Shown here piece by piece: positions 1-64,000 of a DNA stretch of 64,000 bases. The DNA is from Aurantiochytrium sp. KH105 (taxonomy: Eukaryota; Sar; Bigyra; Thraustochytrida; Thraustochytriidae). Both the position numbers and the translations under genes were made by a program. The stretch covers positions 248,001-312,000 of the forward strand of contig BGKB01000067.1 in assembly GCA_003116975.1 (NCBI GenBank), in the 5' to 3' direction. Below the pieces are notes generated by a model. The model was not told where the DNA came from. It did no database searches and saw nothing but the letters and a program-made list of their open reading frames with translations. How positions within the stretch are numbered: position 1 is the stretch's first letter; the number at the start of each line of letters is the position of its first letter.

Positions 1-1797
1 GCCTCTGCCTTTGAGGAACAAGTGGAGCCGTGTGTTGACCAGATGGCCGAGATCCTCGTTCTTGCTCTTTACATCGACGATAGCATCGAACTCAATGTGC
101 AGGACCCGGAGGGCGTCCTCGTACCCGACAGTGTTCGCAACAAATTTGGTGCGGACCTGGATGAGGGCGATGGCGCCGACGATGAAGGCCTTGCGAACGG
201 CGCGGACGATGATGACGACGATGTAGGCGACGGCGCTGCTCTCGGCGTGCGGTACGAGTACTCGGTGCGAATGGAGGTGATTGAGGCCAAGCAAGCCGCG
301 CTCACGGCGCTTGGTCAGCTCGTCGAGAACGCGCCGAGCAGTAAGCTGCCGGTATTTCTCGACGCGAGTCTGGACGCCTGCATCCGCATGCTCAGCCATG
401 TTCATGAAGAGACCAAGGCGTGCGCATTTGAGACGATTACGCAAATCCTTGGAGGCTACGCGCAAGCGTACCCGCTTCCCCCTCTCAATGAGGAGGCCCA
501 GGAGGAAGCAGTGCAGTGGGCAGAGACTTCGTTTCGCGAGGTTGACCCAGGCCGGCGCTGGCGCGTGGGCTTGCCAGCTCGCTATGAAGTGGATCCCAAG
601 ACTATGGGGGTGATCGAGACAAAGCTCAAGCCCAACTGGTTTGAAGTCATTGCAACGGAGCGAGACAAGGCCGTCGTGGCCTCGGCGCTGACAATGATGG
701 AGAAAATGGTGGCCTCGTTCGGCCCGGTCGCTGTGGCAAGCGATTTAGAAAGTGTCCTCAATGTCTGTGTGCAGGTGCTCCAAGGCAAGGCCACTTGCCA
801 ACGACTCGACCACCTCGATTTTGATGATGATGATGATGACAATGAAAGTGCGGGGCGCGGAGCTGGTGCCGCCTTTGACGATGGTGACGATGACGAAAAC
901 GGCGCAGGGCGCTCTGGTGTCTCCCTCATGGAGGCAGTTTGTGATCTCTTGGGCATGCTTGGCCAGGCAGTTGGCCCCGCATTCAAGTCGTACGCTGGTC
1001 CTGTGGTGGGCGCACTCTTGCATAAGGCCAAGCAGGGTGGTGCCCCGGGCGCAGCTACGGGAGCTATCACCCCTCGTCAAGTCACGATCTGCGGCGCGCT
1101 TGCCGAAATTACAGATGGGCTTGGACCTGGAGGCTGCGCGCCATTTGCGCGAGAGCTGATCATGTATGCGGTGCCGCTCCTGAGCTGCGAGCTGGCGTTG
1201 GCACGACGCAACGCAGCATTCTTGCTGGGTACTGCGGTCGCTCTCGCGGGAAGCACGCTGCAGAGCGACGGTGAAACGCTCATGAAGCTACTTCAAGCAC
1301 TCGAGCCTTTGTTGGGCGAGGCGGCCGAGGTAGACCGCGCTGCCGCGGAAGCGCGTGCCGAAGACCGCAGCCTGCCCTTTGAGATTACCGATGTTCAAGC
1401 TGTGGTCGATAATGCGTGCGGTGCTGTCGCACGGCTCCTGATGCGCGCTGATCCGGGCGTGCTTCCGGTCGAGCGCATTTTCCCCTCGTTGTTGCAAATG
1501 CTGCCATTACGTTTTGATCTTTCGGAGAACTTTGCCGTGTGCGCGTGCATGCGCATGTGCGTGCAGTCCTCGGATGCGGGTGTACAGGCTCAGGTACGCT
1601 CCCATTTGGGCGCGCTTGTTTCTGCCATGGCACAGACGCTCGTTGCAATGGATGACGAAGACGCCGTGTCTCAGCTTTTGGCAAAGCGCCAAGTAGTTCA
1701 ACTTTTTCAAGCTCTACTTGCTCAGGATAAGGACCAGACGATGCGGCTCATTGCATCGCTGCCTGCTGACCAAGCTGCTCAGGTCCAAGCTTTGTAG
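1..1797 (+). CDS. Importin-4-like karyopherin beta, C-terminal part (5' truncated by window edge)
   Basis: HEAT-repeat nuclear import receptor; family members bind cargo such as histones and ribosomal proteins and release it on RanGTP. The frame is open from the first base, so the N-terminal half lies outside the window; about 598 codons are present, ending in TAG. The order of landmarks follows the C-terminal half of importin-4/Kap123. An acidic loop follows a VLQGKATCQ segment around residue 255. Then come a conserved NACGAVARLL helix near residue 470, an LPLRFDLSE segment, and a terminal SLPADQAAQVQAL, resembling the SLPVDKAQELQAVL end of vertebrate IPO4. A second acidic stretch of Asp/Gly lies near residue 75. 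No intron is visible. Importin-5 is the main alternative; the C-terminal ending favours importin-4. Confidence 0.8.
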   Translation, partial: ASAFEEQVEPCVDQMAEILVLALYIDDSIELNVQDPEGVLVPDSVRNKFGADLDEGDGADDEGLANGADDDDDDVGDGAALGVRYEYSVRMEVIEAKQAALTALGQLVENAPSSKLPVFLDASLDACIRMLSHVHEETKACAFETITQILGGYAQAYPLPPLNEEAQEEAVQWAETSFREVDPGRRWRVGLPARYEVDPKTMGVIETKLKPNWFEVIATERDKAVVASALTMMEKMVASFGPVAVASDLESVLNVCVQVLQGKATCQRLDHLDFDDDDDDNESAGRGAGAAFDDGDDDENGAGRSGVSLMEAVCDLLGMLGQAVGPAFKSYAGPVVGALLHKAKQGGAPGAATGAITPRQVTICGALAEITDGLGPGGCAPFARELIMYAVPLLSCELALARRNAAFLLGTAVALAGSTLQSDGETLMKLLQALEPLLGEAAEVDRAAAEARAEDRSLPFEITDVQAVVDNACGAVARLLMRADPGVLPVERIFPSLLQMLPLRFDLSENFAVCACMRMCVQSSDAGVQAQVRSHLGALVSAMAQTLVAMDDEDAVSQLLAKRQVVQLFQALLAQDKDQTMRLIASLPADQAAQVQAL

Positions 1798-2840
1798 AAG
1801 ATAGTTGCACGCAAAATTGTCGCATCAAGCAAATGCTGTCCAAACGACAGGTGAGCAAGCATGACCAAGGATTTACAGCCAATGTCATTATTTCTTGCTT
1901 GCTGTCTGGCTGGTTGGCTGTCTGTCTGGCTGGCTGGCTGGCCACACATGAGCGACGTACCTTACTGCTCTGAAGCTGATAAACGAAATATGTTTGCCGA
2001 ATTGTATTGGTTAGAAAGTTGCAAAAGTTCACTGAGACTTGAACTTTAAAAGTCATCGACAAGTGAAACGCCTAGTGAGACAATGCGCTAGGCTCTGACA
2101 GGTCTAGGATTCTTCAGCTAAATGGAAGCCAAGAAGTAAAAGGGGGAATATGAAGGATGATGGACACTTTACTCGGAGGAATTGATCGAATTGAGGAAAG
2201 GGCGATTGAAAAGAGGAGAGGAGACGAAGTCATTCAATAGACATAACGACGAACTCGGTAGATCGACGCGTTCGTAACTGAGGTTGACGATAAAGAGAGA
2301 AATAAAGAAATGGGCCCATTATCCGCAGTATAGAATGGAGTTCGGCGTCGTTGGGGGAGGGGGTTCTCTGAGGGCTTTGACAATAGGACGAGGCTCCGGC
2401 AGGAAAAACTAACCCAACAGGAAAGGAACAGTGCAAAAAGGGTGCGCGAACTCACTACGTATAAATTTGTAACGACGCTTGACTGCTCGTCGCTACTAAG
2501 AAGGCTGGTGTTCACATCACATCACATCACATTACATCACATCACATCTCGTCTCATCGCAACATAGAGATGCCACAATGGCTACAATCTCGGTCGACAT
2601 GCATCATCCATCATTCATGTCGGTCATGGCGAGAAGATATTACGCGAGAACGAAAGCGACAGTGCCCAAACCTCGATGATACCATACCGAGGCAGGCAGG
2701 CAGGCAGGCCAGACCTAGCCTCTTTCTTTCGATTGGGTAGACGCAAAAAGGTGACACAAGGCTGCGTCGAGGTGTCGATACGACAATATGCAACTTGGCG
2801 TAGCCAGGGAGGGAAAGAGGGGAAGACTCGTCAGATCAGG
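1798..2840. other. Convergent intergenic region with simple repeats
   Basis: This stretch separates the 3' ends of the importin gene and the AMPK-beta gene. It holds a (TGGC)-type microsatellite at about 1907-1950, a CATCA-type repeat at about 2511-2556 and a short GGCAGGCA repeat near 2690. The short open frames here show no family features. No RNA gene was recognised. Confidence 0.6.
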
Positions 2841-4187
2841 TCAGGTCGCTCCTCTAGCCCGAAGCTTCTCTGCAGCAGCAGCAGCTCTACCAACGATCTT
2901 TGCGTCGGGTAGAGGACTATAGAATACTGTCGTGACGAACTTCTCCTTGTAGCGTTGCGTGACGCCAAGAACCATGAGGTTCTCCTTGATGGCGCTGCAG
3001 TACAAATGATTCAGCGTGACATGCTCAGGGACCTGCATGGACTTTGCCACGAGACAGTCGTCGGTTTGAGGCGTGTTGAGAATGATGTGCCGCAAGTGCG
3101 GGGGCAGCGGGGGAGGCTCTTTGGCGTACCACTGCGGGTCCTCCGGGTCGGGGTGGAAGTTACCGTACAGGCTGTCGTCGGTGATGTGGTCTTTGTTATG
3201 CAAAGACTTCATGTCTGCTCCATATGTCTCCTTGAAGTCGCTGAGGTCTACAAAGTTGTTAATGTTCCCATAAGGGTCGGCGACAGTTGGCTGCTCGGGC
3301 GCAAATCGCCACTCGTCGTCGACAATGAATTTGTAGGCGTGCTTGCCTCGCTTGAGTTCGCGAATGTACAGAAAGTCGTTCCCTGACCTCCTCATGGGGA
3401 TCTTCTCCGTCCAACGGTTGAAGGTCCCTGTGATGTACACGTTGCGGCCGCCTCCGTCCCAGCGAAATACCATGGGGATCTTGTCGTCCCTTTCGAGCTC
3501 GGCGAGCAGTTCGTCGACCTCTTCTTCGCTAATGTTTGTCCCAGACATCCGCGAGGCGTTCTCGATTTGCTCGCGGTGCGCGGGGGACTGTGCAGGGCGC
3601 GGCGCAGATGATGCAGCGTCGGATTCTTGCGAGTACTGCTGTTGCTGCTGCTGATCTTGCGTGCCGGTTCCAGTGCCTCCGTATTCGCTGTTGTTCGAGG
3701 TTGAGGTGGGATTCGTATCATACATTGTCTTTGCGTTTCCGGAGGACGACTGCGTCCTGCCGTCTGTCTGCCCTGCGTTCTTTTCGGGCGCTGATGACGA
3801 GGCCGATGCGGGGTGATGTGGCGGGTGCGCTGCTGATGACGCACCCTGGCCGTGCGCAGACCCGCTGCTTCCTTCTCCCCGAGCTCCTCCCTGATCTCGC
3901 TTGCCTGCGGCGGTCGGCGCGGCGGCAGCGGCAGCAGCAGGCGCTGGCGAGGCTGCTGTCGACGCCGCCGCCGCCGCCGCCGCCGCCGTCGCGTGCGGGT
4001 CCTGCGAGGCCCTCGCCGGGCTGGACTGCTTGTTCGCAGGGCGCGGGGCGTTGCTGGCAGCCGCCGTCGAGGCGCTGCTGGCGCCCGCGGACGTGGAGGG
4101 CCTCCTCCGCGAGCTCTCGAAGCGCGGTCTCCCGTTCTCGCCCAGGCCCAGGCCGGCCTCGTCCTCCTTGCCCACGAGGTTCCCCAT
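2841..4187 (-). CDS. AMPK/SNF1 kinase beta subunit, N-myristoylation signal
   Basis: Scaffold and glycogen-sensing subunit of the AMP-activated (SNF1) kinase trimer. The start is set at the ATG giving MGNLVGKE, a good N-myristoylation sequence. The frame stays open upstream but is GC-rich, of poor quality and contains an undetermined base. The 448-residue product has a low-complexity Ala/Ser/Gln-rich N-terminal half. A CBM48 glycogen-binding domain follows at about residues 236-313, with motifs FRWDGGG, GTFNRW and DPYGNINNFVDL. An ASC domain lies at about 352-440, with PPPLPPHLRHIILN and NHLYCSAIKENLMVLG, where it would contact the alpha and gamma subunits. About 20 extra Ala/Arg-rich residues follow the usual family end. 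The gene is head to head with ion-channel gene 1, and a cluster of CACTTGCG-type motifs lies in its upstream region. Confidence 0.9.
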   Translation of the reverse strand: MGNLVGKEDEAGLGLGENGRPRFESSRRRPSTSAGASSASTAAASNAPRPANKQSSPARASQDPHATAAAAAAAASTAASPAPAAAAAAAPTAAGKRDQGGARGEGSSGSAHGQGASSAAHPPHHPASASSSAPEKNAGQTDGRTQSSSGNAKTMYDTNPTSTSNNSEYGGTGTGTQDQQQQQQYSQESDAASSAPRPAQSPAHREQIENASRMSGTNISEEEVDELLAELERDDKIPMVFRWDGGGRNVYITGTFNRWTEKIPMRRSGNDFLYIRELKRGKHAYKFIVDDEWRFAPEQPTVADPYGNINNFVDLSDFKETYGADMKSLHNKDHITDDSLYGNFHPDPEDPQWYAKEPPPLPPHLRHIILNTPQTDDCLVAKSMQVPEHVTLNHLYCSAIKENLMVLGVTQRYKEKFVTTVFYSPLPDAKIVGRAAAAAEKLRARGAT

Positions 4188-4389
4188 GGCGCTCCCGCGC
4201 GGCGGGCTCGCGCGGGCGAGCTGGCGCTGCCTCGGCTGCGGCTGCGGCGCGCCTCGATCCGATCTGGTTCGAACTCGCCTCGCGCGGCTCCGGCGCGGCG
4301 CGGCGGGCGCGGCGGGCGGGCGGGCGCNGCGAGAATCGGAAATTGCAACCAGGCGGCCTGGCGGCTCGAGCTTGATAGCGCGAAGCGGA

Positions 4390-4690
4390 AAACGCACTTG
4401 CGGGGCCCGCGCGCAAGTGCGCCAAACGCGCATGACCCACTTGCGCAGCGCCGCGCAAGTCGCCCGAGTTCGGCCCCTGCTGCCGCCCGGAAGAAGGCCT
4501 TTCGACCGCGCGCGCAAGTCGTGAATGCGCCCATGCGCCACTTGCGCCGCGGGTGTTCCCCACTTGCCGGGGCGCTCCCTCTCTCTCCCTTTCCCCCCCC
4601 CCTCCCCCACACACAGGCCCGCCCTGGCCGCCAAAGTTCACTTGCCCGCCGCGCCCGCAAGTGGGATAAACGCTTTGCCGCACTTGCGCG
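4390..4690. promoter_or_regulatory. Cluster of CACTTGCG/CGCAAGTG motifs upstream of the AMPK-beta gene
   Basis: About ten copies of CACTTGC followed by G or C occur in 300 bases on both strands. Examples are 4395-4402, 4412-4419 (reverse), 4438-4445, 4539-4546, 4561-4568, 4639-4646, 4656-4663 (reverse) and 4681-4688. CGCAAGTC variants lie near 4454 and 4513. They sit 200-500 bases upstream of the AMPK-beta ATG. This is most simply a clustered transcription-factor site. An E-box-like CACTTG core is visible, but the factor is unknown. Confidence 0.5.
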
Positions 4691-5349
4691 CCCGCGCCTA
4701 CGAAGCGAAGGCGACAGACGCATGGGTTCCCCGCGTTCCCCACACTTTGCACGCACTGCAGCCGTTTCGATGACGTCTTCCGGCGGTTGGGAAAACTGGT
4801 TCGTAACGGCGCGCTGGCAGCCAAAATCGAAGCGACCTACTGTACCCCGCTCTACCAGTGCCGATGCGCTCGCAGCTGCAGCGAAAACCCGCTTCCTGGT
4901 GGCCAGCAGCAATGTGCACGGCATGACTCGCCAGGTATACTATGATCGATCTTGATCAAGGTGATGATGAAAGCCGATCTCGCGCGTCACGATGTGTCGC
5001 CAAAGTTCGTCAGAACTTGAGCAAGAACTTGTCCGACATGGATTTGGACTTATTGACGGAGGAAGGGGTGGGAGGGGCAATGAGGGGTCCTCGCCCAAGA
5101 GCCGTCCTTGAAGACAGGCAGAGGACACGACGCTACGGTGAGCCCGCTCTGACGACACTGCGCTGAGCCCGCGCGCAAAGAGGCCTCAGCCGCTTGGGCC
5201 GGCGGACGACCATACCAAAACGAAAACTTGGAAGCGGGACGCAGAGTTCTAGGCATAGACATAGATTGTCACGTCAGCGCAACACGCAAGAAGAGAGACT
5301 GGCGACGAGCAGCACGAGTCGTCCTTGAAAGCACGACCTAGGCGGAAAG

Positions 5350-7240
5350 ATGGCAGAGGCCCTTGACAAGCTGGAGTGTGGCGCGAATCAGAACTCAAAT
5401 CCCAACCTTCCGCCCCAAGGGCAAATTGATGCGGTTATGTCTCATTCATCGAGCGCCTTCCCTCCAATCGCTCGGGCGTGCGAAGAACCGACGACTTCTG
5501 GATGCTCAGGCCCAGCATTGCAAATCGATGCGGAAGACACCGAAGGGCTAGAAGAAGCACAGCATCAAGATCAAACCTTACTTCCCGAGAGCCCAAACTC
5601 TTCCGAAAATTCGGAGCTCCCTGAAAGTGCACCTGGTGACGCCACAGCGTCCCAGCCCGAACGCAACAACACGAATGCAGACGCTTCGGCTCCTTATTTG
5701 CCATCCATGCATATCGATGATCGTCTTTGCGATGGCCTCTCTTCATATCCTTCCAGCGACGAAGAGACGCTACCTCGAGATTGCAAAGGATTGGCGCCAG
5801 AGGCACCCAACAACACCGATGCCAATGGAAATGTTCATTCGTGTTAACATCCACGACGTCTGCTCGATCGACGCCAAGAACCAAACATTTACGGCGAACA
5901 TGTACTGGCAAGTCATGTGGTTTGCTCCCGAAAACTTTATGAGAGATGATCCCGTGAAGGTCGCGCTCGAAGAAGCGTTCGACCCGCGTGTGCACCTTGC
6001 CAACCTTGTTCGCGACTCTTCTTCGGCAATTCAGACCTGGATCGAGTTTGGCAAGGTGGAAACGGGAAAGCACTCGGGCCGAAAGGTGGTGTTTCGCCGG
6101 CAGAAGCTCGTCGGTGCCGTCTTTCGCTCGCAATACAATCTAGAGCGTTTCCCTCTCGACACGCAGACGTTCGACATCGAGCTTCGATGCGACTTCCCAT
6201 CAAACGTTGTGAGCCTGCAGACTCTGAAGCCATTCACGGTCGACCCAAAGCACGACGAGCATGGAAACAGTGTAAGCTTCGCAAAGCCGTCCAAATTTAC
6301 GACCTCTAATGAATTTAAGTGGTTCAAGAATCTCACGGCCGTGACCTCCTCAGACAAGCAGTCTAAAAATTCCTTTGGCAAGATTGTGTTTCGCCTCATG
6401 GGAGACCGTAGACCAGGATTCATCACGATCAACGTGCTCATTCCGACTTTTGTCCTCACAGGTCTGGGACTTGTTGTATTTGCCATTCAACCTGAAAAAC
6501 TCGCGGCTGACACTCTTGCAGATGCTAACGCTACTGCCGCTGCACTATCTACTGCCGCTGTACTGGATCAAGAGAATGCCAACTTCGAAAGACGATTCAA
6601 TGTCAACTGCGTCTTGCTTCTCACGCAAGTCACGCTCAAATTCTCGGCGAGCGTTAGTCTTCCCGAGGTCTCATATCCAACCTTTGCAGACTACGCGGTC
6701 ATAGCCGGGGTTTTGTTTCAGTCTTGGCTCATCATTTGGACAGCAATTATCAAGACGCAGACAAGTTGGGAAAGAGCGACATTTCACGATCACAATTGCA
6801 TGTGGGCGTCCGCGGCACTATTTGGTCTCGTCACCATTGTCATTGTGAGCATTACAATTTACAAGTGGTGCACATTGGGCCACGTCAGACCTGAGAAAGC
6901 TAAAAATATCAACCGCAGCGATGAATCCTCGAACGAGGCGGATTCTACATCAGAGCAATCCATTGCGAGCGAAGCCAGATTTGAGAACGATCGCGGGGAA
7001 AGTGACAATTCCGGGAACTTCGGCGAGTTCTTCAGGGGTAGAGACCCCAAACTTTGCAAAAAATGGTTAAAGAACAGCTGCTTGGCAAATGCTTTCGTGA
7101 AATTTGTCTATTGGCTTCTCCCCGTGTCTGCATTGACAAAGGAAGAAGTTGAAATGAAGTGTACTCACTGGAGCATTCCTCTCGAGACGGAACCAGAACG
7201 CCCCCAAGATGGTTTTGAAGAAGAGATTCGGGATGAGTGA
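5350..7240 (+). CDS. Pentameric ligand-gated ion channel (Cys-loop receptor superfamily) 1, apparent frameshift
   Basis: Predicted membrane channel of the pLGIC fold. The family hallmark FPLDTQTFDIE (near 6150-6185) lies in the extracellular beta-sandwich. M1 begins RRPGFITINVLIP (about 6405-6490). M2 with the M2-M3 linker reads LLLTQVTLKF...LPEVSYPTFAD (about 6610-6690), followed by M3 and M4 (about 6690-6870). The two cysteines that give the superfamily its name are absent, as in bacterial members. The N-terminal 135 residues are acidic, Ser/Pro-rich and show no signal peptide; a 120-residue acidic tail follows M4. The reading frame must change once near 5764-5768. The part before this point (5350 onward) and the part after it both align with channel 2 (YLPSMHIDDR against YMPSILIDDR, then MFIRVNIHDVCSID against MWIRVNVFDLCSID). 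This could be a one-base sequencing error or a real lesion. Confidence 0.8.
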
Positions 7241-7423
7241 AAGCGCTCATGTTAATTCTGGCGACAGCACGGCCAAAGATAAAGTCATGCGCTTACATAC
7301 CCAAAGTAAATGAAAAGAAACTGAAATCAAAATGTTAGAGTTCTCTTGAGCAACTTGGCAGAATGATGATTTTGAACTCGGAAAAAGCTGGTCTTGCAGC
7401 TTGGTTTGTCCGCTTTCGTGGAA

Positions 7424-8377
7424 TTAGTTGACCTCCACGGAGCTCGTGAGGTCCAGGACGTTGTTAAAGGACCCGTAGGGATCGGGGATCTTCGGCTGAT
7501 CGTCAGCAAACTGCCACTTGCCGTCAACGAAGAACTTGAACTCGTGCATCTTGCCATGCATGAACTTGCAGCTGTGCTCGAAGCTGCCATCGGCCAACTT
7601 AGTCATTGGCTCTTTTCTCCAATCATTGTGGGTTCCCGCAATGCATACCTCGTTGCCACCTTTGCGCCAGAGAATTGCCGTTGCTAGCGCGTGGATCTGG
7701 TCGTTGATCTCGCTCGCCTTTTCGGAACAGTCACGGAGATCCATCATTGACTCGTTGGTCTCCTCTTTGGTCTCCTCAATGATCTCCTTGTCCGTCTCCT
7801 CAATGGCCACCTCGTCCGTCTCCTCAACGGCCTCCTCGGACGTCACGCTGGCCTTCTCGGAAACGCCATCCAGGTCCGTCTCTGGTTCACAGGTCTTGTC
7901 GTTACCCTCGCTGGCCATCTCACAGTCAACGGGCTTCGAGACGTTCTCGGAGGGTCCACAGGGGACCGGGTTCTTCGCCGGCACGCGACGAATTGTCACC
8001 TTGCTGTTCACGGTAGTAGTGCGCTGGACCTCGATCTCGTCTTGTTTAAGGTTGCCGCAATGCGGGCAGGTGTCGGAGACTGACGTGGCCATGGGGACTT
8101 CCTCGTTGAGAGCATTGGCGTTGCGATCATTGGCATTAGCATCAAACATGTTGACACCTTCGATCGAGCAAATTGGGTACTCTTGTTCCTCCTTGGGCTT
8201 GCCGGTCGAGGCGTTGCTTTGATCTGGATATTTCTTGCTTTGAGTTTCGGGTTTGCTTTTGCCATGGCGGCTGGCGGACGGCCAGCCCCTGCTTTTTCCT
8301 TTCCGGAGTTGCTTGCTGCAGCTCAAGGCGATCCCTTTAGCAAGGACTTTTATGCGGCTTGTCGCGCCGCCTGCCAT
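7424..8377 (-). CDS. CBM48 (AMPK-beta-type glycogen-binding) domain protein
   Basis: The 317-residue protein carries a single E-set/CBM48 domain at its C-terminus (about residues 232-312) with AILWRKGG, GTHNDW, FFVDGKWQF and DPYGSFNNVLDL. These align closely with the CBM48 domain of the AMPK-beta gene at 2841-4187. There is no ASC domain, so it is unlikely to act as a normal AMPK scaffold. The N-terminus is basic and contains a CPHCG pair near residue 105 that could bind zinc with other ligands. The middle is an acidic repeat of EETDE/EETKE units (about residues 175-215). It is read away from channel 2, mirroring the AMPK-beta/channel 1 arrangement. Substrate and partner are unknown; binding of a storage glucan is an inference from the domain. 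Confidence 0.75.
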   Translation of the reverse strand: MAGGATSRIKVLAKGIALSCSKQLRKGKSRGWPSASRHGKSKPETQSKKYPDQSNASTGKPKEEQEYPICSIEGVNMFDANANDRNANALNEEVPMATSVSDTCPHCGNLKQDEIEVQRTTTVNSKVTIRRVPAKNPVPCGPSENVSKPVDCEMASEGNDKTCEPETDLDGVSEKASVTSEEAVEETDEVAIEETDKEIIEETKEETNESMMDLRDCSEKASEINDQIHALATAILWRKGGNEVCIAGTHNDWRKEPMTKLADGSFEHSCKFMHGKMHEFKFFVDGKWQFADDQPKIPDPYGSFNNVLDLTSSVEVN

Positions 8378-8829
8378 GTCGTACAGCTTGGGCTGACTCT
8401 GAGGAGTGGGTTCGGATTCTGCTCAAATTAGATGCAGATTTAGTGCTCCAGTTCTCCAGTTCGCGGTTCCCGGTGACATGGCCTGGCTGGAGGACAAATC
8501 GTGATAAACGGACTGTGGCCTATAAGAACCTTCAAAAGGCGAGTCGCGTCGCACGCTATACTTGGAATTCGGCTTGAGTCTCGTGATGGTTGGCGGCGGC
8601 CTTTCGTTCCCATGATTTTTACTTGCAGTTCCAAATCGAAGAAATGAGACGACATTCATTCCCACTCTCCCAACTCTCCAATGGTCGAAGGCATCCCCTT
8701 GAGTTCGGCAGTAGGAAAAAAAATGTTACCATACTGGAAGCTGCGCGCCCCATCACTGTAGTTCGGCGAGAATCATAAACGTGATATTGGCCGCCTGCCG
8801 CTGGCCGGGAGCCGCGCCGTCACTGTCTG

Positions 8830-8871
8830 CCTAGTACTACTTCGTAGCCTAGTACTACTTCGTAGTACTAG
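8830..8871. repeat. Direct repeat overlapping a 10-bp perfect inverted repeat
   Basis: The 18-base unit CCTAGTACTACTTCGTAG occurs twice in tandem (8830-8847 and 8848-8865). The second copy with the following TACTAG forms a palindrome, 8849-8871, with 10-bp arms around a TTC spacer. It lies in the interval between the divergent CBM48 and channel 2 genes, about 460 bases upstream of the channel ATG. It is a candidate protein-binding site or hairpin. Confidence 0.55.
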
Positions 8872-9329
8872 AGAATGGACCCGCGAGACCTAACAGTAAG
8901 GCGGCGTCCGCGACACGCGCCCCGGCTCGAAGGCACGCGCCGCACGACGCAAAGCTGGAGAACGACGCAGAGCCCGCGCCGGACCGGAGGGCAAGGGCGC
9001 GGCAGGGGCGCGGGAGGGAGGGAGGGAGGGAGGGAGGGAGGGAGGGAAGCGCAGGAGGCCTGGAGACGCAGCCACTCGCGACCCGCGAGCGCGCATGCGC
9101 CCACGCGTGTCGGTCCGGGCCCTCGCGGACATCGTCCAGGCGGCCTCGACCGTGCGACGCGCGAGGAGGCCTGCTCACTGGCAGTGCGAGCTGCAGGCGG
9201 GCGGGCGGGCGGGCGGGCCATCGACGACGAGTAAGAAGACGATAAGGAGGGAGCCCGTTCCCCCTTGGTCCTGTTGCGGCGAAGCTGCAGCTGCAAACAG
9301 GGGCGTCGCAGCAAGAATCGAGGGAGACG

Positions 9330-10904
9330 ATGTCGGACGCGATTCGCGTAGTCGTTAAGCCACCCGAGAACACCATGAATGAGCGCTCCGTCGCTCCTGC
9401 GTTCTCAGATGATAGTCTGATTGAGGACGTTCCAGATGTGCAAACAGAAGCTGAAGAATACGAGACCGATCGAAGCTGTGTCAATTCATACTCATCTGCG
9501 TCGAACGTGGCTTCATTATCGCACATGCCTTTATCACAGTCCACGCCACAAGAGACCAACTTTGAGAATTCCGAGGAGGTGTACATGCCAAGCATCTTGA
9601 TCGATGATCGTGTAAAGCCTGGGATCAAGAGCTTTCCCAAACGTTCAAGTGACGAAGCGAGACTTCTTCGCGCCGCTCTCAACGTCAAAAAGAAGCAAAG
9701 TGGCCACCAGAATCAGGGGCACGCGAGAGAACGCACACACGAAATGCCGACCATGAAGATGTGGATTCGCGTCAATGTCTTTGATCTTTGCTCAATCGAC
9801 ACCAAGAATCAGACTTTTACAGTGAATCTTTATTGGGAGGTCGCCTGGGAGGCACCAAAAAATTTTGATGAAGAGAACGAAGCCATGCTCGCTCTTGAAG
9901 AGCGATTTGACTCTCGAGTGCACCTTGGAAATCTCGTGAATGACGCAAGCGGGAGCCTCTATTCCTGGGTTGAGGTCGGCAACGCCGACTATAAAGAATT
10001 TGAAGAAAGGAAAAAGAGAGAGGGCAAGGAAGAAGATATACAGAAAGCAAAGGAGAATGGGCCGAAACAAGGTGCACAAATGATATTCCAGAGAAACAAA
10101 ATCACCGGTGCCGTCTTTCGCATGCGATGTGACTTGGGGCAATTTCCCTTTGACACGCAAGGTTTCGACATCGAGTTTCGGACAGATTACCCTCACAACA
10201 AAGTTGAGCTCATACCTAATCGTCTCAAGCCTTCCATGGCCAAACCATCTTCGTTCACAACCTCGAATGAATTTGCTGTGCTGCCTCGCATTGAGGTTTT
10301 TCTGGATGTTGACCAGCACCTGGGTTCTTTTGACAGGATTGTCTTTCGACTGACCGGAGACCGCCGCCCGGGATTTGTCACTTTCAACATCTTTCTACCG
10401 ATGGTCACAATATCGGGCCTCGGCCTAGTTACCTTTGTCATCCAGCCACAAACCGAAGTCGATCGCAACGAAAACTTTGAACGGCGATTTAATGTCAATT
10501 GCGTATTGCTTCTTACGCAAGTCGCTTACAAATTCTCCACGAGCGCCAATATTCCGGAAATCTCGTATCCGACATTTGCAGATAGAGTTGTCCTTTTGGC
10601 AATGGGTTTTCAAGCCGCTTTGATCGTGTGGAGCGCTAGTCTCAAGCGTTTTCCCACCATGGACCAGACACGTCAAGCGGATTCTTTGGCGCTAGCCGTC
10701 TTTTCTGTTTTCTACGGTGCTTTTGCTCTTTGGCTGTTCGTCTTTGCTGCCGTCAAGTGGACTACAGCGGGTGAAGTGCAGGACTTGGCAAAGTGCAAAT
10801 GCCTCACGAAATTTGTTCATTATTTTCTGCCTAGCAAAGTTCGAGAGCCCAGATTCCCAAAGGGAAGCGCCCGACAAACACCTTACATGACCATACAACT
10901 ATGA
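9330..10904 (+). CDS. Pentameric ligand-gated ion channel (Cys-loop receptor superfamily) 2
   Basis: Intact 524-residue paralogue of channel 1. A Ser/acid-rich N-terminal region (residues 1-140) precedes the beta-sandwich ligand-binding domain (about 145-340), which has the FPFDTQGFDIEF hallmark near residue 272. M1 begins RRPGFVTFNIFLP (about 345-370). M2 and its linker read LLLTQVAYKF...IPEISYPTFAD (about 388-420), then come M3 (about 422-445) and M4 (about 453-478). The M3-M4 loop is only about 10-15 residues, as in prokaryotic channels and unlike the long loop of animal receptors. Cys-loop cysteines are absent. A Lys/Glu-rich insertion (about residues 224-250) interrupts the extracellular domain. 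No signal peptide is visible from this start. Ligand and ion selectivity cannot be read from the sequence. Confidence 0.85.
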   Translation: MSDAIRVVVKPPENTMNERSVAPAFSDDSLIEDVPDVQTEAEEYETDRSCVNSYSSASNVASLSHMPLSQSTPQETNFENSEEVYMPSILIDDRVKPGIKSFPKRSSDEARLLRAALNVKKKQSGHQNQGHARERTHEMPTMKMWIRVNVFDLCSIDTKNQTFTVNLYWEVAWEAPKNFDEENEAMLALEERFDSRVHLGNLVNDASGSLYSWVEVGNADYKEFEERKKREGKEEDIQKAKENGPKQGAQMIFQRNKITGAVFRMRCDLGQFPFDTQGFDIEFRTDYPHNKVELIPNRLKPSMAKPSSFTTSNEFAVLPRIEVFLDVDQHLGSFDRIVFRLTGDRRPGFVTFNIFLPMVTISGLGLVTFVIQPQTEVDRNENFERRFNVNCVLLLTQVAYKFSTSANIPEISYPTFADRVVLLAMGFQAALIVWSASLKRFPTMDQTRQADSLALAVFSVFYGAFALWLFVFAAVKWTTAGEVQDLAKCKCLTKFVHYFLPSKVREPRFPKGSARQTPYMTIQL

Positions 10905-11464
10905 CCAGAAGAAAGCAAAAACAAAGGCAACCACACTTTCCTTCTTTCGATTTTTCCTTCCATGTACAATTCACTTTTCTGAGGCAAGTATCGACTACGT
11001 TGGCAAACGTGAAAGCTGTGGGATAACCACGCAAGTGAACAGCGAACTTCGATACCACCGCGTGTGTGACGACGGACTTGCTTGCGTTCAGGCGCAGCAT
11101 GTTGGCAAACAATGCCTGTCTGTACAGACAGCTGCTGGAGGGGCATGCGATCCGTTCGTGCATTTTCACGCAGGCGCCCTCGAGTGCCTTCGCAACGAAG
11201 GCGAAGAATTCACATGCGGCGCTGTGACGCCTTGAAAAGGGAATGGATCTTGCGCTGCATTTCAAACATCTGCCTATCAGATAGACTAAGCACGTGTGAT
11301 TGGCGGTGTCACGCTCATGGACGGACGCTTATTTGGGAATTCCACTTGTGGCGCTGAAGGCTTACTTCTTACATAAGTCAGTCAATCAGTCGGGAGAAAT
11401 GCGAGAAAGCGACGACTCTCTCCTATTGCTTTTCGTGCGGGAGCTCCTGCAGAATATACAACAC
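10905..11464. other. Intergenic region, possible remnants only
   Basis: After the channel 2 stop a minus-strand frame remains open at about 10831-11265, but it has no recognisable domain and overlaps the end of channel 2. I see no gene I can defend here. Confidence 0.35.
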
Positions 11465-12775
11465 TCACAGGCACCACCGCATTCTTCTGGAACCTATCCT
11501 AGCCCGGAACAGCCGCCGATAAGACGCCGCAAGGCAAATGAGGGTGTGCGACCAAGCACAGGCCCGCCACCTAAAAACACAGACTTCATGCTCCGGCTGG
11601 CTCTCCACGATGTCCTCGGGTTGTTGTTCGACTCCGCTTTCATATTTGACGAGGGAAGATCCACAGGTGACGATGGAGGAAACATCGTCGTTCTCGTTCT
11701 CGTTCTCCCCGCTGTTGGTGGGCATGAGGAAGTCACGCAAAAAAGTCTCTCTTGTCTCCATCCTCTTTGCCGCCTGTCTTGCTGTTTGGTGATTGCTGCC
11801 ACACCCAAAGGTTTTGCTGCAGCGCAAGCAGCGCAAGCGCGTCATTCATCCACCCGCTCTCATTTCGCAGTGTGAACTTGAGAGCGCGATTAGATTACCG
11901 ACCCTCAATGATGATGGGGCCGTGAGAGCGGATGCACCAAAAGGGGTCCTGTTTGCTCGCTTCTTTCTCAAAAATCGTGGCACATGTAAAAATAGGTGAA
12001 ACGTTCCGTTTGCAGAAGTGCTGCAGAACCGTGTCACAGGGCAGGTCCCACGCTCATACTCAACTTCTGCATATGCTTCTCCGTTGCATTGCAGCCAGGA
12101 TGCACTTTATTCGATACACCATTATTACCACATGTTGGTCTTCCTCACCCGAGCTAACAGTCTGTGGATCTTTGGCACGGAAGTGATTGTCCTTGACCAG
12201 ATGTTCTCGCAGCTTCCTAATGAGAAAGATGCGCACGCGCGTCATTTTGCACACGTACCCGTGCAATTTCAGGAAAGCTGTGCAGCGCAGCGTGTTTCTG
12301 CTGTCCTCGGGATGGATTCTGTCTTTGAAGTCTCGAAAATGAATGCGGTAGTTCTTGTTGTTGATAATTTGCTCCAAACGCCTGTGCATAATGAGATTTC
12401 CTATCATCTCGAGGAGACACGCTGGGTTGTGGTGCTTGTCGATCTCAAAAAAGACTTCGTTCTTGGCATTTTGCTTGCAGTCAAGCAGATCGAATTAGCG
12501 ATTATCGAAGTTGATATCAATGTCCAGCTCATAATCTTGAAGAGCGCCTCTAGAGCGCGCCGCTCATCGTTGTCTACCCTCTTGAAAACGCACCCCACGA
12601 CGAAGTTCATATGGACGCACAAAGCTCTGAGAATATCCATGTCGAGTTGGAAGAAATAAAGAGGAACGGGTGGGTAGGTAGATGACTGGGAGGGTAGTGT
12701 CGCTTGCTCTATCTGTCCCGTCCTTCCCCTACTCTCTTGTCTTGCTCGGAAAAGAGTTTGCCATGAACAAAACAA
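11465..12775 (-). pseudogene. Degraded minus-strand coding region, family not recognised
   Basis: Several minus-strand stretches look like former protein-coding sequence but lie in different frames. One (11465-11845) starts MTRLRCLRCSKTFGCGSNH, with Cys-x2-Cys and His spacing like a zinc-binding motif, and ends in an acidic segment. Another (12060-12520) reads in one frame through NEVFFEIDKHHNPACLLEM and RDFKDRIHPEDSRNTLRC, with an in-frame TAA at its upstream side. A third segment (about 12540-12775) in another frame contains VFKRVDNDERRALEAL and appears to continue the second. Codon choice resembles that of neighbouring genes. It may be a decayed gene or a mis-spliced multi-exon gene. The overlapping plus-strand open frame (12018-12659) looks like an antisense shadow. 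Confidence 0.35.
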
Positions 12776-13227
12776 AAGACAAAGACTACATGGGCCTTAT
12801 ATTTTAAAAATAGACGGGAAGGGATGACAAGAAAGGGAAGCGTGCGTGCGTGCGTACGTGCGTGCGTGCCCCGGTTACGCGACAGCGGTGGCAGTGGTAG
12901 TGGCAGTGGCAGTGGCTCGCTCACGAAAATCACAAAGTTTCTCCACGAGTCGCGAGTGAACAACCGCACCAACATCGCAATGTCATGCAGCGCAAATGTC
13001 CAAAAGCTCCGCGAATACGGAAATACAGAAATGCATCAAAACGTTTCATCTGGAAAGATTCAAAAAATAATAAAGTCACGAGTCGAAAAGGTAACGTCAA
13101 GATTACATTGGTTCAAGTGAAGCATTTCAAAGGAAAGAACAAAATGAGAAAGACAGAATGAGAAAAACTTGAGTGTGACACATGGGGACGCCAAGGCAAG
13201 AATGAGATACAGCTGGCGCCCGGCGAC
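12776..13227. other. Intergenic region with GTGC and GTGGCA repeats
   Basis: This is a 3' region of the CFAP119-like gene. It has a CGTGCGTG-type repeat at about 12838-12868 and a GTGGCA-type repeat at about 12888-12916. No gene was recognised. Confidence 0.5.
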
Positions 13228-13971
13228 TTAGGCGCTCCCCTCGGGTGCGGCTGCGCCATCGACATCTGATTGTGGCTCATAAACTTCGACTTCCTGATTT
13301 GAGGCATGCTCCAAGGCCGCGAGTGCTGCCTTGCGCTGCGGAATGGCCATCTTGAACTTGACTGGTTTCGTAGAGGTCAAGCATGGCTTTGTGAAGGTCT
13401 TTGCGTAGGATCGGTAGTGCTTGAAGAACGTTGCAGATGCTTCGTCAATAATCTCCACGACCTGAGGAAGCGAAAAGAGTGCGCTCCCAACAATGGGAAC
13501 AGCGTGCATGCGAACCATCTTGGCGAACGTGCGATAGCTTTCTTCCAGCACGAGCGGACCGCTTTCATTCACCTCAAAGAATGAGCACATCACGCACTCT
13601 TTCATGAGCGAGACATAGACGGACGTCTGAGCCGGAGACCACGTTTTGTCCACCGCAAATCGATAAGACACAAAAAGCAGGTCCAGAAAGACATCCTTGT
13701 AGATCATGTCGGTGTCTGTGCTCTTGGATAGCTGCGGAAGGTCAATGATCGACCGGAGCATTCTGTAGCAGGCAGGTTCGTGCTGGGTTAGTGAGTCACA
13801 CGAGGAATATAACGTTGTCTTGCGTTGACGCGCGCGTGCGCGTGCGCGTGCGCGTGCGTCTGCGTGTGCGCGTCAGTGAACTTACTCGAACTGTTCTTTC
13901 GGCGATGCTTCACATCTCTCGAGCGCCGCGAGGTCCTCTTCACTAAGATCCTTCCACAGCATCGTGTCCAT
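13228..13971 (-). CDS. CFAP119/CCDC189-like cilia- and flagella-associated protein, two exons
   Basis: Exon 1 is 13971-13886 (MDTMLWKDLSEEDL...) and exon 2 is 13762-13228. The intron (13885-13763) has donor GTAAGT, a CTAAC branch-like site and acceptor CTACAG, and the join keeps the frame. The product is about 206 residues. Resemblance to vertebrate CFAP119 (C16orf93/CCDC189) is seen in the order of an LPxL segment, a central helical region ending in SLMKECV, and FFKHYRSYAKTFT near residue 150. This recognition is from memory and moderate. A flagellar role would suit a zoospore-forming protist. The intron contains a CGCGTG repeat. An in-frame ATG at 14079 could extend the N-terminus with Arg-rich sequence, but the start at 13971 is preferred. 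The gene is head to head with COG2, with 583 bases between their start codons. Confidence 0.55.
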
Positions 13972-14554
13972 CCTTTCCCGTCTGGCGCGGCCTCGCCTGC
14001 CTGGCTTGGCCCGACGCGGAGTCCTTCCCGTCTCTGGCGCGCCTCGGCGCAGCGCCCGCAGGTTGGTTGGAGCAGACACAAGTTCTGCCTGCCAGCCTCA
14101 CTGAAGAAACCCAAATCTGGCGCCTGCTCTCCTCCGCGCCCTGCGCCGCCCTCTCGAGCCGGCCCGGTCCTGGCCGCCGGCCTCTGCGCCTTCCGCGCGC
14201 CGCGACTGCCTGCCTGCCTGCCTGCCGCGCCTCGGCGCCGCCGATCGTCTTCCCCGTTCGCGCTTCTGCTCTCGCCGTCGCCGCGCGCGATCACGTGCAC
14301 GCGCTTGCGCGCAGGTCGACGGCGAACCCAACGGATCGGTCGACGGCGAACCCGTGCGGGGTTCCGCCCGGTGCGCTGGGGCGGCGGGATAGGGCCCGCG
14401 GTAAACTCGTATGTGCGCGGGCGCGCAGCGGCGATCCTGATCGACTTGCTGCGCACCATCGTCGGTTTGGGCGGCGCGGCGCAGGGCAGCGCAGCGCAGG
14501 GCGCCGGCGGCGGGAGACGCGGGGCCGGCCGCTGCCCCGCCTCGAGGGGCGGAG

Positions 14555-17306
14555 ATGTTCACGGACGAGGTCTTCCTGCAGGAGGGCTTTCGGGCCGATG
14601 CGTACGTAGCTTTATGGGGGGGGAGCCCGCGTGGCGAAGGCGCGAACCTTGAGGGCGACAACGACGGTGGTGGGAGCGCCCTTCGTCTGGCCCACGACGA
14701 CACGTGAGCGCTCGCGTGCAAGCTGTGATTACTTGCCGCAAAGTCGGGAGGGTCCTGGCGACTTGAAGGAGTGATCGAAGGCATGAATTGATGACTGACT
14801 GACTGACGGTGATCGCCACCCGACCCACACATCCATCCATACATCCATCCACTCGCCCACACGTGCACCGCACACGTCAACGCACAGCTTTGTCGCGGAA
14901 CACCGCAAGGACCTGACCTTGAAGAACCTCGAGAGCGAGCTGGAGGCCTATGTCGCCAACTTGGACAACACCCTCGTCAACATTATCAACAATGACTACT
15001 CAGCCTTTCTCAAACTCTCGAGCATGCTCGTTGACATCGACTCCCTCGTGGCCGGACTGCGTGAACCATTGACCCTGCTCGAGCGCAAAGTGCAAGACGC
15101 CCGCAAGGTTGTAAGCGATCCGCTCGAAAAGCAACGCGCGCTTCTCGATCGTCTCTTGTACGTTCGCGAGAAACGCAAGCTCATTCAACTCTGCCTTTCC
15201 GCGTGGGAGACCCTCGAAAAAGTCGAGCGTCAGGTCGAGCAGTTACGCGCAGAAGACGATCAAGACCGTGGCTCCACTATCACGCCATCCGGAGCGGATC
15301 CCATTCCCGCGAACAAGAGTGGCAGGATTACCCCTACCACCTCGCTCACAAGCGCCACAGCTCCGACTCACTCGATTGCGGACGCTCATGAAAATCCTGC
15401 TGAAAGTCGCGGGGACACGGACACACATTCCCACGCGCAAGACGCAAGTCTTGCAAGCCCCGCCAGCGTCGCCAGCGCCGCATCTTCAACAAAGCCCGAC
15501 ATGACTGGTGGTCCGTCTCCCGACCTACAGGATGCTGCGGCCAGTGCAAGCGGCTTTACCACAGCTGGTAAAAACGAGACCAACGGCGAAGCTCTCGGCA
15601 GAGCGACGCAGCGCCTTGCGCGCGTCACTTTTCTCGCTCAGGAAAACTCCGGCTTGCCTCTTTTGCGCATGATTCGCGCCAAGGCTCGCAGCCTCGAGCA
15701 CTCGCTCATCGAACAGCTTGAATTAGCCCTCGTTCAGGTCGTCGGTCCAGACGGTTTTGCTGAGCAGCGGACCACGAACGAAGTCGATCAGGCTCGCGTA
15801 CGTCAGATCGCAGTAGTTCTTCGCGCCTACATGGCCATCAATCATACTCAGGAGGCAACTGAGGTCTTTCGTCGCCGCGTCGTGCAGCCTTCCTTGCAAA
15901 AGATCCTCACGCAGGGCCGCATTGATGCCGGCGGCGCCCGAGGCATTGCGAGCGGTTTGCAGGGAGCGTACGGGGACGTGCTCCGCTTCTTACAAACGAC
16001 GTGCCGGCCAATGCTTGCGGCAATCCATGATCCAAACGAGGGCCTTGCAGATATTGACCTTCTTGGCTCGAGCGTCGTCGAAGGCCTGGCACAGGTTATC
16101 AAAGATCAAATGTCCTACGTATACTCGAGCGGTAACGCTGACGTCTTGCACGCCACCTACCTCAAGACAGAGGCGTTTTTCCGCATTCTCCGCTCGCTTG
16201 CTCCACACCCTGAGCGAGTGGACCACGTGGCAGACCGCGTTCTCGCCATGTGGAATCTGTCTGTGTACGCGCAACTTCGGTCCCAGGATATGACCCGCCA
16301 GCTCGAAGAGGCTCTCGTCGTTTTGACAACCAACGAGGATTCGCACGGCGACGCGACGCACAACCTTAGGTTACCGGCGTCAATTGCGCTCGTAAACTGT
16401 TTCGAAGAGTGCTGGAGCGAAAAGGTGGTCCTGTCAGGAGTGGCAGCGCGCATTTTTAAGCTTGTGGTGCAGTTGGTGTTCTCGTATCTGGCATGGTCTG
16501 AGGCCTCAATCCGTTTCGTAGCCAGCGAGAACGATGTGACCCTTTCAATGCCTTCGGAAGAGGAAGCTGCCTCTGAAGAGCTGCGCGAGGCTGCTGACGC
16601 GCGCGCCGCGGCTGCTGCGCAGGCATGGGGTGACGCCCCGTGCAACAAGCTCATTCTTCTTTGCGTGGATAATCTTGCAATTGCATCATTCCTCGCAAAT
16701 CAAGTTCCTCGTGTACAAGACGTTGTCGTCGGTCGCGCTACAGGCTCTTCGCAAGGTGCAGCGGCGAAGGAGGCCGTGCAACGGGCAATCAATGAACATC
16801 TCGGGCAAGAACTTTGTCATGCCGCAGCGCGAGCACGTCGTGTCGTGGAACAGAGCGTGCTCGCGCAGTGTACGGAAACCGTTCTTGCCGGCATGAAGGG
16901 CGTCACACCCATGTACCGCATGACCAACAAGCCACCCCCCACGCAAGCGTGCGAGTACGCCGCCAAGACGCTCGAGCCTGTCGAAACGTTTTTGGCGAGC
17001 GAGCCCGCGCAGCTTCTTGACAATGCACCCGCGAGCGCCGCAACGATTCTGGAAAGCGTGTTGGTTCTCTTTGACGAGCAGGCTTCGCGCGCTCTGGAGG
17101 AGATCACCACCTCCGAAAACGCGCTTCGCCGACTCAACCGCAACACCGGCAAGCGCCAGCTCGATTCAACCAAGATTCGTGCGCAGTTCTTTCTTGATCT
17201 CGAGCGTATTGTACAGTCTGCTCGGCAAGCTGGGGTCGATGTCGATCAGGTCCAGGGTTACAGCGAATTGCGCGCAAAGCTTGCGCCAACTGCATCGTCA
17301 TCCTAA
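14555..17306 (+). CDS. COG2: Conserved oligomeric Golgi complex subunit 2, two exons
   Basis: Subunit of lobe A of the COG tethering complex, which captures retrograde vesicles at the Golgi. Exon 1 (14555-14601) encodes MFTDEVFLQEGFRAD, and exon 2 runs 14888-17306. The intron 14602-14887 has donor GTACGT and acceptor CACAG, with a phase 2 join giving A-FVAEHRKDLTL. The N-terminal region NNDYSAFLKLSSMLVDID (about residue 55) matches the COG2 family signature helix for complex assembly. The rest is helical, with a Ser/Thr/Ala-rich low-complexity insert around residues 135-225 that is longer than in animals. Total length is about 821 residues against about 740 in human. The stop is TAA. The intron carries a GACTGACTGACT repeat. 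Confidence 0.88.
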
Positions 17307-17760
17307 CCAGAAAGAGTTTTTACCAAACAAACTGACAAACAATTCAAAACGAAAAAAAAGTACAAAAAGAAAGGCAAAAGCAGAGACCGGAAAACACACA
17401 CACACACCTAGAGCAAAATGGGGTTTGTTTGAAACTTGCTTCTTTTTTTTTTATGATTCACGGCTTGCGCGGGCTCTTTATGCAATGATTTGTTGGTTGG
17501 AAAGTGGTGTGTCCTTGGAAATTGAGAAAGGCTGGCCGCCGCGAGCCACACACCACATACCACAATTTGCATTCATCAGATGACCAGCTTAGTGTGCATG
17601 ATGAAAGAAGAGAGGTCCCATGGCTTCATCACAATGGATATTGCGCAATGGAAAAATCCGGGAAGAATGAAGTGAAATCACTCTTATAACTCTCGTTTCC
17701 TTAGCTCGCCCTCTTTCCACAGACATACGCAAGATAAGTTCTGGGGACTGTGCCAAACGA
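17307..17760. other. Convergent intergenic region containing one arm of a local duplication
   Basis: This region lies between the COG2 and DIB1 3' ends. It has A-rich sequence, a short CA repeat at about 17393-17406 and a T run near 17442. The stretch around 17470-17515 (from GGGCTCTTTATGCAATGATT) is nearly repeated at about 19535-19577, marking one end of the duplication described around the RING genes. Confidence 0.5.
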
Positions 17761-18201
17761 TTAGCGCTGGCCCGTTCGGTTGACATGCGAATAGTCTTTG
17801 GGTGCTACAACAAGACCCTTGCCCTTGGATGCCCCTACATAAACGGTTTCAATGATATCGACTAGTTCCTGTTTGTCCGTAAGAGGCCAGTCGATTTTGT
17901 TGTTGTTACCGGTGCCGCAGTCTACCATTATGTGTTTATTGCGGTAGAAAAACATTAGGTTGATAGGCTTCTCCGTGAGCTCGTACATGATATTGAAGTC
18001 GGGTACCTGTGTGATGTCTGTGACGTAGACCACGGCGAAGTTGCGCACAAGTTCTGCAACGCTCCGCAAAGTCTCGTCAATCAGCATGCAGTCCTCGTCG
18101 TAGTCGTGCCCGAACCTTATGCAGACCACGCGCTCCTCCTCCGTGAGGATCGCCTGGTCCACGGCCCAGCCGGACTCCAGGTGCGGCAACAGGTACGCCA
18201 T
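17761..18201 (-). CDS. TXNL4A: U5 snRNP 15 kDa protein (Dim1/DIB1, TXNL4A)
   Basis: Thioredoxin-fold core component of the U4/U6.U5 tri-snRNP that keeps the spliceosome precatalytic. The 146-residue product matches the family end to end. Landmarks are MAYLLPHLESGWAVDQAI at the start, VVCIRFGHDYDEDCMLID, FAVVYVTDITQVPDFN, RNKHIMVDCGTGNNNKIDW and GLVVAPKDYS near the end. Human TXNL4A is 142 residues. The start is set at the conserved MxYxLPHL; the longer open frame upstream reaches a GAAA microsatellite and does not look coding. Position 82 (VTD) and the C-terminal NRTGQR tail differ slightly from the usual sequence. The gene sits inside a duplicated neighbourhood but is itself single copy here. 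Confidence 0.95.
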   Translation of the reverse strand: MAYLLPHLESGWAVDQAILTEEERVVCIRFGHDYDEDCMLIDETLRSVAELVRNFAVVYVTDITQVPDFNIMYELTEKPINLMFFYRNKHIMVDCGTGNNNKIDWPLTDKQELVDIIETVYVGASKGKGLVVAPKDYSHVNRTGQR

Positions 18202-18339
18202 CCTGGCGCGCCCGGCCCCCTCCAAGTCTTCCCCTTTCGCGACGCGAAGCACAAGAGCCTCGAAGACTGTCGCGGTCGATAAGGAGCGAGAGAAAGAGAG
18301 TGAGCAGGTTTTCCGCCAGACGTGGCCGTCTGCCGCCGC

Positions 18340-18406
18340 GCACGAGCTGTCGCTCGAACGAAGCGGTCGCCGTCTCTTGTCTGCTGGCGTGCGTGCAAGC
18401 GAGTGA

Positions 18407-18454
<48 letters not shown>

Positions 18455-18812
18455 AGAAGAGTGAGTGGCGCGTCTCTCTCCTGAAACGTCTCCAAACGTA
18501 ACCGTGCGAACGAACGTGCTCGCGCTCTCAAACCGTTTCAAGAACGCTTTCGCACCGTGGCGAGAACGGTACGGGCGAAGTCCCGGTCCGCGTGCCGCGA
18601 TGCAAGAATGCGGATGGAGACTCACGAGAGAACGCGGATGAAGCAGGCCAGTGCCCTGTTCACCGATAACAACGGATAGTGCCAGCAGCTGCAATTGTAG
18701 AGCAGAGGCCTGGAACTGCAGAGACGCGCAATCTACGATGGATGGCAAGCAGAACCGAATTGTAAAGTAATCGAATCAGCCAGCAAACGAAGCAGTCAGG
18801 CAACCGAGCAGG
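18340..18812. repeat. Copy 1 of duplicated promoter block, with GAAA microsatellite
   Basis: The block runs from about 18340 to the RING-like gene start. It includes a GAAA microsatellite (about 18407-18455), CTGAAACGTCTCCAAACGTA (18481-18500) and GAGAACG-rich sequence. It recurs at about 19590-20057 with a shorter GAAA tract and many substitutions. It probably carries the promoter of the downstream gene and also the 5' flank of DIB1. Confidence 0.65.
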
Positions 18813-19358
18813 ATGGTTCTCTCGGCGAAGTCATGGAAGACTGTCGTGTGCTCAGGTCTTGAGCCATGGACTCAAGCGCTTAGAGACAGGACCTCAGTTA
18901 ATTCAAAGTTAAACATACAGCCCACTGAGGAGCAAATTGCGAACGGAAAAGCAGACAGGCAGCCAAACAGAATGGCCCTCTCGACGAAGTCATGGAAAGC
19001 TGTCGTATGCTCTGGCCCCGAGCCAAGGACGCAAGCTCTCAAGAATAGGACTTCAATTGTTTCAAAGGGGAACACAAAGCCCGCTGAGGAGCAACTCATG
19101 GACGGAGAAGAGACCAAGTCGCGTCATATCGACGTGGACCACATCGAAGACAACATTTATGATTTTGACTTCGCGCGGGAATCAAACCCAACGCAGCTTG
19201 TCTCGACCGAAACAGTCGCCGATGAATCCGAGGACGATCCTTATTGTTTTCAGTGGGAAGAGATGTGCGGCGGCCAGAGCTTGAGTTGCTATGAGGAACC
19301 GCGACCTTTGCGAGAGGAACGTCGGTACAAAATAAGAGATAAGCAATCGAGATACTGA
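18813..19358 (+). CDS. Truncated duplicate of the RING-H2 gene, no RING domain
   Basis: The 181-residue product aligns with the N-terminal third of the RING-H2 protein at 20058-21014. Shared segments are (S/T)KSWK(T/A)VVCSG at the start, the segment around HIEDNIYDFDF, and SEDDPYCFQWEEMCGGQS. It also contains an internal direct repeat of about 53 residues: the SKSWK...RTS unit appears twice, at nucleotides 18813-18971 and 18972-19130. Similarity to the full gene ends abruptly after RRYK (near 19325) and a stop follows within 12 codons, so the RING finger is missing. It may be a truncated pseudogene or a short regulatory form; expression cannot be judged. Confidence 0.5.
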   Translation: MVLSAKSWKTVVCSGLEPWTQALRDRTSVNSKLNIQPTEEQIANGKADRQPNRMALSTKSWKAVVCSGPEPRTQALKNRTSIVSKGNTKPAEEQLMDGEETKSRHIDVDHIEDNIYDFDFARESNPTQLVSTETVADESEDDPYCFQWEEMCGGQSLSCYEEPRPLREERRYKIRDKQSRY

Positions 19359-19529
19359 AGTGTGGTTTTTCGCAGGTTTTTTGCACGATCTTTAGCTGAG
19401 GCGCGCCCTCGTTTGTACACGTATTGGACATAAGAAAAAAAGGAAGAAACAAGAATTTGAGCAATTGCACCGTATTTGGTACAGTGACGTTGCCACTTGA
19501 GCGCGTCATGAGTAGGCCTTGCACGTTCT

Positions 19530-20057
19530 TGCGAGCTCTTTCTGCAATGATTTGCTGGTTAGAAATTGGTGTGTGCCCTAAAAATTGAAATCGACGTAGC
19601 TCGTTTGCCACCGCTTGTTTGCTCCTGGCGTGAGTGCGAGCGAGTGAAAGAAAGAAAGAAAGAAAGAAGCAGAGTGAGTGGCGAGTCTCTCTCCTGAAAC
19701 GTCTCCAAACGTAGCGGTGACAACGTACATGCTCGCGCACTCGAACGGTTCCAAGAACGCTCTCGCGCCGTGACGAGAACGGGTACAGGCGCAGGATCTA
19801 GTCCGTGACACGATGCGAGAACGCGATGCGAGAACGCGATGCGAGAACCCGAATGGGACTCGCGAGATGACTTGAATGAAGCAGACCAGTGCACTTTTAG
19901 TCGATAACTACGGAGATCGCAAGCAGCTGCAATAGTAGAGCGGAAGCCCGGGAGTTCAGAGACGCTCGCCACGCAATCTACAGCGGATGGCAAGCAAAAC
20001 CGAATGATAAAGGAATCAAATCAGCCAGCAGGCGAAGCAACCAGGCAGTCGAGCAGG
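19530..20057. repeat. Copy 2 of duplicated promoter block
   Basis: This copy contains the counterpart of 17470-17515 (at about 19535-19577) followed almost directly by the counterpart of 18340-18812. The roughly 800 bases that hold DIB1 in copy 1 are absent. The GAAA tract is short (about 19645-19668). Three GCGAGAACGCGAT units lie at about 19811-19846. Confidence 0.6.
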
Positions 20058-21014
20058 ATGGTCCTCTCGACGAAGTCATGGAAGGCTGTCGTATGCTCAG
20101 GTCTTGAGCCATGGACTAAAGCGCTCAAGAACGAGACATCAACTATTTTTAGGATAGAATCAGATGCAGGGAGTGTCTGTCGGACCACAAAGCCCTTTGA
20201 GGAGCAAATCGCGGAGGTAGAAGAGACCAAGTCGTGTGATATCGACATGGACCACATCGATGATAACATCTATGATTTTGGCTCCGCGCTGGAATCAAAC
20301 ATAACGCAGCTTGTCTCGACTGAAACAGCTGCCGATGAATCCGAGGACGATCCATATTGTTATCAGTGGGAAGAAACGTGCGGCGGCCAGAGCTTGAGTT
20401 GCTACGATGAGCCTCGTTTGTGGCGAGCAGAACGTCGGTACAAAAAAGCACATGCGCGATTATATTATGAACGGGCAAAAATCCCAAAGCTGGCTGCATC
20501 CCGAAAACCTGATCCAAATTGGAAAGAAGCGGTACAAGCTTGGAAAGCTGTACAGCGTCAGCAATCCCTTCCACCCCATCTGTCCTCCTCAGGTGTCCAT
20601 GTCACAAACGAAGCGCAACATTCGCGTAGAGCAGGCCGGCATACACTCGTTCTGGGCGCAAGATGCGTCCACGCAGCCATCGGACAGGCTGACGAGCAGG
20701 AAGCCTTTCTGCATTATCTGGAGCAGCTGCAATACCGCGAGGTCACACCCGAAGACTTTGAACGTCTTATGGAGCTTGACTCAGCCAATCAGCGCCAAAC
20801 CTCCAACCCTGAAAAGGTCGATAACCTCCCTCGGTGGATGCCCGAATCAAACACGAACGTTGAAGAGAACTGTACCATATGCATGTGTTCTCTGGCCGAC
20901 CCTGACGCAGATGCTGTCGTGTTACCGTGTGGCCATCCCTTCCATCGACCATGTATATCCTCGTGGTTACTCGAGCATGCCAATTCGTGCCCTGTCGACC
21001 GCTCTCCGCTCTAG
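20004..21014 (+). CDS. RING-H2 finger protein, probable E3 ubiquitin ligase
   Basis: The C-terminal RING-H2 domain (about residues 288-331 of 336) reads CTICMCSL...LPCGHPFHRPCISSWL...CPVD. All eight metal ligands are present in C3H2C3 order. Such domains recruit ubiquitin-conjugating enzymes. The N-terminal 250 residues have no known domain and include acidic segments shared with the truncated copy upstream (DHIDDNIYDFG, SEDDPYCYQWEE). The longest frame starts at 20004. An ATG at 20058 (MVLSTKSWK) corresponds to the start of the upstream copy and may be the true start. The stop lies just before an ACA/ATC-rich repeat (about 21030-21069). Its 3' end faces that of the EF-hand gene. Confidence 0.75.
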   Translation: MIKESNQPAGEATRQSSRMVLSTKSWKAVVCSGLEPWTKALKNETSTIFRIESDAGSVCRTTKPFEEQIAEVEETKSCDIDMDHIDDNIYDFGSALESNITQLVSTETAADESEDDPYCYQWEETCGGQSLSCYDEPRLWRAERRYKKAHARLYYERAKIPKLAASRKPDPNWKEAVQAWKAVQRQQSLPPHLSSSGVHVTNEAQHSRRAGRHTLVLGARCVHAAIGQADEQEAFLHYLEQLQYREVTPEDFERLMELDSANQRQTSNPEKVDNLPRWMPESNTNVEENCTICMCSLADPDADAVVLPCGHPFHRPCISSWLLEHANSCPVDRSPL

Positions 21015-21034
21015 CCCTTTGCAAAAAAGGATAG

Positions 21035-21066
<32 letters not shown>

Positions 21067-21111
21067 TCTGATTTGAATATAAAATCTTGCATGCTACGTC
21101 TTGTTCGTATG

Positions 21112-24100
21112 CTACAGAGGATTGAGTGACCGTCCGCGATGCGAGTTTGTGGAAATCGAGGAACGCGCAGTGCCGGGAGATTTGGGCGACTTAAGGTCGC
21201 GGGCCGTTGGAGATTTGCGGTTCATCATGCTCCCTGCTTTGCTTGTCTTCCTTCGCACCGACGGCAAAGGGGCAATGGTCTCCACACTGGGGCTGGGCGG
21301 CGCCTCGGCCTTCTTCTCAAAGTGATACGTTGTCCTGTAGACCCTGTCAAGGGGGAGAGCCGGAGTTGATGCAGAAGTAGAAAGAGAGAGCTGGGGTTTG
21401 TTGCGTCGAATGCCCGCAGGAGCGCTTGCAGACTGTCCTAGGGTTTTTGTCGATGACGAGTCTGCATTCTTGCGCTCTGCATCAGACGAATCGTTGTTGC
21501 TGATATTGTTATTACTTTGCTGCCGTTCCTCTCCTTCTTCCTCATCGCTATTGTTGTTGCCGCATTCATTATTACTGCTGTTGCTGCTGCTGCTGCTATC
21601 TTCGCTACCATTAGAGGCCTCATCAGGCGTCTTTGGCTTGACCTCAGGGTTCTCGCTAGCCTCCTGCGCTTCCTTATCCGAAGGATCCTCGTTTCCATCA
21701 CCAGCATTTGAGCTTGCGTCTTCCGAACAGGTCTTTGCAAGCTCATCATCAGGTCCCTCCACAACGGAAGCGTGGAATATACGGCCAAAACAATAAAGAA
21801 TGTCCTTGTTCTCTCGGACGGCCTCCATGAACTCAGAAAATGTGACGACACCATCATGGTTAATGTCGAGCGAGCGCAAGAGCTCAATCGCTTTCCAGCC
21901 GTTATCCTGCATACTCAGCTGCGATGCATAGAGGAATTCAAAGAATTCCTGGTAATCGACGGACTTGCTGCAGTCCGAGTCAAAGAGCTCAAAGTAAAGC
22001 TCACCTTTGGCTTGGATATGGGCCGGATCTTCTGTGTCAAAGGTCCGAGAACGCTCGAGCGCAAGTGCCATGCCAATCAGCATCTTACGCAGATCAACCT
22101 CCTCCTCACCAGGAATCACCAGGCCATCTTCGACGTCACGCGCCGGACAGGTGATGAGCGCCACCCGAAACAAATTCAGCAGAACAGTGTATACCAGCTC
22201 GTCCGAGGTTGTGGCAACATCCATTGAGAGATCTGCCTGGGAACGGTCGGTGAAGTCAAAATATGAATGACTGCGACTCGTCATCGTGTCTTTTGGTGAA
22301 AATGCCGACCCTTCCCAGAATGGCTCAATGAAATACACAAAGCGCTCCCAGTTGACAAAACAGAACTGATCCCGGTTGCGGCCCAGACGGCGCCAAGCAT
22401 TAAGAATACTTTCAATGCCAAAGTGGGGAACGGCGCGAAAAAGCTTCATCGTCCAAACGGCTAGATCTTCCGGGGGCTTGAGGCATTCGTCAAAGCTGCT
22501 GAGTATGGAGGGAATCTCGGCCACGGCGCGCTCGAACTCGTGCTTTTCAACAGAACCATTCTTGTCGTAGTCCATCATCGTAATGATCAGCTCGACGAGG
22601 TGAGCGCATTCCATGAGCTCATTGTTGGTGTCTTGCACGAGCTTGACAAGATCAACGAGCCGCATACTGCGCTCATTTTCAGGCTTTTGCAAGGCCGCAG
22701 CCGCCTTACGAGCCGCCTCACGTGTCGCGGTATCCGCTGCGTCCCGCGAGGCGCTGTTGGTCGCGGCGACGTCACCGCCGTTGCCGTTGTCGCTTTCTAA
22801 GTTTTGTGGCTGTGTGACTGCTGTAGTCGCCCGTCCACCTGCCTTGATCTTGCTCACAGCTTGTGTCGGGTTCGCCGCGTTGGCCACGTCAAAGAGGAAG
22901 CGCGCCTTTTCTTCAAGTGACGCAGACGTGAGACGGCTCACACCAATAATGAATTCGTCAAAGTTGATCATGCCGTCACGGTCGCGATCAAAGAGAACAA
23001 ACATGCGGGCGAGGACGGCGGGGCTTGTGATGCTGGGGAACTGCGTGTGCATGACGGACGAAAATTGGTCCTTTGTGAGTCCCTTCTTTGTAGACTTGGC
23101 ATTTGTCCAGCTTTTGCGCAAGGCAACGAGGTCATGGGTCTCGAACTTGGCGATTGCTGCAGCCGCCTCTGCGTCTTCAGTCGCGCACATGTCTTCTAGG
23201 TCCTCCTTTGTCAGTGCACTGCCAATCTTGGCCTCGGCCTCTGCAATGCTTGCCCTGCGTTCGTTTGCGGCGGCAAGAGCGGCCTCTCTCGCATGTCCGA
23301 TGGGCGCGGATTGGGTCACGCTTGCTCTGGCACCACCAGGCATGGCGTTTGCGACACCTAGGATGGGCGACTTGCCTGCCGCATTGGTCTGTCGGCCGTC
23401 CACCACACTTCCCCGCTGACGAGTATTTGTTTGGCGGACGGCTCCAAGGGCTGTAGTGCGCCCTCCGTTGCCCGCATCGGGTGCACTCATTGCGTTGACG
23501 AGCTTGCGCGCCTCGCGCTTCATGATTGTACCAGCATTTTTGATATCTGCATTGCTACGCAAGAGGCTGTATTGGGAGGCCTTATTCTTTTCGGCGGCGA
23601 GCACAATGCTGGCAATGGCCTGGACGTCCTCGTTAGATGCAAGCCAGTCGCCGAGAAGCTGTGCACTCACTGTCTGGCACTTCCTCCAGGCACCTTCACC
23701 GCAAATGCGGCCTGCAAGCTGCATCACGAATGCCGGGGGTGCGCGTTTGACAAGGACTCCGAGACGGAAGAGACCGCGCTGCATCGTGAGCAAGAGCTGC
23801 GCAATACGTTCTTCAGTCATACTTGGGCCGAAAAGAGGAAAGCAAAGCTCGAGACGCTCCGACGTCGTCGTGCCCTGCGCGACGAGGGCCAGAAGACAGA
23901 ATACCTCCCGCAAGTCTACAATGCCCGATTCTTCTTGCTCAAAGTACGCAAAGATGTCCAGCGGCAGCGCGAGAAACTCGCCATTCTTGACGAGCGAGAA
24001 GTCGTAGTCCGTAAAGACCTCCCAAAACTGTCTTCTTCCCACGAGAAAGGTGCTCGTTTCCTCGTACAGGGTTGCAAAGCGCGCGCGAGCTCGCTTGAGG

Positions 24101-24261
24101 TCTGCGAGGTTCCACCGCGACGCCTGCTTCACGAACTCGCGCCAATGGCGTGGAGGTTTGTTCCGCTTCCCTCCACTTCCGTGCGTCTCGCCGCCTGCTT
24201 GTGCCTGCTGACGACTGCCCGTGAGCGCCGCCACGGCATCTTGCGAGTAGGTCACCCCCAT
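21112..24261 (-). CDS. Large multi-EF-hand calcium-binding protein, possible N-myristoylation
   Basis: The 1049-residue single-exon protein starts MGVTYSQD, which fits an N-myristoylation site (Gly2, Ser6). EF-hand loops are visible at about residues 423 (DRDRDGMINFDE), 562 (DYDKNGSVEKHE) and 797 (DINHDGVVTFSE), all with canonical ligands. A fourth at about 757 (DSDCSKSVDYQE) lacks the position-6 glycine. Further degenerate EF-like helices occur near residues 100-150. The C-terminal 200 residues are disordered, Ser/Asn/Glu-rich and end in a basic Ser/Pro-rich tail. No kinase or catalytic domain was found. It is likely a membrane-associated calcium sensor or scaffold, but the role is not known. 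A CGCAAGTG motif (24391-24398) lies 130 bases upstream of the start. Confidence 0.8.
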   Translation of the reverse strand: MGVTYSQDAVAALTGSRQQAQAGGETHGSGGKRNKPPRHWREFVKQASRWNLADLKRARARFATLYEETSTFLVGRRQFWEVFTDYDFSLVKNGEFLALPLDIFAYFEQEESGIVDLREVFCLLALVAQGTTTSERLELCFPLFGPSMTEERIAQLLLTMQRGLFRLGVLVKRAPPAFVMQLAGRICGEGAWRKCQTVSAQLLGDWLASNEDVQAIASIVLAAEKNKASQYSLLRSNADIKNAGTIMKREARKLVNAMSAPDAGNGGRTTALGAVRQTNTRQRGSVVDGRQTNAAGKSPILGVANAMPGGARASVTQSAPIGHAREAALAAANERRASIAEAEAKIGSALTKEDLEDMCATEDAEAAAAIAKFETHDLVALRKSWTNAKSTKKGLTKDQFSSVMHTQFPSITSPAVLARMFVLFDRDRDGMINFDEFIIGVSRLTSASLEEKARFLFDVANAANPTQAVSKIKAGGRATTAVTQPQNLESDNGNGGDVAATNSASRDAADTATREAARKAAAALQKPENERSMRLVDLVKLVQDTNNELMECAHLVELIITMMDYDKNGSVEKHEFERAVAEIPSILSSFDECLKPPEDLAVWTMKLFRAVPHFGIESILNAWRRLGRNRDQFCFVNWERFVYFIEPFWEGSAFSPKDTMTSRSHSYFDFTDRSQADLSMDVATTSDELVYTVLLNLFRVALITCPARDVEDGLVIPGEEEVDLRKMLIGMALALERSRTFDTEDPAHIQAKGELYFELFDSDCSKSVDYQEFFEFLYASQLSMQDNGWKAIELLRSLDINHDGVVTFSEFMEAVRENKDILYCFGRIFHASVVEGPDDELAKTCSEDASSNAGDGNEDPSDKEAQEASENPEVKPKTPDEASNGSEDSSSSSNSSNNECGNNNSDEEEGEERQQSNNNISNNDSSDAERKNADSSSTKTLGQSASAPAGIRRNKPQLSLSTSASTPALPLDRVYRTTYHFEKKAEAPPSPSVETIAPLPSVRRKTSKAGSMMNRKSPTARDLKSPKSPGTARSSISTNSHRGRSLNPL

Positions 24262-24899
24262 GTCGCTCGCTGCCTTGCGAGTGCTCGCTGCTCCCGCTCT
24301 TGCCCTCGCTCGCTCGCTCGCTCGCGCAAGTCAAGTCAAGTTTGTCGCGGCGGGCCGCGAGAGAGTCGCGGATTGCCGATCGTCCACGCACGCAAGTGGT
24401 ATGGATTCGCGCTCACTGTCGGTCTCAATCCTCCAGGCACTGATTGCTCTGCACTCTAAGCGCGTCCGCGCCGTCGCCGCAGCCAAAACGTGAACGGACA
24501 CGAGTCCGCGCGCGCACCCCCCCCTCTTCCTCTTCCCTTCCTTCTGACCAGAAGCAAGCGTGTAAGTGTGGGGAAATAGTCACAAGCAGTCGGGAGACCG
24601 GCGCCGGAGGGAAGGGGAGAGAGACACTCTGTGATGGAGCGCGCGATTGAAGCGTCGCGAAAGTATTGTGCTTGCGAAGTGAAAGGTGCTTGGCGCGATG
24701 GTGGCGAGGCTTTTTGTGCGATACGGAGCAAACAAGAAGAAAGAGAGGTCGGACACGAGTTCATCGAGTGGTGGGAGACGGTCTCCCCGGTTTGCTGCCT
24801 AGATGAATAATCTACAGAGAGAGAAATCAAGAATTGAGAGCAGAGAAGAAGTGATGAAGTTCGCTTTCCCTTTCAGAGCGGAAGGCAAGGCAAGATAGT
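24262..24899. other. Intergenic region between the EF-hand and Rad17 genes
   Basis: This region contains the 5' flank of the EF-hand gene, with CGCTCGCTCGCT repeats near 24305 and a CGCAAGTG motif at 24391. The rest is the 3' flank of Rad17. No gene was recognised. Confidence 0.5.
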
Positions 24900-27800
24900 T
24901 TAAGGTTCAATTTCGATCTCATCATCAGAGAGTTCCTTGGCGCTGACATGCATGTCCGAGCTCTGAGCAGAGCCATTCGTTAGATTTGGTTGTCTCCAGC
25001 GCGTAACAAGCGATTGAAACGAAGCTAGCTCACTGTGGACAGACGTCGATAGCTGTAGAACAGGCGGGGCCCGAAAGCTGGCCGACCATTCCGACAGGTT
25101 TGTCTCTCGTTGTGCCTGTACGTCATATACTTGCGGACGCGTTACTTTGCCCTGCGCAAAGCTGAGACGCGCGCGCGACGAACGCGTTGCAGCGACGGAT
25201 CGACTTGCGAGCGAGGTAACGTACGCACCTGGGAAAGCTCGTCCTGCAGACTCCATGGCCCACACGCCGGTGTCATTACGCAATCCGCCTCCAATAAAGA
25301 CGTCAGCCAAGGAGAGATAATCGAGCGCTTCTGCAAGCTCGCCAATTTCCACATAGTGTTGTGGAGCATTGTATTGTACAAATGCACAAAGCGCGTCAGC
25401 ATCGAGTGCACAAGCCTGAGCGACCTGTTCCGGGTCAAAAGCAAGGCGCGCCCGTTCTGTTGGGCAGAGAGGACCAAGATTGCGGCCCGCAGCTTTACCC
25501 TTTTCCTCGTCGTACTCCTCGCCAAGCGTCTTGGCGCGCAAGAGTTTGCCGACAGCATGGTTGATGGAGTACACCGTATCCCGCGCGTTCGCGTCTTCCT
25601 CCTCTTCCTCCTCGTTGTCATCATTATCTTCATTGTGGGCACGCCTCTTTGTCTTTCCGACAGATACGCCGCGCCCTTCCGTACGTTTCAGTTTTCGTTC
25701 AAGCGCGCGAACAGCAACCGACGGGGCCGGTCCTCGACGTCGGCGCTTGCCCTTGGCATGATCCACTTGAGCATCGGGCCTTCCAATGCAATAAAATTGG
25801 AGCATTTGGATGGCACAACGTAGGTCTCCATTGGCACGTAGTGCCATGTCAAGAATAGCATTATCAGGAACAGATACGCCTTCTGCATCAGCAATGCTCC
25901 GCAAGACGCGTGTCAACCGGCCGGGGGCGATGCGACCCAGGTTCAAGCTGAGCGCAGAGCCCATGATTTGATCTGAAAACACGCGTCGCAGCGTCGTCGG
26001 GTTCGCAGCATCCCCGTCGCTGGTACTGATAATGATCATCGGTTGGCCTGCACGGACAGAGGCTTGCAAAGCGCGATGAAAGGTCGCCTGCGTTTCTGGT
26101 GTCTTTAAAAATGGTAACTCCTCAATCAAGAGAATCGATTGGGGCTTGTGTTGCTGATCTGACGATGCAGGCCCCATTTGCAATGCTGGAAAACGACTTG
26201 CCTGGATAAAACTTACAAAGTCGTTGATTTGCGACACGTAAGGGATCTCCAAGCCTGAAGACGGGCCCCTCATTGACACATCCGCACTTCTCATATCTCC
26301 ACTGGGGAACGATGAAGGACGAAGAACATCACTCTTCCAATGCCGAAGCTCTATCGCCAGTTCTTTGGCGATAAGCTCGACACACAAAGACTTGCCTGCG
26401 CCGCTTGGACCGTGCAGCACAAGTGGATTGAGAAGAGGTCTGAATGTTCCTCGACTTGATTCCTGCATCCATTGGCGAATCTCCTCAACCTTCTTCTTGG
26501 CCACGGCTTTCATGAAAACCTCAAGGCTCTCGGGCCTATGCTTGTCGCTCCAGAGTTCAGGCAAAGAAGGCACATCATGGTCCACATTATTCTTTTCTGA
26601 GGGTGTCGTGAATTCCTTGCGCACGTTCTGTCCTTGCCTTTGTCGCTTTTGCTCGGCGCTTGCACTTGTCAGAGAAGACCCTTCAGATTGAAGTAAGACG
26701 CAAGCTTGATTCGCTGGAAGTGAGTCTGCATGCCTTCGTGTTCTCCGTGAGAGGCCTTTCCTCGCCTTTCGGGTCACGAGCGGGATCTCTTCTTCTTCTT
26801 CTTCGTCTTCGTCTTCAGAAGAAGAACTAGCCTCTTCTGTGATTTTGTCTGCACCCACTCGGCCCGACGACGGCGGTGAAGAAGGCTTCTCACGAACCTC
26901 ACCACAAGAAGTGCACTGTTCCGCCCCGAGATCATTGATGAGGGTACACGTTGGACAGGCCCACTGTCCATTATGAAGGTCCACGCGTCGATGTTGTTGA
27001 CACAGATGACAAACAAGCGCCTTGGCTGGATTTTTCAGAGTACACTCGGAGCAAGTCCACGAATGGCTTTCCTGCGTCGGTCCTGAAGATTCACTTGCGC
27101 CGTCGTTGACTTTTGAAGAATGTCTCTCTGATTTTCCTCTCGACGCATCATCTTTACCAATTGTCCTCTCTCGACTTGTAGCAATTTGATCAGAGTACTC
27201 CTCCTCGTCGCTATCATCCAAGACACAGACTTCCAGCTCTGGCGAAGGTGTGTGTCTCGGGCGCTGGGAACGGGCCCTGGTTTCACTGGCAACAGCACTT
27301 TTGCTCTTGCTGATGATGTCTGGAAGGCTCGCATCATCGTCGCTTTGAGAGGAAGCATCAGCTATCATGTTGTCATTTTTAACCTCGTCCTTGTCATCTC
27401 CACGTTCGTCTTTAACGTCCTCTGCATCATCTTCATCTTCATCTTCATCCAAGAGCGATATAACTGCAGGAGAACGAGAGGAAGACTTGGCGCTTTTGGT
27501 GAGAGAGCGAGGTTTGACGGACACAAAAGGCTTTGCTGTGGATTTTGTTATTGTTGCTGTTGAAGCAGCGCTGTTAGCGCTGTTAGCGCTAACGGCGCGG
27601 GACCGTTTCGGACGTTGTCTCCGCTGCGGGTCAGGCTCGTCGTCAGCATGCTTTGATTCGACACGAAAGCGTTTCATTGTAAAGGGGGACGTTGCTTTTC
27701 TTCGCTTGCCCGACAGCTTTTGCTCGTCTGCGCTATCGCTGTCCTCATCGTCTTCATCCGAATCGCTTTCGTTGGTTTTTCTCGCGGATCTGAGCCTGGT

Positions 27801-27935
27801 GGTCGTGCTTTTGAAGCCGCCATGGGAAGACTTGTCGTCATCATCGTCCTCCTCGTCGTCATCCTCAATATCATCTTCGGCGCTCCAGTCTAGAACCTTG
27901 GGCGCTCTGCGCGAGGAGGTTCTCCGTGAGCGCAT
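24900..27935 (-). CDS. RAD17: Rad17-like checkpoint clamp loader with RanBP2-type zinc fingers
   Basis: AAA+ subunit that, with RFC2-5, loads the 9-1-1 clamp at damaged DNA. The start is set at MRSRRTSSRRAPK; an in-frame ATG at 28055 would add 40 residues. The 1011-residue protein has an acidic, Ser-rich N-terminal region of about 290 residues. Two RanBP2/NZF-type fingers follow at about residues 292 and 323 (WTCSECTLKNP..VCHLC and WACPTCTL..QCTSC). The Rad17 AAA+ module starts LWSDKHRPESLEVF; Walker A is GPSGAGKS (about 510) and Walker B is ILLIEELPF (about 603), matching the Rad17 form VEDLP. A C-terminal part with EALDYLSLADVFIGG is typical of Rad17 rather than RFC1. Poly-acidic inserts are abundant, and the very end (SDDEIEIEP) is acidic. 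Zinc fingers are not part of animal or yeast Rad17. Confidence 0.85.
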   Translation of the reverse strand: MRSRRTSSRRAPKVLDWSAEDDIEDDDEEDDDDDKSSHGGFKSTTTRLRSARKTNESDSDEDDEDSDSADEQKLSGKRRKATSPFTMKRFRVESKHADDEPDPQRRQRPKRSRAVSANSANSAASTATITKSTAKPFVSVKPRSLTKSAKSSSRSPAVISLLDEDEDEDDAEDVKDERGDDKDEVKNDNMIADASSQSDDDASLPDIISKSKSAVASETRARSQRPRHTPSPELEVCVLDDSDEEEYSDQIATSRERTIGKDDASRGKSERHSSKVNDGASESSGPTQESHSWTCSECTLKNPAKALVCHLCQQHRRVDLHNGQWACPTCTLINDLGAEQCTSCGEVREKPSSPPSSGRVGADKITEEASSSSEDEDEEEEEEIPLVTRKARKGLSRRTRRHADSLPANQACVLLQSEGSSLTSASAEQKRQRQGQNVRKEFTTPSEKNNVDHDVPSLPELWSDKHRPESLEVFMKAVAKKKVEEIRQWMQESSRGTFRPLLNPLVLHGPSGAGKSLCVELIAKELAIELRHWKSDVLRPSSFPSGDMRSADVSMRGPSSGLEIPYVSQINDFVSFIQASRFPALQMGPASSDQQHKPQSILLIEELPFLKTPETQATFHRALQASVRAGQPMIIISTSDGDAANPTTLRRVFSDQIMGSALSLNLGRIAPGRLTRVLRSIADAEGVSVPDNAILDMALRANGDLRCAIQMLQFYCIGRPDAQVDHAKGKRRRRGPAPSVAVRALERKLKRTEGRGVSVGKTKRRAHNEDNDDNEEEEEEDANARDTVYSINHAVGKLLRAKTLGEEYDEEKGKAAGRNLGPLCPTERARLAFDPEQVAQACALDADALCAFVQYNAPQHYVEIGELAEALDYLSLADVFIGGGLRNDTGVWAMESAGRAFPGAYVTSLASRSVAATRSSRARLSFAQGKVTRPQVYDVQAQRETNLSEWSASFRAPPVLQLSTSVHSELASFQSLVTRWRQPNLTNGSAQSSDMHVSAKELSDDEIEIEP

Positions 27936-28513
27936 GATTCGCGCCAGGTGGCACAGTATGCCTGCCTGAAAGCTCGCGGAGGGCAAGACGTGCGACTGCG
28001 CACGGATGCCCAAGGATTTGCCCGGATGGTCGCTGCACGCCGACGCTGACGACAACCTTCACTCGCCGCCCCACCACGGAACGAAGGAGCGAGTCTGCCA
28101 ATGGCGAGACGCGTGCCCTGCGCCCCGCTCTGCCTCCGCGTCCACCCACTCAAGGCACGAGCGGGCGGTGGCGGAGCCCAGGTTCGTGTCGCGTTGCGTT
28201 TTTGCCATGGGGTCCAATGGCGGAACGTTGGGAGGCGGCGATCTCAAGGTGCTCTCCGCGAAACGCAAATACAATGGGAGGCACAGGCTCGGACACACAG
28301 CTCGTCAGAGGAGAGAAGGAGGATTGTTGTTGCGCCGAGTGTTGTGATATTCTTTACAATAATTCAATGCGAGAATCCAACGAAAGTCATAGCAGAAAAG
28401 AGACTGGAAGACATCTGCGGGGGTGAGAAGCGAAACATGAAGAACAACATCGCAGCTCGTGTCATTTGACGCGGACGAGACATGCACACAAATAGCATCA
28501 CAAAGTGAAGCCA
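27936..28513. other. Upstream region of Rad17 and 3' flank of the next gene
   Basis: This stretch holds the likely Rad17 promoter. Open frames on both strands here lack family features. No RNA gene was recognised. Confidence 0.45.
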
Positions 28514-30403
28514 CTATGACCGTGCGACGTGGTATGGAATACGACGCAAACGAGCATCATGGCGCTCAGCGTCTGCATCTCTACAGGTTTTTACATGTCG
28601 AGCGTCAAGAAGCTCGAGGAAGGGGATTCCTCGATAGTAGAAGACACGGCGGTGCTCGCGCTGCCAATTACGGATTGAGACGCGAACGTGCCGTTCCATG
28701 CGGCGACGGTCGCGTGACAGCGCGAGGGCCGCGCGCGCCCGCTCTTCGTGATCTGCATGCGGAGGCGCGCGCTCGGGAGCGAGCTCTTGCTCACGCGACA
28801 CGACGGCTTCGAGCTGCCTGGCGACACGGAGTACTTTGGAGGCATCTGGAGTACTCCGGGCGCGCCGTTTGATCCGTTCGAGCTGCTCGGCAGCGTACAA
28901 CGGTCTCTCCTCCGCAGCGAGGTCGTCGAGCTGTTGGATCACAGCAAGACGTTCTCGAAATGGAATGGAGGCCTCTTCCCAGGCACTCTGAAGCCGACGA
29001 TCGGCTGGATCTTTGCCCAGAAGTAAGCGCCGCTGAAAGTCGCGCTCAGCAGCCAGCTCAAGAGCCCAGGCGTGCTCGATGTGATCACCACTACTTGCTT
29101 TGCCCCTTTGATGCAGGACGTTTTCAATCGGCGCGGTGCAAGACGGAGTGTCTGGTCCACGTCGTGATCGGCCTGTATGTGGTCGTTGTCGTCTTCGTCG
29201 CGGCGCTTGCGAACTTCTGCTCCTTAGCTGCTGCAACAGCTCAAAGCTGGATACGGAGTTTTCCACACGGGGCATGGGGACTTGACACCTCGCTGTACGA
29301 TGTTCACCTTGCGGTGCATTCGCAGAGGACGATAAGCTTGCGCCAACTTCTCGGATGGGCGAAGTAGCGGTATGTGCACGCTCTGCGGTACTGAGACGTC
29401 TCGACTGATCTTCTCGTTCGACATGTGAAGCAGCCGCAGAAGCAGAAGCCGCGATGCTGTGCTGTACATTCTGTGGTGCATGCTCCTCCATCGATGACGG
29501 TGTTGCTTGCATGAGCGCGGGAGTCGTCGAAGAAGCACACAATGAATCAATTTCATACGACGAAAGCTCAATGGCAGCCCGCACAGACGCTACATGGGGC
29601 CACAGGCTAGGTCCTGCGCTGTTCTCGGACTTGGTCTCCTCGCGATCCCCGATTAAGGTATTTCTCTGACCCGTTTGTCCGTGACCAGGAGATGAAGAGG
29701 GTTGCACGTCAAGAAGAGGTTGCACTGCATTGCTCATGGAATACCGCGGCGACTGGACGCGAAGGAGGGCGTCGAGTCTTGCATGCGCTTCGTCGAGGTC
29801 GACACGCAGGTTGGTATTGTCTGCCTCAAGATCAGCGAGCTTTTGCTCGGCTTCTCGGCGGCGCAACTTTTCCGCCAGGAGATCTTTGCGGACGGTCTCG
29901 AGTGTTTGATCCCGAGCGCGGATCACGTCTCGAAGCTCTTCCATGGCATGTGCTGAGGACTCGAGCTGACCTTGCAAAGCGTCCGCGTGGGCCCGCTCCT
30001 GCTCGAGGGCCTTTTCGGCATCAAGACTGTCCTCCAGCACGCTATCCAGCGCCGCGTCCCACATGTTTTGCTCCTCATCACCGGCGGCGCTGTCGTCCCC
30101 ACCGAAAAGGCTGCTCACTGTCAGTCCCGGTCCACCGAAGGCGCTGCGCGGCTCACGGTCTTCCTCGTCTTCTTCCTCGTTGTCCGAGTTTTCTCTTTCT
30201 GTGGCCGCGACGAGCTCGAGGCCGAGGACGTTTGCGTCGAGAACATTCCCAAAGAGGTGGTCAGCTGCATCGTGGCCGTCTTCTTCCCCTCGTCGCTGCT
30301 GGCCTCGCTCCTGGCGTTCTGCGGCGCGCTCGAGCACGGACGCGAGGCCCACGGACCATGCCGAGCGTGCTGGGCTCGCGGACGTGCGCCCGTCCGAGTC
30401 CAT
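28514..30403 (-). CDS. Hypothetical coiled-coil protein
   Basis: The 629-residue product is read from MDSDGRTSASPARSAW; the frame stays open upstream to 30817 but becomes Arg/Pro-rich and unlike coding sequence. Residues about 90-210 form a strong heptad coiled coil (AEKALEQERAHADALQGQ, then LLAEKLRRREAEQKLADL). A disordered Ser/Ala/Gln-rich middle follows, with a second helical, basic region from about residue 480 (AWALELAAERDFQRRLLL). The terminal part is Arg-rich. No enzyme motif was found. Centrosomal, flagellar or trafficking scaffolds are all possible; none can be preferred. Confidence 0.6.
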   Translation of the reverse strand: MDSDGRTSASPARSAWSVGLASVLERAAERQERGQQRRGEEDGHDAADHLFGNVLDANVLGLELVAATERENSDNEEEDEEDREPRSAFGGPGLTVSSLFGGDDSAAGDEEQNMWDAALDSVLEDSLDAEKALEQERAHADALQGQLESSAHAMEELRDVIRARDQTLETVRKDLLAEKLRRREAEQKLADLEADNTNLRVDLDEAHARLDALLRVQSPRYSMSNAVQPLLDVQPSSSPGHGQTGQRNTLIGDREETKSENSAGPSLWPHVASVRAAIELSSYEIDSLCASSTTPALMQATPSSMEEHAPQNVQHSIAASASAAASHVEREDQSRRLSTAERAHTATSPIREVGASLSSSANAPQGEHRTARCQVPMPRVENSVSSFELLQQLRSRSSQAPRRRRQRPHTGRSRRGPDTPSCTAPIENVLHQRGKASSGDHIEHAWALELAAERDFQRRLLLGKDPADRRLQSAWEEASIPFRERLAVIQQLDDLAAEERPLYAAEQLERIKRRARSTPDASKVLRVARQLEAVVSREQELAPERAPPHADHEERARAALALSRDRRRMERHVRVSIRNWQREHRRVFYYRGIPFLELLDARHVKTCRDADAERHDARLRRIPYHVARS

Positions 30404-31226
30404 CGTCCTTCCTCGCGCGGCGCCGGGGCCGGGGAGGCGAGGCGAGGGGAGGAGGCCGGGCAGCCGGGCAGCCAGGGAGGAGGCCGCGGCGCGTCCGGCC
30501 GCTCGCCAGCCAGCTGCACTCCGTGTGGCCCAAGTCCTTCTGCCGGGCCAACGTTGCGGGCTCGAGGGGCTCTCGGTCGTTGCGCACGAAAACGGACATT
30601 CGTTCTTCCGCGTTCTTCTCGTTGCTTGCCACCATGGCCACTGGAGAAAGCGCACGTCACGATCGACCCGAAGCTGACGGACGGCAAGCCATCGACGCCG
30701 TTTTCGGCGTGACGTGATTTTGGGAAAGAAACGCGAGCGAGCGAGCGAGCGAACGAGCACGTCGACCGCACCAGCGGCCACTATCGGGAAGGTCTCCCGC
30801 CACGGACGCTTGCGCAAAAGATCATGGAATCGACGAGGGGGACGAATAGAACTTGGCGATTAGTTTAGGTTACAATTTGCGTGTGTGGCGAAGGGGAACC
30901 AAGCGCGGCCGCTTCTTTGGCCCCTCTTCGGACCCATGGCATGAAAGTCGAATGTCGACGGACGGCGACGAGTGCACTGTCTGCCTTTCATTTATGCATG
31001 CATGCATGCATGCACTTGCGGCGACGAGCCCGAGGCCTCTACAAAATTAGGGTGGGAGGTTCGCGCAATCGCCGTGGTCCATTGAGGAATGTATTGTCGT
31101 CCGTGGCCGCAGCCGTCCAATGAAGTTACTAAAAAAGCAAATGATACAGTGCGCAGGGTAGCGTGTGCTATGCTATGCCATGCTGTGCTCGCTGCGCTGT
31201 GCTGTGCTGTGTTGATGGTCATAAAT
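30404..31226. other. Intergenic region with a TGCA repeat
   Basis: It contains a GAGC repeat near 30731-30750, a self-complementary (ATGC)n tract at about 30994-31013 immediately followed by a CACTTGCG site (31013-31020), and a short GTGCT repeat near 31165-31210. No gene was identified. Confidence 0.5.
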
Positions 31227-32240
31227 TTACATGGCGAGAAGCTCGCGGAGGTCCCTGTGCAGCGCGCTGAGGCTAACGCCGCTGCGGACGGCAGCCCGCA
31301 CGTCGAGCTCGAGACGCGAGGGCTGCGAGTTCTGCGGCGCAGCCTGCAGCGGCGACTGCGTCTGGAAGCAAGGTGAGCTCTGGCGTAAGACACGAGGGCG
31401 ACGGACGGGACGTTCTCGACCCGACCCTGGGGGACGCATAGCCTGGTCGCCGCGGGCGAGCCCGTCTTCGTCGACCTTCTGCTCCTCGTCGAGGTATCGG
31501 CCGCAGGCTGCGGCCTCGGCCTCCTCCCGCCTCCCCGAGCACGCGCCCACGTCCGCGAGCTCGCAGGACGGCTCGCAGCGCTCTGGGGCCCAAGAACCTC
31601 CCGAGTGTGAACACGGCGGAGCAGGGTGTGCGCCGCGGTGTTTCTTGCGGTCGAGACAGGGCTCGTGGCCGGGCTCGTGGCCCTCGGCCTGCGCCAGGTT
31701 TCTGCGCAGGCGCGCGAGCCAGGTGTCCTCGCCGTCGTCGGGGAGCGACTGCGGCACGCCGAGCGGCGCCGCGGCCGGCGGGGGGCGCGCGCACGGCCCG
31801 AGGCTGTGGCTCTCTGCGCTGGCCGTGCTCGCGAGGCTGGCATTGCTGCGCGCGCTCACGAGCGGCAGCTGCAGCTTGCGCGCGGTGGCCGCCGAGCTGC
31901 TGCGGCGCCTGCCTGCGTCGCTCGCGAGCGCGGACTTGCGCCGCAGCCTGCCCTCGATCCTCCTCGCGAGCTGCCTGGCCTTCTCGTGCAGACCCGCCGC
32001 CTTCTTGACGGCGAGCTCGACCTCGTGCAGGTCCGTCATGACGCCCATCTTCGCTGGCCACGCGACCAAACTGCAGAAGCGAGCAAGCTCCTTTCGCGCC
32101 TCGCGTTGCAGCTTGGCTTTGCGACGTTGCGGATTTGCTGCTTCGCGCCGACGCTCCCTCGGGGGCCCCGCGTCGCCGTCGCCCTCGCCGCGCAGCCTCG
32201 GGAGCGTCCCGGCCGCGCTCTGGCGCTGCTTCTTTCGCAC
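31227..32240 (-). CDS. Hypothetical basic protein
   Basis: Open frame of 337 residues, starting MRKKQRQSAAG and ending LHRDLRELLAM. The N-terminal 120 residues are Arg/Lys/Ala-rich and helical (ELAVKKAAGLHEKARQLARR). The rest is low-complexity, with several Cys and Pro residues. No domain was recognised. The GC-rich sequence also leaves a long plus-strand frame open (31231-32331). The minus frame is preferred because its composition is more protein-like and its two helical ends look structured. It could still be a chance frame. Confidence 0.4.
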   Translation of the reverse strand: MRKKQRQSAAGTLPRLRGEGDGDAGPPRERRREAANPQRRKAKLQREARKELARFCSLVAWPAKMGVMTDLHEVELAVKKAAGLHEKARQLARRIEGRLRRKSALASDAGRRRSSSAATARKLQLPLVSARSNASLASTASAESHSLGPCARPPPAAAPLGVPQSLPDDGEDTWLARLRRNLAQAEGHEPGHEPCLDRKKHRGAHPAPPCSHSGGSWAPERCEPSCELADVGACSGRREEAEAAACGRYLDEEQKVDEDGLARGDQAMRPPGSGRERPVRRPRVLRQSSPCFQTQSPLQAAPQNSQPSRLELDVRAAVRSGVSLSALHRDLRELLAM

Positions 32241-33657
32241 GATGCCTGGCGCGCCCAGCTCGCTTCCCCTGGGCGCCCAGCTCGCACTTCGGGTTCCCTG
32301 CGGTTACGGCCTTTCTACGGTAAAGTGTTAGTTCCTTGCTTTGCTCTTTTACTGTTAGGTGTCTGTGTCGTCCTAGTTCGCTCTTTGCAGTTTGTTGATC
32401 CCTGCGCTAATTGTTGCTGCTGGTTGGCTGCCTGTCGCGCCCGGAAGCGCGGCAGCGGCCAGCGGCGACCCGGGTCTGCATTCATTCATCGGCCGCGCAG
32501 GCGGGCCGCTGCGAGGGCCTGGTCACGCGCCCCGCGGACCGGCTGCCTGGCTGGCCGGCCTTCGTGCGCTGCGAGGCCGCCGGGGGCTGCGCGAGGTCCC
32601 CATCGAGACCGTGCACGCGCCGGCGCGGCCTAGGGTTTGGAATAGATGTGGCCTAGGAGTTTGCATGGGTACAGTGAGGTGTGGTGGACCCCGTGGGGCT
32701 CCGCGGCGGGCGAGTTTACGCGTCGCGACGAGTTTACGCGTCGTGACGAGCGGGGCAGGCGGGGAATGGGAGGGAAAAGGAATAGAGATAAAGGGTGTGA
32801 GGGACCTTGCTCGCGATTCGATTCACGCATCGGACGCCGCATAGGCGAGCGCTACGGATGAGCAAGGCCGGCGGAGAGCCGCTGCTAGAGGCTGAGAGTG
32901 AGGCGGAGGAATGACCGGTTCGGGGCGGAAAGAAACGTACCTGCCTTTTGAGCGGAGGAAAACGAGATACGCCGTAGCTTGTCCGTCATGCGAGAGGCTA
33001 GAGGCGAGCCTGAGCGATGTGACGATAATATGCTGGACTCGTCATTGGAAAAGGGTGATGACAGTTTGTCTTTTTGGGGGACGCATGAAGCCTAACCCTT
33101 TCCTTATGCTCGACACAACCCAAGGCAGCGCAATGGTTTTTGTTGTCCTTGGCACGCGTCGCCCAGGGGCGCAAGACTGACTTTCTACGTCGAATAGAAG
33201 GTGGGTATACGGGACTTTCCGTTTTACGCTCAAGGTCCCCAATCGATAACCTTTGACTTGCGACAAGTTGAACGATGCAGAAACCTCGCGCCATGGAGAT
33301 CATCCATGTCACGGAAGGTTGGAAAGAGGAGGCAAGACACGATCATCGTGAGAGAATTACTTTCAGAGAAACGAAAAACGCTGTCCGCCCATTTTCTCAA
33401 AACGAATCAATCTTCCTCATCGGCCTCCATCTGAACGAATTCGAGAGAGAGGGAGATCGAGATCACAGAAGCATCATGCATATGCTTTTACTCCTTTCAG
33501 ATGACAAATTTGGTCAGGGCTTTCCAAAGTAAAGGCAAGCGCGCATTGCCAACGTCAAGGATGAGAACAATTTGAGACGGGCAACAGAAAGGAGAAAAGA
33601 AAGAAACAAAAAGTAGCGAAAAAGGGGGAGAGAAGGAGAACATGTAAGTAGTGATGA
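32241..33657. other. Intergenic region, no supported gene
   Basis: The sequence turns from GC-rich (to about 32640) to balanced composition. There is a tandem near-repeat of GAGTTTACGCGTCG at about 32711-32743 and a CTAGGGTTT element near 32629. Short plus-strand frames at 32911-33180 and 33201-33532 show no family resemblance. Confidence 0.45.
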
Positions 33658-34566
33658 TCAACAGCACGAGTCTTTTTGAGGTTTGCCGGCGTTCCCGTTG
33701 CCGATAACTACGGATTTACCATAGTCCTCCTCATCGTCCATGGTTTTAAAGTGGTTGTGCACGTTGACAACGAGCTCTTCAAAGGCGCGCGTGACATTCT
33801 GGCCTGTTTTCGCCGAGGTGCGCATTGACAAGAGACCGTGCTCCTCGCAGGCGCTCGTGTGCACGGCCTCCGAAATGTACTTGCCGACCTCGAGCTCAGT
33901 CTCGAGGTCGATCTTATTGCCCACGAGCATGATGCACGACAGGAAGCCGCGATCCTTATCTGCTGCCTCTTTCAAATCATTCAACCACGTGTCCAGCGCA
34001 TTTTGAAATGATTTCTTGTTCGCGACGTCGTACACGAGAATTGCACCTGCTGCTCTACGGTAGTGTGACGTGGTGATGGCGCGGTAACGTTCTTGTCCGG
34101 CTGTGTATTATTAAAGTGCAAATCGTTGTGGAAATACAAAATGCCAGTCAGTTAGTCAGTCAGGACATCAGTGCAGAAGACACTTCCAAATCCTACGTAC
34201 CTGTATCCCAGATTTGCGTGCGGATTCGCGTGCCATCCGGATGAACGATGGTCTTGGTCCCAAACTCGACGCCAATGGTCGGCTTACGGGTCTCGTGGAA
34301 GGTGGGAACGGCCTTGCCCGGCTCGGCCGTGGCGTTCTCAGCGTTGCGCGTGAAGCACGCCAAGAGGTTTGTTTTGCCTACCCCCGCGTCTCCTACGAGA
34401 ACGACTGTGTATTTCGTAAAGGACAAAGAAAGCAAGAGTCGTGGCGCGTGCACCGAGATCATTCGTCAATATGTCGCCGCTTGATCAAGTCATGTATAAG
34501 GCGAGCGGCGCCTTTTCTTGTGGAGGGTGATCACTTACTCTTGTACAGAACATCGAACTCGTCCAT
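33658..34566 (-). CDS. Rab11-like small GTPase, three exons
   Basis: Vesicle-traffic GTPase of the Rab family. Exons are 34566-34539, 34404-34201 and 34100-33658. The introns (134 and 100 nt) have donors GTAAGT and GTACGT and acceptors ACACAG, and all joins keep the frame. The 224-residue product begins [20 protein letters not shown], close to Rab11. G-box motifs are GDAGVGKT (P-loop), TIGVEF (switch I end), [12 protein letters not shown] (switch II), GNKID and TSAK. The C-terminus KDSCC carries the two cysteines for geranylgeranylation. Between the P-loop and TIGVEF there is an insertion of about 17 residues (near [17 protein letters not shown]), lengthening switch I. Rab11 recycles endosomal and Golgi-derived cargo to the surface; the exact subfamily remains an inference. 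Confidence 0.9.
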
Positions 34567-35778
34567 GATTGCCACTCTGCTAAACTCTGGCGAGCACCTG
34601 CGAAAGGATGCGCGCGCGTGTTCGAGCACGCGGTGAACCCGGCCTTCAGTGACCGAAGTGCGCTCGCCGGGCGTACAGCGACGCGCCTGCTACTCCTCCT
34701 GCACGTCCTCCAACTCGTCGTCAGTAGTTCCTTCCTTGCAACCCTGGGTCGCGACGCTGACGAGCGAGCGAGGAGCAGGTGGGCAGGCAGGCAGGCAGGC
34801 AGGAAGACAGCCAGGCAGGCGCGACAAGATGCCCCGCACAAGCCTCGCTTGGACTCGAGGCGCCGAGCAAGAAGTCTGCGGCGGCGGCGGTCAGCTTGGT
34901 CGCGCACGCGCACGAGAGCCTCGTTCGTCGCCGCGCGGCGTCGCCGCCAGCTCAGGTCGTCGATGCGCCGCCCGCCCGAAGCGCCGGAGGCCTGTCCGCG
35001 CGCGCGCGTGCGTGCGTGCGCTCGCTGCGCGCGAGGATCCGCGTCCGCTCGCCGGGCCTGCGCGGCGCGCTCGCTCGCAGGATCGCAGCCGGCGCGGACT
35101 CAAGCCAAGCAGGTTTTGGCGGCGGCGCCGCTGCCGCTTGACTGGCCTCTCGCTGCGCGCTCTTTTTTCAGTCCCTAGAACTAGTTTTGCGTCTCACAAT
35201 ATTTCGAAGAGAACTAGTGCAGAGCTGTAGAATGAGATGCGTAATTTTGCTCCGAGCATCGACTTCTCAAAGATACGGACTCGCGGCGCGTTGCAGTGGC
35301 GGTAATGGCTAACGAGAGCCGAGTGCTGCGCACAAGAGAGAGGTAGCCCCGGGAGCTGGCCGAGGATGTCCGGCCAGGCAACGACCGACAAACTGCAAGG
35401 CAGGCAGGGTCTCGCCTGCGGCTGCCTCGCCAGGCGGCGGCGGCCCTGCCTGCCGGCAGCGACAGCGACTGCGACTGCGACTGCGACTGCGACTGCGACT
35501 GCGACTGCGACTGCGACAGCGACCAAACTTGTGAAAGCGCAGCCGCCGCGCGCCAAGCGACCAAACTTGTGAAAGCGCAGCCGCCGCGCGCCACGATGAT
35601 GGAGAGAAAGAAAAAAAAAATTCGACTTGAAGAAAGAAGAAAATGATTGGAAAAACTTGCAACGACTCCGAGACGCAGTTCCGTGCACGATACCAGGATA
35701 GACCGATTTGTTGGGGAGAAAAAGCTCTTGGGGCTCTTTGCAGAAGAGCCTTGGGCCTCGGCTTCACCATCGCTCGGG
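34567..35778. other. GC-rich intergenic region with GACTGC microsatellite and a 38-bp tandem duplication
   Basis: The Rab upstream flank is GC-rich, with a GGCAGGCA repeat near 34780-34805. A (GACTGC)n tract spans about 35460-35520, and directly after it a 38-base unit is repeated in tandem (35519-35556 and 35557-35593). Open frames over this stretch on both strands are compositional artefacts. Confidence 0.55.
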
Positions 35779-36327
35779 ATGCAGCAGCAGCTCCAGACGC
35801 TCATCGAGGAGGCCTGGATTGAAGTCGGCGCGAAGCGGGAGCGGGAGCGGGAGCGGGAGCGGGTAGAGATGGGCGGCCTGGAGGATGAGGTGAAGAAGGC
35901 GGCGGAAGACGCCCCGGAGGCCTTTCGCAAGCTGGCAGAGGAGGCCAGCAAGGCCGAAGATGCCGACGGGCTGGCGTCGGTAGCCAAGAGCGCCGTGCAG
36001 AGGCTCGCGGAGGGCGCCACCAAGAGGATCGACACCGCTGCGCACGATGCGCACACGCGCAGCGACGATAACAAGCAGGAGGTCTACGACAAGCTCAAGT
36101 CCAAGACCTCGCATCCGTGTAATGAGATCGCCGAGGACTTTGTCCGGGCCGCCACCTTTGCAAGCTCGGACAGCATCTTTGGCACGGCCCGCGATCTCTT
36201 CACTTGTGTCTTTGTTCCCGGCCAGCGCGAGGAAGTCATCCGCAGGCACCACGACAAGCTTCGGACGCGTCTGGAGGAGCTTGAAAAGGCCCAGGCCGAA
36301 CGCATCAAGAAGCAGGAAGAACATTAG
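35779..36327 (+). CDS. Hypothetical helical protein
   Basis: The 182-residue product starts at the first ATG of the frame (MQQQLQTLIEEAWIE). An Arg-Glu repeat (RERERERER) follows, then MGGLEDEVKK, which could be an alternative start at 35869. The rest is amphipathic and charged, with A/E/K-rich helices and a C-terminal coiled-coil-like tail (LRTRLEELEKAQAERIKK). A short segment around TARDLFTCVFVPGQREE is more hydrophobic. No family was recognised. The regular codon use and clean stop support a real gene, but opposite-strand frames overlap it. Confidence 0.5.
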   Translation: MQQQLQTLIEEAWIEVGAKRERERERERVEMGGLEDEVKKAAEDAPEAFRKLAEEASKAEDADGLASVAKSAVQRLAEGATKRIDTAAHDAHTRSDDNKQEVYDKLKSKTSHPCNEIAEDFVRAATFASSDSIFGTARDLFTCVFVPGQREEVIRRHHDKLRTRLEELEKAQAERIKKQEEH

Positions 36328-36672
36328 AGGGACAGCCCACCACAAACTCATTCCTCCGCGCTGCTGACGCAGGGCGCTGCTGACCCTGGGTCACCATTTT
36401 TTTGAATCAAAGCTAAGGATTGAAAGTACGATATTTCTAAAACCCCGATTGCTTCTGCTTTCCTTTCTTTTTTTGTTTGTTTCATTTTTGTAAAAATGAT
36501 GACTTCTCCTTCTTCTTCTGAATTTTGGAAAACAATAACTCCGTGCAAAGTTTGTGCCTTTCAGAAGACAAGACAACAGCAAACCCATAATTATTGTTGC
36601 CCAAAGTCCGGCGTAATGCGATAGAAAAAGATGGTTTCATAAAAGGGAGGAGGTTAAAAGATTAAAATCACC
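36328..36672. other. Convergent intergenic region
   Basis: This 345-base AT-richer stretch lies between the 3' ends of the helical hypothetical gene and alpha-actinin, with T-rich runs near 36463-36490. Nothing else is visible. Confidence 0.5.
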
Positions 36673-39390
36673 TCAGCGCGTGAAAAGCTGCTCGGTGAAC
36701 TTGACGTAGTCGCCGTCGGACATGTTGCCCTGCAAATAGGAGGCGAGATCAGCGTCAATGGCGCCAAAGTTCTTTTGAATCTGTTCAGAGGAAAGCGAGC
36801 CCTCAGGAGCAATGGCCTTGAAGGCTTCGACAACGTCATCCTTGGAGTCGCCCGACTGGAGCTCGTCGACGAAAAAGGCAATGAAATCATCCTGCGTGAA
36901 CACCATCGTCGACGAGCGCGCTCGCATGCGGGACTCCAGCTCCTGATCATCGAGATCAATACCCGCGCCGAGGCAAGCCTCGCGCAGCTCTGAAAGGCGG
37001 AGCTTGCCATCATTGTCGGTATCAAAGACGCTAAAGATCTCTTGAGCCTCCTTGAGCTGCTCCGGCGAGATTTGCAGCGACTTTTGCGCCATAAGCTGTG
37101 CAGAAATAGCCTCATCAGCACGCTTCAGATCCTTGAGCAGCTGCTCGTGGTTGGAGCGAAGCGAAAAGATCGTGTGCGTCGTGTACGTGTTAGCCACGAG
37201 CTCGGCCTCCTCGCATGCCTGCGAAGCTTCTTCGAGCGCGGTAAGCTTAGCGGCGCCCGCCGAGTCCTCGCCAGCGACCTCGCTGCGCAGCTTGGCAATG
37301 GCCTCCTTCTGGTCGTCAAGGGACCCGGAAACACCGCCCAGGGCAGCGCGCTGGCCGTCGCAAAAGCTGGCAAACTCGTTGGCGAGACCCGCAAAACGCT
37401 GAGACAGCTCGTCGCGCCGCTGCTCGGCCGCCAATACAGAGCCCAGGTCGCTCTGCAGCGAGTTCACCTTGCTCTGCATCGACTCGATACGGCTGCGCTG
37501 CTGCGCGCAGTGATCCTTGGCGTCCGGCCGCTTGCTCTCAATCTCTGCGGCAAGGGCCGAGACCTCATCGACGCTCGTCAGCGCCGCCTGCACGCTTTGC
37601 TCAATCGATCCCATCTGGCCCTGGAGCTCGGTCATTTCCGCAGTGGTGGCGCCCGTAATGTCCTCGCTCAGGCTCTGATCAAGCTGGTCCACGAGGAAGT
37701 CGAGCTCGTTGATCTTTTGCAGGTAGAGCTTGTCCTTGGCCGCCAGCGCCTTCTCGGACTCCAGCGCCGACTCTAGCGCAGAGCGGTGGCTCTCGCCCTG
37801 GGACTTGCAGGTCGACATCTTCTCGTCGAGATCGCGCATGCCCTGGCTGGCATCTGCCACACCCGCGTGGCCCTCGCTGGTCTCGGCCTTGGCCACAATG
37901 GCGCGGAGCTCCTCCATCACGGTGTCATAAAGTTTGAGACGACTTTCGTAGCTCGCGTGCATCTCAAGCTCGGTTTCGAGCTCAGAGACAGAGCCGCCCT
38001 TGACGCCTTCCCCAAAGACGGCAAGCTTTTCGTCGAGCCACACGTTCACCGCCACCGACTTGGCCTTGAACTTGGCCACAGCATGATCCGCCATGCGGTA
38101 GCTGAGGTAGCGATCAAGCATTTGCCGCTCATACGATTGCTCGGCGTGCTCGAGGCTCTCCCAGGCTGCACCGAGGTCTGCCGGCGGGATCTCGGCCGAG
38201 AACTCGGGTCGGTTGTTGTTCCGCTTGCTGCTCACGAGTGTCGTGTAGACACCTTCGGCCTCGGCGCGTTTCGATGCCATCTCGGGCTTGACGTTGTTCA
38301 TGTACGTGTTGAAGTCGTCGAGGGCCGCCTTGACATCATCGGTGGCGCTCAGCGCTGGCGCGTTCTCGAAGCGGCTCTTGTTGCTGCTCACAAAGTCCTG
38401 CACCTCCTTGCTCAGCTGCGTGTACTGGTTCATCCAGTCATCGTGGCGCCGGGTTACCGCGACAGCGTTCTTGACAGCCCGAAGCTTGGACTCCAGCTTG
38501 GCCTGGCCTGCAAACAGCTTGAAGAACTGGCTCAGGTACGCCACTTGCGACTTTTCATCGGGGTGCTCGACCACGTCCTCCGGGTCCAAGAGTCGGGCGA
38601 TGCCCAGCTTGTCCTCGGCGATGGAAAAGGCCTGTTCACAGTTCGCCAGGCCTTCTGCGGGCGACAGCCCATCGAACTCGAGCAGATCAGGGCGATAGCG
38701 ATGAATGAGCGCATTAAAGGCGAGGCCATCCGTCCAGGACGAGGTGAAGTCCTTGACGTCCACATTCGTGTAGCCCTTGGTGGAGCGCTGCAGCCACAAG
38801 AGAAGACCGGCCTTGCCGTCGGCGCCGCTCACCTCAAAGCGCAGAATGATGGTCCACAGGAGACCGAGCACGAGCTTTTCGTTGCCCTTGAGGATATCCG
38901 AGGAACCAATGTTTACCAGCGGAATGTCGTGGTCGCGGATGAACTTGAGGCACTGGTTCAGGTTCTCGAGCTTTTGAATGTCCATTTTGGGCTTGCTGTT
39001 GATGCGTCCTACATTTTCGTCCGAGATGCGGCCCAAAAGGGACGCAAGGACGGTGCCGTCCGCAAGGTCAGGCACCAGTTCCTCGATCTTGTTCCCGGGG
39101 GGAAGATACTGGTTCGCCCTGCGCAGGTAAAAAACAAAGAAAAATAGGAGGATTGTCGTGATATCAGACAGACCATCCATCACACACAAGGTTTGTCCGG
39201 TTCCGGTTCCGGGCACGTCCCGTCAGTTTCCGATATTCTTTTGTCGCGACAATAAAGACGAAAAGAGAGAGAGAGAGTGTGCAACGCGCCTTGACGCTGC
39301 GCACGAGCGCCCAACTTACCATCGCGTGAATGTCTTGCGCTGGATTCCGATCCAGGCCTCGCGGTCCTCGTTGTTGTGCACGCGCGACAT
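36673..39390 (-). CDS. Alpha-actinin, two exons
   Basis: Actin crosslinking protein. Exon 1 (39390-39320) encodes MSRVHNNEDREAWIGIQ..KTFTR, and exon 2 is 39118-36673. The intron 39319-39119 (GTAAGT to CGCAG) joins in phase 2 to give TRWANQYL inside the first actin-binding helix. The 838-residue product has two calponin-homology domains (about residues 8-120 and 130-230) and a spectrin-repeat rod (about 240-700). Two EF-hand pairs follow from about 715. The first loop DTDNDGKLRLSE is canonical for calcium; the others look degenerate, as in many calcium-sensitive actinins with one working site. Length is slightly shorter than vertebrate actinin (about 890). It is head to head with the adhesin-like gene at 40025. 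Confidence 0.93.
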
Positions 39391-40024
39391 CCTGCTTGCT
39401 TGCTTGCTTGCTTGTCTTTGGTCTCCGGTGGATGGACAAGGTCAACCTAGGTTGTCTTGCTGTTGCAGCGATCAAGGCGGAGCTCGCTTGTTCGCTCGCT
39501 CACTCGCCTGCCTGCCGTGCCCTGCGAAAGCGCGAGCGAAGGCGAGAGCAAGGAAGCGAAGAACCGAGGGTGCGCGTACGCACGCACGCACGCTCGCTCG
39601 CTCGCTCGAGCTGCAGCGGTCGCGGGCGGTCGGGACGCAGGGGCGGTCGGGACGCGGTCGGCTTCTGGTTGGATTTTTGCTTTTTGGATTTGACTGACAA
39701 TTTGATTTTTTGTTCTCTCCCTCTCGAACGATTCGGACCCAAAGCGAAACTGGATCTTTTTGGTCTTTCGAGTTGTTCAAGTTCCAAACATGCTTAACGT
39801 GCTACACGTTCACACCACTCGCAGCCAGAAGAAACTTGCGAAGTTGTTCACCGCGCACAAGGAAAGAAAGAAGCGAAAGCCGCAAAACGACAACTCGAGA
39901 CTTCATCAAGACGACGACGACGACGACGACAAAGGACACGTCGTTTGCCGCCGACCTCTGCTGACTGGTGTAGCCAAGCGCGTGGGAGCTGGTGCGGGTG
40001 GTGACTACTGCAAAGAAGGAGAAG
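39391..40024. promoter_or_regulatory. Bidirectional promoter region between alpha-actinin and the adhesin-like gene
   Basis: This 634-base interval separates two divergent start codons. It includes a GCTT repeat near 39393-39413, a CGCTCGCT repeat near 39590-39608 and a GAC repeat near 39912-39931. No TATA element or specific site can be named with confidence. Confidence 0.4.
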
Positions 40025-41304
40025 ATGGCCTTGACGCTTCGCAACCTCCAAAGAGCTGCCACCGCGCTCGCCTCGCAACAACGCTTGGCAGCCGCGCGTT
40101 TCGTACGTGCCGCGCACCAAGATGCTGCTCAGCATCTCGAAGAGCTAGAATTTAAGGTACGTGAAGGAGGTTGAAAGAAACCAGAAGCGCGAAAGCTAAC
40201 AAGGTGGTGCGGAGACAACAGAATGATGGCCCAGGTAAAGTGGTGGCCAAGTCCACCGGCAAAGCTGCGCTTCGCCTCGTCCCGGGCGAAAGTCAGAGCA
40301 CAATCGTCAAATTTGCCAAGGGCCTGAACGTTAATGTTTCACAGGACAAGCACAATGCATGTGTTAACTTTACATCAAACGAGGACGTTCTCTCTACGGA
40401 GTTTATCATCCCCTATCGATCAGACGTGGAGCTGGTGTCGCAGGCTGGATCGCTCGAGATCACCGACTACCTCGAAGGAGATCTCACGGCCCATGGTCAC
40501 ACTGGGATTCGTCTTGGCAAAGTGCGGGGCAACAAGGTGGACCTCACGAGCCAAGGCGACATCAAGGTCAGCAAGGACCTCGAAGCAGTTGACATGACAA
40601 TCGCTTGCGCATCCTTTTCAACGCGCAAGCTTCTTGCGCAGTCTGCACGTCTCGAGTCCACGAGCGGCAATATGGACATTCAGGCAGCCTACGTGGACGA
40701 AGCGACGATTACTGCACAGAATGGAGGCACGCTTGCAGTCAACGGATTTCACGGACGTCTTGTCGTGCGAGGTTCCGCCAACGTCAAGCTTCTCGGCGTC
40801 AGCGGCTCTGTAGACCTCGAGATTGAACGTGGCAACGTTGAGGTCCAATTCGATTCACTCTCAGAAACGACTCCTTGCCGTCTCCTCACCAAGGATGGCG
40901 CAATCCAGGTCACACTTCCCATGGACCAAGAAATCCTCGTCGATGCTGCTGCTAAACACCCCATTGAAAAATGCCCAGAGGGTCTCGTGGCGTCCGCCGA
41001 CGAGCCGAACGTTGTGCGTGGCACCTTTGCTGGGGCCCCAGAGCCCAACAGGGCCACGCATCGTGCGAGTATGACGGGCAAGGTAAACTTGGAAGCTACC
41101 AAGACTCGCCAGGCTACATGGTCAGGTGCGACAACCAATCAATCGGATGATGGTGAAGGAGACGCTGTGGTTGCCATGGGGGGGGGGGGGCTGCAAACGC
41201 TTGCGCGTCTTTCAATCCAGGCGCCAGAAGGTAGTGTCTCGCTTGAGGCTGTCAGCTGGATTGACCGAATCCGCAACCGCTTCCTACCCTCCTCTGAACC
41301 GTAA
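40025..41304 (+). CDS. Adhesin-like beta-helix protein (DUF4097/FAM185A type), mitochondrial presequence, two exons
   Basis: Exon 1 is 40025-40156 and exon 2 is 40222-41304. The 65-nt intron has donor GTACGT, GCTAAC branch-like site and acceptor ACAACAG, phase 0. The 404-residue product begins MALTLRNLQRAATALASQ, Arg-containing and without acidic residues, typical of a mitochondrial targeting sequence. The body is made of short beta-strand repeats (for example VELVSQAGSLEITDYLEG, then NKVDLTSQGDIKVSKDLE), as in the DUF4097 putative adhesin fold and FAM185A proteins. Function of that family is not established. A run of 13 G (41178-41190) lies in frame and encodes MGGGG; the sequence after it (SVSLEAVSWIDRIRNRF) looks like the genuine end of the fold, which supports the frame as given. 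Confidence 0.65.
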
Positions 41305-41402
41305 GAAGAGCTCTGATTGAAGTCTATCGTCGATGATGGGCATGAGAATCTCTATTGCCTCAAGGATAATGAGAAGCCACTGTGGGCTGCACTTTTTGGC
41401 GT

Positions 41403-42740
41403 TCAATGATGGAGGGCCGGCATTCGCTGTCCGCAAAAGCCGTCCGTTTCCCAGTTCGCCTCGAGATCTTTCTCACGGGGCATAGAGTAGCCGAATTGTC
41501 GCAATGCATAGAGCACCTTTGCGCGTCGTAAGGACCCAAAATTCACCTCGGCTCGCTCCTTGGGCGAGAATTTGCGCCCCCCAAAGGATCCGCGATGCGA
41601 TATAAAATTATCCGCTTGTTCTTGGACAGTCTGAGGCAAAACGCGCAACATTGGCCATTCGCGACCTGCGAAGTCAAGTAGTGTGTGCAGACACGGCACA
41701 TTGACTTCGCTGACAAGGTCCTCGATGCGAATTGCCAGATATTGATTGGCGTTTAAATGGCCGGTAAGCCAGTGCATGGCCTCCAGATCATACCTTGCGT
41801 CGAATTCAAGCCTATTGCGTACACCTCCCCTACATTGTTCATTGTCGAGAGCGTCGGTGTAGAAGATTTTGCAAACATCCCTGAAAAACCTATCAAAGGT
41901 GCCACCGGCGAGGTCTCGCGGGTCTCTGAGCAAGTGAATGTAGCGTAATTGGTCACCAAAGAGTTTGTGCAGCATTGGTAGCAAGAGAGTTGTTCGTGGT
42001 TGCTTGAGTGCGACCATCACCGCATCATCCCCACTGAAGCGTAGCTGTTGAAGCAAGACACGCAACATGACTTGTAGACCCGAAAACCACGCTCCTTTGG
42101 ACCGAACGTGGTCGTTAAACTCCATGCCGAAGACGCCATGCTCAGCGAGAATGGTCGTATAAATGTCGCCCACTTTCACGCTCGAGGTTGCGTTCTCTTC
42201 TGTGCACGAAACCATGTCATAGATGCCCATCCACGCGACGGAGTCGCGCGAGTGTGAGGTTTTGCCAAAGGAGACATTAAATGCAGAAAAAAAGTCGACG
42301 AGAGAGCGTGTTCCTGAGTCGCCGATCCCGCCAATGAATATGGGGATGCCCGTGCCACGCTCTAGTAGCATTGTCTGCAGCTCGTCTGCAAGCGAGAGAA
42401 TGGAGCTCTTGCACGCTATATCGTCTTGCTGCGAAGCAATATACGCCTTGAAGGTGCTCAAACTATGCCAGCCGGGGTTCGATATTTCTCTCTCGTCTGC
42501 TCTTGCGTACGAACGACTACTTGGCCCGCCGCTCGCAGGGCCCTCGCCATATTTGTCACCGAGAAGAGCGCTCGAGGCGTCTGGCGGGCGACGAAGAAGT
42601 CCGGTGCTGTCCATCCCGGCTCTCTGCGCTGTCCATGCTACGAGGACAAGCCCAAGAACGACGGCCACTAACTTGAACACCGAGGAGCGGTGCCGCGTGG
42701 CCGCTCTTGACCTGCCCCGCGTCATGCCGCTGCGCAGCAA
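41403..42740 (-). CDS. Golgi-type sulfotransferase, type II membrane protein
   Basis: The 445-residue product has a short basic N-terminus and one membrane anchor (about residues 21-40, FKLVAVVLGLVLVAW), then a stem and a lumenal catalytic domain. A PAPS 5'-phosphosulfate loop-like segment is seen at about 137 (IGGIGDSGTRSLVDFF). A 3'-phosphate-binding motif lies at about 272 (YIHLLRDPRDLAGG), and a downstream RIEDLV segment fits this fold. Such enzymes transfer sulfate from PAPS to glycans or proteins; thraustochytrids make sulfated wall polysaccharides, a plausible but unproven substrate. The start is the first ATG, MLRSGMTRGRSR; a second Met at residue 6 is possible. Confidence 0.75.
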   Translation of the reverse strand: MLRSGMTRGRSRAATRHRSSVFKLVAVVLGLVLVAWTAQRAGMDSTGLLRRPPDASSALLGDKYGEGPASGGPSSRSYARADEREISNPGWHSLSTFKAYIASQQDDIACKSSILSLADELQTMLLERGTGIPIFIGGIGDSGTRSLVDFFSAFNVSFGKTSHSRDSVAWMGIYDMVSCTEENATSSVKVGDIYTTILAEHGVFGMEFNDHVRSKGAWFSGLQVMLRVLLQQLRFSGDDAVMVALKQPRTTLLLPMLHKLFGDQLRYIHLLRDPRDLAGGTFDRFFRDVCKIFYTDALDNEQCRGGVRNRLEFDARYDLEAMHWLTGHLNANQYLAIRIEDLVSEVNVPCLHTLLDFAGREWPMLRVLPQTVQEQADNFISHRGSFGGRKFSPKERAEVNFGSLRRAKVLYALRQFGYSMPREKDLEANWETDGFCGQRMPALHH

Positions 42741-43899
42741 CCTCTGTCTTACCCTACTGGTCTCGCGTTGCGCGCTACTTTTGCTTGCTGGTGGCGCAGC
42801 CGGGGCGGTCGGTGGTGATGTGTCCGGCCGACCTGGCCGGTAAGGAAATCAGTGCTGCACTTCGTGGCGGTTTTGGGTTTCTCATCGTCACCCGGTTTAC
42901 TCCACTCATCAAATGCAATTAAGCAGGGCAGGGCAGGGCAGGGCAGTCTACCGTTGGTCCAAGGCGCAAGAGACAAGACCGTGCCTGAGGAAGAGCATGC
43001 TATGGAGGCAGGCAGCGCTGGTATGTGTGCCGATCGCGCAGCCAGGAGCAAGGGGATATGTACGACCAGAGTTTACATGACCCCCGAACTTCCTTCGGAC
43101 GACCCTCCGAAAGCGCAGTATACAGAAGGCAGGATAGAACAAAGTCAGTAACTTGTTGTTATAGCTCGACCTTATCCTCGCCCTTGTCCTCATTTTCGTG
43201 CGATTTGCATGTTTTGAAGGAAATGGACTGCGCGCAAATGCTTCGATGAACGTTTCAAAACCTTTGTCGTGTTCGCCTCAAACGTCTCAAAACGTTTTCC
43301 GCATTCGCCGCGAGCGTTTCGAGTTGATCGTCGCGAGAGATCCGAGCTACTGCATACCGCAGTAAATGTCGAGCAGGCATACTTATTTTCTGTAGGAACA
43401 CTGTCTTGGTGATCCGGCAAGGTGTGTTCAAAAAGGTTTTTGGTAAGTAAAAAAAAGGTCGTAAATACTTGCTCGGTTGTAGCAACGCATCGCAATTGCC
43501 TTTAAGCAACGTCTCAAGACGAAGATGCAAATCCTACTTTTCTGCCTCAGTGCAAGCTGTCAAGGTTTCTCTATCTTAGTCAGTAGAAACAAAATATTCA
43601 TACGAGTTTTCCTTTCGTCAGCTACTTTACATGATGACGACCACGTAAAGCCTTTTACAATAAAGGAAAACCTTATTGAGCATCATGCGTTTCATCCTAA
43701 CGTAATCAGCATAGCTGACGCGGGAACTTTTTGGCAAAGAAGCCAATCATAACAGGAACGCAAATGCATAAAACATTTGCCGCTGGCCTCAGAAATCTAC
43801 TGCTGGCCTTAGAAGTTTGCTATTGGCCACTGACTGACTCGAGCAATGAGATGCAATCCACATTGCTCATGAAAGAGGAACACGCTTTGGCGTTATAGA
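42741..43899. other. Intergenic region, no supported gene
   Basis: It has a CAGGG repeat at about 42924-42948 and AT-richer DNA from about 43200 on. A 75-codon plus frame (43525-43752) and a 91-codon minus frame (43255-43530) show no family traits. The sequence near 43280-43325 (AAACGTCTCAAAACG) faintly resembles the duplicated promoter block at 18481, probably by chance. Confidence 0.45.
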
Positions 43900-44595
43900 C
43901 TACTCCTTTTTCGCTTGTTTTTTGGGTCGGCCCGGAGATTTGCGCGGTTTCGTGGACGTTTGACGAGAGCTTGAATCCTGCGAGGCAGAGACCAAAGGTT
44001 CCTGGGGCGCTGGACCGCCTTGCGCTTCTGGAGCAACGTGATAACGCCAACGCTGAGCAAGACGGGGCACGAGGAATTTTGCCTTTGGAAAAGGCATGGA
44101 GGGATCGGGCGGAGCACCTGTCACATGTTCCAAGGGGACGATATCTTCGCAAACCAAGAGCTCTTCAAGGGGCATGGCGCTGTAGTATGGTCCCATGCGC
44201 TTTTTAATGTTGCTCCAGTGCGCGCTGGTTGTGCCGTCCTGCGCAATGAAAACCTGCCAGCCGGTGGGGCTGCCTTGGTCATCGACAAGCTTGTCGTGAA
44301 GGTTTCCGAGTTTGACGAAGACAAACTTGTTGCTCTTTTGCTTCGCGCGTGCTCGCTTCTTGCCGCGTCGCGGGGTCTTGGCTGTGGCCGCTGGCGTCTT
44401 CTCCTGCACCACGCTCACGGGCAGGTCAGCGTCCAACATGCCGGCGAGGGCATCCTTTGCCGCCTCCTCTGAAAAAGGATACCGCTGCGCAGCCGCGGCT
44501 TTCGGGGCGGGCTTTAGCACGGACTGCGCGGGGTCCTGCGCGGACTGCGCGGGGTTCGGGCCTGAGGCGGCGCTGGCGCTCTCCGAGGGCTCCAT
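43900..44595 (-). CDS. Hypothetical basic protein with C-terminal AT-hook-like motif
   Basis: The 231-residue product starts MEPSESASAASGPNPAQS. An Ala/Pro-rich N-terminus (1-65) precedes a basic patch (PRRGKKRARAKQKSNK, about 80). A compact central segment follows (KFVFVKLGNLHDKLVDDQ to WRYHVAPEAQ, about 93-185), then a disordered tail ending RKSPGRPKKQAKKE. The GRP core flanked by basic residues resembles an AT-hook. Nuclear, DNA-associated function is therefore possible. The central region was not recognised. Confidence 0.6.
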   Translation of the reverse strand: MEPSESASAASGPNPAQSAQDPAQSVLKPAPKAAAAQRYPFSEEAAKDALAGMLDADLPVSVVQEKTPAATAKTPRRGKKRARAKQKSNKFVFVKLGNLHDKLVDDQGSPTGWQVFIAQDGTTSAHWSNIKKRMGPYYSAMPLEELLVCEDIVPLEHVTGAPPDPSMPFPKAKFLVPRLAQRWRYHVAPEAQGGPAPQEPLVSASQDSSSRQTSTKPRKSPGRPKKQAKKE

Positions 44596-46407
44596 TGTTG
44601 CGCGAAGCCTTTGTTATGTTTCTACTAGGCGTGTTGACGACTTGAAAAAATAAAGTAAAACTAACCACCACCAAAATGCAACTTGCCCATTAGGCCTATG
44701 TGCCGAGGGTCACCATCGTACGATCCAGATCCTGATGTACGGCGGATGTTTTATCTGCGCTGGCATGGAATGCTCGATATAGAGCGCCGCAATGATATTT
44801 GGGGCTGGCAAGGGTGAAGAAGAGCATGAGCCGGGCTACAAAAGACTGCGTGAGAAGCAATTGCATCAGTCAGCGCAGCCTGCTGGCGTTTTGTACTTCA
44901 TTCGCTAAGTCGGTGACTTTGCACTTTCATTCGCTGTCACGACTCTGTGAGACGAGTAGCGGCTGCTGTCTGCCATCGTCCGTCCATCAAGCCATCAAGC
45001 CAACCAGCCAGCCAGCCAGCCATACATACAGCCAGCCATACAGCCAGCCGTGCATTCATCCAGCAAGGCTCCCTGTCTCCCGCCGCAATCAAACAAACAA
45101 GCAAGCAAGTCTTTCCCCGCCAAGGTCTACGTCCTGCATTACCTCCTTCTCCCTGCCCCCTGCTCCTTGCTCGTCCAAAGCCAAAGTGCCAACCCTGCCG
45201 TCAAGCATGCGCGGCGCTCTTCGTGATGGCTGGCCCGGACTCTGCTGTGCCCTCTCTGCTCCATTCCGCACCGCTCGACCTTGGTCGTGGCTGACTGACG
45301 CCGGGCCAAAAGAGTCAAGGCAGCTCTCCCTCTCCTCACCTCTCGCGCAATGCTCCAACCCCTACCTTCCTTCCTTCCTTCAAGTGCGCCGCGCGCAGTC
45401 CTGGTCGCAACCTTCGAGTTGCCTCGAACGAGACCTGTCGCGTCGCGTCGCGTCGCGTCGCGTCGAGTTGTTTCGTTGATGCTTCGTGGATTCGTTGTTT
45501 CGTGCCGGTCAAGAATGCTTGTTTTTGTTGAAACTGCCTCGGGGTCGAGGCCGCGTCGCAGTGCTGTGCTACGCTGCGCCCCCTCTCCCCCTCCTACGAA
45601 GGCCGCGGTGCCAGGAGCACACCGTCCATTGCGTTCCTGTGGACGCGACGATGGCCCGGCACGCGGATTGGACGCGCAATGCAACGAGCAGCAGTTGGCC
45701 GCTCAAACTGCAGCGGCAGCAGTCTAGTACAGATGGACGCTCGCGTCCACGAGGTAGTAGTGTTCTACCCTCTTCCGGTCTCACTTCCCCGCGCCAGGAC
45801 GCAAGGGAGGAGCTCCGACCCGGCCTGCTCCCCCTCTGAGCTGCAGCCTGGCTGTGCCGGCTGCCGCGCTGCGTCCAGCCTCTGCGCCGACCAAGTTCTC
45901 CTTCCCTTACACCTCTCGCAGCTGCTGCAGCTGCTCGCCCGCCGCTCGCTTGCGTTCCTCTCGCGCACCTCCCAAGTGCGCCCCGATTTCGCCAGCAAGA
46001 CAAGACAAGACCTGGCAAGCTCCTGCATCTCAACCTGCGCATGCCGGGCCCTGCCCGCCCCGCCTCGCCTCGCCCGCTCGCCAGGCCTCGCCTCGCCTCG
46101 CGCCTCGCGCCGGCCCCGACTCCGCCGCGCCCTCGATCGATCTCTGCGCCGCGGCTGCGCGCTGCGCTGCGCTGCTGTGCGCCGCTGTGCGCGGGGCGGC
46201 CGCGGCGTGCCCGGCAGGAACTTGATAACGCGATAACGCGGGTGAGGGAGGCTCGGAGGGGCCGCAAAAGCGTAGCTCTCGCTCGCTCGCCCGGAGCGGA
46301 GCGGAGCGAGGCGCGAGCTCGCGGGCAGGGCAGGGCAGACCCGCTTCGGAGAGAGCTGGCGGGCGCTGTCGAGGCGCGCGGCGAAGCGGGCGGGGCCGGA
46401 GGGTTGG
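44596..46407. other. Long GC-rich intergenic region
   Basis: This is about 1.8 kb upstream of the hydroxylase gene. CAGCCAGC repeats (about 45001-45055) and a CGTCG repeat (about 45440-45463) occur. Open frames of 120-280 codons on both strands overlap each other and are Arg/Ala/Ser-rich, consistent with GC-rich non-coding DNA. Confidence 0.5.
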
Positions 46408-47646
46408 ATGGGGATGATGATGATGAGCATGGCCGCCCTGGAAGTCCCGGAGGTCCTCGCGGCCGGCGCCGAGGGCTTGGCGAGGGGCGCTCTCGCCGTC
46501 GCGGTGGCGACCTCCACGAGCAACTACGCGGTCAGCTGGCCGCAGGCAGCCTGGGTCGCGGCGGGCGGCGCCGGCGCCGCGTGGAAGTGGTGGTGGGCGG
46601 CAGGCTTCGAGCAGGGGGACGGGTTCGCGACCCTGGCGCTGCTGGCCCCGGCGTTGGCCAGCCTCACGTACTGGGTCCATGGCCTCCTTTTGCTGCTGCT
46701 CGACATCGAAAAATGGCCCGCGCTGTACAAGTACAAGATTCAGCCCGGAAAGGATTTCGACGTCAAGCTCTTGCCCGGTCTGGTGAGGAACATTCTTGCC
46801 GGCCAAGTCTTCGTTGCCCTGCCCCTCTCGGTTGCCATCTGGTACTCAGGGCGCATCGAGATCTCGCCTCGTATCCCGGGCTTTGTTGAGATATTCGTGC
46901 ACCTGGTTATCTTCCTTCTCGTGGACGAGGTTCTCTTTTACTACACACATCGTGCGTGCCACGAGTTTCCTTTTCTTTACAAGCACGTGCACAAGATACA
47001 CCACCAATATACGGCCCCTATCGGGCTGGCGGCCGACTATTGTCATCCTCTGGAGCACCTCTTTGTGAACCTTATTCCTAATCTTGCTGGAGCTCTTCTT
47101 GTGCGCGCACATGCGGTCACCTTCATTTTCTGGTGGGTCATTGTAAGTTTGGCGTTTTCTGCGGATGCTTCGCTTCGAGACCGCAAAATGTACTGACTTG
47201 TCCTTTGTTTCAATATGCGCAGACTGTTATTGGAACGCAATGTAATCATTCGGGCTACAGGATGTGGTGGCTCCCGCAGAGCGAGGACAACCCGAACATG
47301 CACGATTTGCACCACATGAAGTTCACGTGTAAGTTCCTTGTTTCGCTTTGCTTCGCTGAGAAACGAGGGAGACTGACACGCTTCACGCGCACATGGATGG
47401 ATGGCTTCGTTTGGATTGGATTGGATTGGATTGGACTGGAATTGTTTTCATTTGTGACAATTTTCTTATTCGCTTTCTTGCTTATCGATCTGTACAAATC
47501 AAATGAACTCATCCGTTGCTGCTGCTATCCGGTGGTGGTCGCACGCAACAGGCAACTTCGGCTCAATGGGGATTTTAGATAAGCTGCACGGCACGTACAG
47601 AGATTGGCGCGAAGTAACCGGAAAGGTCAGCAAAAAGACCTTGTGA
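46408..47646 (+). CDS. Fatty acid hydroxylase/sterol desaturase family membrane enzyme, three exons
   Basis: Non-haem di-iron membrane oxygenase of the sterol C4-methyl oxidase/FAXDC2 group. Exons are 46408-47142, 47223-47328 and 47552-47646. Introns of 80 and 223 nt have GTAAGT donors and GCGCAG or AACAG acceptors. The 311-residue product has all histidine boxes: HRACH (about residue 181), HKIHH (about 195) and, in exon 2, HDLHH (about 272). Four or more hydrophobic segments surround them. The spliced end reads KFTCNFGSMGILDKLHGTY, typical of the family, and ends KVSKKTL. Met residues cluster at the start (MGMMMMSM), so the exact start is uncertain. Likely acts in ER sterol or sphingolipid synthesis; substrate is not determined. 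Confidence 0.88.
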
Positions 47647-47978
47647 GCGAGCGCACAAGGCCAATTTACTTCTTCCACTGGATGACGACGATGATGTGTG
47701 CGTGTGTGTGTATATGTGGCTCGAGCCGCGCTGGCTGCCCGGCTGGTTCATTGGCGGGCTTGTTAGCTGATGTATGTATAAAGTAACGTAGAGAGGCGAT
47801 CTTCTCCACCAACCAGTTCTCTCGCGTGCGATATCTGGCTTGATCTCTTGGTCTCTGCTTCGTGGCCTCCTCGTCCAGAACCTCTTGTTCCACAGTTTCC
47901 GAGGAGGAAGAAAAAGGCGCGGGCTACCTAGCTAGCCAGCAACGCCTGCGCTCCACACGCTTGTTGCGAGAGCAGCCC
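47647..47978. other. Convergent intergenic region
   Basis: It lies between the hydroxylase stop and the symporter stop, with a short TG repeat near 47699-47712. No gene was seen. Confidence 0.45.
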
Positions 47979-48300
47979 TTAGGCAAAGATGGACACTTGC
48001 GTGACCCAGCAGGCAAAAATGAGCACTGCGAGACCCTGGATGACGCGCTTGCGCAAAAGGCAGGCGTCAAGAAAGTGCGGCGAAAGCGAGGAATCGTCGA
48101 GGCACTGATACGAAGTGCTAGCTTCACGAGCCATGAGCTTGTCAAAGAGCTTCCAGCTGAAAAAGAGCGAATCGTAATCAGAATCATTGTTGCCTTCGTG
48201 GGCCGAGTTGGTGCTGCCCTCGAGTCCACTACCCTCGTGGTTGTTCTCGCGGCGAGGGGCATCCCGAATCGCCCACGAGTTTCCACCATCCTCGCCGTCT

Positions 48301-48332
<32 letters not shown>

Positions 48333-49943
48333 TTGGCAATCAGCATCTTGAGACTCGAAGCTGTCCTCTACTTGGCCATCCTGCGAAGATACACGGAGGA
48401 AGTGCGAAAGGCCAAAGAGGAGAAACGTGCACACCCAAAAGCTCACTGCGGCGTAGTGGAGGAAGTTGGACATGGTGAAGATGCCAAACATCTTATCACC
48501 AGCAACATCCTCGATCACCTCGAGCACGAGACGGACAGCGCCCACACTGACGCCAGCCTTGAGCGTGATCTCACCCGCACGACGCGTAGGAATACGCGAC
48601 ACCATGCCCCAAATGTAGACACAGAGCAGCGGCGGGCCGAGGTACGCCTGCGGCTTGTTAATGATGGTAAAAAGGCTGCTGCCCAAGTACGGCATGACGG
48701 GAAGCCAGGCGAGCGCAAGAAGGGCAAGCACGATGATGGTGATGCGCCCGACGAGCACGAGGCGCTCCTCCGTCGCTTCCGGGTACCATTGGCGCCAGAC
48801 AGTGAGTGCAAAGAGAGTTCCCGAAGAGTTGAAGACGCTGGCAAGTGCAGACATGAGCGCCGAGAGCATGCTGGCGATAATGAGTCCGCGCATGTTTTTG
48901 GGCACAACATTGAGCACGAGCCACGGGTACGAGGAGTCGTAGTTGAATTTCTCGAGCTCAGCGGGTGTGAGGCGCTCCTCGACGAGAACGCGCGCGCAGA
49001 GACCGGGCACGACCATGATGAAAAAAGGAATAAACTTGAGCGTGGCCGCAAAGAGGCAACCGACCTGGCCGTGCGCGACGTTCTTCGCCGCCAGCGTGCG
49101 CTGGACAATGACCTGATCGACGCCAAAGTACCAAGGCGCAAAGGTGTAAAAGCCAAAGATGAAGCCGGTCCAGGGCATCGTGGGGTCCGAGCTCGGACGA
49201 AAAAGATGCATAAAGCGCGGGTCCACGTCGTCGAGGGCATTGACAGAGTCGACAAGGCCGGACCAGCCCCCGACCGCGCCAAGCGAGTACGCGAGCATAA
49301 TGAAGCCGCCTGCCACGAGCACGATCGTTTGCAGAACCTCGGTGTAGATGACGGCCTCGAGGCCGCCGACGACCGTGTAGAGCGTGGTGAAGGCGATGAG
49401 AAGCACGACGGCGACTGTCTTGTTGACGTCGAGGAGCTCGACGAGGATCAGCTGACCGGCAAAGAGGGTGGCGCTGATGCGCGAAAGCACATAGACAGCG
49501 AGGGAGACGGCGACCATGATGGTCTTGCACTTGAGGTTGTAGCGGCGCTCGAGATAGTCGGGTGTGGTCTCGATGGCCGCGCTCAGGTACGTGGGCAGAA
49601 AGAACATGCCCAGCGCGAGGACGCAGATGACGGCGCCGATCTCGTAAAAGGCCGTGGCCACGCCCGAAGAGGCCGCGCCTCCCGCGAGTCCGACAAAGTG
49701 CTCGCTGCCGATGTTGCTCGCAAAGAGCGAGAAGCCGACGGCCGTAAAGCGCACGCTGCGGTCCGCGAGAAAGTAGCCCGCGGACGTCTGCTTCCCGCTC
49801 CGAAAGCTGACCCACGCAAAGATGATAATGACCACCACGTAGTACAGAATCAGGGTGACCCAGTCGCCGACGCCCATGGCGTTGGCGATGCTGGCCTTGC
49901 CCAGCGCGTCCTCATTCGCCACGGCGTCCGCCATCTTCCCCAA
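47979..49943 (-). CDS. Sodium:solute symporter (SSF/SLC5 family)
   Basis: Secondary transporter that couples Na+ entry to uptake of a solute such as a sugar or inositol. The 654-residue single-exon product starts MGKMADAVANEDALGK. About 14 hydrophobic helices begin at LILYYVVVIIIFAWV. Family landmarks are GYFLADRSV (about 56), NIGSEHFVGLAGGAA (about 78), the SSF signature around GGLEAVIYTEVLQ (about 192) and SALMSALASVFNSSGTLF. A long cytosolic loop before the last helix is rich in Gln and acid and holds a 10-residue polyglutamine encoded by a CAG tract (about 48300-48330 on the plus strand). The terminal helix is typical of SGLT-type members. A transport substrate cannot be assigned. Three CACTTGCG-type motifs lie about 570-620 bases upstream. 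Confidence 0.92.
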
Positions 49944-51330
49944 AGTCTCCTCTTTCTCCTGCTCCTGCTCCTGCCGCTGCTGCGCTCGCCGCTACGAAGG
50001 CCTCCTCCTCGAGCTCCTGCTGCTCCTCCAGGTAGCCGACAAGGGCTTCCCGCTGCCGCGTCTCGGCCTCGTCGTCACGCGATCTCCGCCTCGTGCGCGC
50101 GGGCGCGGGGCTCGCCGTGCGCGCGGGCGGGCGCGGGCGGGCGGGCGAACGGGACCGGGTCCGTGCGGGCGCGAGCGCGGGCGTGCGTGCGGGCGAGCGA
50201 GCGCGAGCGGCGACCGCGCGGCGTCCGTTCGGGTTCTGGGTCGAGCGAGCGAGGCGCGCTGCTCGTAACAAAGTGAGGCGCGCTTTGCATGCGTCCATGC
50301 ATGCCTGCGTGCACGCGGGTCCAGGATCGCGCTCCCGCGCCGCCTGCGCGGGCGGGGCGGGCGCGCGCAGGCCGGCAGCGCGGGCGGCCTCGCGCCGCGG
50401 GGCCGACGAGGCCGCGCGGCGGCGCAGCGAGCGGGGCGGGGAGACGAGGCGGGCGCCGCGGGGACCAGGCGGGGGCTAGGGATTGCGGTAGCCGGGCGGT
50501 AGGCGGAGGGCCGCAAGTGGAGAATGGCGGCGCGCAAGTGGGGAATGCAGGGCGCGCGACTTGCGGGCGGGTATAAGTGTGTTTGGGAGTGGGTGTGTTT
50601 GGCGGGTTGTTGTGCAGGTATAGTGGGCGAGAGGCAGGAGGACAAAGAGAGCGAGGAGGAGGAGAAAGAGCAGCGCGAGGATACGCTCGAGGATACGGCC
50701 GCCGGCGCGGAGGCCCTGCAGCAGCAGGCAGCTGCAGAGCGCGGCGCGGGAGGGCGCAGAGGCCCTGCACAAAAGCCCCGCCGCAGAGCACGGGCAGAGG
50801 CGCGGCGCGGGGCGCTGGGCGGGGAATGGCGATGGCGATGATGATGACGATGGCGATGGAGATGTCGAAGACGACGATAAGACGCCACGCACGACGACGA
50901 CAACGACGACACCAAGGACGGCGACGCCAGCGACGACGAGGACGAGGACGAGGGCGAGGACGAGGAGGACGAGAAGTGCAGGCAGGAGCTGGGAAAGCGC
51001 CGGGCGCGGAGGTGCGAGGAGCAGAAGCGCGGGCCCTCCCTCCGGAGTCCTCGCGCGTGGCTCAGCAGCGCGTCGACGCGGGAGACCTCGCGGCGGCGTG
51101 GTCGCGAGTAACGCGGCGGCACGTGCAGGCGCGCGGAGGCGAGACGCGCGGGATAGAGACGGCGCGGCGAAGACGGCCCTCGCTCGTGTCGCGACTGAGA
51201 CTCGCGAGGGAGGTCTCGGGCCGGGCTAAATGCCGGCGAGCAGCTGAGCGAGGAGGAGGAGGAGGAGGAGGAGGAGAAGAGTCCTCGATGCATCTCGTGC
51301 GTTCAGGAGACGAGACCAGACCTCGCGTGC

Positions 51331-51371
<41 letters not shown>

Positions 51372-51685
51372 CGCGCACGGAGCGCGGGAGAGGCGGAGAT
51401 GGCCGCGGACGCGCTTCGCGCCAAAGCGCGTGAGCGAGAATCCGCTCGAGGGACGGCGTGGCGTCGAACGGACGAACCCCAGACCTGGCCTGCAGGAGCA
51501 GCAAGAAAGACTGCGAGGAGAAGGGAGCAAAAGCAGCAAGACTGCAAGACTGCAAGCAAAACCCGAACGCCGCGGAGGAGGAGAAGAAGAAGAGCTCTCT
51601 CGGGACGCAGAGCGGAGCAGCGCAGAGCAGAGCAGCGGCCGAGGACGAGTAGACGGACGGCCAGCCTGTCTAGAGAGCGAGCCCG
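49944..51685. other. GC-rich intergenic region with CGCAAGTG motifs and GAGACC repeat
   Basis: It holds the symporter upstream flank, with CGCAAGTG at 50512-50519 and 50533-50540 and a GACTTGCG variant near 50558. A GAC/GAG-rich stretch runs about 50860-50975, and a (GAGACC)n repeat about 51325-51370. The long plus frame 50577-51743 is Arg-rich and repeat-driven, so it is not called as a gene. Confidence 0.5.
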
Positions 51686-52141
51686 ATGGCGCGCAAGAAG
51701 CAGACAGTGTACAAGGCGGTGGGGGCCAAGGCGCCACGCATGAGGCCCGTCATGGTCTCTGAGCAGCACCAGCAGCAGAGGTGGCAGCAAGACAAAGGCG
51801 TGCTTGCGGGCGGGGCGAGAGGGGGCGCCCAGCGCGATCTCGTGCTTCCGCGAAACGTGGAGGGAAAGCGAGCGCGGAGACTTGCGACGGAAGAAGACCT
51901 GGACCTTATCATTCGCAGAGGACCTTTTCGACGTCTGGTCAAGGGACTCGTCCGCGAAAAGACGGACCTCCGAATATCGGGCGCTGCGCTCGCAAGTTTG
52001 CAAGAGGCCGCCGAGACCTACCTCGTTGGCGTCTTTCGCGACGCCGGCGTGAGCGCCTCAGCGTCACACCGCGTCTTTGTACGCTCCAAAGACCTCGCGC
52101 TCGCACGCAGAATTCGAGGTCTCGCGCCTTCTTGTGTATAA
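51686..52141 (+). CDS. Highly divergent histone H3 variant
   Basis: The 151-residue product keeps the H3 plan. The tail ARKKQTVYKAVGAKAPRMRP aligns with [20 protein letters not shown], retaining K4, K9 and K14 but with T3 to K, R8 to Y, S10 to A and K18 to M. The second tail half, including the K27/S28 region, is replaced by a Gln-rich stretch (EQHQQQRWQQ). The histone fold is recognisable: PFRRLVKGLVREKTDLRIS, then ALASLQEAAETYLVGVF, then VFVRSKDLALARRIRG. Loop 1 is one residue shorter than H3, not longer as in typical CENP-A, so a centromeric role is not obvious. AATAAA lies at 52144-52149, just after the stop, suggesting a polyadenylated, replication-independent message. Confidence 0.85.
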   Translation: MARKKQTVYKAVGAKAPRMRPVMVSEQHQQQRWQQDKGVLAGGARGGAQRDLVLPRNVEGKRARRLATEEDLDLIIRRGPFRRLVKGLVREKTDLRISGAALASLQEAAETYLVGVFRDAGVSASASHRVFVRSKDLALARRIRGLAPSCV

Positions 52142-52795
52142 TGAATAAATAATGAATGTATGAATGGATGGAAAGATGGATGTCATCATTTGATTGACGG
52201 TGCGTTCACTTACTTCATCAGCTGCTATGGCGCTTACTTTGGCTCGCTTGCTTGCTGGCTGGCTGGCTGGCTGGCGGACCCGCTGGCCCGCTGGCCCGCT
52301 GGCTGATCGGGTCAGTGCCCTTGCTTGCTTGTTTGCTTGCTTGCTCGCTCGCTCGCCTTCAAAAAAAAATTATAAAACCTAGACCTTGCCGGTGGAGATG
52401 TGAAGCCATGCCCCCACTGGCCTTTCGTGCGCTGATTCGTTTGCGAGACAGCAACCGCTGACTACTCGTACAAAGAAAAGAAACAAAGGTTGGTGCAGTG
52501 GCAGCTAGCCTGGGGATGATGGCCTGCCAAAACAAACCACACCATCATCACCCATTATCTTACTGAGAACAATCGAAAAAGGGTGTGTACTCTGTGCCTC
52601 TTTCTTTCATTCGTGAGGGCGCGGAGCGTGGCGCTTTCGGCTTTGGAGAAGAGAAGAACCTCGCGCGCTTGGCTGCCGCCAATCGTGGCGTCAACGCGTC
52701 GAGGGGGCGAAAAGGACATCGACGTGGCAGCGGCGTCACGGAACCAAAAGGTAGTGGTCTGGTTCTCCTTTTGGCTGTCAGTGCGGCGGAGGCCG
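52142..52795. other. Intergenic region with TGGC repeat
   Basis: It includes the H3 polyadenylation signal, a CTGG/CTTG microsatellite (about 52245-52345) and imperfect complementary segments GGGATGATGG (52513-52522) and CCATCATCACCC (about 52541-52552). No gene was recognised. Confidence 0.45.
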
Positions 52796-54529
52796 ATGCC
52801 GAAGAGCAAGCCGCCCTTGCGCAAAGGGCAGAGCACGCGGAGTACTGCAGGAAGCGCCACCGCAAGACCCGGGACGACCAAGAGCGCGGGCGCGGCCAAA
52901 GGTGCGAGCTCGAGGCGTCTCCCAAGCGTGATTCAACGGGCATCGACTGTCAGCGCCATTAGTTCGGGATCTCGAAAAAGCACCGCAAAACCATCGCTGA
53001 AGAGAGGCGCCTCCAAGACGGGCAACAAACTGCTCAAGAAAGATGGCAAGTCCAAGGCCGCTGCCACTGAAGCCACTCTTTTGGCCCGTGCAGAAAGCGC
53101 AGAAAACAAAGCCGAGGTCCAGCGTGAGCAACTCGAGCATGCCCTTATGCGCATGGCAGAACTCGAAGAGCAACTGCTCCGCGTCGACGCGTGCCGAGAA
53201 AAGGAAGTCAACGCAAAAATTTGCGCAGAAGACGAAGTCGAGGGCCTACAAACGCAAATAAACTTGCTGCAGGCGGACGTTGCCGAAGCTCGACACGAGG
53301 CCGCACAAAATGCCGAGGAGCGAGACACCGCCGTTGCGGCGCGCGCCGCCATGGAAAAGGAACGTGACGACGCTCTCCAGCAAGCTAAAGACGCGCTCTT
53401 GCATGCCGAAGCAATGCAGGCACAGTGCTCCATGGCGCAGGATGCAAACCAAAAGGCCCAAATTATCATGGAAGAGGCCACAAGTCGCGACCAGCTCCGA
53501 GAGGAAGAAGCGCGCAAAAGGCGCATCGAGGTCGAGCGTCGAGAGCAGGTTGCGCGCGAGGCTCAGGCTGACGCGCGCAAGGAGGCAACCGAGATTCAGG
53601 CGCGCGCAGATGTGGAACGCAAAGCGCTGCGTGCAAAATTACGTGCAGCAAGGGACGAGACTGTTCTCGTGCGTGATCAGCTTCGTGCGCGCCAAGAGGA
53701 GGTGGAGCTCTTGGCGGAAAAACTGCGTCAGCCGCGACCAGCGCTCGAGCAGGTGCGCGACGAAATGCGCGAGATCATTCAGCATCTCTTGCGAGCACTG
53801 CAAGAAAAAGTTGCTGAAAGAGACGCTCTGCGCGGCGGCGAGTCCCTTCGATGGAAAATCATTCACACCAAGATGGAGACGCTCACGGATCAGATTGGTC
53901 GCATCTTTGACATTTTCGCGTCCAAGGTCTACGAGAAGGAGGCCCTCATCGCTGGCCTCCAGGCAGATCTCGAGAAGCAACATGCGGCCCATGCCGAAAC
54001 CAAATCCCAAGTTGTCGTCGTGCGCAGCGAGCAAGACATGCTCAAGCTTCTCTTTCACGCAGAACCCAACCTATTTTTGCGCTCTGGATATCATCCGCGC
54101 AGTGGCGCTGCACGCTTTGGGGCCCTCGTAGCCAATGGCGCGCCGCAGCGCATCTCAAACCAGCGCGAATTCGCACGAAAGGGCCTTCCAAAAGCAAAAG
54201 GGGCGATGAGTGCTGTTGAGAATGCGAGAGGAGGCGGCGTCTCGGACGACATGCGCGCGCAGGACGAGTCGCCGGTTCCTTTGCGCGCGCGACTACTTTT
54301 GAGCGCCACGCGGGCCGATGAAGTTGCAAGAATCATTGAGCGAAACCGCACTTGGAATGACGAGTGCTCGACGCTCCTCTTGACGTGTTGTATCGCGTGC
54401 GGGGCCTTTTTCCTCGATGCGGACATGGCTTGGCCTTGCGCGTGTGCCTCTTCGCACGCCTTGACGACGGAGCATGAGGCGTATACCATGCTCGCAAGCG
54501 AACTCTACCCAAGTCCCGCACTTCTATAG
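52796..54529 (+). CDS. Long coiled-coil protein, hypothetical
   Basis: The 577-residue product starts MPKSKPPLRKGQSTRS; the frame is open further upstream, but without an ATG that looks credible. Residues 1-95 are basic and Ser/Thr-rich. About 95-330 is a near-continuous coiled coil (for example ELEEQLLRVDACREKEVN, later REEEARKRRIEVERREQ), then a shorter helical region to about 430 (RWKIIHTKMETLTDQIGR). The C-terminal 140 residues are not coiled and contain several cysteines (LLLTCCIACGAFFLDADM). No known domain was found. Structural roles at the flagellum, basal body or cytoskeleton are possible. Confidence 0.7.
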   Translation: MPKSKPPLRKGQSTRSTAGSATARPGTTKSAGAAKGASSRRLPSVIQRASTVSAISSGSRKSTAKPSLKRGASKTGNKLLKKDGKSKAAATEATLLARAESAENKAEVQREQLEHALMRMAELEEQLLRVDACREKEVNAKICAEDEVEGLQTQINLLQADVAEARHEAAQNAEERDTAVAARAAMEKERDDALQQAKDALLHAEAMQAQCSMAQDANQKAQIIMEEATSRDQLREEEARKRRIEVERREQVAREAQADARKEATEIQARADVERKALRAKLRAARDETVLVRDQLRARQEEVELLAEKLRQPRPALEQVRDEMREIIQHLLRALQEKVAERDALRGGESLRWKIIHTKMETLTDQIGRIFDIFASKVYEKEALIAGLQADLEKQHAAHAETKSQVVVVRSEQDMLKLLFHAEPNLFLRSGYHPRSGAARFGALVANGAPQRISNQREFARKGLPKAKGAMSAVENARGGGVSDDMRAQDESPVPLRARLLLSATRADEVARIIERNRTWNDECSTLLLTCCIACGAFFLDADMAWPCACASSHALTTEHEAYTMLASELYPSPALL

Positions 54530-55160
54530 TTAGTTTTCCTTTTCTCTTCTTTTCTGGGGGGGGGGAGGGAGAGAGAAGTGCAGCTCTCAATCGCGTAAAA
54601 TTCTGTCTCGCAACTGCTGTGAATCTTTGAGCCAATTGGAGGGAGTGCGAGTAAATTAGGAACACGCTCACGCAATCGTAACATAACTTCTGATGCAAAT
54701 TTATCTGCTTTTTTTTGGATTTTGTCACAAGAAAAGCAGACATGGCCTAACCTGGTCCAGCTTCAGGAAAGGAAAAGAGAGAGAGAGAGAGAGGTTTACT
54801 TCATGGAATTCATACCAATGGTATCATATTACGGGAGAAGACGAGCTGGACGTGCGGATCTCTTGCTGCTTCTTGTTGCAGCGCCGTTAATCGATCGATG
54901 CACATCGCTCGCTTCATGCAGAACAACAACAGAGATAACATAACTAACACAATTTTGGCGCACCGTCGATAAAGGGGTGTAGGAACAAAAGGTGCCAACC
55001 AGAAGAGGTTTCATGGTCACGCGAGGATAAAGTAAGGGAGTGCAAAGAAATTCAGAAAGAGGATGTCGGTCGGTCGGGCCCTGCCAGGACGACGATGGAG
55101 CATGTGTGGGAAGAAATCAGGAAATAAGCGCAAGGGCATGTTCATGGGATGCGTCAATGT
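54530..55160. other. Convergent intergenic region
   Basis: This AT-richer DNA between the coiled-coil and formin 3' ends has a G run near 54557-54566 and a GA repeat near 54776-54792. Short frames only. Confidence 0.5.
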
Positions 55161-58100
55161 CTATGCCATGTCGTAATCTTCTGCATTGGGGACGGAGGAC
55201 ACGGCCTTCTTCTTCTTCTTCTTGAGCTTGACCTTTTTAATGATGACTTCGCCGTCAGGTCCAACGGTGCGGATGATCTTGACCTTGGTCTTCTTCTTGC
55301 GGCTCTTTTTCGAAGCTGCGCTTGCGTTGCTGCCGCGCCGGGATGGTCTTCCTTGCCCAGAGACCTGATTGCGCTGGCGGAAGCCTTGAACAATGTCCTG
55401 AGCATTACCAGCGTTTGCCTTGTGGAAGGCAGCAAAGACACCTTCGTCGTGGCCTCCGGTTTCGCGAAGCTTCTTGAGCGTGGCTCTGCGCTGCTTTTCC
55501 TCTGCGAGCCGACGGGCGCGCTCGGCGCGTTCGCGTTGCTCCTCAACCAAACGCCGCGAGCGATGCAGAGCCATCTCGAAGCGGACAAATTTGGAAAAGA
55601 AGGTCTCCGGCTCGACCGCCGCGCCCGTCTCTGCGTACTCGCGCGCGAGATGCTGAAAGTCGGAGCGAACCTTTTCGAACTGGGTCTGCAGGTCGGCAAC
55701 CTCCTTGGAGGCCTTGATCTCGAATCCAGTCATTGCCTTGACAAAGCGGTCGCGCTTGTTCACGGGGGGGTTCCCGAGCTCTGTTTTGATGGCACGCACA
55801 TGCGCGGCGAGCTGATTCAGCTCAGACATGGTATCACTGAGTGAGACGTCCATTGCCTCCTTGGATGCCGGAAGGGAAAAGTCACAAAGTTGCGGGTACT
55901 TGTCCTCGCAGAATGCATAAATGAAGTCCATGAGCGTGCTTTTGCCCTTGTTATCCTTGATGGTGTCGAGCTTGGCGAGGGCATCGAGCTTGAAGCCCCA
56001 GGCACCGCCACGCGGGGTATCTCCGTTGAGGTAGTTTCCAACGGCGAGGACAATTTCTAGCAGCTGCTGAAGCTGCTTGGACTTGCTGATCTCAATGCAT
56101 GCCTCCCGCACGAGCCTGATTTTCTCAAAAATGCGCGCCGTATCTGACTCAAAGTTGTGCCGGCACGCGACAGCTTCCAGCCGGCCCTTGAGACCGGGAA
56201 TGCTGGAAACAGCAAGGAGAAACTGGTCCTCGCGGGCAAGCTTGCGCGGATCGCCACTTGTCTCTTGAAAGTTGCGGATGAGCTGAATTTCGTCTTCCGT
56301 GGGAACGGCCGTGAGGAGAACAACCGTGTGCTCGGGAGAGAGCAGCGTGTCGTCCATGGTGAGAATGGCGTCTACAATCTCGGTATCGCTGGCACGGATC
56401 TTGGATAGCGCAATGCCAACGTTTTGTTGGCGCTTGCCGGTGACAAGGTGGACTTTGCCGAGGGACTTGCGCTTTTCACTTTGAGCGGCGGCAACCTTTT
56501 CCACTTCGGGATCAGTTCCGAATTTGCGCTCGAGCATCTTGATGTTCAGCTTGACGCGCTGATCGCTAAGCTCAGGCCACACGGTGCCCTCGAGCTTCTC
56601 CACGGGCACGGGGGTCCAGTAAATGTGCTTCATCTTGACCGTCGGATGAATGGCCTTTTTGCGCTGCAATCCGAGGCGTTTGCGAATCTCGGCCTCGGAC
56701 TCCCGGGGAGGGCCCGCTGCCCCTGCACCTGCCCCCGCAGCCGCGCCCTGTGCACCACCTCCTGGAGCCAGCTTCATGGCCGCGGAGCGCGCCGCAAAGA
56801 GGCTGCTCAATGCACCGGGGCCTCCAGCTCCGGGGGCAGCTGGGGGATCGGCGACGGCCGACTTTAATTTCACGGCTGCGGCCGCGGCAGTCGCCGCCAC
56901 GGCAAGACCGCCCGTCGCGGCTGATGTAGGTCCCGGAGGCGCATACTTGGTTTTGGCGCCGCTCTTGGCTGGAATCGGGGCGAGCTCGAGCGAACCAGGC
57001 ATGTTGGGCAATGGACAGGCCGGGATCGGCGAAGGTTTAGCGCCGGGAATGAGACCCGCAGGCGCGAGGCCGGTCGAGTCAAGCTTGCCCGTGTATGCAA
57101 CGGCAGCAGTGGCGCTGGGCTTGTCGGCGTCATCGAGGTCTTCCTCGACCGGTTTACCCTTGTGGGACTCGGCAAGCTTCTTTTGCAAGGAGGTGATCTC
57201 GTCGCGAAGCTGTATAATCTGACCTTGGAGAATGGTGACTTCCTCTGGAGCACTGTTGCGGCCGCTGACCCCCTTGGCGGCAGAAGCTGCTGCTGCGGCT
57301 GCTGCCTGAGCGGCCTTGCGGCTGCCATTCTTGGCCTGATTGCCCCCCGAGCTGCCTCGAAGCTGGGACTCGAGGTCCTTGATTTTTTGGCGCTGCTGGC
57401 CAATGATGTCCTGCCCCGAACTCATTTGCCCGAGGCGTTCATCGAGCTCGGCGCGTTTATCGAGAAGTTCGGAAAGGATCTGGTAGTTGAGCCGGAGACC
57501 CTTGCCCGTGTCTGAGCGGCGCGAGTAATCGGTGGCCTCGGAAACGAAGCGGGCAACGCCCTCCCACGTGGGCACGGCTAGCGTCCGCTCCGAGGGAATG
57601 AGTAACAAGGTCTGCGAGGTCTCGAGCAAAAGGTCGGCGCACCCCGCAGCTTGTGCGGATCGCAGCAAATAATCAAAGACGTGTTCTTGATTGCTCAGAT
57701 CGATTTCGGCGTCATCCAGACTCGATGTGCCCGAAATCAATGCAAAGGTGACTTCTTTGTGGTCCTCTGCAAGCATGTCTTCAAAGACTTGAAACTGTGT
57801 GGCGATGGTGGCGTAGGACTGATCATCCTCGTCGCTGGCCTCTTGAAGCACCCGCTCAAAGACGCCCATGATATCGAGCGCGAGAAAGTCATTGCGCACA
57901 CGAACACGGTCTTCGACGCGAGAAGCCGAGTTGACGACGGTCGTGATGAGCATAGAGACGGCCGCGCGAAATTCGTTGTCTCCACAGTCGGCAAAGGTCT
58001 CGACGAGGGTCTGGAACCTGTGTTTCTCGCGCCAGCGCAGACGCAGGTCGTCCATGGCCCTCACCACCTTTTCGCGTCCCTCGATGGAGTAAAAGCAGGT

Positions 58101-58745
58101 GACGGCCAGGAGCATGACGACCTCCTGAGCCGTCTGAAGGTGCTCTGGGTCGCTGAGGTCCATGCCCAGCGCAAAGGTTGTGATGGAGTCCGGGATGGAG
58201 AGTACAGCTTCCATGCCGACCCTGTTGTTCATGAGAGCCTTGTAACAGCTCATAATTTGCGGCAGGATTTGCGATTCTTTTTCGTTACGGTCCGCGCGGC
58301 CCGTGTACCAGCGCGTGAGGTCGATGAGGACGGAGACGCCGTCGGCATCGATAAAGTCAAGCAGGAACTGCTTGTGCGCGGTGCGCATCACAGCATAGAG
58401 CTCGCCGGCCTCACTGACGGTGATGACGGGCTCGCTCGTGACGGAACGTCTCCTGGAGATGAGGTCAACCCAAAAGGATGCGTTTCGCTTTTCGGCCGAT
58501 GCTCCTGAGCGCGCCTCATTTTCGTCGTTCTTGACCATGCTTTTGTGCGCCTTGATGAGATCCCATTTTTTCGCCGGGCTCTGCTCGCGCATCATGGTGG
58601 TGCGCGTGGCCTCGGGTAGGGCCATGGCTTCGAGCGCCGCGGCGAAGAGCTCGTCCAGCTTGGCGCCAGTCGGGCGCTCTTCATCGTCGACGGACGTCGT
58701 TCGCGCCCTCGAGACCCGCTTGCTCCCCGTCTTTCTTGACCACAT
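55161..58745 (-). CDS. Diaphanous-type formin (GBD/FH3 plus FH2), weak FH1
   Basis: Actin nucleator and elongator. The single-exon product has 1194 residues from MWSRKTGSKRVSRARTT. Residues about 20-400 fit the Rho-binding GBD/FH3 armadillo region (LDELFAAALEAMALPEAT at the start). A coiled-coil stretch lies at about 420-540. The region that should be FH1 (about 545-680) has only scattered prolines (PIPACPLPNMPG), without long polyproline runs. FH2 begins near residue 695 (MKHIYWTPVPVEKLEGTVW). Conserved FH2 motifs are QNVGIALSKI and GNYLNGDTPRGGAWGFKLDA. A post-FH2 helix precedes a Lys-rich C-terminus (KVKLKKKKKKA), which could serve as an autoregulatory DAD-like basic region. The weak FH1 suggests less use of profilin-actin. 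Confidence 0.92.
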   Translation of the reverse strand: MWSRKTGSKRVSRARTTSVDDEERPTGAKLDELFAAALEAMALPEATRTTMMREQSPAKKWDLIKAHKSMVKNDENEARSGASAEKRNASFWVDLISRRRSVTSEPVITVSEAGELYAVMRTAHKQFLLDFIDADGVSVLIDLTRWYTGRADRNEKESQILPQIMSCYKALMNNRVGMEAVLSIPDSITTFALGMDLSDPEHLQTAQEVVMLLAVTCFYSIEGREKVVRAMDDLRLRWREKHRFQTLVETFADCGDNEFRAAVSMLITTVVNSASRVEDRVRVRNDFLALDIMGVFERVLQEASDEDDQSYATIATQFQVFEDMLAEDHKEVTFALISGTSSLDDAEIDLSNQEHVFDYLLRSAQAAGCADLLLETSQTLLLIPSERTLAVPTWEGVARFVSEATDYSRRSDTGKGLRLNYQILSELLDKRAELDERLGQMSSGQDIIGQQRQKIKDLESQLRGSSGGNQAKNGSRKAAQAAAAAAASAAKGVSGRNSAPEEVTILQGQIIQLRDEITSLQKKLAESHKGKPVEEDLDDADKPSATAAVAYTGKLDSTGLAPAGLIPGAKPSPIPACPLPNMPGSLELAPIPAKSGAKTKYAPPGPTSAATGGLAVAATAAAAAVKLKSAVADPPAAPGAGGPGALSSLFAARSAAMKLAPGGGAQGAAAGAGAGAAGPPRESEAEIRKRLGLQRKKAIHPTVKMKHIYWTPVPVEKLEGTVWPELSDQRVKLNIKMLERKFGTDPEVEKVAAAQSEKRKSLGKVHLVTGKRQQNVGIALSKIRASDTEIVDAILTMDDTLLSPEHTVVLLTAVPTEDEIQLIRNFQETSGDPRKLAREDQFLLAVSSIPGLKGRLEAVACRHNFESDTARIFEKIRLVREACIEISKSKQLQQLLEIVLAVGNYLNGDTPRGGAWGFKLDALAKLDTIKDNKGKSTLMDFIYAFCEDKYPQLCDFSLPASKEAMDVSLSDTMSELNQLAAHVRAIKTELGNPPVNKRDRFVKAMTGFEIKASKEVADLQTQFEKVRSDFQHLAREYAETGAAVEPETFFSKFVRFEMALHRSRRLVEEQRERAERARRLAEEKQRRATLKKLRETGGHDEGVFAAFHKANAGNAQDIVQGFRQRNQVSGQGRPSRRGSNASAASKKSRKKKTKVKIIRTVGPDGEVIIKKVKLKKKKKKAVSSVPNAEDYDMA

Positions 58746-60311
58746 CCTGCCGGTCTAGCTAGCCTCTGGCTACACGCAGCCTCTGGCTACACGCACGCAC
58801 GCACGCACGCACGCACGCAGGCAGGCGGCCGCGCAGGCAGGCAGGCAGGCAGGCAGGCGGGATTGCAGTGCTAAGCGGGCACGCGCTGCACCCAAAACAG
58901 CTCGCGCAAGCGACACGCGCTGCACCTGAAAAGTAAATGTTGGCGTGTGCACCGACCTTGCCTTCGCGCCGCGAGCTTGCGCCGGACGAGACGCGGCGAG
59001 GACCGGCGCGGCGGGCGCCGTGCGTCAGTCCCCTCGCGCGCGGCCGCAAGCAAGTCTGTCTCGGAACGCGATAGAGGTATTCAAGGCTCCCTCGCCCTCG
59101 CTCGCCCGCCAAAAATGGACTCAATCTCGGAGCGCCCCCGCTCGCCAGCGGCGGCAGGGGCGGCTGCTGCCTGCCTTGCTGCCTGCCTTGCTGCCTGCCT
59201 GCCCGCTGCGGTCGCGCGTGCGCCGCGGTCGCGCGCCGCGCCGCGGGGTCCCTGGCTCCGCTCCGCGCGCGCGAGCGCCTCGACCTCCGAGGTACGTATA
59301 TAATTTTGCGGCTTGCGCGACTTTGCGCTGCTTGCGCATTGAATGGGACCAGAGTATCGTATAAAGCAAGATGGTAAAGTCCGTGCACGCGCCTGAGCTG
59401 GCCTGCCAGGCGAAGCTAGCGCCTTCGCGCGGTCCCGCGGCAGCGGCTGGCCGAAACCGCGGCGGCAGCGGCGGGCGGCGGGCGGCGGCGGCCGATGGGC
59501 GAAGCATGCAGCGCAAGGCTGCGTTGCGAGGAGCGAGCAAAGCCGAAGGCGCCAGGACATTAAAATATGAAAACTCTGGGGCCGAAGGGGTGTGTGTGTG
59601 TGTGTGTTTGTGCGAGAAAGGCACAATTAGGAAAGGTAGTAATAGCAGCGACACGACGCGCAGGGGCCTGCTGCTGCTGCTGCAGCTGCAGGTTGTGACA
59701 GCGAATCAAGTAAATTGCCAAGTGGGCCGCCCGCGCTGGTTTCTCAGTCACAGATATTTTTGATGTAAGTTGCGGTGGAAGAGGAAGATGAGATGCGGGC
59801 CGCCCTCGCGATCGATGCCTTGATGGTGAGAGCTTGCAGCAGGCAGAGCTTGCAGCAGCCACTGTGTTCTGCCGCACCGTCGAAAGTCGAAGGTGAAGAC
59901 GAACGGACGATGACGAGAAGGAGCTCTGCGGCGCAGCAAGATCTGACAGCGGCGCGGCGAAAGAGCGCAGCTGCAGCAATCGTGAACGTCCTGAACACGG
60001 GCACATACGTGGCCGTCTTGGGCTGAGGAAGCAAGGCTCTTGCTTCCTTGCTTTTCACTACTAGGCCTAAGGAGATTTTTAGGTGAAGCCCAAGTCTCCA
60101 ATCAAACCAACAATCAGCTGCAACAAGCAAAAGTAAAAGCTAGCTCTCGAGATCGAACGTGAGCAGGTACGCGCGACGCGGGAGCCGACTCGCTGACGGC
60201 ATACTCGTGCGAAGGATCACAGTGCGCGCTAAAGAGAATCACGCTGCTGGCACCGCCGCCGCGGGCATCGTTCGTTGGCGAAGCGAGCAGGAGGGGAGGC
60301 GCGAGCGGGCA
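58746..60311. other. GC-rich intergenic region between the formin and TrmL genes
   Basis: It has CACG and GGCA microsatellites at about 58793-58857, a TG repeat near 59590-59607 and a CTG repeat near 59670-59690. Plus frames at 59371-59763 and 59775-60026 (ending VLNTGTYVAVLG) and several minus frames are open, but none shows a domain or convincing splice partners. Confidence 0.45.
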
Positions 60312-60800
60312 ATGCTCGACGTGGTGCTCGTGGAGCCGGAGATCCCTGGCAACACAGGCAATGTGATTCGGCTGTGCGCGAACGCAGGGTGGCGGCTGCA
60401 TCTCTGCGAGCCGCTCGGATTCTCGCTCGAGGAAAAGGCAGTCCGACGCGCGGGCCTTGATTACCACAAGGAAATCGTTGGAAAGGTCCAGGTTCATGCG
60501 AACCTGGAGCAGTGCTTTGCAGAGGGCGTGCCAGAGGCCGTGAAAGCCGGCAGGGTCTTTGGGTTTTCCGCGCGTGCCGAGGACAGCGTGTTTGATGTTT
60601 CATTAAGGCCTGGGGACTGCCTTGTCTTTGGCTCAGAGTCCAAAGGCTTGTCTCAGGCAGCGGCGCAGCAGTTTGCTGCGCAGCGACGATTGCTTCGCAT
60701 TCCGATTCTGCGCAGCACGCGAAGTTTGAACCTTGCAAACGCCGTGGCCATTGCTGGATTTGAAGCCCTCCGTCAAAATGGCTTCCCAGGTTTCACCTAA
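60312..60800 (+). CDS. TrmL-type tRNA (cytidine/uridine-34 2'-O)-methyltransferase, bacterial-like
   Basis: SPOUT-fold methyltransferase that modifies the wobble base of tRNA-Leu in bacteria. The 162-residue product aligns along its whole length with bacterial TrmL (157 residues in E. coli): MLDVVLVEPEIPGNTGNVIR at the start, GWRLHLCEPLGFSLEEK, RRAGLDYH, then the knot motifs CLVFGSESKGL and RSTRSLNLANAVAIA. The frame stays open upstream to about 60159 with Arg-rich, acid-poor sequence that would suit an organelle transit peptide, but it has no ATG there. Either a spliced upstream exon or a short cytosolic form is possible. A mitochondrial role or bacterial origin is inference. Confidence 0.88.
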   Translation: MLDVVLVEPEIPGNTGNVIRLCANAGWRLHLCEPLGFSLEEKAVRRAGLDYHKEIVGKVQVHANLEQCFAEGVPEAVKAGRVFGFSARAEDSVFDVSLRPGDCLVFGSESKGLSQAAAQQFAAQRRLLRIPILRSTRSLNLANAVAIAGFEALRQNGFPGFT

Positions 60801-61053
60801 GTTGCCGGACCTGTGATCGGGCAGGATAAATTCCTGGCTGACCTGGCGTTTCCATGCGAATGACGAAGCTCCATCTTTGGCCAGCGAATTTCACAAGGAG
60901 CCAGCGTCAGCCACAGTTCTAAAATGAGATTGACAGTGAGTTCATCTCGAAAGGGATCAATTGTCAAAAGTAGAAAGACTGCGCTGAGGGGTCCAATGCT
61001 TTCCAAAAATGATTTATACAATGAGCAAAGAAGCTCAGTTTTTGGCAGTATCT

Positions 61054-61530
61054 TCAAGAGAAGTACGTGGGAAAGACTTTTTCCAGCCAGGTCAAAAAAC
61101 AGCAAAAGTTGGAAAGAGGCGCGTTGTTGAGTGTGAGATTCTGCACAAAGGCCGCTTCCTGCGCTTCTGTTGGTCCGTGGACCGCAATGTGGTGGCACTG
61201 CTCGCAAAAGGACGATATCTCCTGGATGTCTGCAATTTGGATGCCTGGTTCTTCTTCGCTCACGGTCTCGGGCTCAATTGAGTCCGTGACGTCTATATTG
61301 GTTGCCTCCTGGAGTTGATTGACGAACTCCATCACATCGGGCGCAAGAGGCGCCACAAGGCCTTGCTGGGTGTCAGGGTCGTGCTGATCTTCGACTTCCG
61401 CTTGTGCGGTATAAAATTGAGCACTGAAGAGCGAGGAGGCCCCGGTTGGGTGGGCCTGGCCGTTCGCCGACTGCTGTCCCGCTTCTTGGTTGCCGCCGTT
61501 GGCATCGTTCGGGGGCCTCACGGGACGCAT
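61054..61530 (-). CDS. Hypothetical acidic protein
   Basis: Open frame of 158 residues from MRPVRPPNDANGGNQEAG. A polar Gln/Asn-rich N-terminus precedes a mildly acidic region (PDVMEFVNQLQEATNIDV and IEPETVSEEEPG). A CEQCHH..H segment near residue 108 could bind metal. The end (CCFLTWLEKVFPTYFS) looks unlike the rest and might be read-through into an intron; a further exon may replace it. No family was recognised. Its start codon overlaps the start of the divergent plus-strand model at 61529. Confidence 0.45.
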   Translation of the reverse strand: MRPVRPPNDANGGNQEAGQQSANGQAHPTGASSLFSAQFYTAQAEVEDQHDPDTQQGLVAPLAPDVMEFVNQLQEATNIDVTDSIEPETVSEEEPGIQIADIQEISSFCEQCHHIAVHGPTEAQEAAFVQNLTLNNAPLSNFCCFLTWLEKVFPTYFS

Positions 61531-62357
61531 GAGCCTGAGATTGTCGCCTCAATGCGTGGCTCGACACGAGGCGCTGGTGGAGTGGCTGCTAGGATGTTTT
61601 GCCCAAGGCGCAATGCGTCGCGCCGCTTTGCTCCATGCAAGCAACCGAGGCCAGCGACCTGAGTCTGCTGCGTGCGGCGCGTTTGGGCCAAGGGCGCAGA
61701 GGACTGAGGTCCTCGGCGACGACCCTTACGCTTGCCTCTTCTCTCTTGTCTTGTGTTTCTGGCACGGCTTGGGCGGCTCGGCTCGGCTCGAAAAGTTAGC
61801 TAGCTTGCAGTCGAGTGTTGCTGCTCGCGTCTCTCGTAGAGGTTGCCGGTCTGCAGCGGCAGCTACAGGCCGGAGCGACCACCTTTGCGGCGGCGGGCCG
61901 CGGCTTCCTCCACTGCGAGTCTCTCTCACTATCTGTCTCGGAATTGCACATCTGCACGCGCGCTGCGCATTGCTTGCTTTCTTGTTACGAATTTTCCTTC
62001 CCTTTAGATGACGCGCGGGTTCCGCTCGCCGCCGAGGAAGCGAGCTCTGCGCAGGTTCTCGGTGGGTTCTCGCGGTCCACGCGGATTCTGGCTGCCTGTC
62101 TACAGGACTCATTCCCGGCGCAGCAGGATGCGAGGCGACTGGCTAGTGTATCACGATTTTCTGCGCGTTGTCGCTCGCTCTTCACGGAAGCACGTGCGCA
62201 GAACTCGTGCACGCGCGGGGCTTTCTTCTTCGAGCCCGCAAATGATGCGGATCGCTCGCGCGTGCAGCTGAAGATCATGTTGGGACGCGCCGCAAGGGAT
62301 GAAACACAGCCTCCCCGACGTGCATGTCATTGGTCAGAGAAAGAAAGTAGAAGGTAG
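61529..62357 (+). CDS. Hypothetical protein, tentative two-exon model
   Basis: Two open stretches in different frames can be joined. Exon 1 (61529 to about 61836) encodes MSLRLSPQCVARHEALVEWL onward. A possible intron runs from GTAGAG (61837) to the pyrimidine-rich acceptor CCCTTTAG (ends 62007). Exon 2 (62008-62357) then reads DARVPLAAEEASSAQVLG to the stop. This gives about 218 residues, mostly helical and Ala/Arg/Ser-rich, without a recognised domain. The donor is weak, so the model is uncertain. An alternative is that only one of the two frames is expressed. Confidence 0.3.
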
Positions 62358-63568
62358 AAGCGTGTTGATGCAGTATCTTGTCCCTTGCTTTTATTCGTTC
62401 TCCTGCAGGGCGCGGATCATTGAGGGGACGATCGAAGAACCGAAAACCGTTTGGCCTCGCCCGCATCGACGGCGACGCCCGGGAGGGAGACGCGGGAGCG
62501 CTAGCAGTGCACGGTCGGCGCCGCGACCGAAAGGGTTCCCACCGCGAGAGCCGACGGCAGTGGCCCTGGCGGACACGCTCGCCACGTCAAGCTGCAACAG
62601 CAAGGGCCACATTTTTTTTAAAAATTTAATGCACTGGCAGTGTTTGCTCCGCTTGGGGAGGGATAGAGGCGGGTCCGAAGAGACTGGACGGGGAGCCAGC
62701 TGGCAGGTGAATGGCCAAGCCGCAGTGCCAGGTTTCCAATTGGGACCGGACACTTCATTTGGCGGCATCGAGGTGGACGGCCTTCGCCTTCGCCGGCGTG
62801 GCGTGGCGCCGAGGGAAGAAGCGGCGAGAAGCCAGAGTCCACGATTGTGGAAAGGAGGAGTGCACGATTCAATGGAGGAAGCAAGTTGTGTTTGTTGCCG
62901 TGAGTGTCGATCTGTGTGCGTGCGTGTGCTTGGTGATGATTCGTTCGTTTCTTGCACCAATGAAATAAATAGACGACCAACTTGAAGAAATGTATACATT
63001 TACGGCCGTGCTTCCCTCTCGCCATCGATCCATCGATCGGACGGACGAGGTACTATAACTCTCCGGAGATGTATACGATCAGCAGTGCAGCAGACAGCCA
63101 GCCAGGCAGGCAGATCTTTGATCTGCCGACGGCGTCAAGTTTGCCATGGTGCTGAACTTTTACATCACAAAGGAATGCACGAAGGAGTCGCCTGAGTATC
63201 TTCGGCCAGTAAGAAGTGCACCACAGACGCGTGGGGGTGCGCACGCGCACTGGTCACAACCGGACCCAGCGGCACACATGGATGCACACACCTTTGGAAA
63301 GCCCTAACCCTAGTTTTCCCGGAAATTCGGGAGAAAGGGCCGCGGCCGGTCATCGCGTGGGTGGAGGCAGGAGGAAAGGAAGGGAAGGGAGGGAATGGCG
63401 GAGAGGGCGGCGGCGAGGCAGACTAGCATTGACCAGCAACCAGCTACCTTCAGGTTATCGTTCTTCGGCGCTCGTCGAAGGCCCTCGAGGTAGTGCTGCT
63501 CGTCGCAAACCCAAAGGAGAAGGACCAGAAGAAGTCTTTGTCGTTCGTGCAAGCAACAAGCAAGCAAG
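62358..63568. other. Intergenic region and RPS20 upstream flank
   Basis: Frames on both strands at 62299-63025 look like compositional artefacts. A short frame beginning MVLNFYITKECTKESPEY at 63146 is too short to call. The telomere-like CCCTAACCCTAG at 63302-63313 lies about 255 bases before the RPS20 start. Confidence 0.45.
63302..63313. promoter_or_regulatory. Telo-box-like element upstream of RPS20
   Basis: The sequence CCCTAACCCTAG equals almost two TTAGGG-type telomere units on the reverse strand. Telo-boxes (AAACCCTAA-type) are known in plant ribosomal protein promoters. A similar role here is inference from its position before a ribosomal protein gene. Confidence 0.35.
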
Positions 63569-63916
63569 ATGGAGAAGGGTGACAAGCTCGCGGCCGGCAG
63601 CGGTGCCGAGCTCTACCGCATTCGCATCACGCTCACCAGCCGCAACGTGAAGAACCTCGAGAAGGTCTGCACTGAGATCAAGCGCTCCGCCAATGACAAG
63701 AAGCTCAAGGTCTCCGGCCCCGTGCGCCTGCCCACCAAGGTCCTCCGCCTGACCACCCGCAAGTCGCCTTGCGGTGAGGGTACCAACACCTGGGATCGCT
63801 TTGAGATGCGCATCCACAAGCGTGTCATCGACCTCGTCAGCCCCCAGGAGGAGGTCAAGCAGATCACCTCCATCTCCATCGAGCCTGATGTCACCGTCGA
63901 GATCTACTTCAAGTAA
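63569..63916 (+). CDS. RPS20: 40S ribosomal protein S20 (uS10)
   Basis: Component of the small ribosomal subunit head. The 115-residue product has the full eukaryotic S20 length. Hallmarks are [20 protein letters not shown] at the N-terminal side, [20 protein letters not shown], the [20 protein letters not shown] core and the terminal [15 protein letters not shown]. The first in-frame ATG gives [16 protein letters not shown], and no intron interrupts the coding part. Codon use is strongly biased to C/G-ending codons (AAG, CTC, ATC), as expected for a highly expressed gene and clearly stronger than in its neighbours. Confidence 0.97.
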
Positions 63917-64000
63917 GCGAGTCTTTTTCCGCTCGTGCGTGTGAGCCGCTGTCGCCGCGGTGAGGAAACTTTGGTCTCCTCTGGGCGTGCGCCCCTTGGG

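What the first reader, a model, noticed from the sequence alone, without database searches (positions are those of the whole stretch)
2841..10904. Twice-repeated head-to-head module: CBM48 gene plus pentameric ligand-gated channel
Two minus-strand genes with related AMPK-beta-type CBM48 domains each lie divergently next to a plus-strand pLGIC gene, and the two channels are clear paralogues. The order is CBM48(-)/channel(+) then CBM48(-)/channel(+). The simplest reading is tandem duplication of a divergent pair, after which one CBM48 gene remained the AMPK beta subunit and the other lost its ASC domain. A persistent link between a glucan/energy-sensing domain and a ligand-gated channel would be new to me. 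Functional coupling is inference.
Basis: partly seen in the sequence, partly recalled or inferred. Interest (0 to 1): 0.75.

Follow-up and report, generated by a model that had tools for sequence, protein, structure and literature searches.

The report
Duplicated AMPK-beta and channel gene pair
In a single-celled protist, two neighbouring genes (a subunit of the energy sensor AMPK and a nerve-receptor-like channel) were probably copied side by side once; the closeness itself looks ordinary, but the channels of this kind that were found in the genome lack a recognisable export signal, which would be unusual if confirmed.

Summary
The order is real: AMPK-beta (2841-4187, -), channel 1 (5350-7240, +), CBM48-only gene (7424-8377, -), channel 2 (9330-10904, +). 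A second copy of the locus (contig C145, 91-96% identical, probably the other haplotype) has the same order. Correction: channel 1 of the window has a 2-base frameshift that C145 lacks. One tandem duplication of a divergent pair is the best reading: ABAB order on strands -+-+, sister channels (100/100), and the only AMPK-type CBM48 genes found in the 76-Mb assembly. A persistent link is not supported: six other intact channel genes at five places, and a pseudogene copy of channel 1, have no such gene beside them. No glycogen phosphorylase or CBM_48 enzyme was found. No related species could be searched. More interesting: 8 of 8 intact channels lack an N-terminal hydrophobic stretch and have C-tails of 46-119 residues, whereas 6 of 6 prokaryotic relatives have a signal-like stretch and 0-2 residues after M4. 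Net charge is inverted at every window tried in 6 of 8, but it is ambiguous for the two channels in the window. A cytosol-facing ligand domain is an open possibility, not a result.

The parts
2841..4187 (-). AMPK beta subunit gene: MGN- start (myristoylation type, recalled), low-complexity N-tail, CBM48, ASC domain
   Evidence: Pfam AMPK1_CBM 2.5e-31 and AMPKBI 5.3e-25; human AMPK beta-1 E 1e-43 over CBM and ASC; against C145 0 of 12 substitutions in CBM+ASC change the protein
4188..5349 (.). divergent intergenic stretch of pair 1 (1162 bases); no convincing motif shared with pair 2
5350..7240 (+). channel 1 (Cys-less pLGIC); the window's copy has a 2-base gap near 5763 that shifts the frame; the C145 copy is open throughout
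7424..8377 (-). CBM48-only gene: CBM48 at the very C-terminus, no ASC domain; N-tail under no visible constraint; start unsure
   Evidence: Pfam AMPK1_CBM 1.4e-18; no AMPKBI there; CBM48 1 of 5 substitutions nonsynonymous, P 0.006; N-tail 21 of 26, P 0.66
8378..9329 (.). divergent intergenic stretch of pair 2 (952 bases)
9330..10904 (+). channel 2 (Cys-less pLGIC), open on both contigs, 524 aa
   Evidence: 96% identity to C145; 22 of 36 substitutions nonsynonymous, P 0.017

Best explanation
An ancestral divergent pair, AMPK-beta (-) and a Cys-less pLGIC (+), was duplicated in tandem once. One CBM48 copy stayed the AMPK beta subunit; the other lost its ASC domain and is now a CBM48-only protein that cannot assemble as a beta subunit by that domain. 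The two channels diverged to about half identity and are both under purifying selection, so each is probably a working subunit of a pentameric channel. The neighbourhood is a by-product of segmental duplication; no functional coupling of CBM48 and channel is needed. Shown: order, homology, constraint between the two copies of the locus, and that no other AMPK-type CBM48 gene was found in this genome. Inferred: a single event, loss of ASC (rather than gain), channel function.
For: ABAB order with strands -+-+ on both contigs. Channels 1 and 2 are sisters with 100/100 support, 49% against 17-21% to the six other intact channels. PF16561 was found nowhere else in the genome (4 of 4 hits in this locus). 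The CBM48-only domain is nearer to the local AMPK-beta (42%) than to human beta-1 (33%). Constraint on AMPK-beta, on the CBM48 of the CBM48-only gene and on both channels. Copying of channel genes is seen elsewhere in this genome: a pseudogene derived from channel 1 and a second neighbouring pair on C95.
Against: The two intergenic stretches share no convincing sequence, as expected for an old event but also for independent events. CBM48 identity (35-42%) is lower than channel identity (49%), so equal age has to be rescued by faster change in the ASC-less copy. The CBM48 comparison has no outgroup. On C95 the two neighbouring channel genes match only over about the coding stretch, so neighbouring copies need not come from duplication of a whole segment.
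Confidence: 0.62

Rival explanations
1. Independent events: the channel duplicated locally, and the CBM48-only gene arose or was inserted between the copies on its own, from AMPK-beta or from another CBM48 source.
For: CBM48 domains differ more than the channels; the CBM48-only protein scores about equally to the local AMPK-beta (54.5-55.4 bits) and to human beta-1 (50.3 bits); no convincing shared intergenic sequence.
Against: It needs two or three events to give the alternating order and strands that one tandem duplication gives; no other CBM48 source was found in the genome.
Confidence: 0.22
2. Functional module: each CBM48 protein and its channel work together or are co-expressed from a shared divergent promoter, and selection keeps them adjacent.
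For: The divergent arrangement occurs twice, with about 1 kb between starts; if the ligand domains face the cytosol, they would share a compartment with AMPK (see novel case).
Against: The two pairs are most simply one event, so there is no independent recurrence. 0 of 6 other intact channels are beside a CBM48 gene. A copy of channel 1 left without its partner, though it became a pseudogene. No convincing shared promoter words. No phosphorylase and no CBM_48 enzyme were found, so a glycogen-level signal is doubtful.
Confidence: 0.1
3. About the side result: the channels are ordinary cell-surface pLGICs whose signal peptides are coded by short upstream exons missed by reading open frames, or which reach the surface without one.
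For: No RNA evidence was available; no signal-peptide predictor was run; charge distribution of channels 1 and 2 is ambiguous, and by K+R count it is not inverted in channel 1 at any window and in channel 2 only at the longest; C-terminal additions occur in other pLGICs (PMC4795631, passage).
Against: 8 of 8 genes would need it; all eight predicted ATGs have a purine at -3 (10 of 10 with the two CBM48 genes); channels 1 and 2 have 145-164 mostly hydrophilic residues in frame before the ligand domain; the stretch upstream of the ATG of channel 2 differs between contigs by indels.
Confidence: 0.5

Closest known systems
AMPK beta subunits (human beta-1/beta-2, yeast Sip2)
   Same: CBM48 plus ASC, MG- start; human beta-1 matched over both domains at E 1e-43; an AMPK alpha-type AdenylateSensor domain exists in the genome
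   Different: No glycogen phosphorylase and no CBM_48 enzyme were found in this genome, so what its CBM48 binds is unclear
Cys-less Pro-loop receptors (pLGICs) of protists, Jaiteh et al. 2016, PMC4795631 (passages and section 7 seen)
   Same: FPxD loop, pre-M1 Arg, M1 Pro, M2-M3 Pro, basic 0', Leu 9', no Cys-loop cysteines; that paper already reports pLGICs in stramenopiles
   Different: No N-terminal hydrophobic stretch and a long C-tail in 8 of 8 here; the paper left the non-aligning ends out of its alignment, and the terms 'signal peptide', 'signal sequence', 'N-terminal' and 'C-terminal' do not occur in its main text
Prokaryotic pLGICs (ELIC; relatives L050-L055)
   Same: ELIC is among the best PDB matches, by its pore region; six prokaryotic relatives found
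   Different: Those six have a signal-like N-terminal stretch, a basic M3-M4 loop (5-7 K+R) and end 0-2 residues after M4
Plant CBM48 proteins without ASC (LSF1, SEX4; titles)
   Same: CBM48 without ASC exists in other proteins; LSF1 matches the CBM48-only protein weakly (E 0.016)
   Different: They are glucan phosphatases or relatives of these (titles; recalled); the gene here has no other Pfam domain

Membership tests
AMPK beta subunit (gene at 2841-4187) | CBM48 of the AMPK type | tested here: met
   PF16561 2.5e-31
AMPK beta subunit (gene at 2841-4187) | ASC / AMPKBI domain at the C-terminus | tested here: met
   PF04739 5.3e-25
AMPK beta subunit (gene at 2841-4187) | binds alpha and gamma subunits | not testable with these tools
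   an alpha-type AdenylateSensor domain is present in the genome; gamma not searched
AMPK beta subunit (gene at 7424-8377) | ASC / AMPKBI domain | tested here: not met
   none; so it is not filed as a beta subunit
Starch/glycogen-binding CBM48 | sugar-contact residues (Trp100, Lys126, Trp133, Asn150 of rat beta-1, recalled) | tested here: inconclusive
   these four are at the same columns in both genes by eye; the Leu146 column reads Tyr in both; binding not testable
Pro-loop receptor superfamily (channels 1 and 2) | [F/Y]PxD loop and pre-M1 Arg | tested here: met
   FPFD / FPLD; R345 invariant with six prokaryotic relatives; features from Table 1 of PMC4795631
Pro-loop receptor superfamily (channels 1 and 2) | M1 Pro, M2 0' basic, Leu 9', M2-M3 Pro | tested here: met
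   P357, R386, L395, P409 of channel 2 shared by channel 1; P357, R386, P409 invariant; prime numbers counted by hand
Pro-loop receptor superfamily (channels 1 and 2) | aromatic residue in beta-9 | not tested
   listed in Table 1 of PMC4795631; the column was not located
Pro-loop receptor superfamily (channels 1 and 2) | reaches Pfam's curated cut-off for LBD or membrane domain | tested here: not met
   21.4 and 14.3 bits against 26; a database threshold, not a defining trait; PDB sequence matches of channel 2 are significant
Cys-loop receptors (metazoan type) | two cysteines that flank the loop | tested here: not met
   Met/Ser and Phe at these places in channels 2/1 (by eye)
Surface pLGICs | N-terminal signal peptide, extracellular ligand domain (usual, not part of Table 1) | tested here: inconclusive
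   no hydrophobic N-terminal stretch in 8 of 8; an unseen upstream exon is not excluded; topology not measurable here
Pro-loop receptor superfamily (channels 1 and 2) | pentamer, ligand gating, ion conduction | not testable with these tools

The most novel reading that the evidence does not exclude
The pLGICs of this protist sit inside out: without a signal peptide, the ligand-binding domain stays in the cytosol and M1 inserts as a signal anchor, so both ends are cytosolic and the channel (in the plasma membrane or an organelle) is gated by a ligand inside the cell, the compartment where AMPK works. Evidence: 8 of 8 intact channels without an N-terminal hydrophobic stretch and with C-tails of 46-119 residues, against 6 of 6 prokaryotic relatives with a signal-like stretch and 0-2 residues after M4. 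Net charge is inverted at each of five windows in 6 of 8 (chX, chY, chZ1-4); by K+R count at each window in 4 of 8 (chY, chZ1, chZ3, chZ4) and at four of five windows in chZ2; it is ambiguous in the two window channels.
Probability: 0.22. Interest if true: 0.85.

Novelty: new variant of a known kind. Interest (0 to 1): 0.4.

Why it matters
As given, the finding is a tandem duplication with little bearing beyond this genome. It matters more for what it led to: a set of eight divergent pLGIC genes in one single-celled eukaryote, none of which shows an export signal. In 2016 no biological role was known for any pLGIC of single-celled organisms (PMC4795631, passage). If the ligand domains of these channels face the cytosol, the search for ligands must move from neurotransmitter-like molecules outside to metabolites inside, and a topology reversal within a large receptor superfamily would be shown. 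This can be tested directly with tagged proteins.

Tried and rejected
Relatives: two scans of genome contigs (none of 13 pattern matches; 6 of 92 were relatives, all prokaryotic) and two of viral contigs (none of 39 and of 135); tblastn of both CBM48 domains in plasmids (none). No eukaryotic genome other than the window's own assembly was at hand, so adjacency in relatives stayed untested.

Shared promoter: words shared by the two divergent stretches exceed first-order Markov copies slightly at 9, 10, 11 and 12 letters (6, 8, 1 and 1 of 200 copies as high), but at 12 letters all are GGGC-type simple repeats. Not taken as evidence.

Charge rule as proof of inverted topology: not accepted for channels 1 and 2, where the sign depends on the window (channel 2: -1, -2, 0, +1, +3; channel 1: -1, +2, +3, +2, 0 for windows of 8, 12, 15, 20, 30). 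The flanks of M1 alone do not discriminate: several prokaryotic controls are also more positive before M1 than after. Sequons in the ligand domains are few and near shuffled expectation, chY being highest (2 against 0.6): uninformative. Transmembrane limits were set by hand. The eight channels fall into four families, so they are not eight independent cases; one copy of each was used. Whether the eukaryotic channels form one clade is unsure (76/86, with long branches for chX and chY).

CBM48 tree: only three sequences, no outgroup; taken as a hint.

Organism: assembly size (76.0 Mb, 367 contigs, matches in pairs) resembles the diploid draft of Aurantiochytrium sp. KH105, whose text gives 76.7 Mb in 512 scaffolds, while its table gives 86.0 Mb in 1810 (PMC5924542, passages); not proved.

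Literature: searches gave nothing to the point. Passages of PMC13232294 and PMC8584932, which held the terms, do not bear on signal peptides or topology of protist channels. One search found 65 papers with at least 3 of 5 terms, 10 listed, none of these ten with a channel term; passages of PMC12221091 name no ligand-gated channel.
Full report
What is there. The window is positions 248001-312000 of contig C67 of a 76.0-Mb, 367-contig assembly. Four genes alternate in strand: AMPK-beta 2841-4187 (-), channel 1 5350-7240 (+), a CBM48-only gene 7424-8377 (-), channel 2 9330-10904 (+). The same order lies on contig C145, 91-96% identical in the matching blocks, probably the second haplotype. Most other genes searched here also came in pairs of contigs (chZ4 is an exception).

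CBM48 genes. The first has CBM48 and ASC and matches human AMPK beta-1 over both domains at E 1e-43; it begins MGN, the usual myristoylation context (recalled). The second has CBM48 at its very end and no ASC. PF16561 gives four hits in the genome: these two genes on C67 and C145. PF02922 (CBM_48 of branching enzymes) and PF00343 (glycogen phosphorylase) give none, although 10 and 12 of the 14 control genomes ring; introns or divergence could hide genes, but the phosphorylase profile is long. An AMPK alpha AdenylateSensor domain is present. So AMPK seems to exist, and the sugar its CBM48 would read is unclear.

Channels. Channel 2 matches nAChR gamma (9.4e-7) and ELIC (9.8e-7) in the PDB and has residues listed as most conserved in the superfamily by Jaiteh et al. 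2016 (PMC4795631, section 7): FPxD, pre-M1 Arg, M1 Pro, basic 0', Leu 9', M2-M3 Pro; the beta-9 aromatic was not located. The Cys-loop cysteines are absent. That paper already reports pLGICs in stramenopiles (passage). Channel 1 of the window has a 2-base gap near 5763; C145 and both dispersed copies do not, so this is either a null allele or an assembly error.

Constraint. Between C67 and C145, AMPK-beta CBM+ASC has 0 nonsynonymous of 12 substitutions (P 1e-8 under neutrality), the CBM48 of the second gene 1 of 5 (P 0.006), its N-tail 21 of 26 (P 0.66), channel 2 22 of 36 (P 0.017), channel 1 body about 50 of 84 (P 1e-4) (counts, rounded; tests). Counts are small and this is one pair of sequences.

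Rest of the family. Searches by protein and by PF02931 gave further pLGIC genes: chX (C19/C3), chY (C221/C43), chZ1 (C251/C249), chZ2 and chZ3 (both on C95, with second copies on C152 and C186), chZ4 (C82 only). chX matches nAChR beta at 7e-8 and a profile of the chZ genes matches the glycine receptor at 8.5e-7; chY was tied in through chX (E 3.5e-11). With channels 1 and 2 that is eight intact genes at six places; more divergent ones may be missed, since PF02931 itself did not find channels 1 and 2. A ninth, on C46/C86, is a copy of window stretch 4825/4857-6797 at 89-90% identity, with a frame break after M1 on both contigs and no M4: a pseudogene. None of the six other intact genes, nor the pseudogene, has an AMPK-type CBM48 gene beside it, since all four hits found are in this locus.

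How the locus arose. One tandem duplication of a divergent pair gives the ABAB order and strands directly. The channels are sisters (100/100, tree of 14 without the pseudogene) at 49% identity against 17-21% to the six other intact channels. For CBM48 only three sequences could be compared: local AMPK-beta/CBM48-only 42%, AMPK-beta/human 46%, CBM48-only/human 33%; the CBM48-only domain agrees with the local AMPK-beta alone at 12 columns and with human alone at 5. By bit score it is nearly equidistant (54.5-55.4 against 50.3). This leans towards, and does not prove, local origin. The pairs share no convincing promoter sequence. Because both pairs most simply come from one event, they do not count as recurrence, and the idea of a persistent functional link has no support here beyond adjacency itself.

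A side result. In 8 of 8 intact channel genes (one copy each) the residues before the ligand domain have no strongly hydrophobic stretch (best mean hydropathy over 11 residues -0.53 to 1.36), and the C-tail after M4 is 46-119 residues long. In 6 of 6 prokaryotic relatives, all that one search returned, the values are 2.36-2.89 and 0-2 residues (for L051 an inner ATG was taken as start). No signal-peptide predictor was run. The eight predicted starts and those of the two CBM48 genes, ten of ten, have a purine at -3. Net charge of the M2-M3 loop plus 20 residues of C-tail exceeds that of the M1-M2 plus M3-M4 loops in 8 of 8 against 0 of 6. With windows of 8, 12, 15, 20 and 30 residues the sign by net charge is stable in six of eight (chX, chY, chZ1-4) and wavers for channels 1 and 2. 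By K+R count alone it is inverted at each window in four (chY, chZ1, chZ3, chZ4), at four of five in chZ2, at one of five in chX (30) and in channel 2 (30), and at none in channel 1. The six controls are negative by both measures at each window. The eight are four families, not eight independent cases, and prokaryotes are an imperfect control: eukaryotic pLGICs of known topology were not at hand. An inverted, cytosol-facing topology is thus possible, best supported for chY and chZ, and undecided for the window's channels; missed upstream exons are the main alternative. Jaiteh et al. left non-aligning ends out of their alignment and do not use the terms signal peptide or signal sequence in the main text, so the point may simply not have been looked at; the paper searches made here (with passages) found nothing on it.

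Verdict. Observation confirmed with corrections; tandem duplication of the pair supported; loss of ASC plausible; functional coupling unsupported and untested in relatives. The missing signal peptides deserve follow-up by RNA 5' ends and topology mapping.

Noticed in passing
window 5763 (channel 1): 2-base gap relative to C145, C46 and C86 that breaks the frame of channel 1 on this contig only: null allele or assembly error.
   Followed up: partly
C46 about 107767-109780 (L020/L021) and C86 177960-179912 (L022/L023): Partial dispersed copy of channel 1 with about 500 bases of its upstream stretch, 89-90% identical, frame break after M1 on both contigs, M4 missing.
   Followed up: yes
L034/L041, L042, L056, L058, L060, L062: Six further intact divergent pLGIC genes in the same genome, none with an N-terminal hydrophobic stretch and all with long C-tails.
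   Followed up: partly
L058 and L060 (C95:18326-19615 and 23417-24709): Two neighbouring channel genes match at 95.5% only over 1492-2787 of each locus, about the coding stretch; the flanks held do not match, as in gene conversion or a coding-only copy.
   Followed up: partly
window about 9582-9665 and 5692-5766 (N-tails of channels 2 and 1): A block Y-x-P-S-(3)-IDDR-(3)-G-(2)-S-x-P then SSDE-x-R is conserved in N-tails that otherwise hardly align; a candidate short binding motif.
   Followed up: no
P0001 (channel 1, C145), M1-M2 loop: Channel 1 has about 21 extra Ala-rich residues between M1 and M2, where channel 2 has a short loop.
   Followed up: no
genome G000: No hit for glycogen phosphorylase PF00343 or CBM_48 PF02922, yet AMPK-beta keeps a CBM48 with no protein change between C67 and C145: its ligand is an open question.
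   Followed up: partly
window 13228-13761, 14919-17306, 36673-39216, 47979-49943, 55161-58745: Ordinary neighbours: flagellar C1a-32 CLAMP, COG2, a CH/spectrin/EF-hand protein (alpha-actinin-like), sodium:solute symporter, formin.
   Followed up: no
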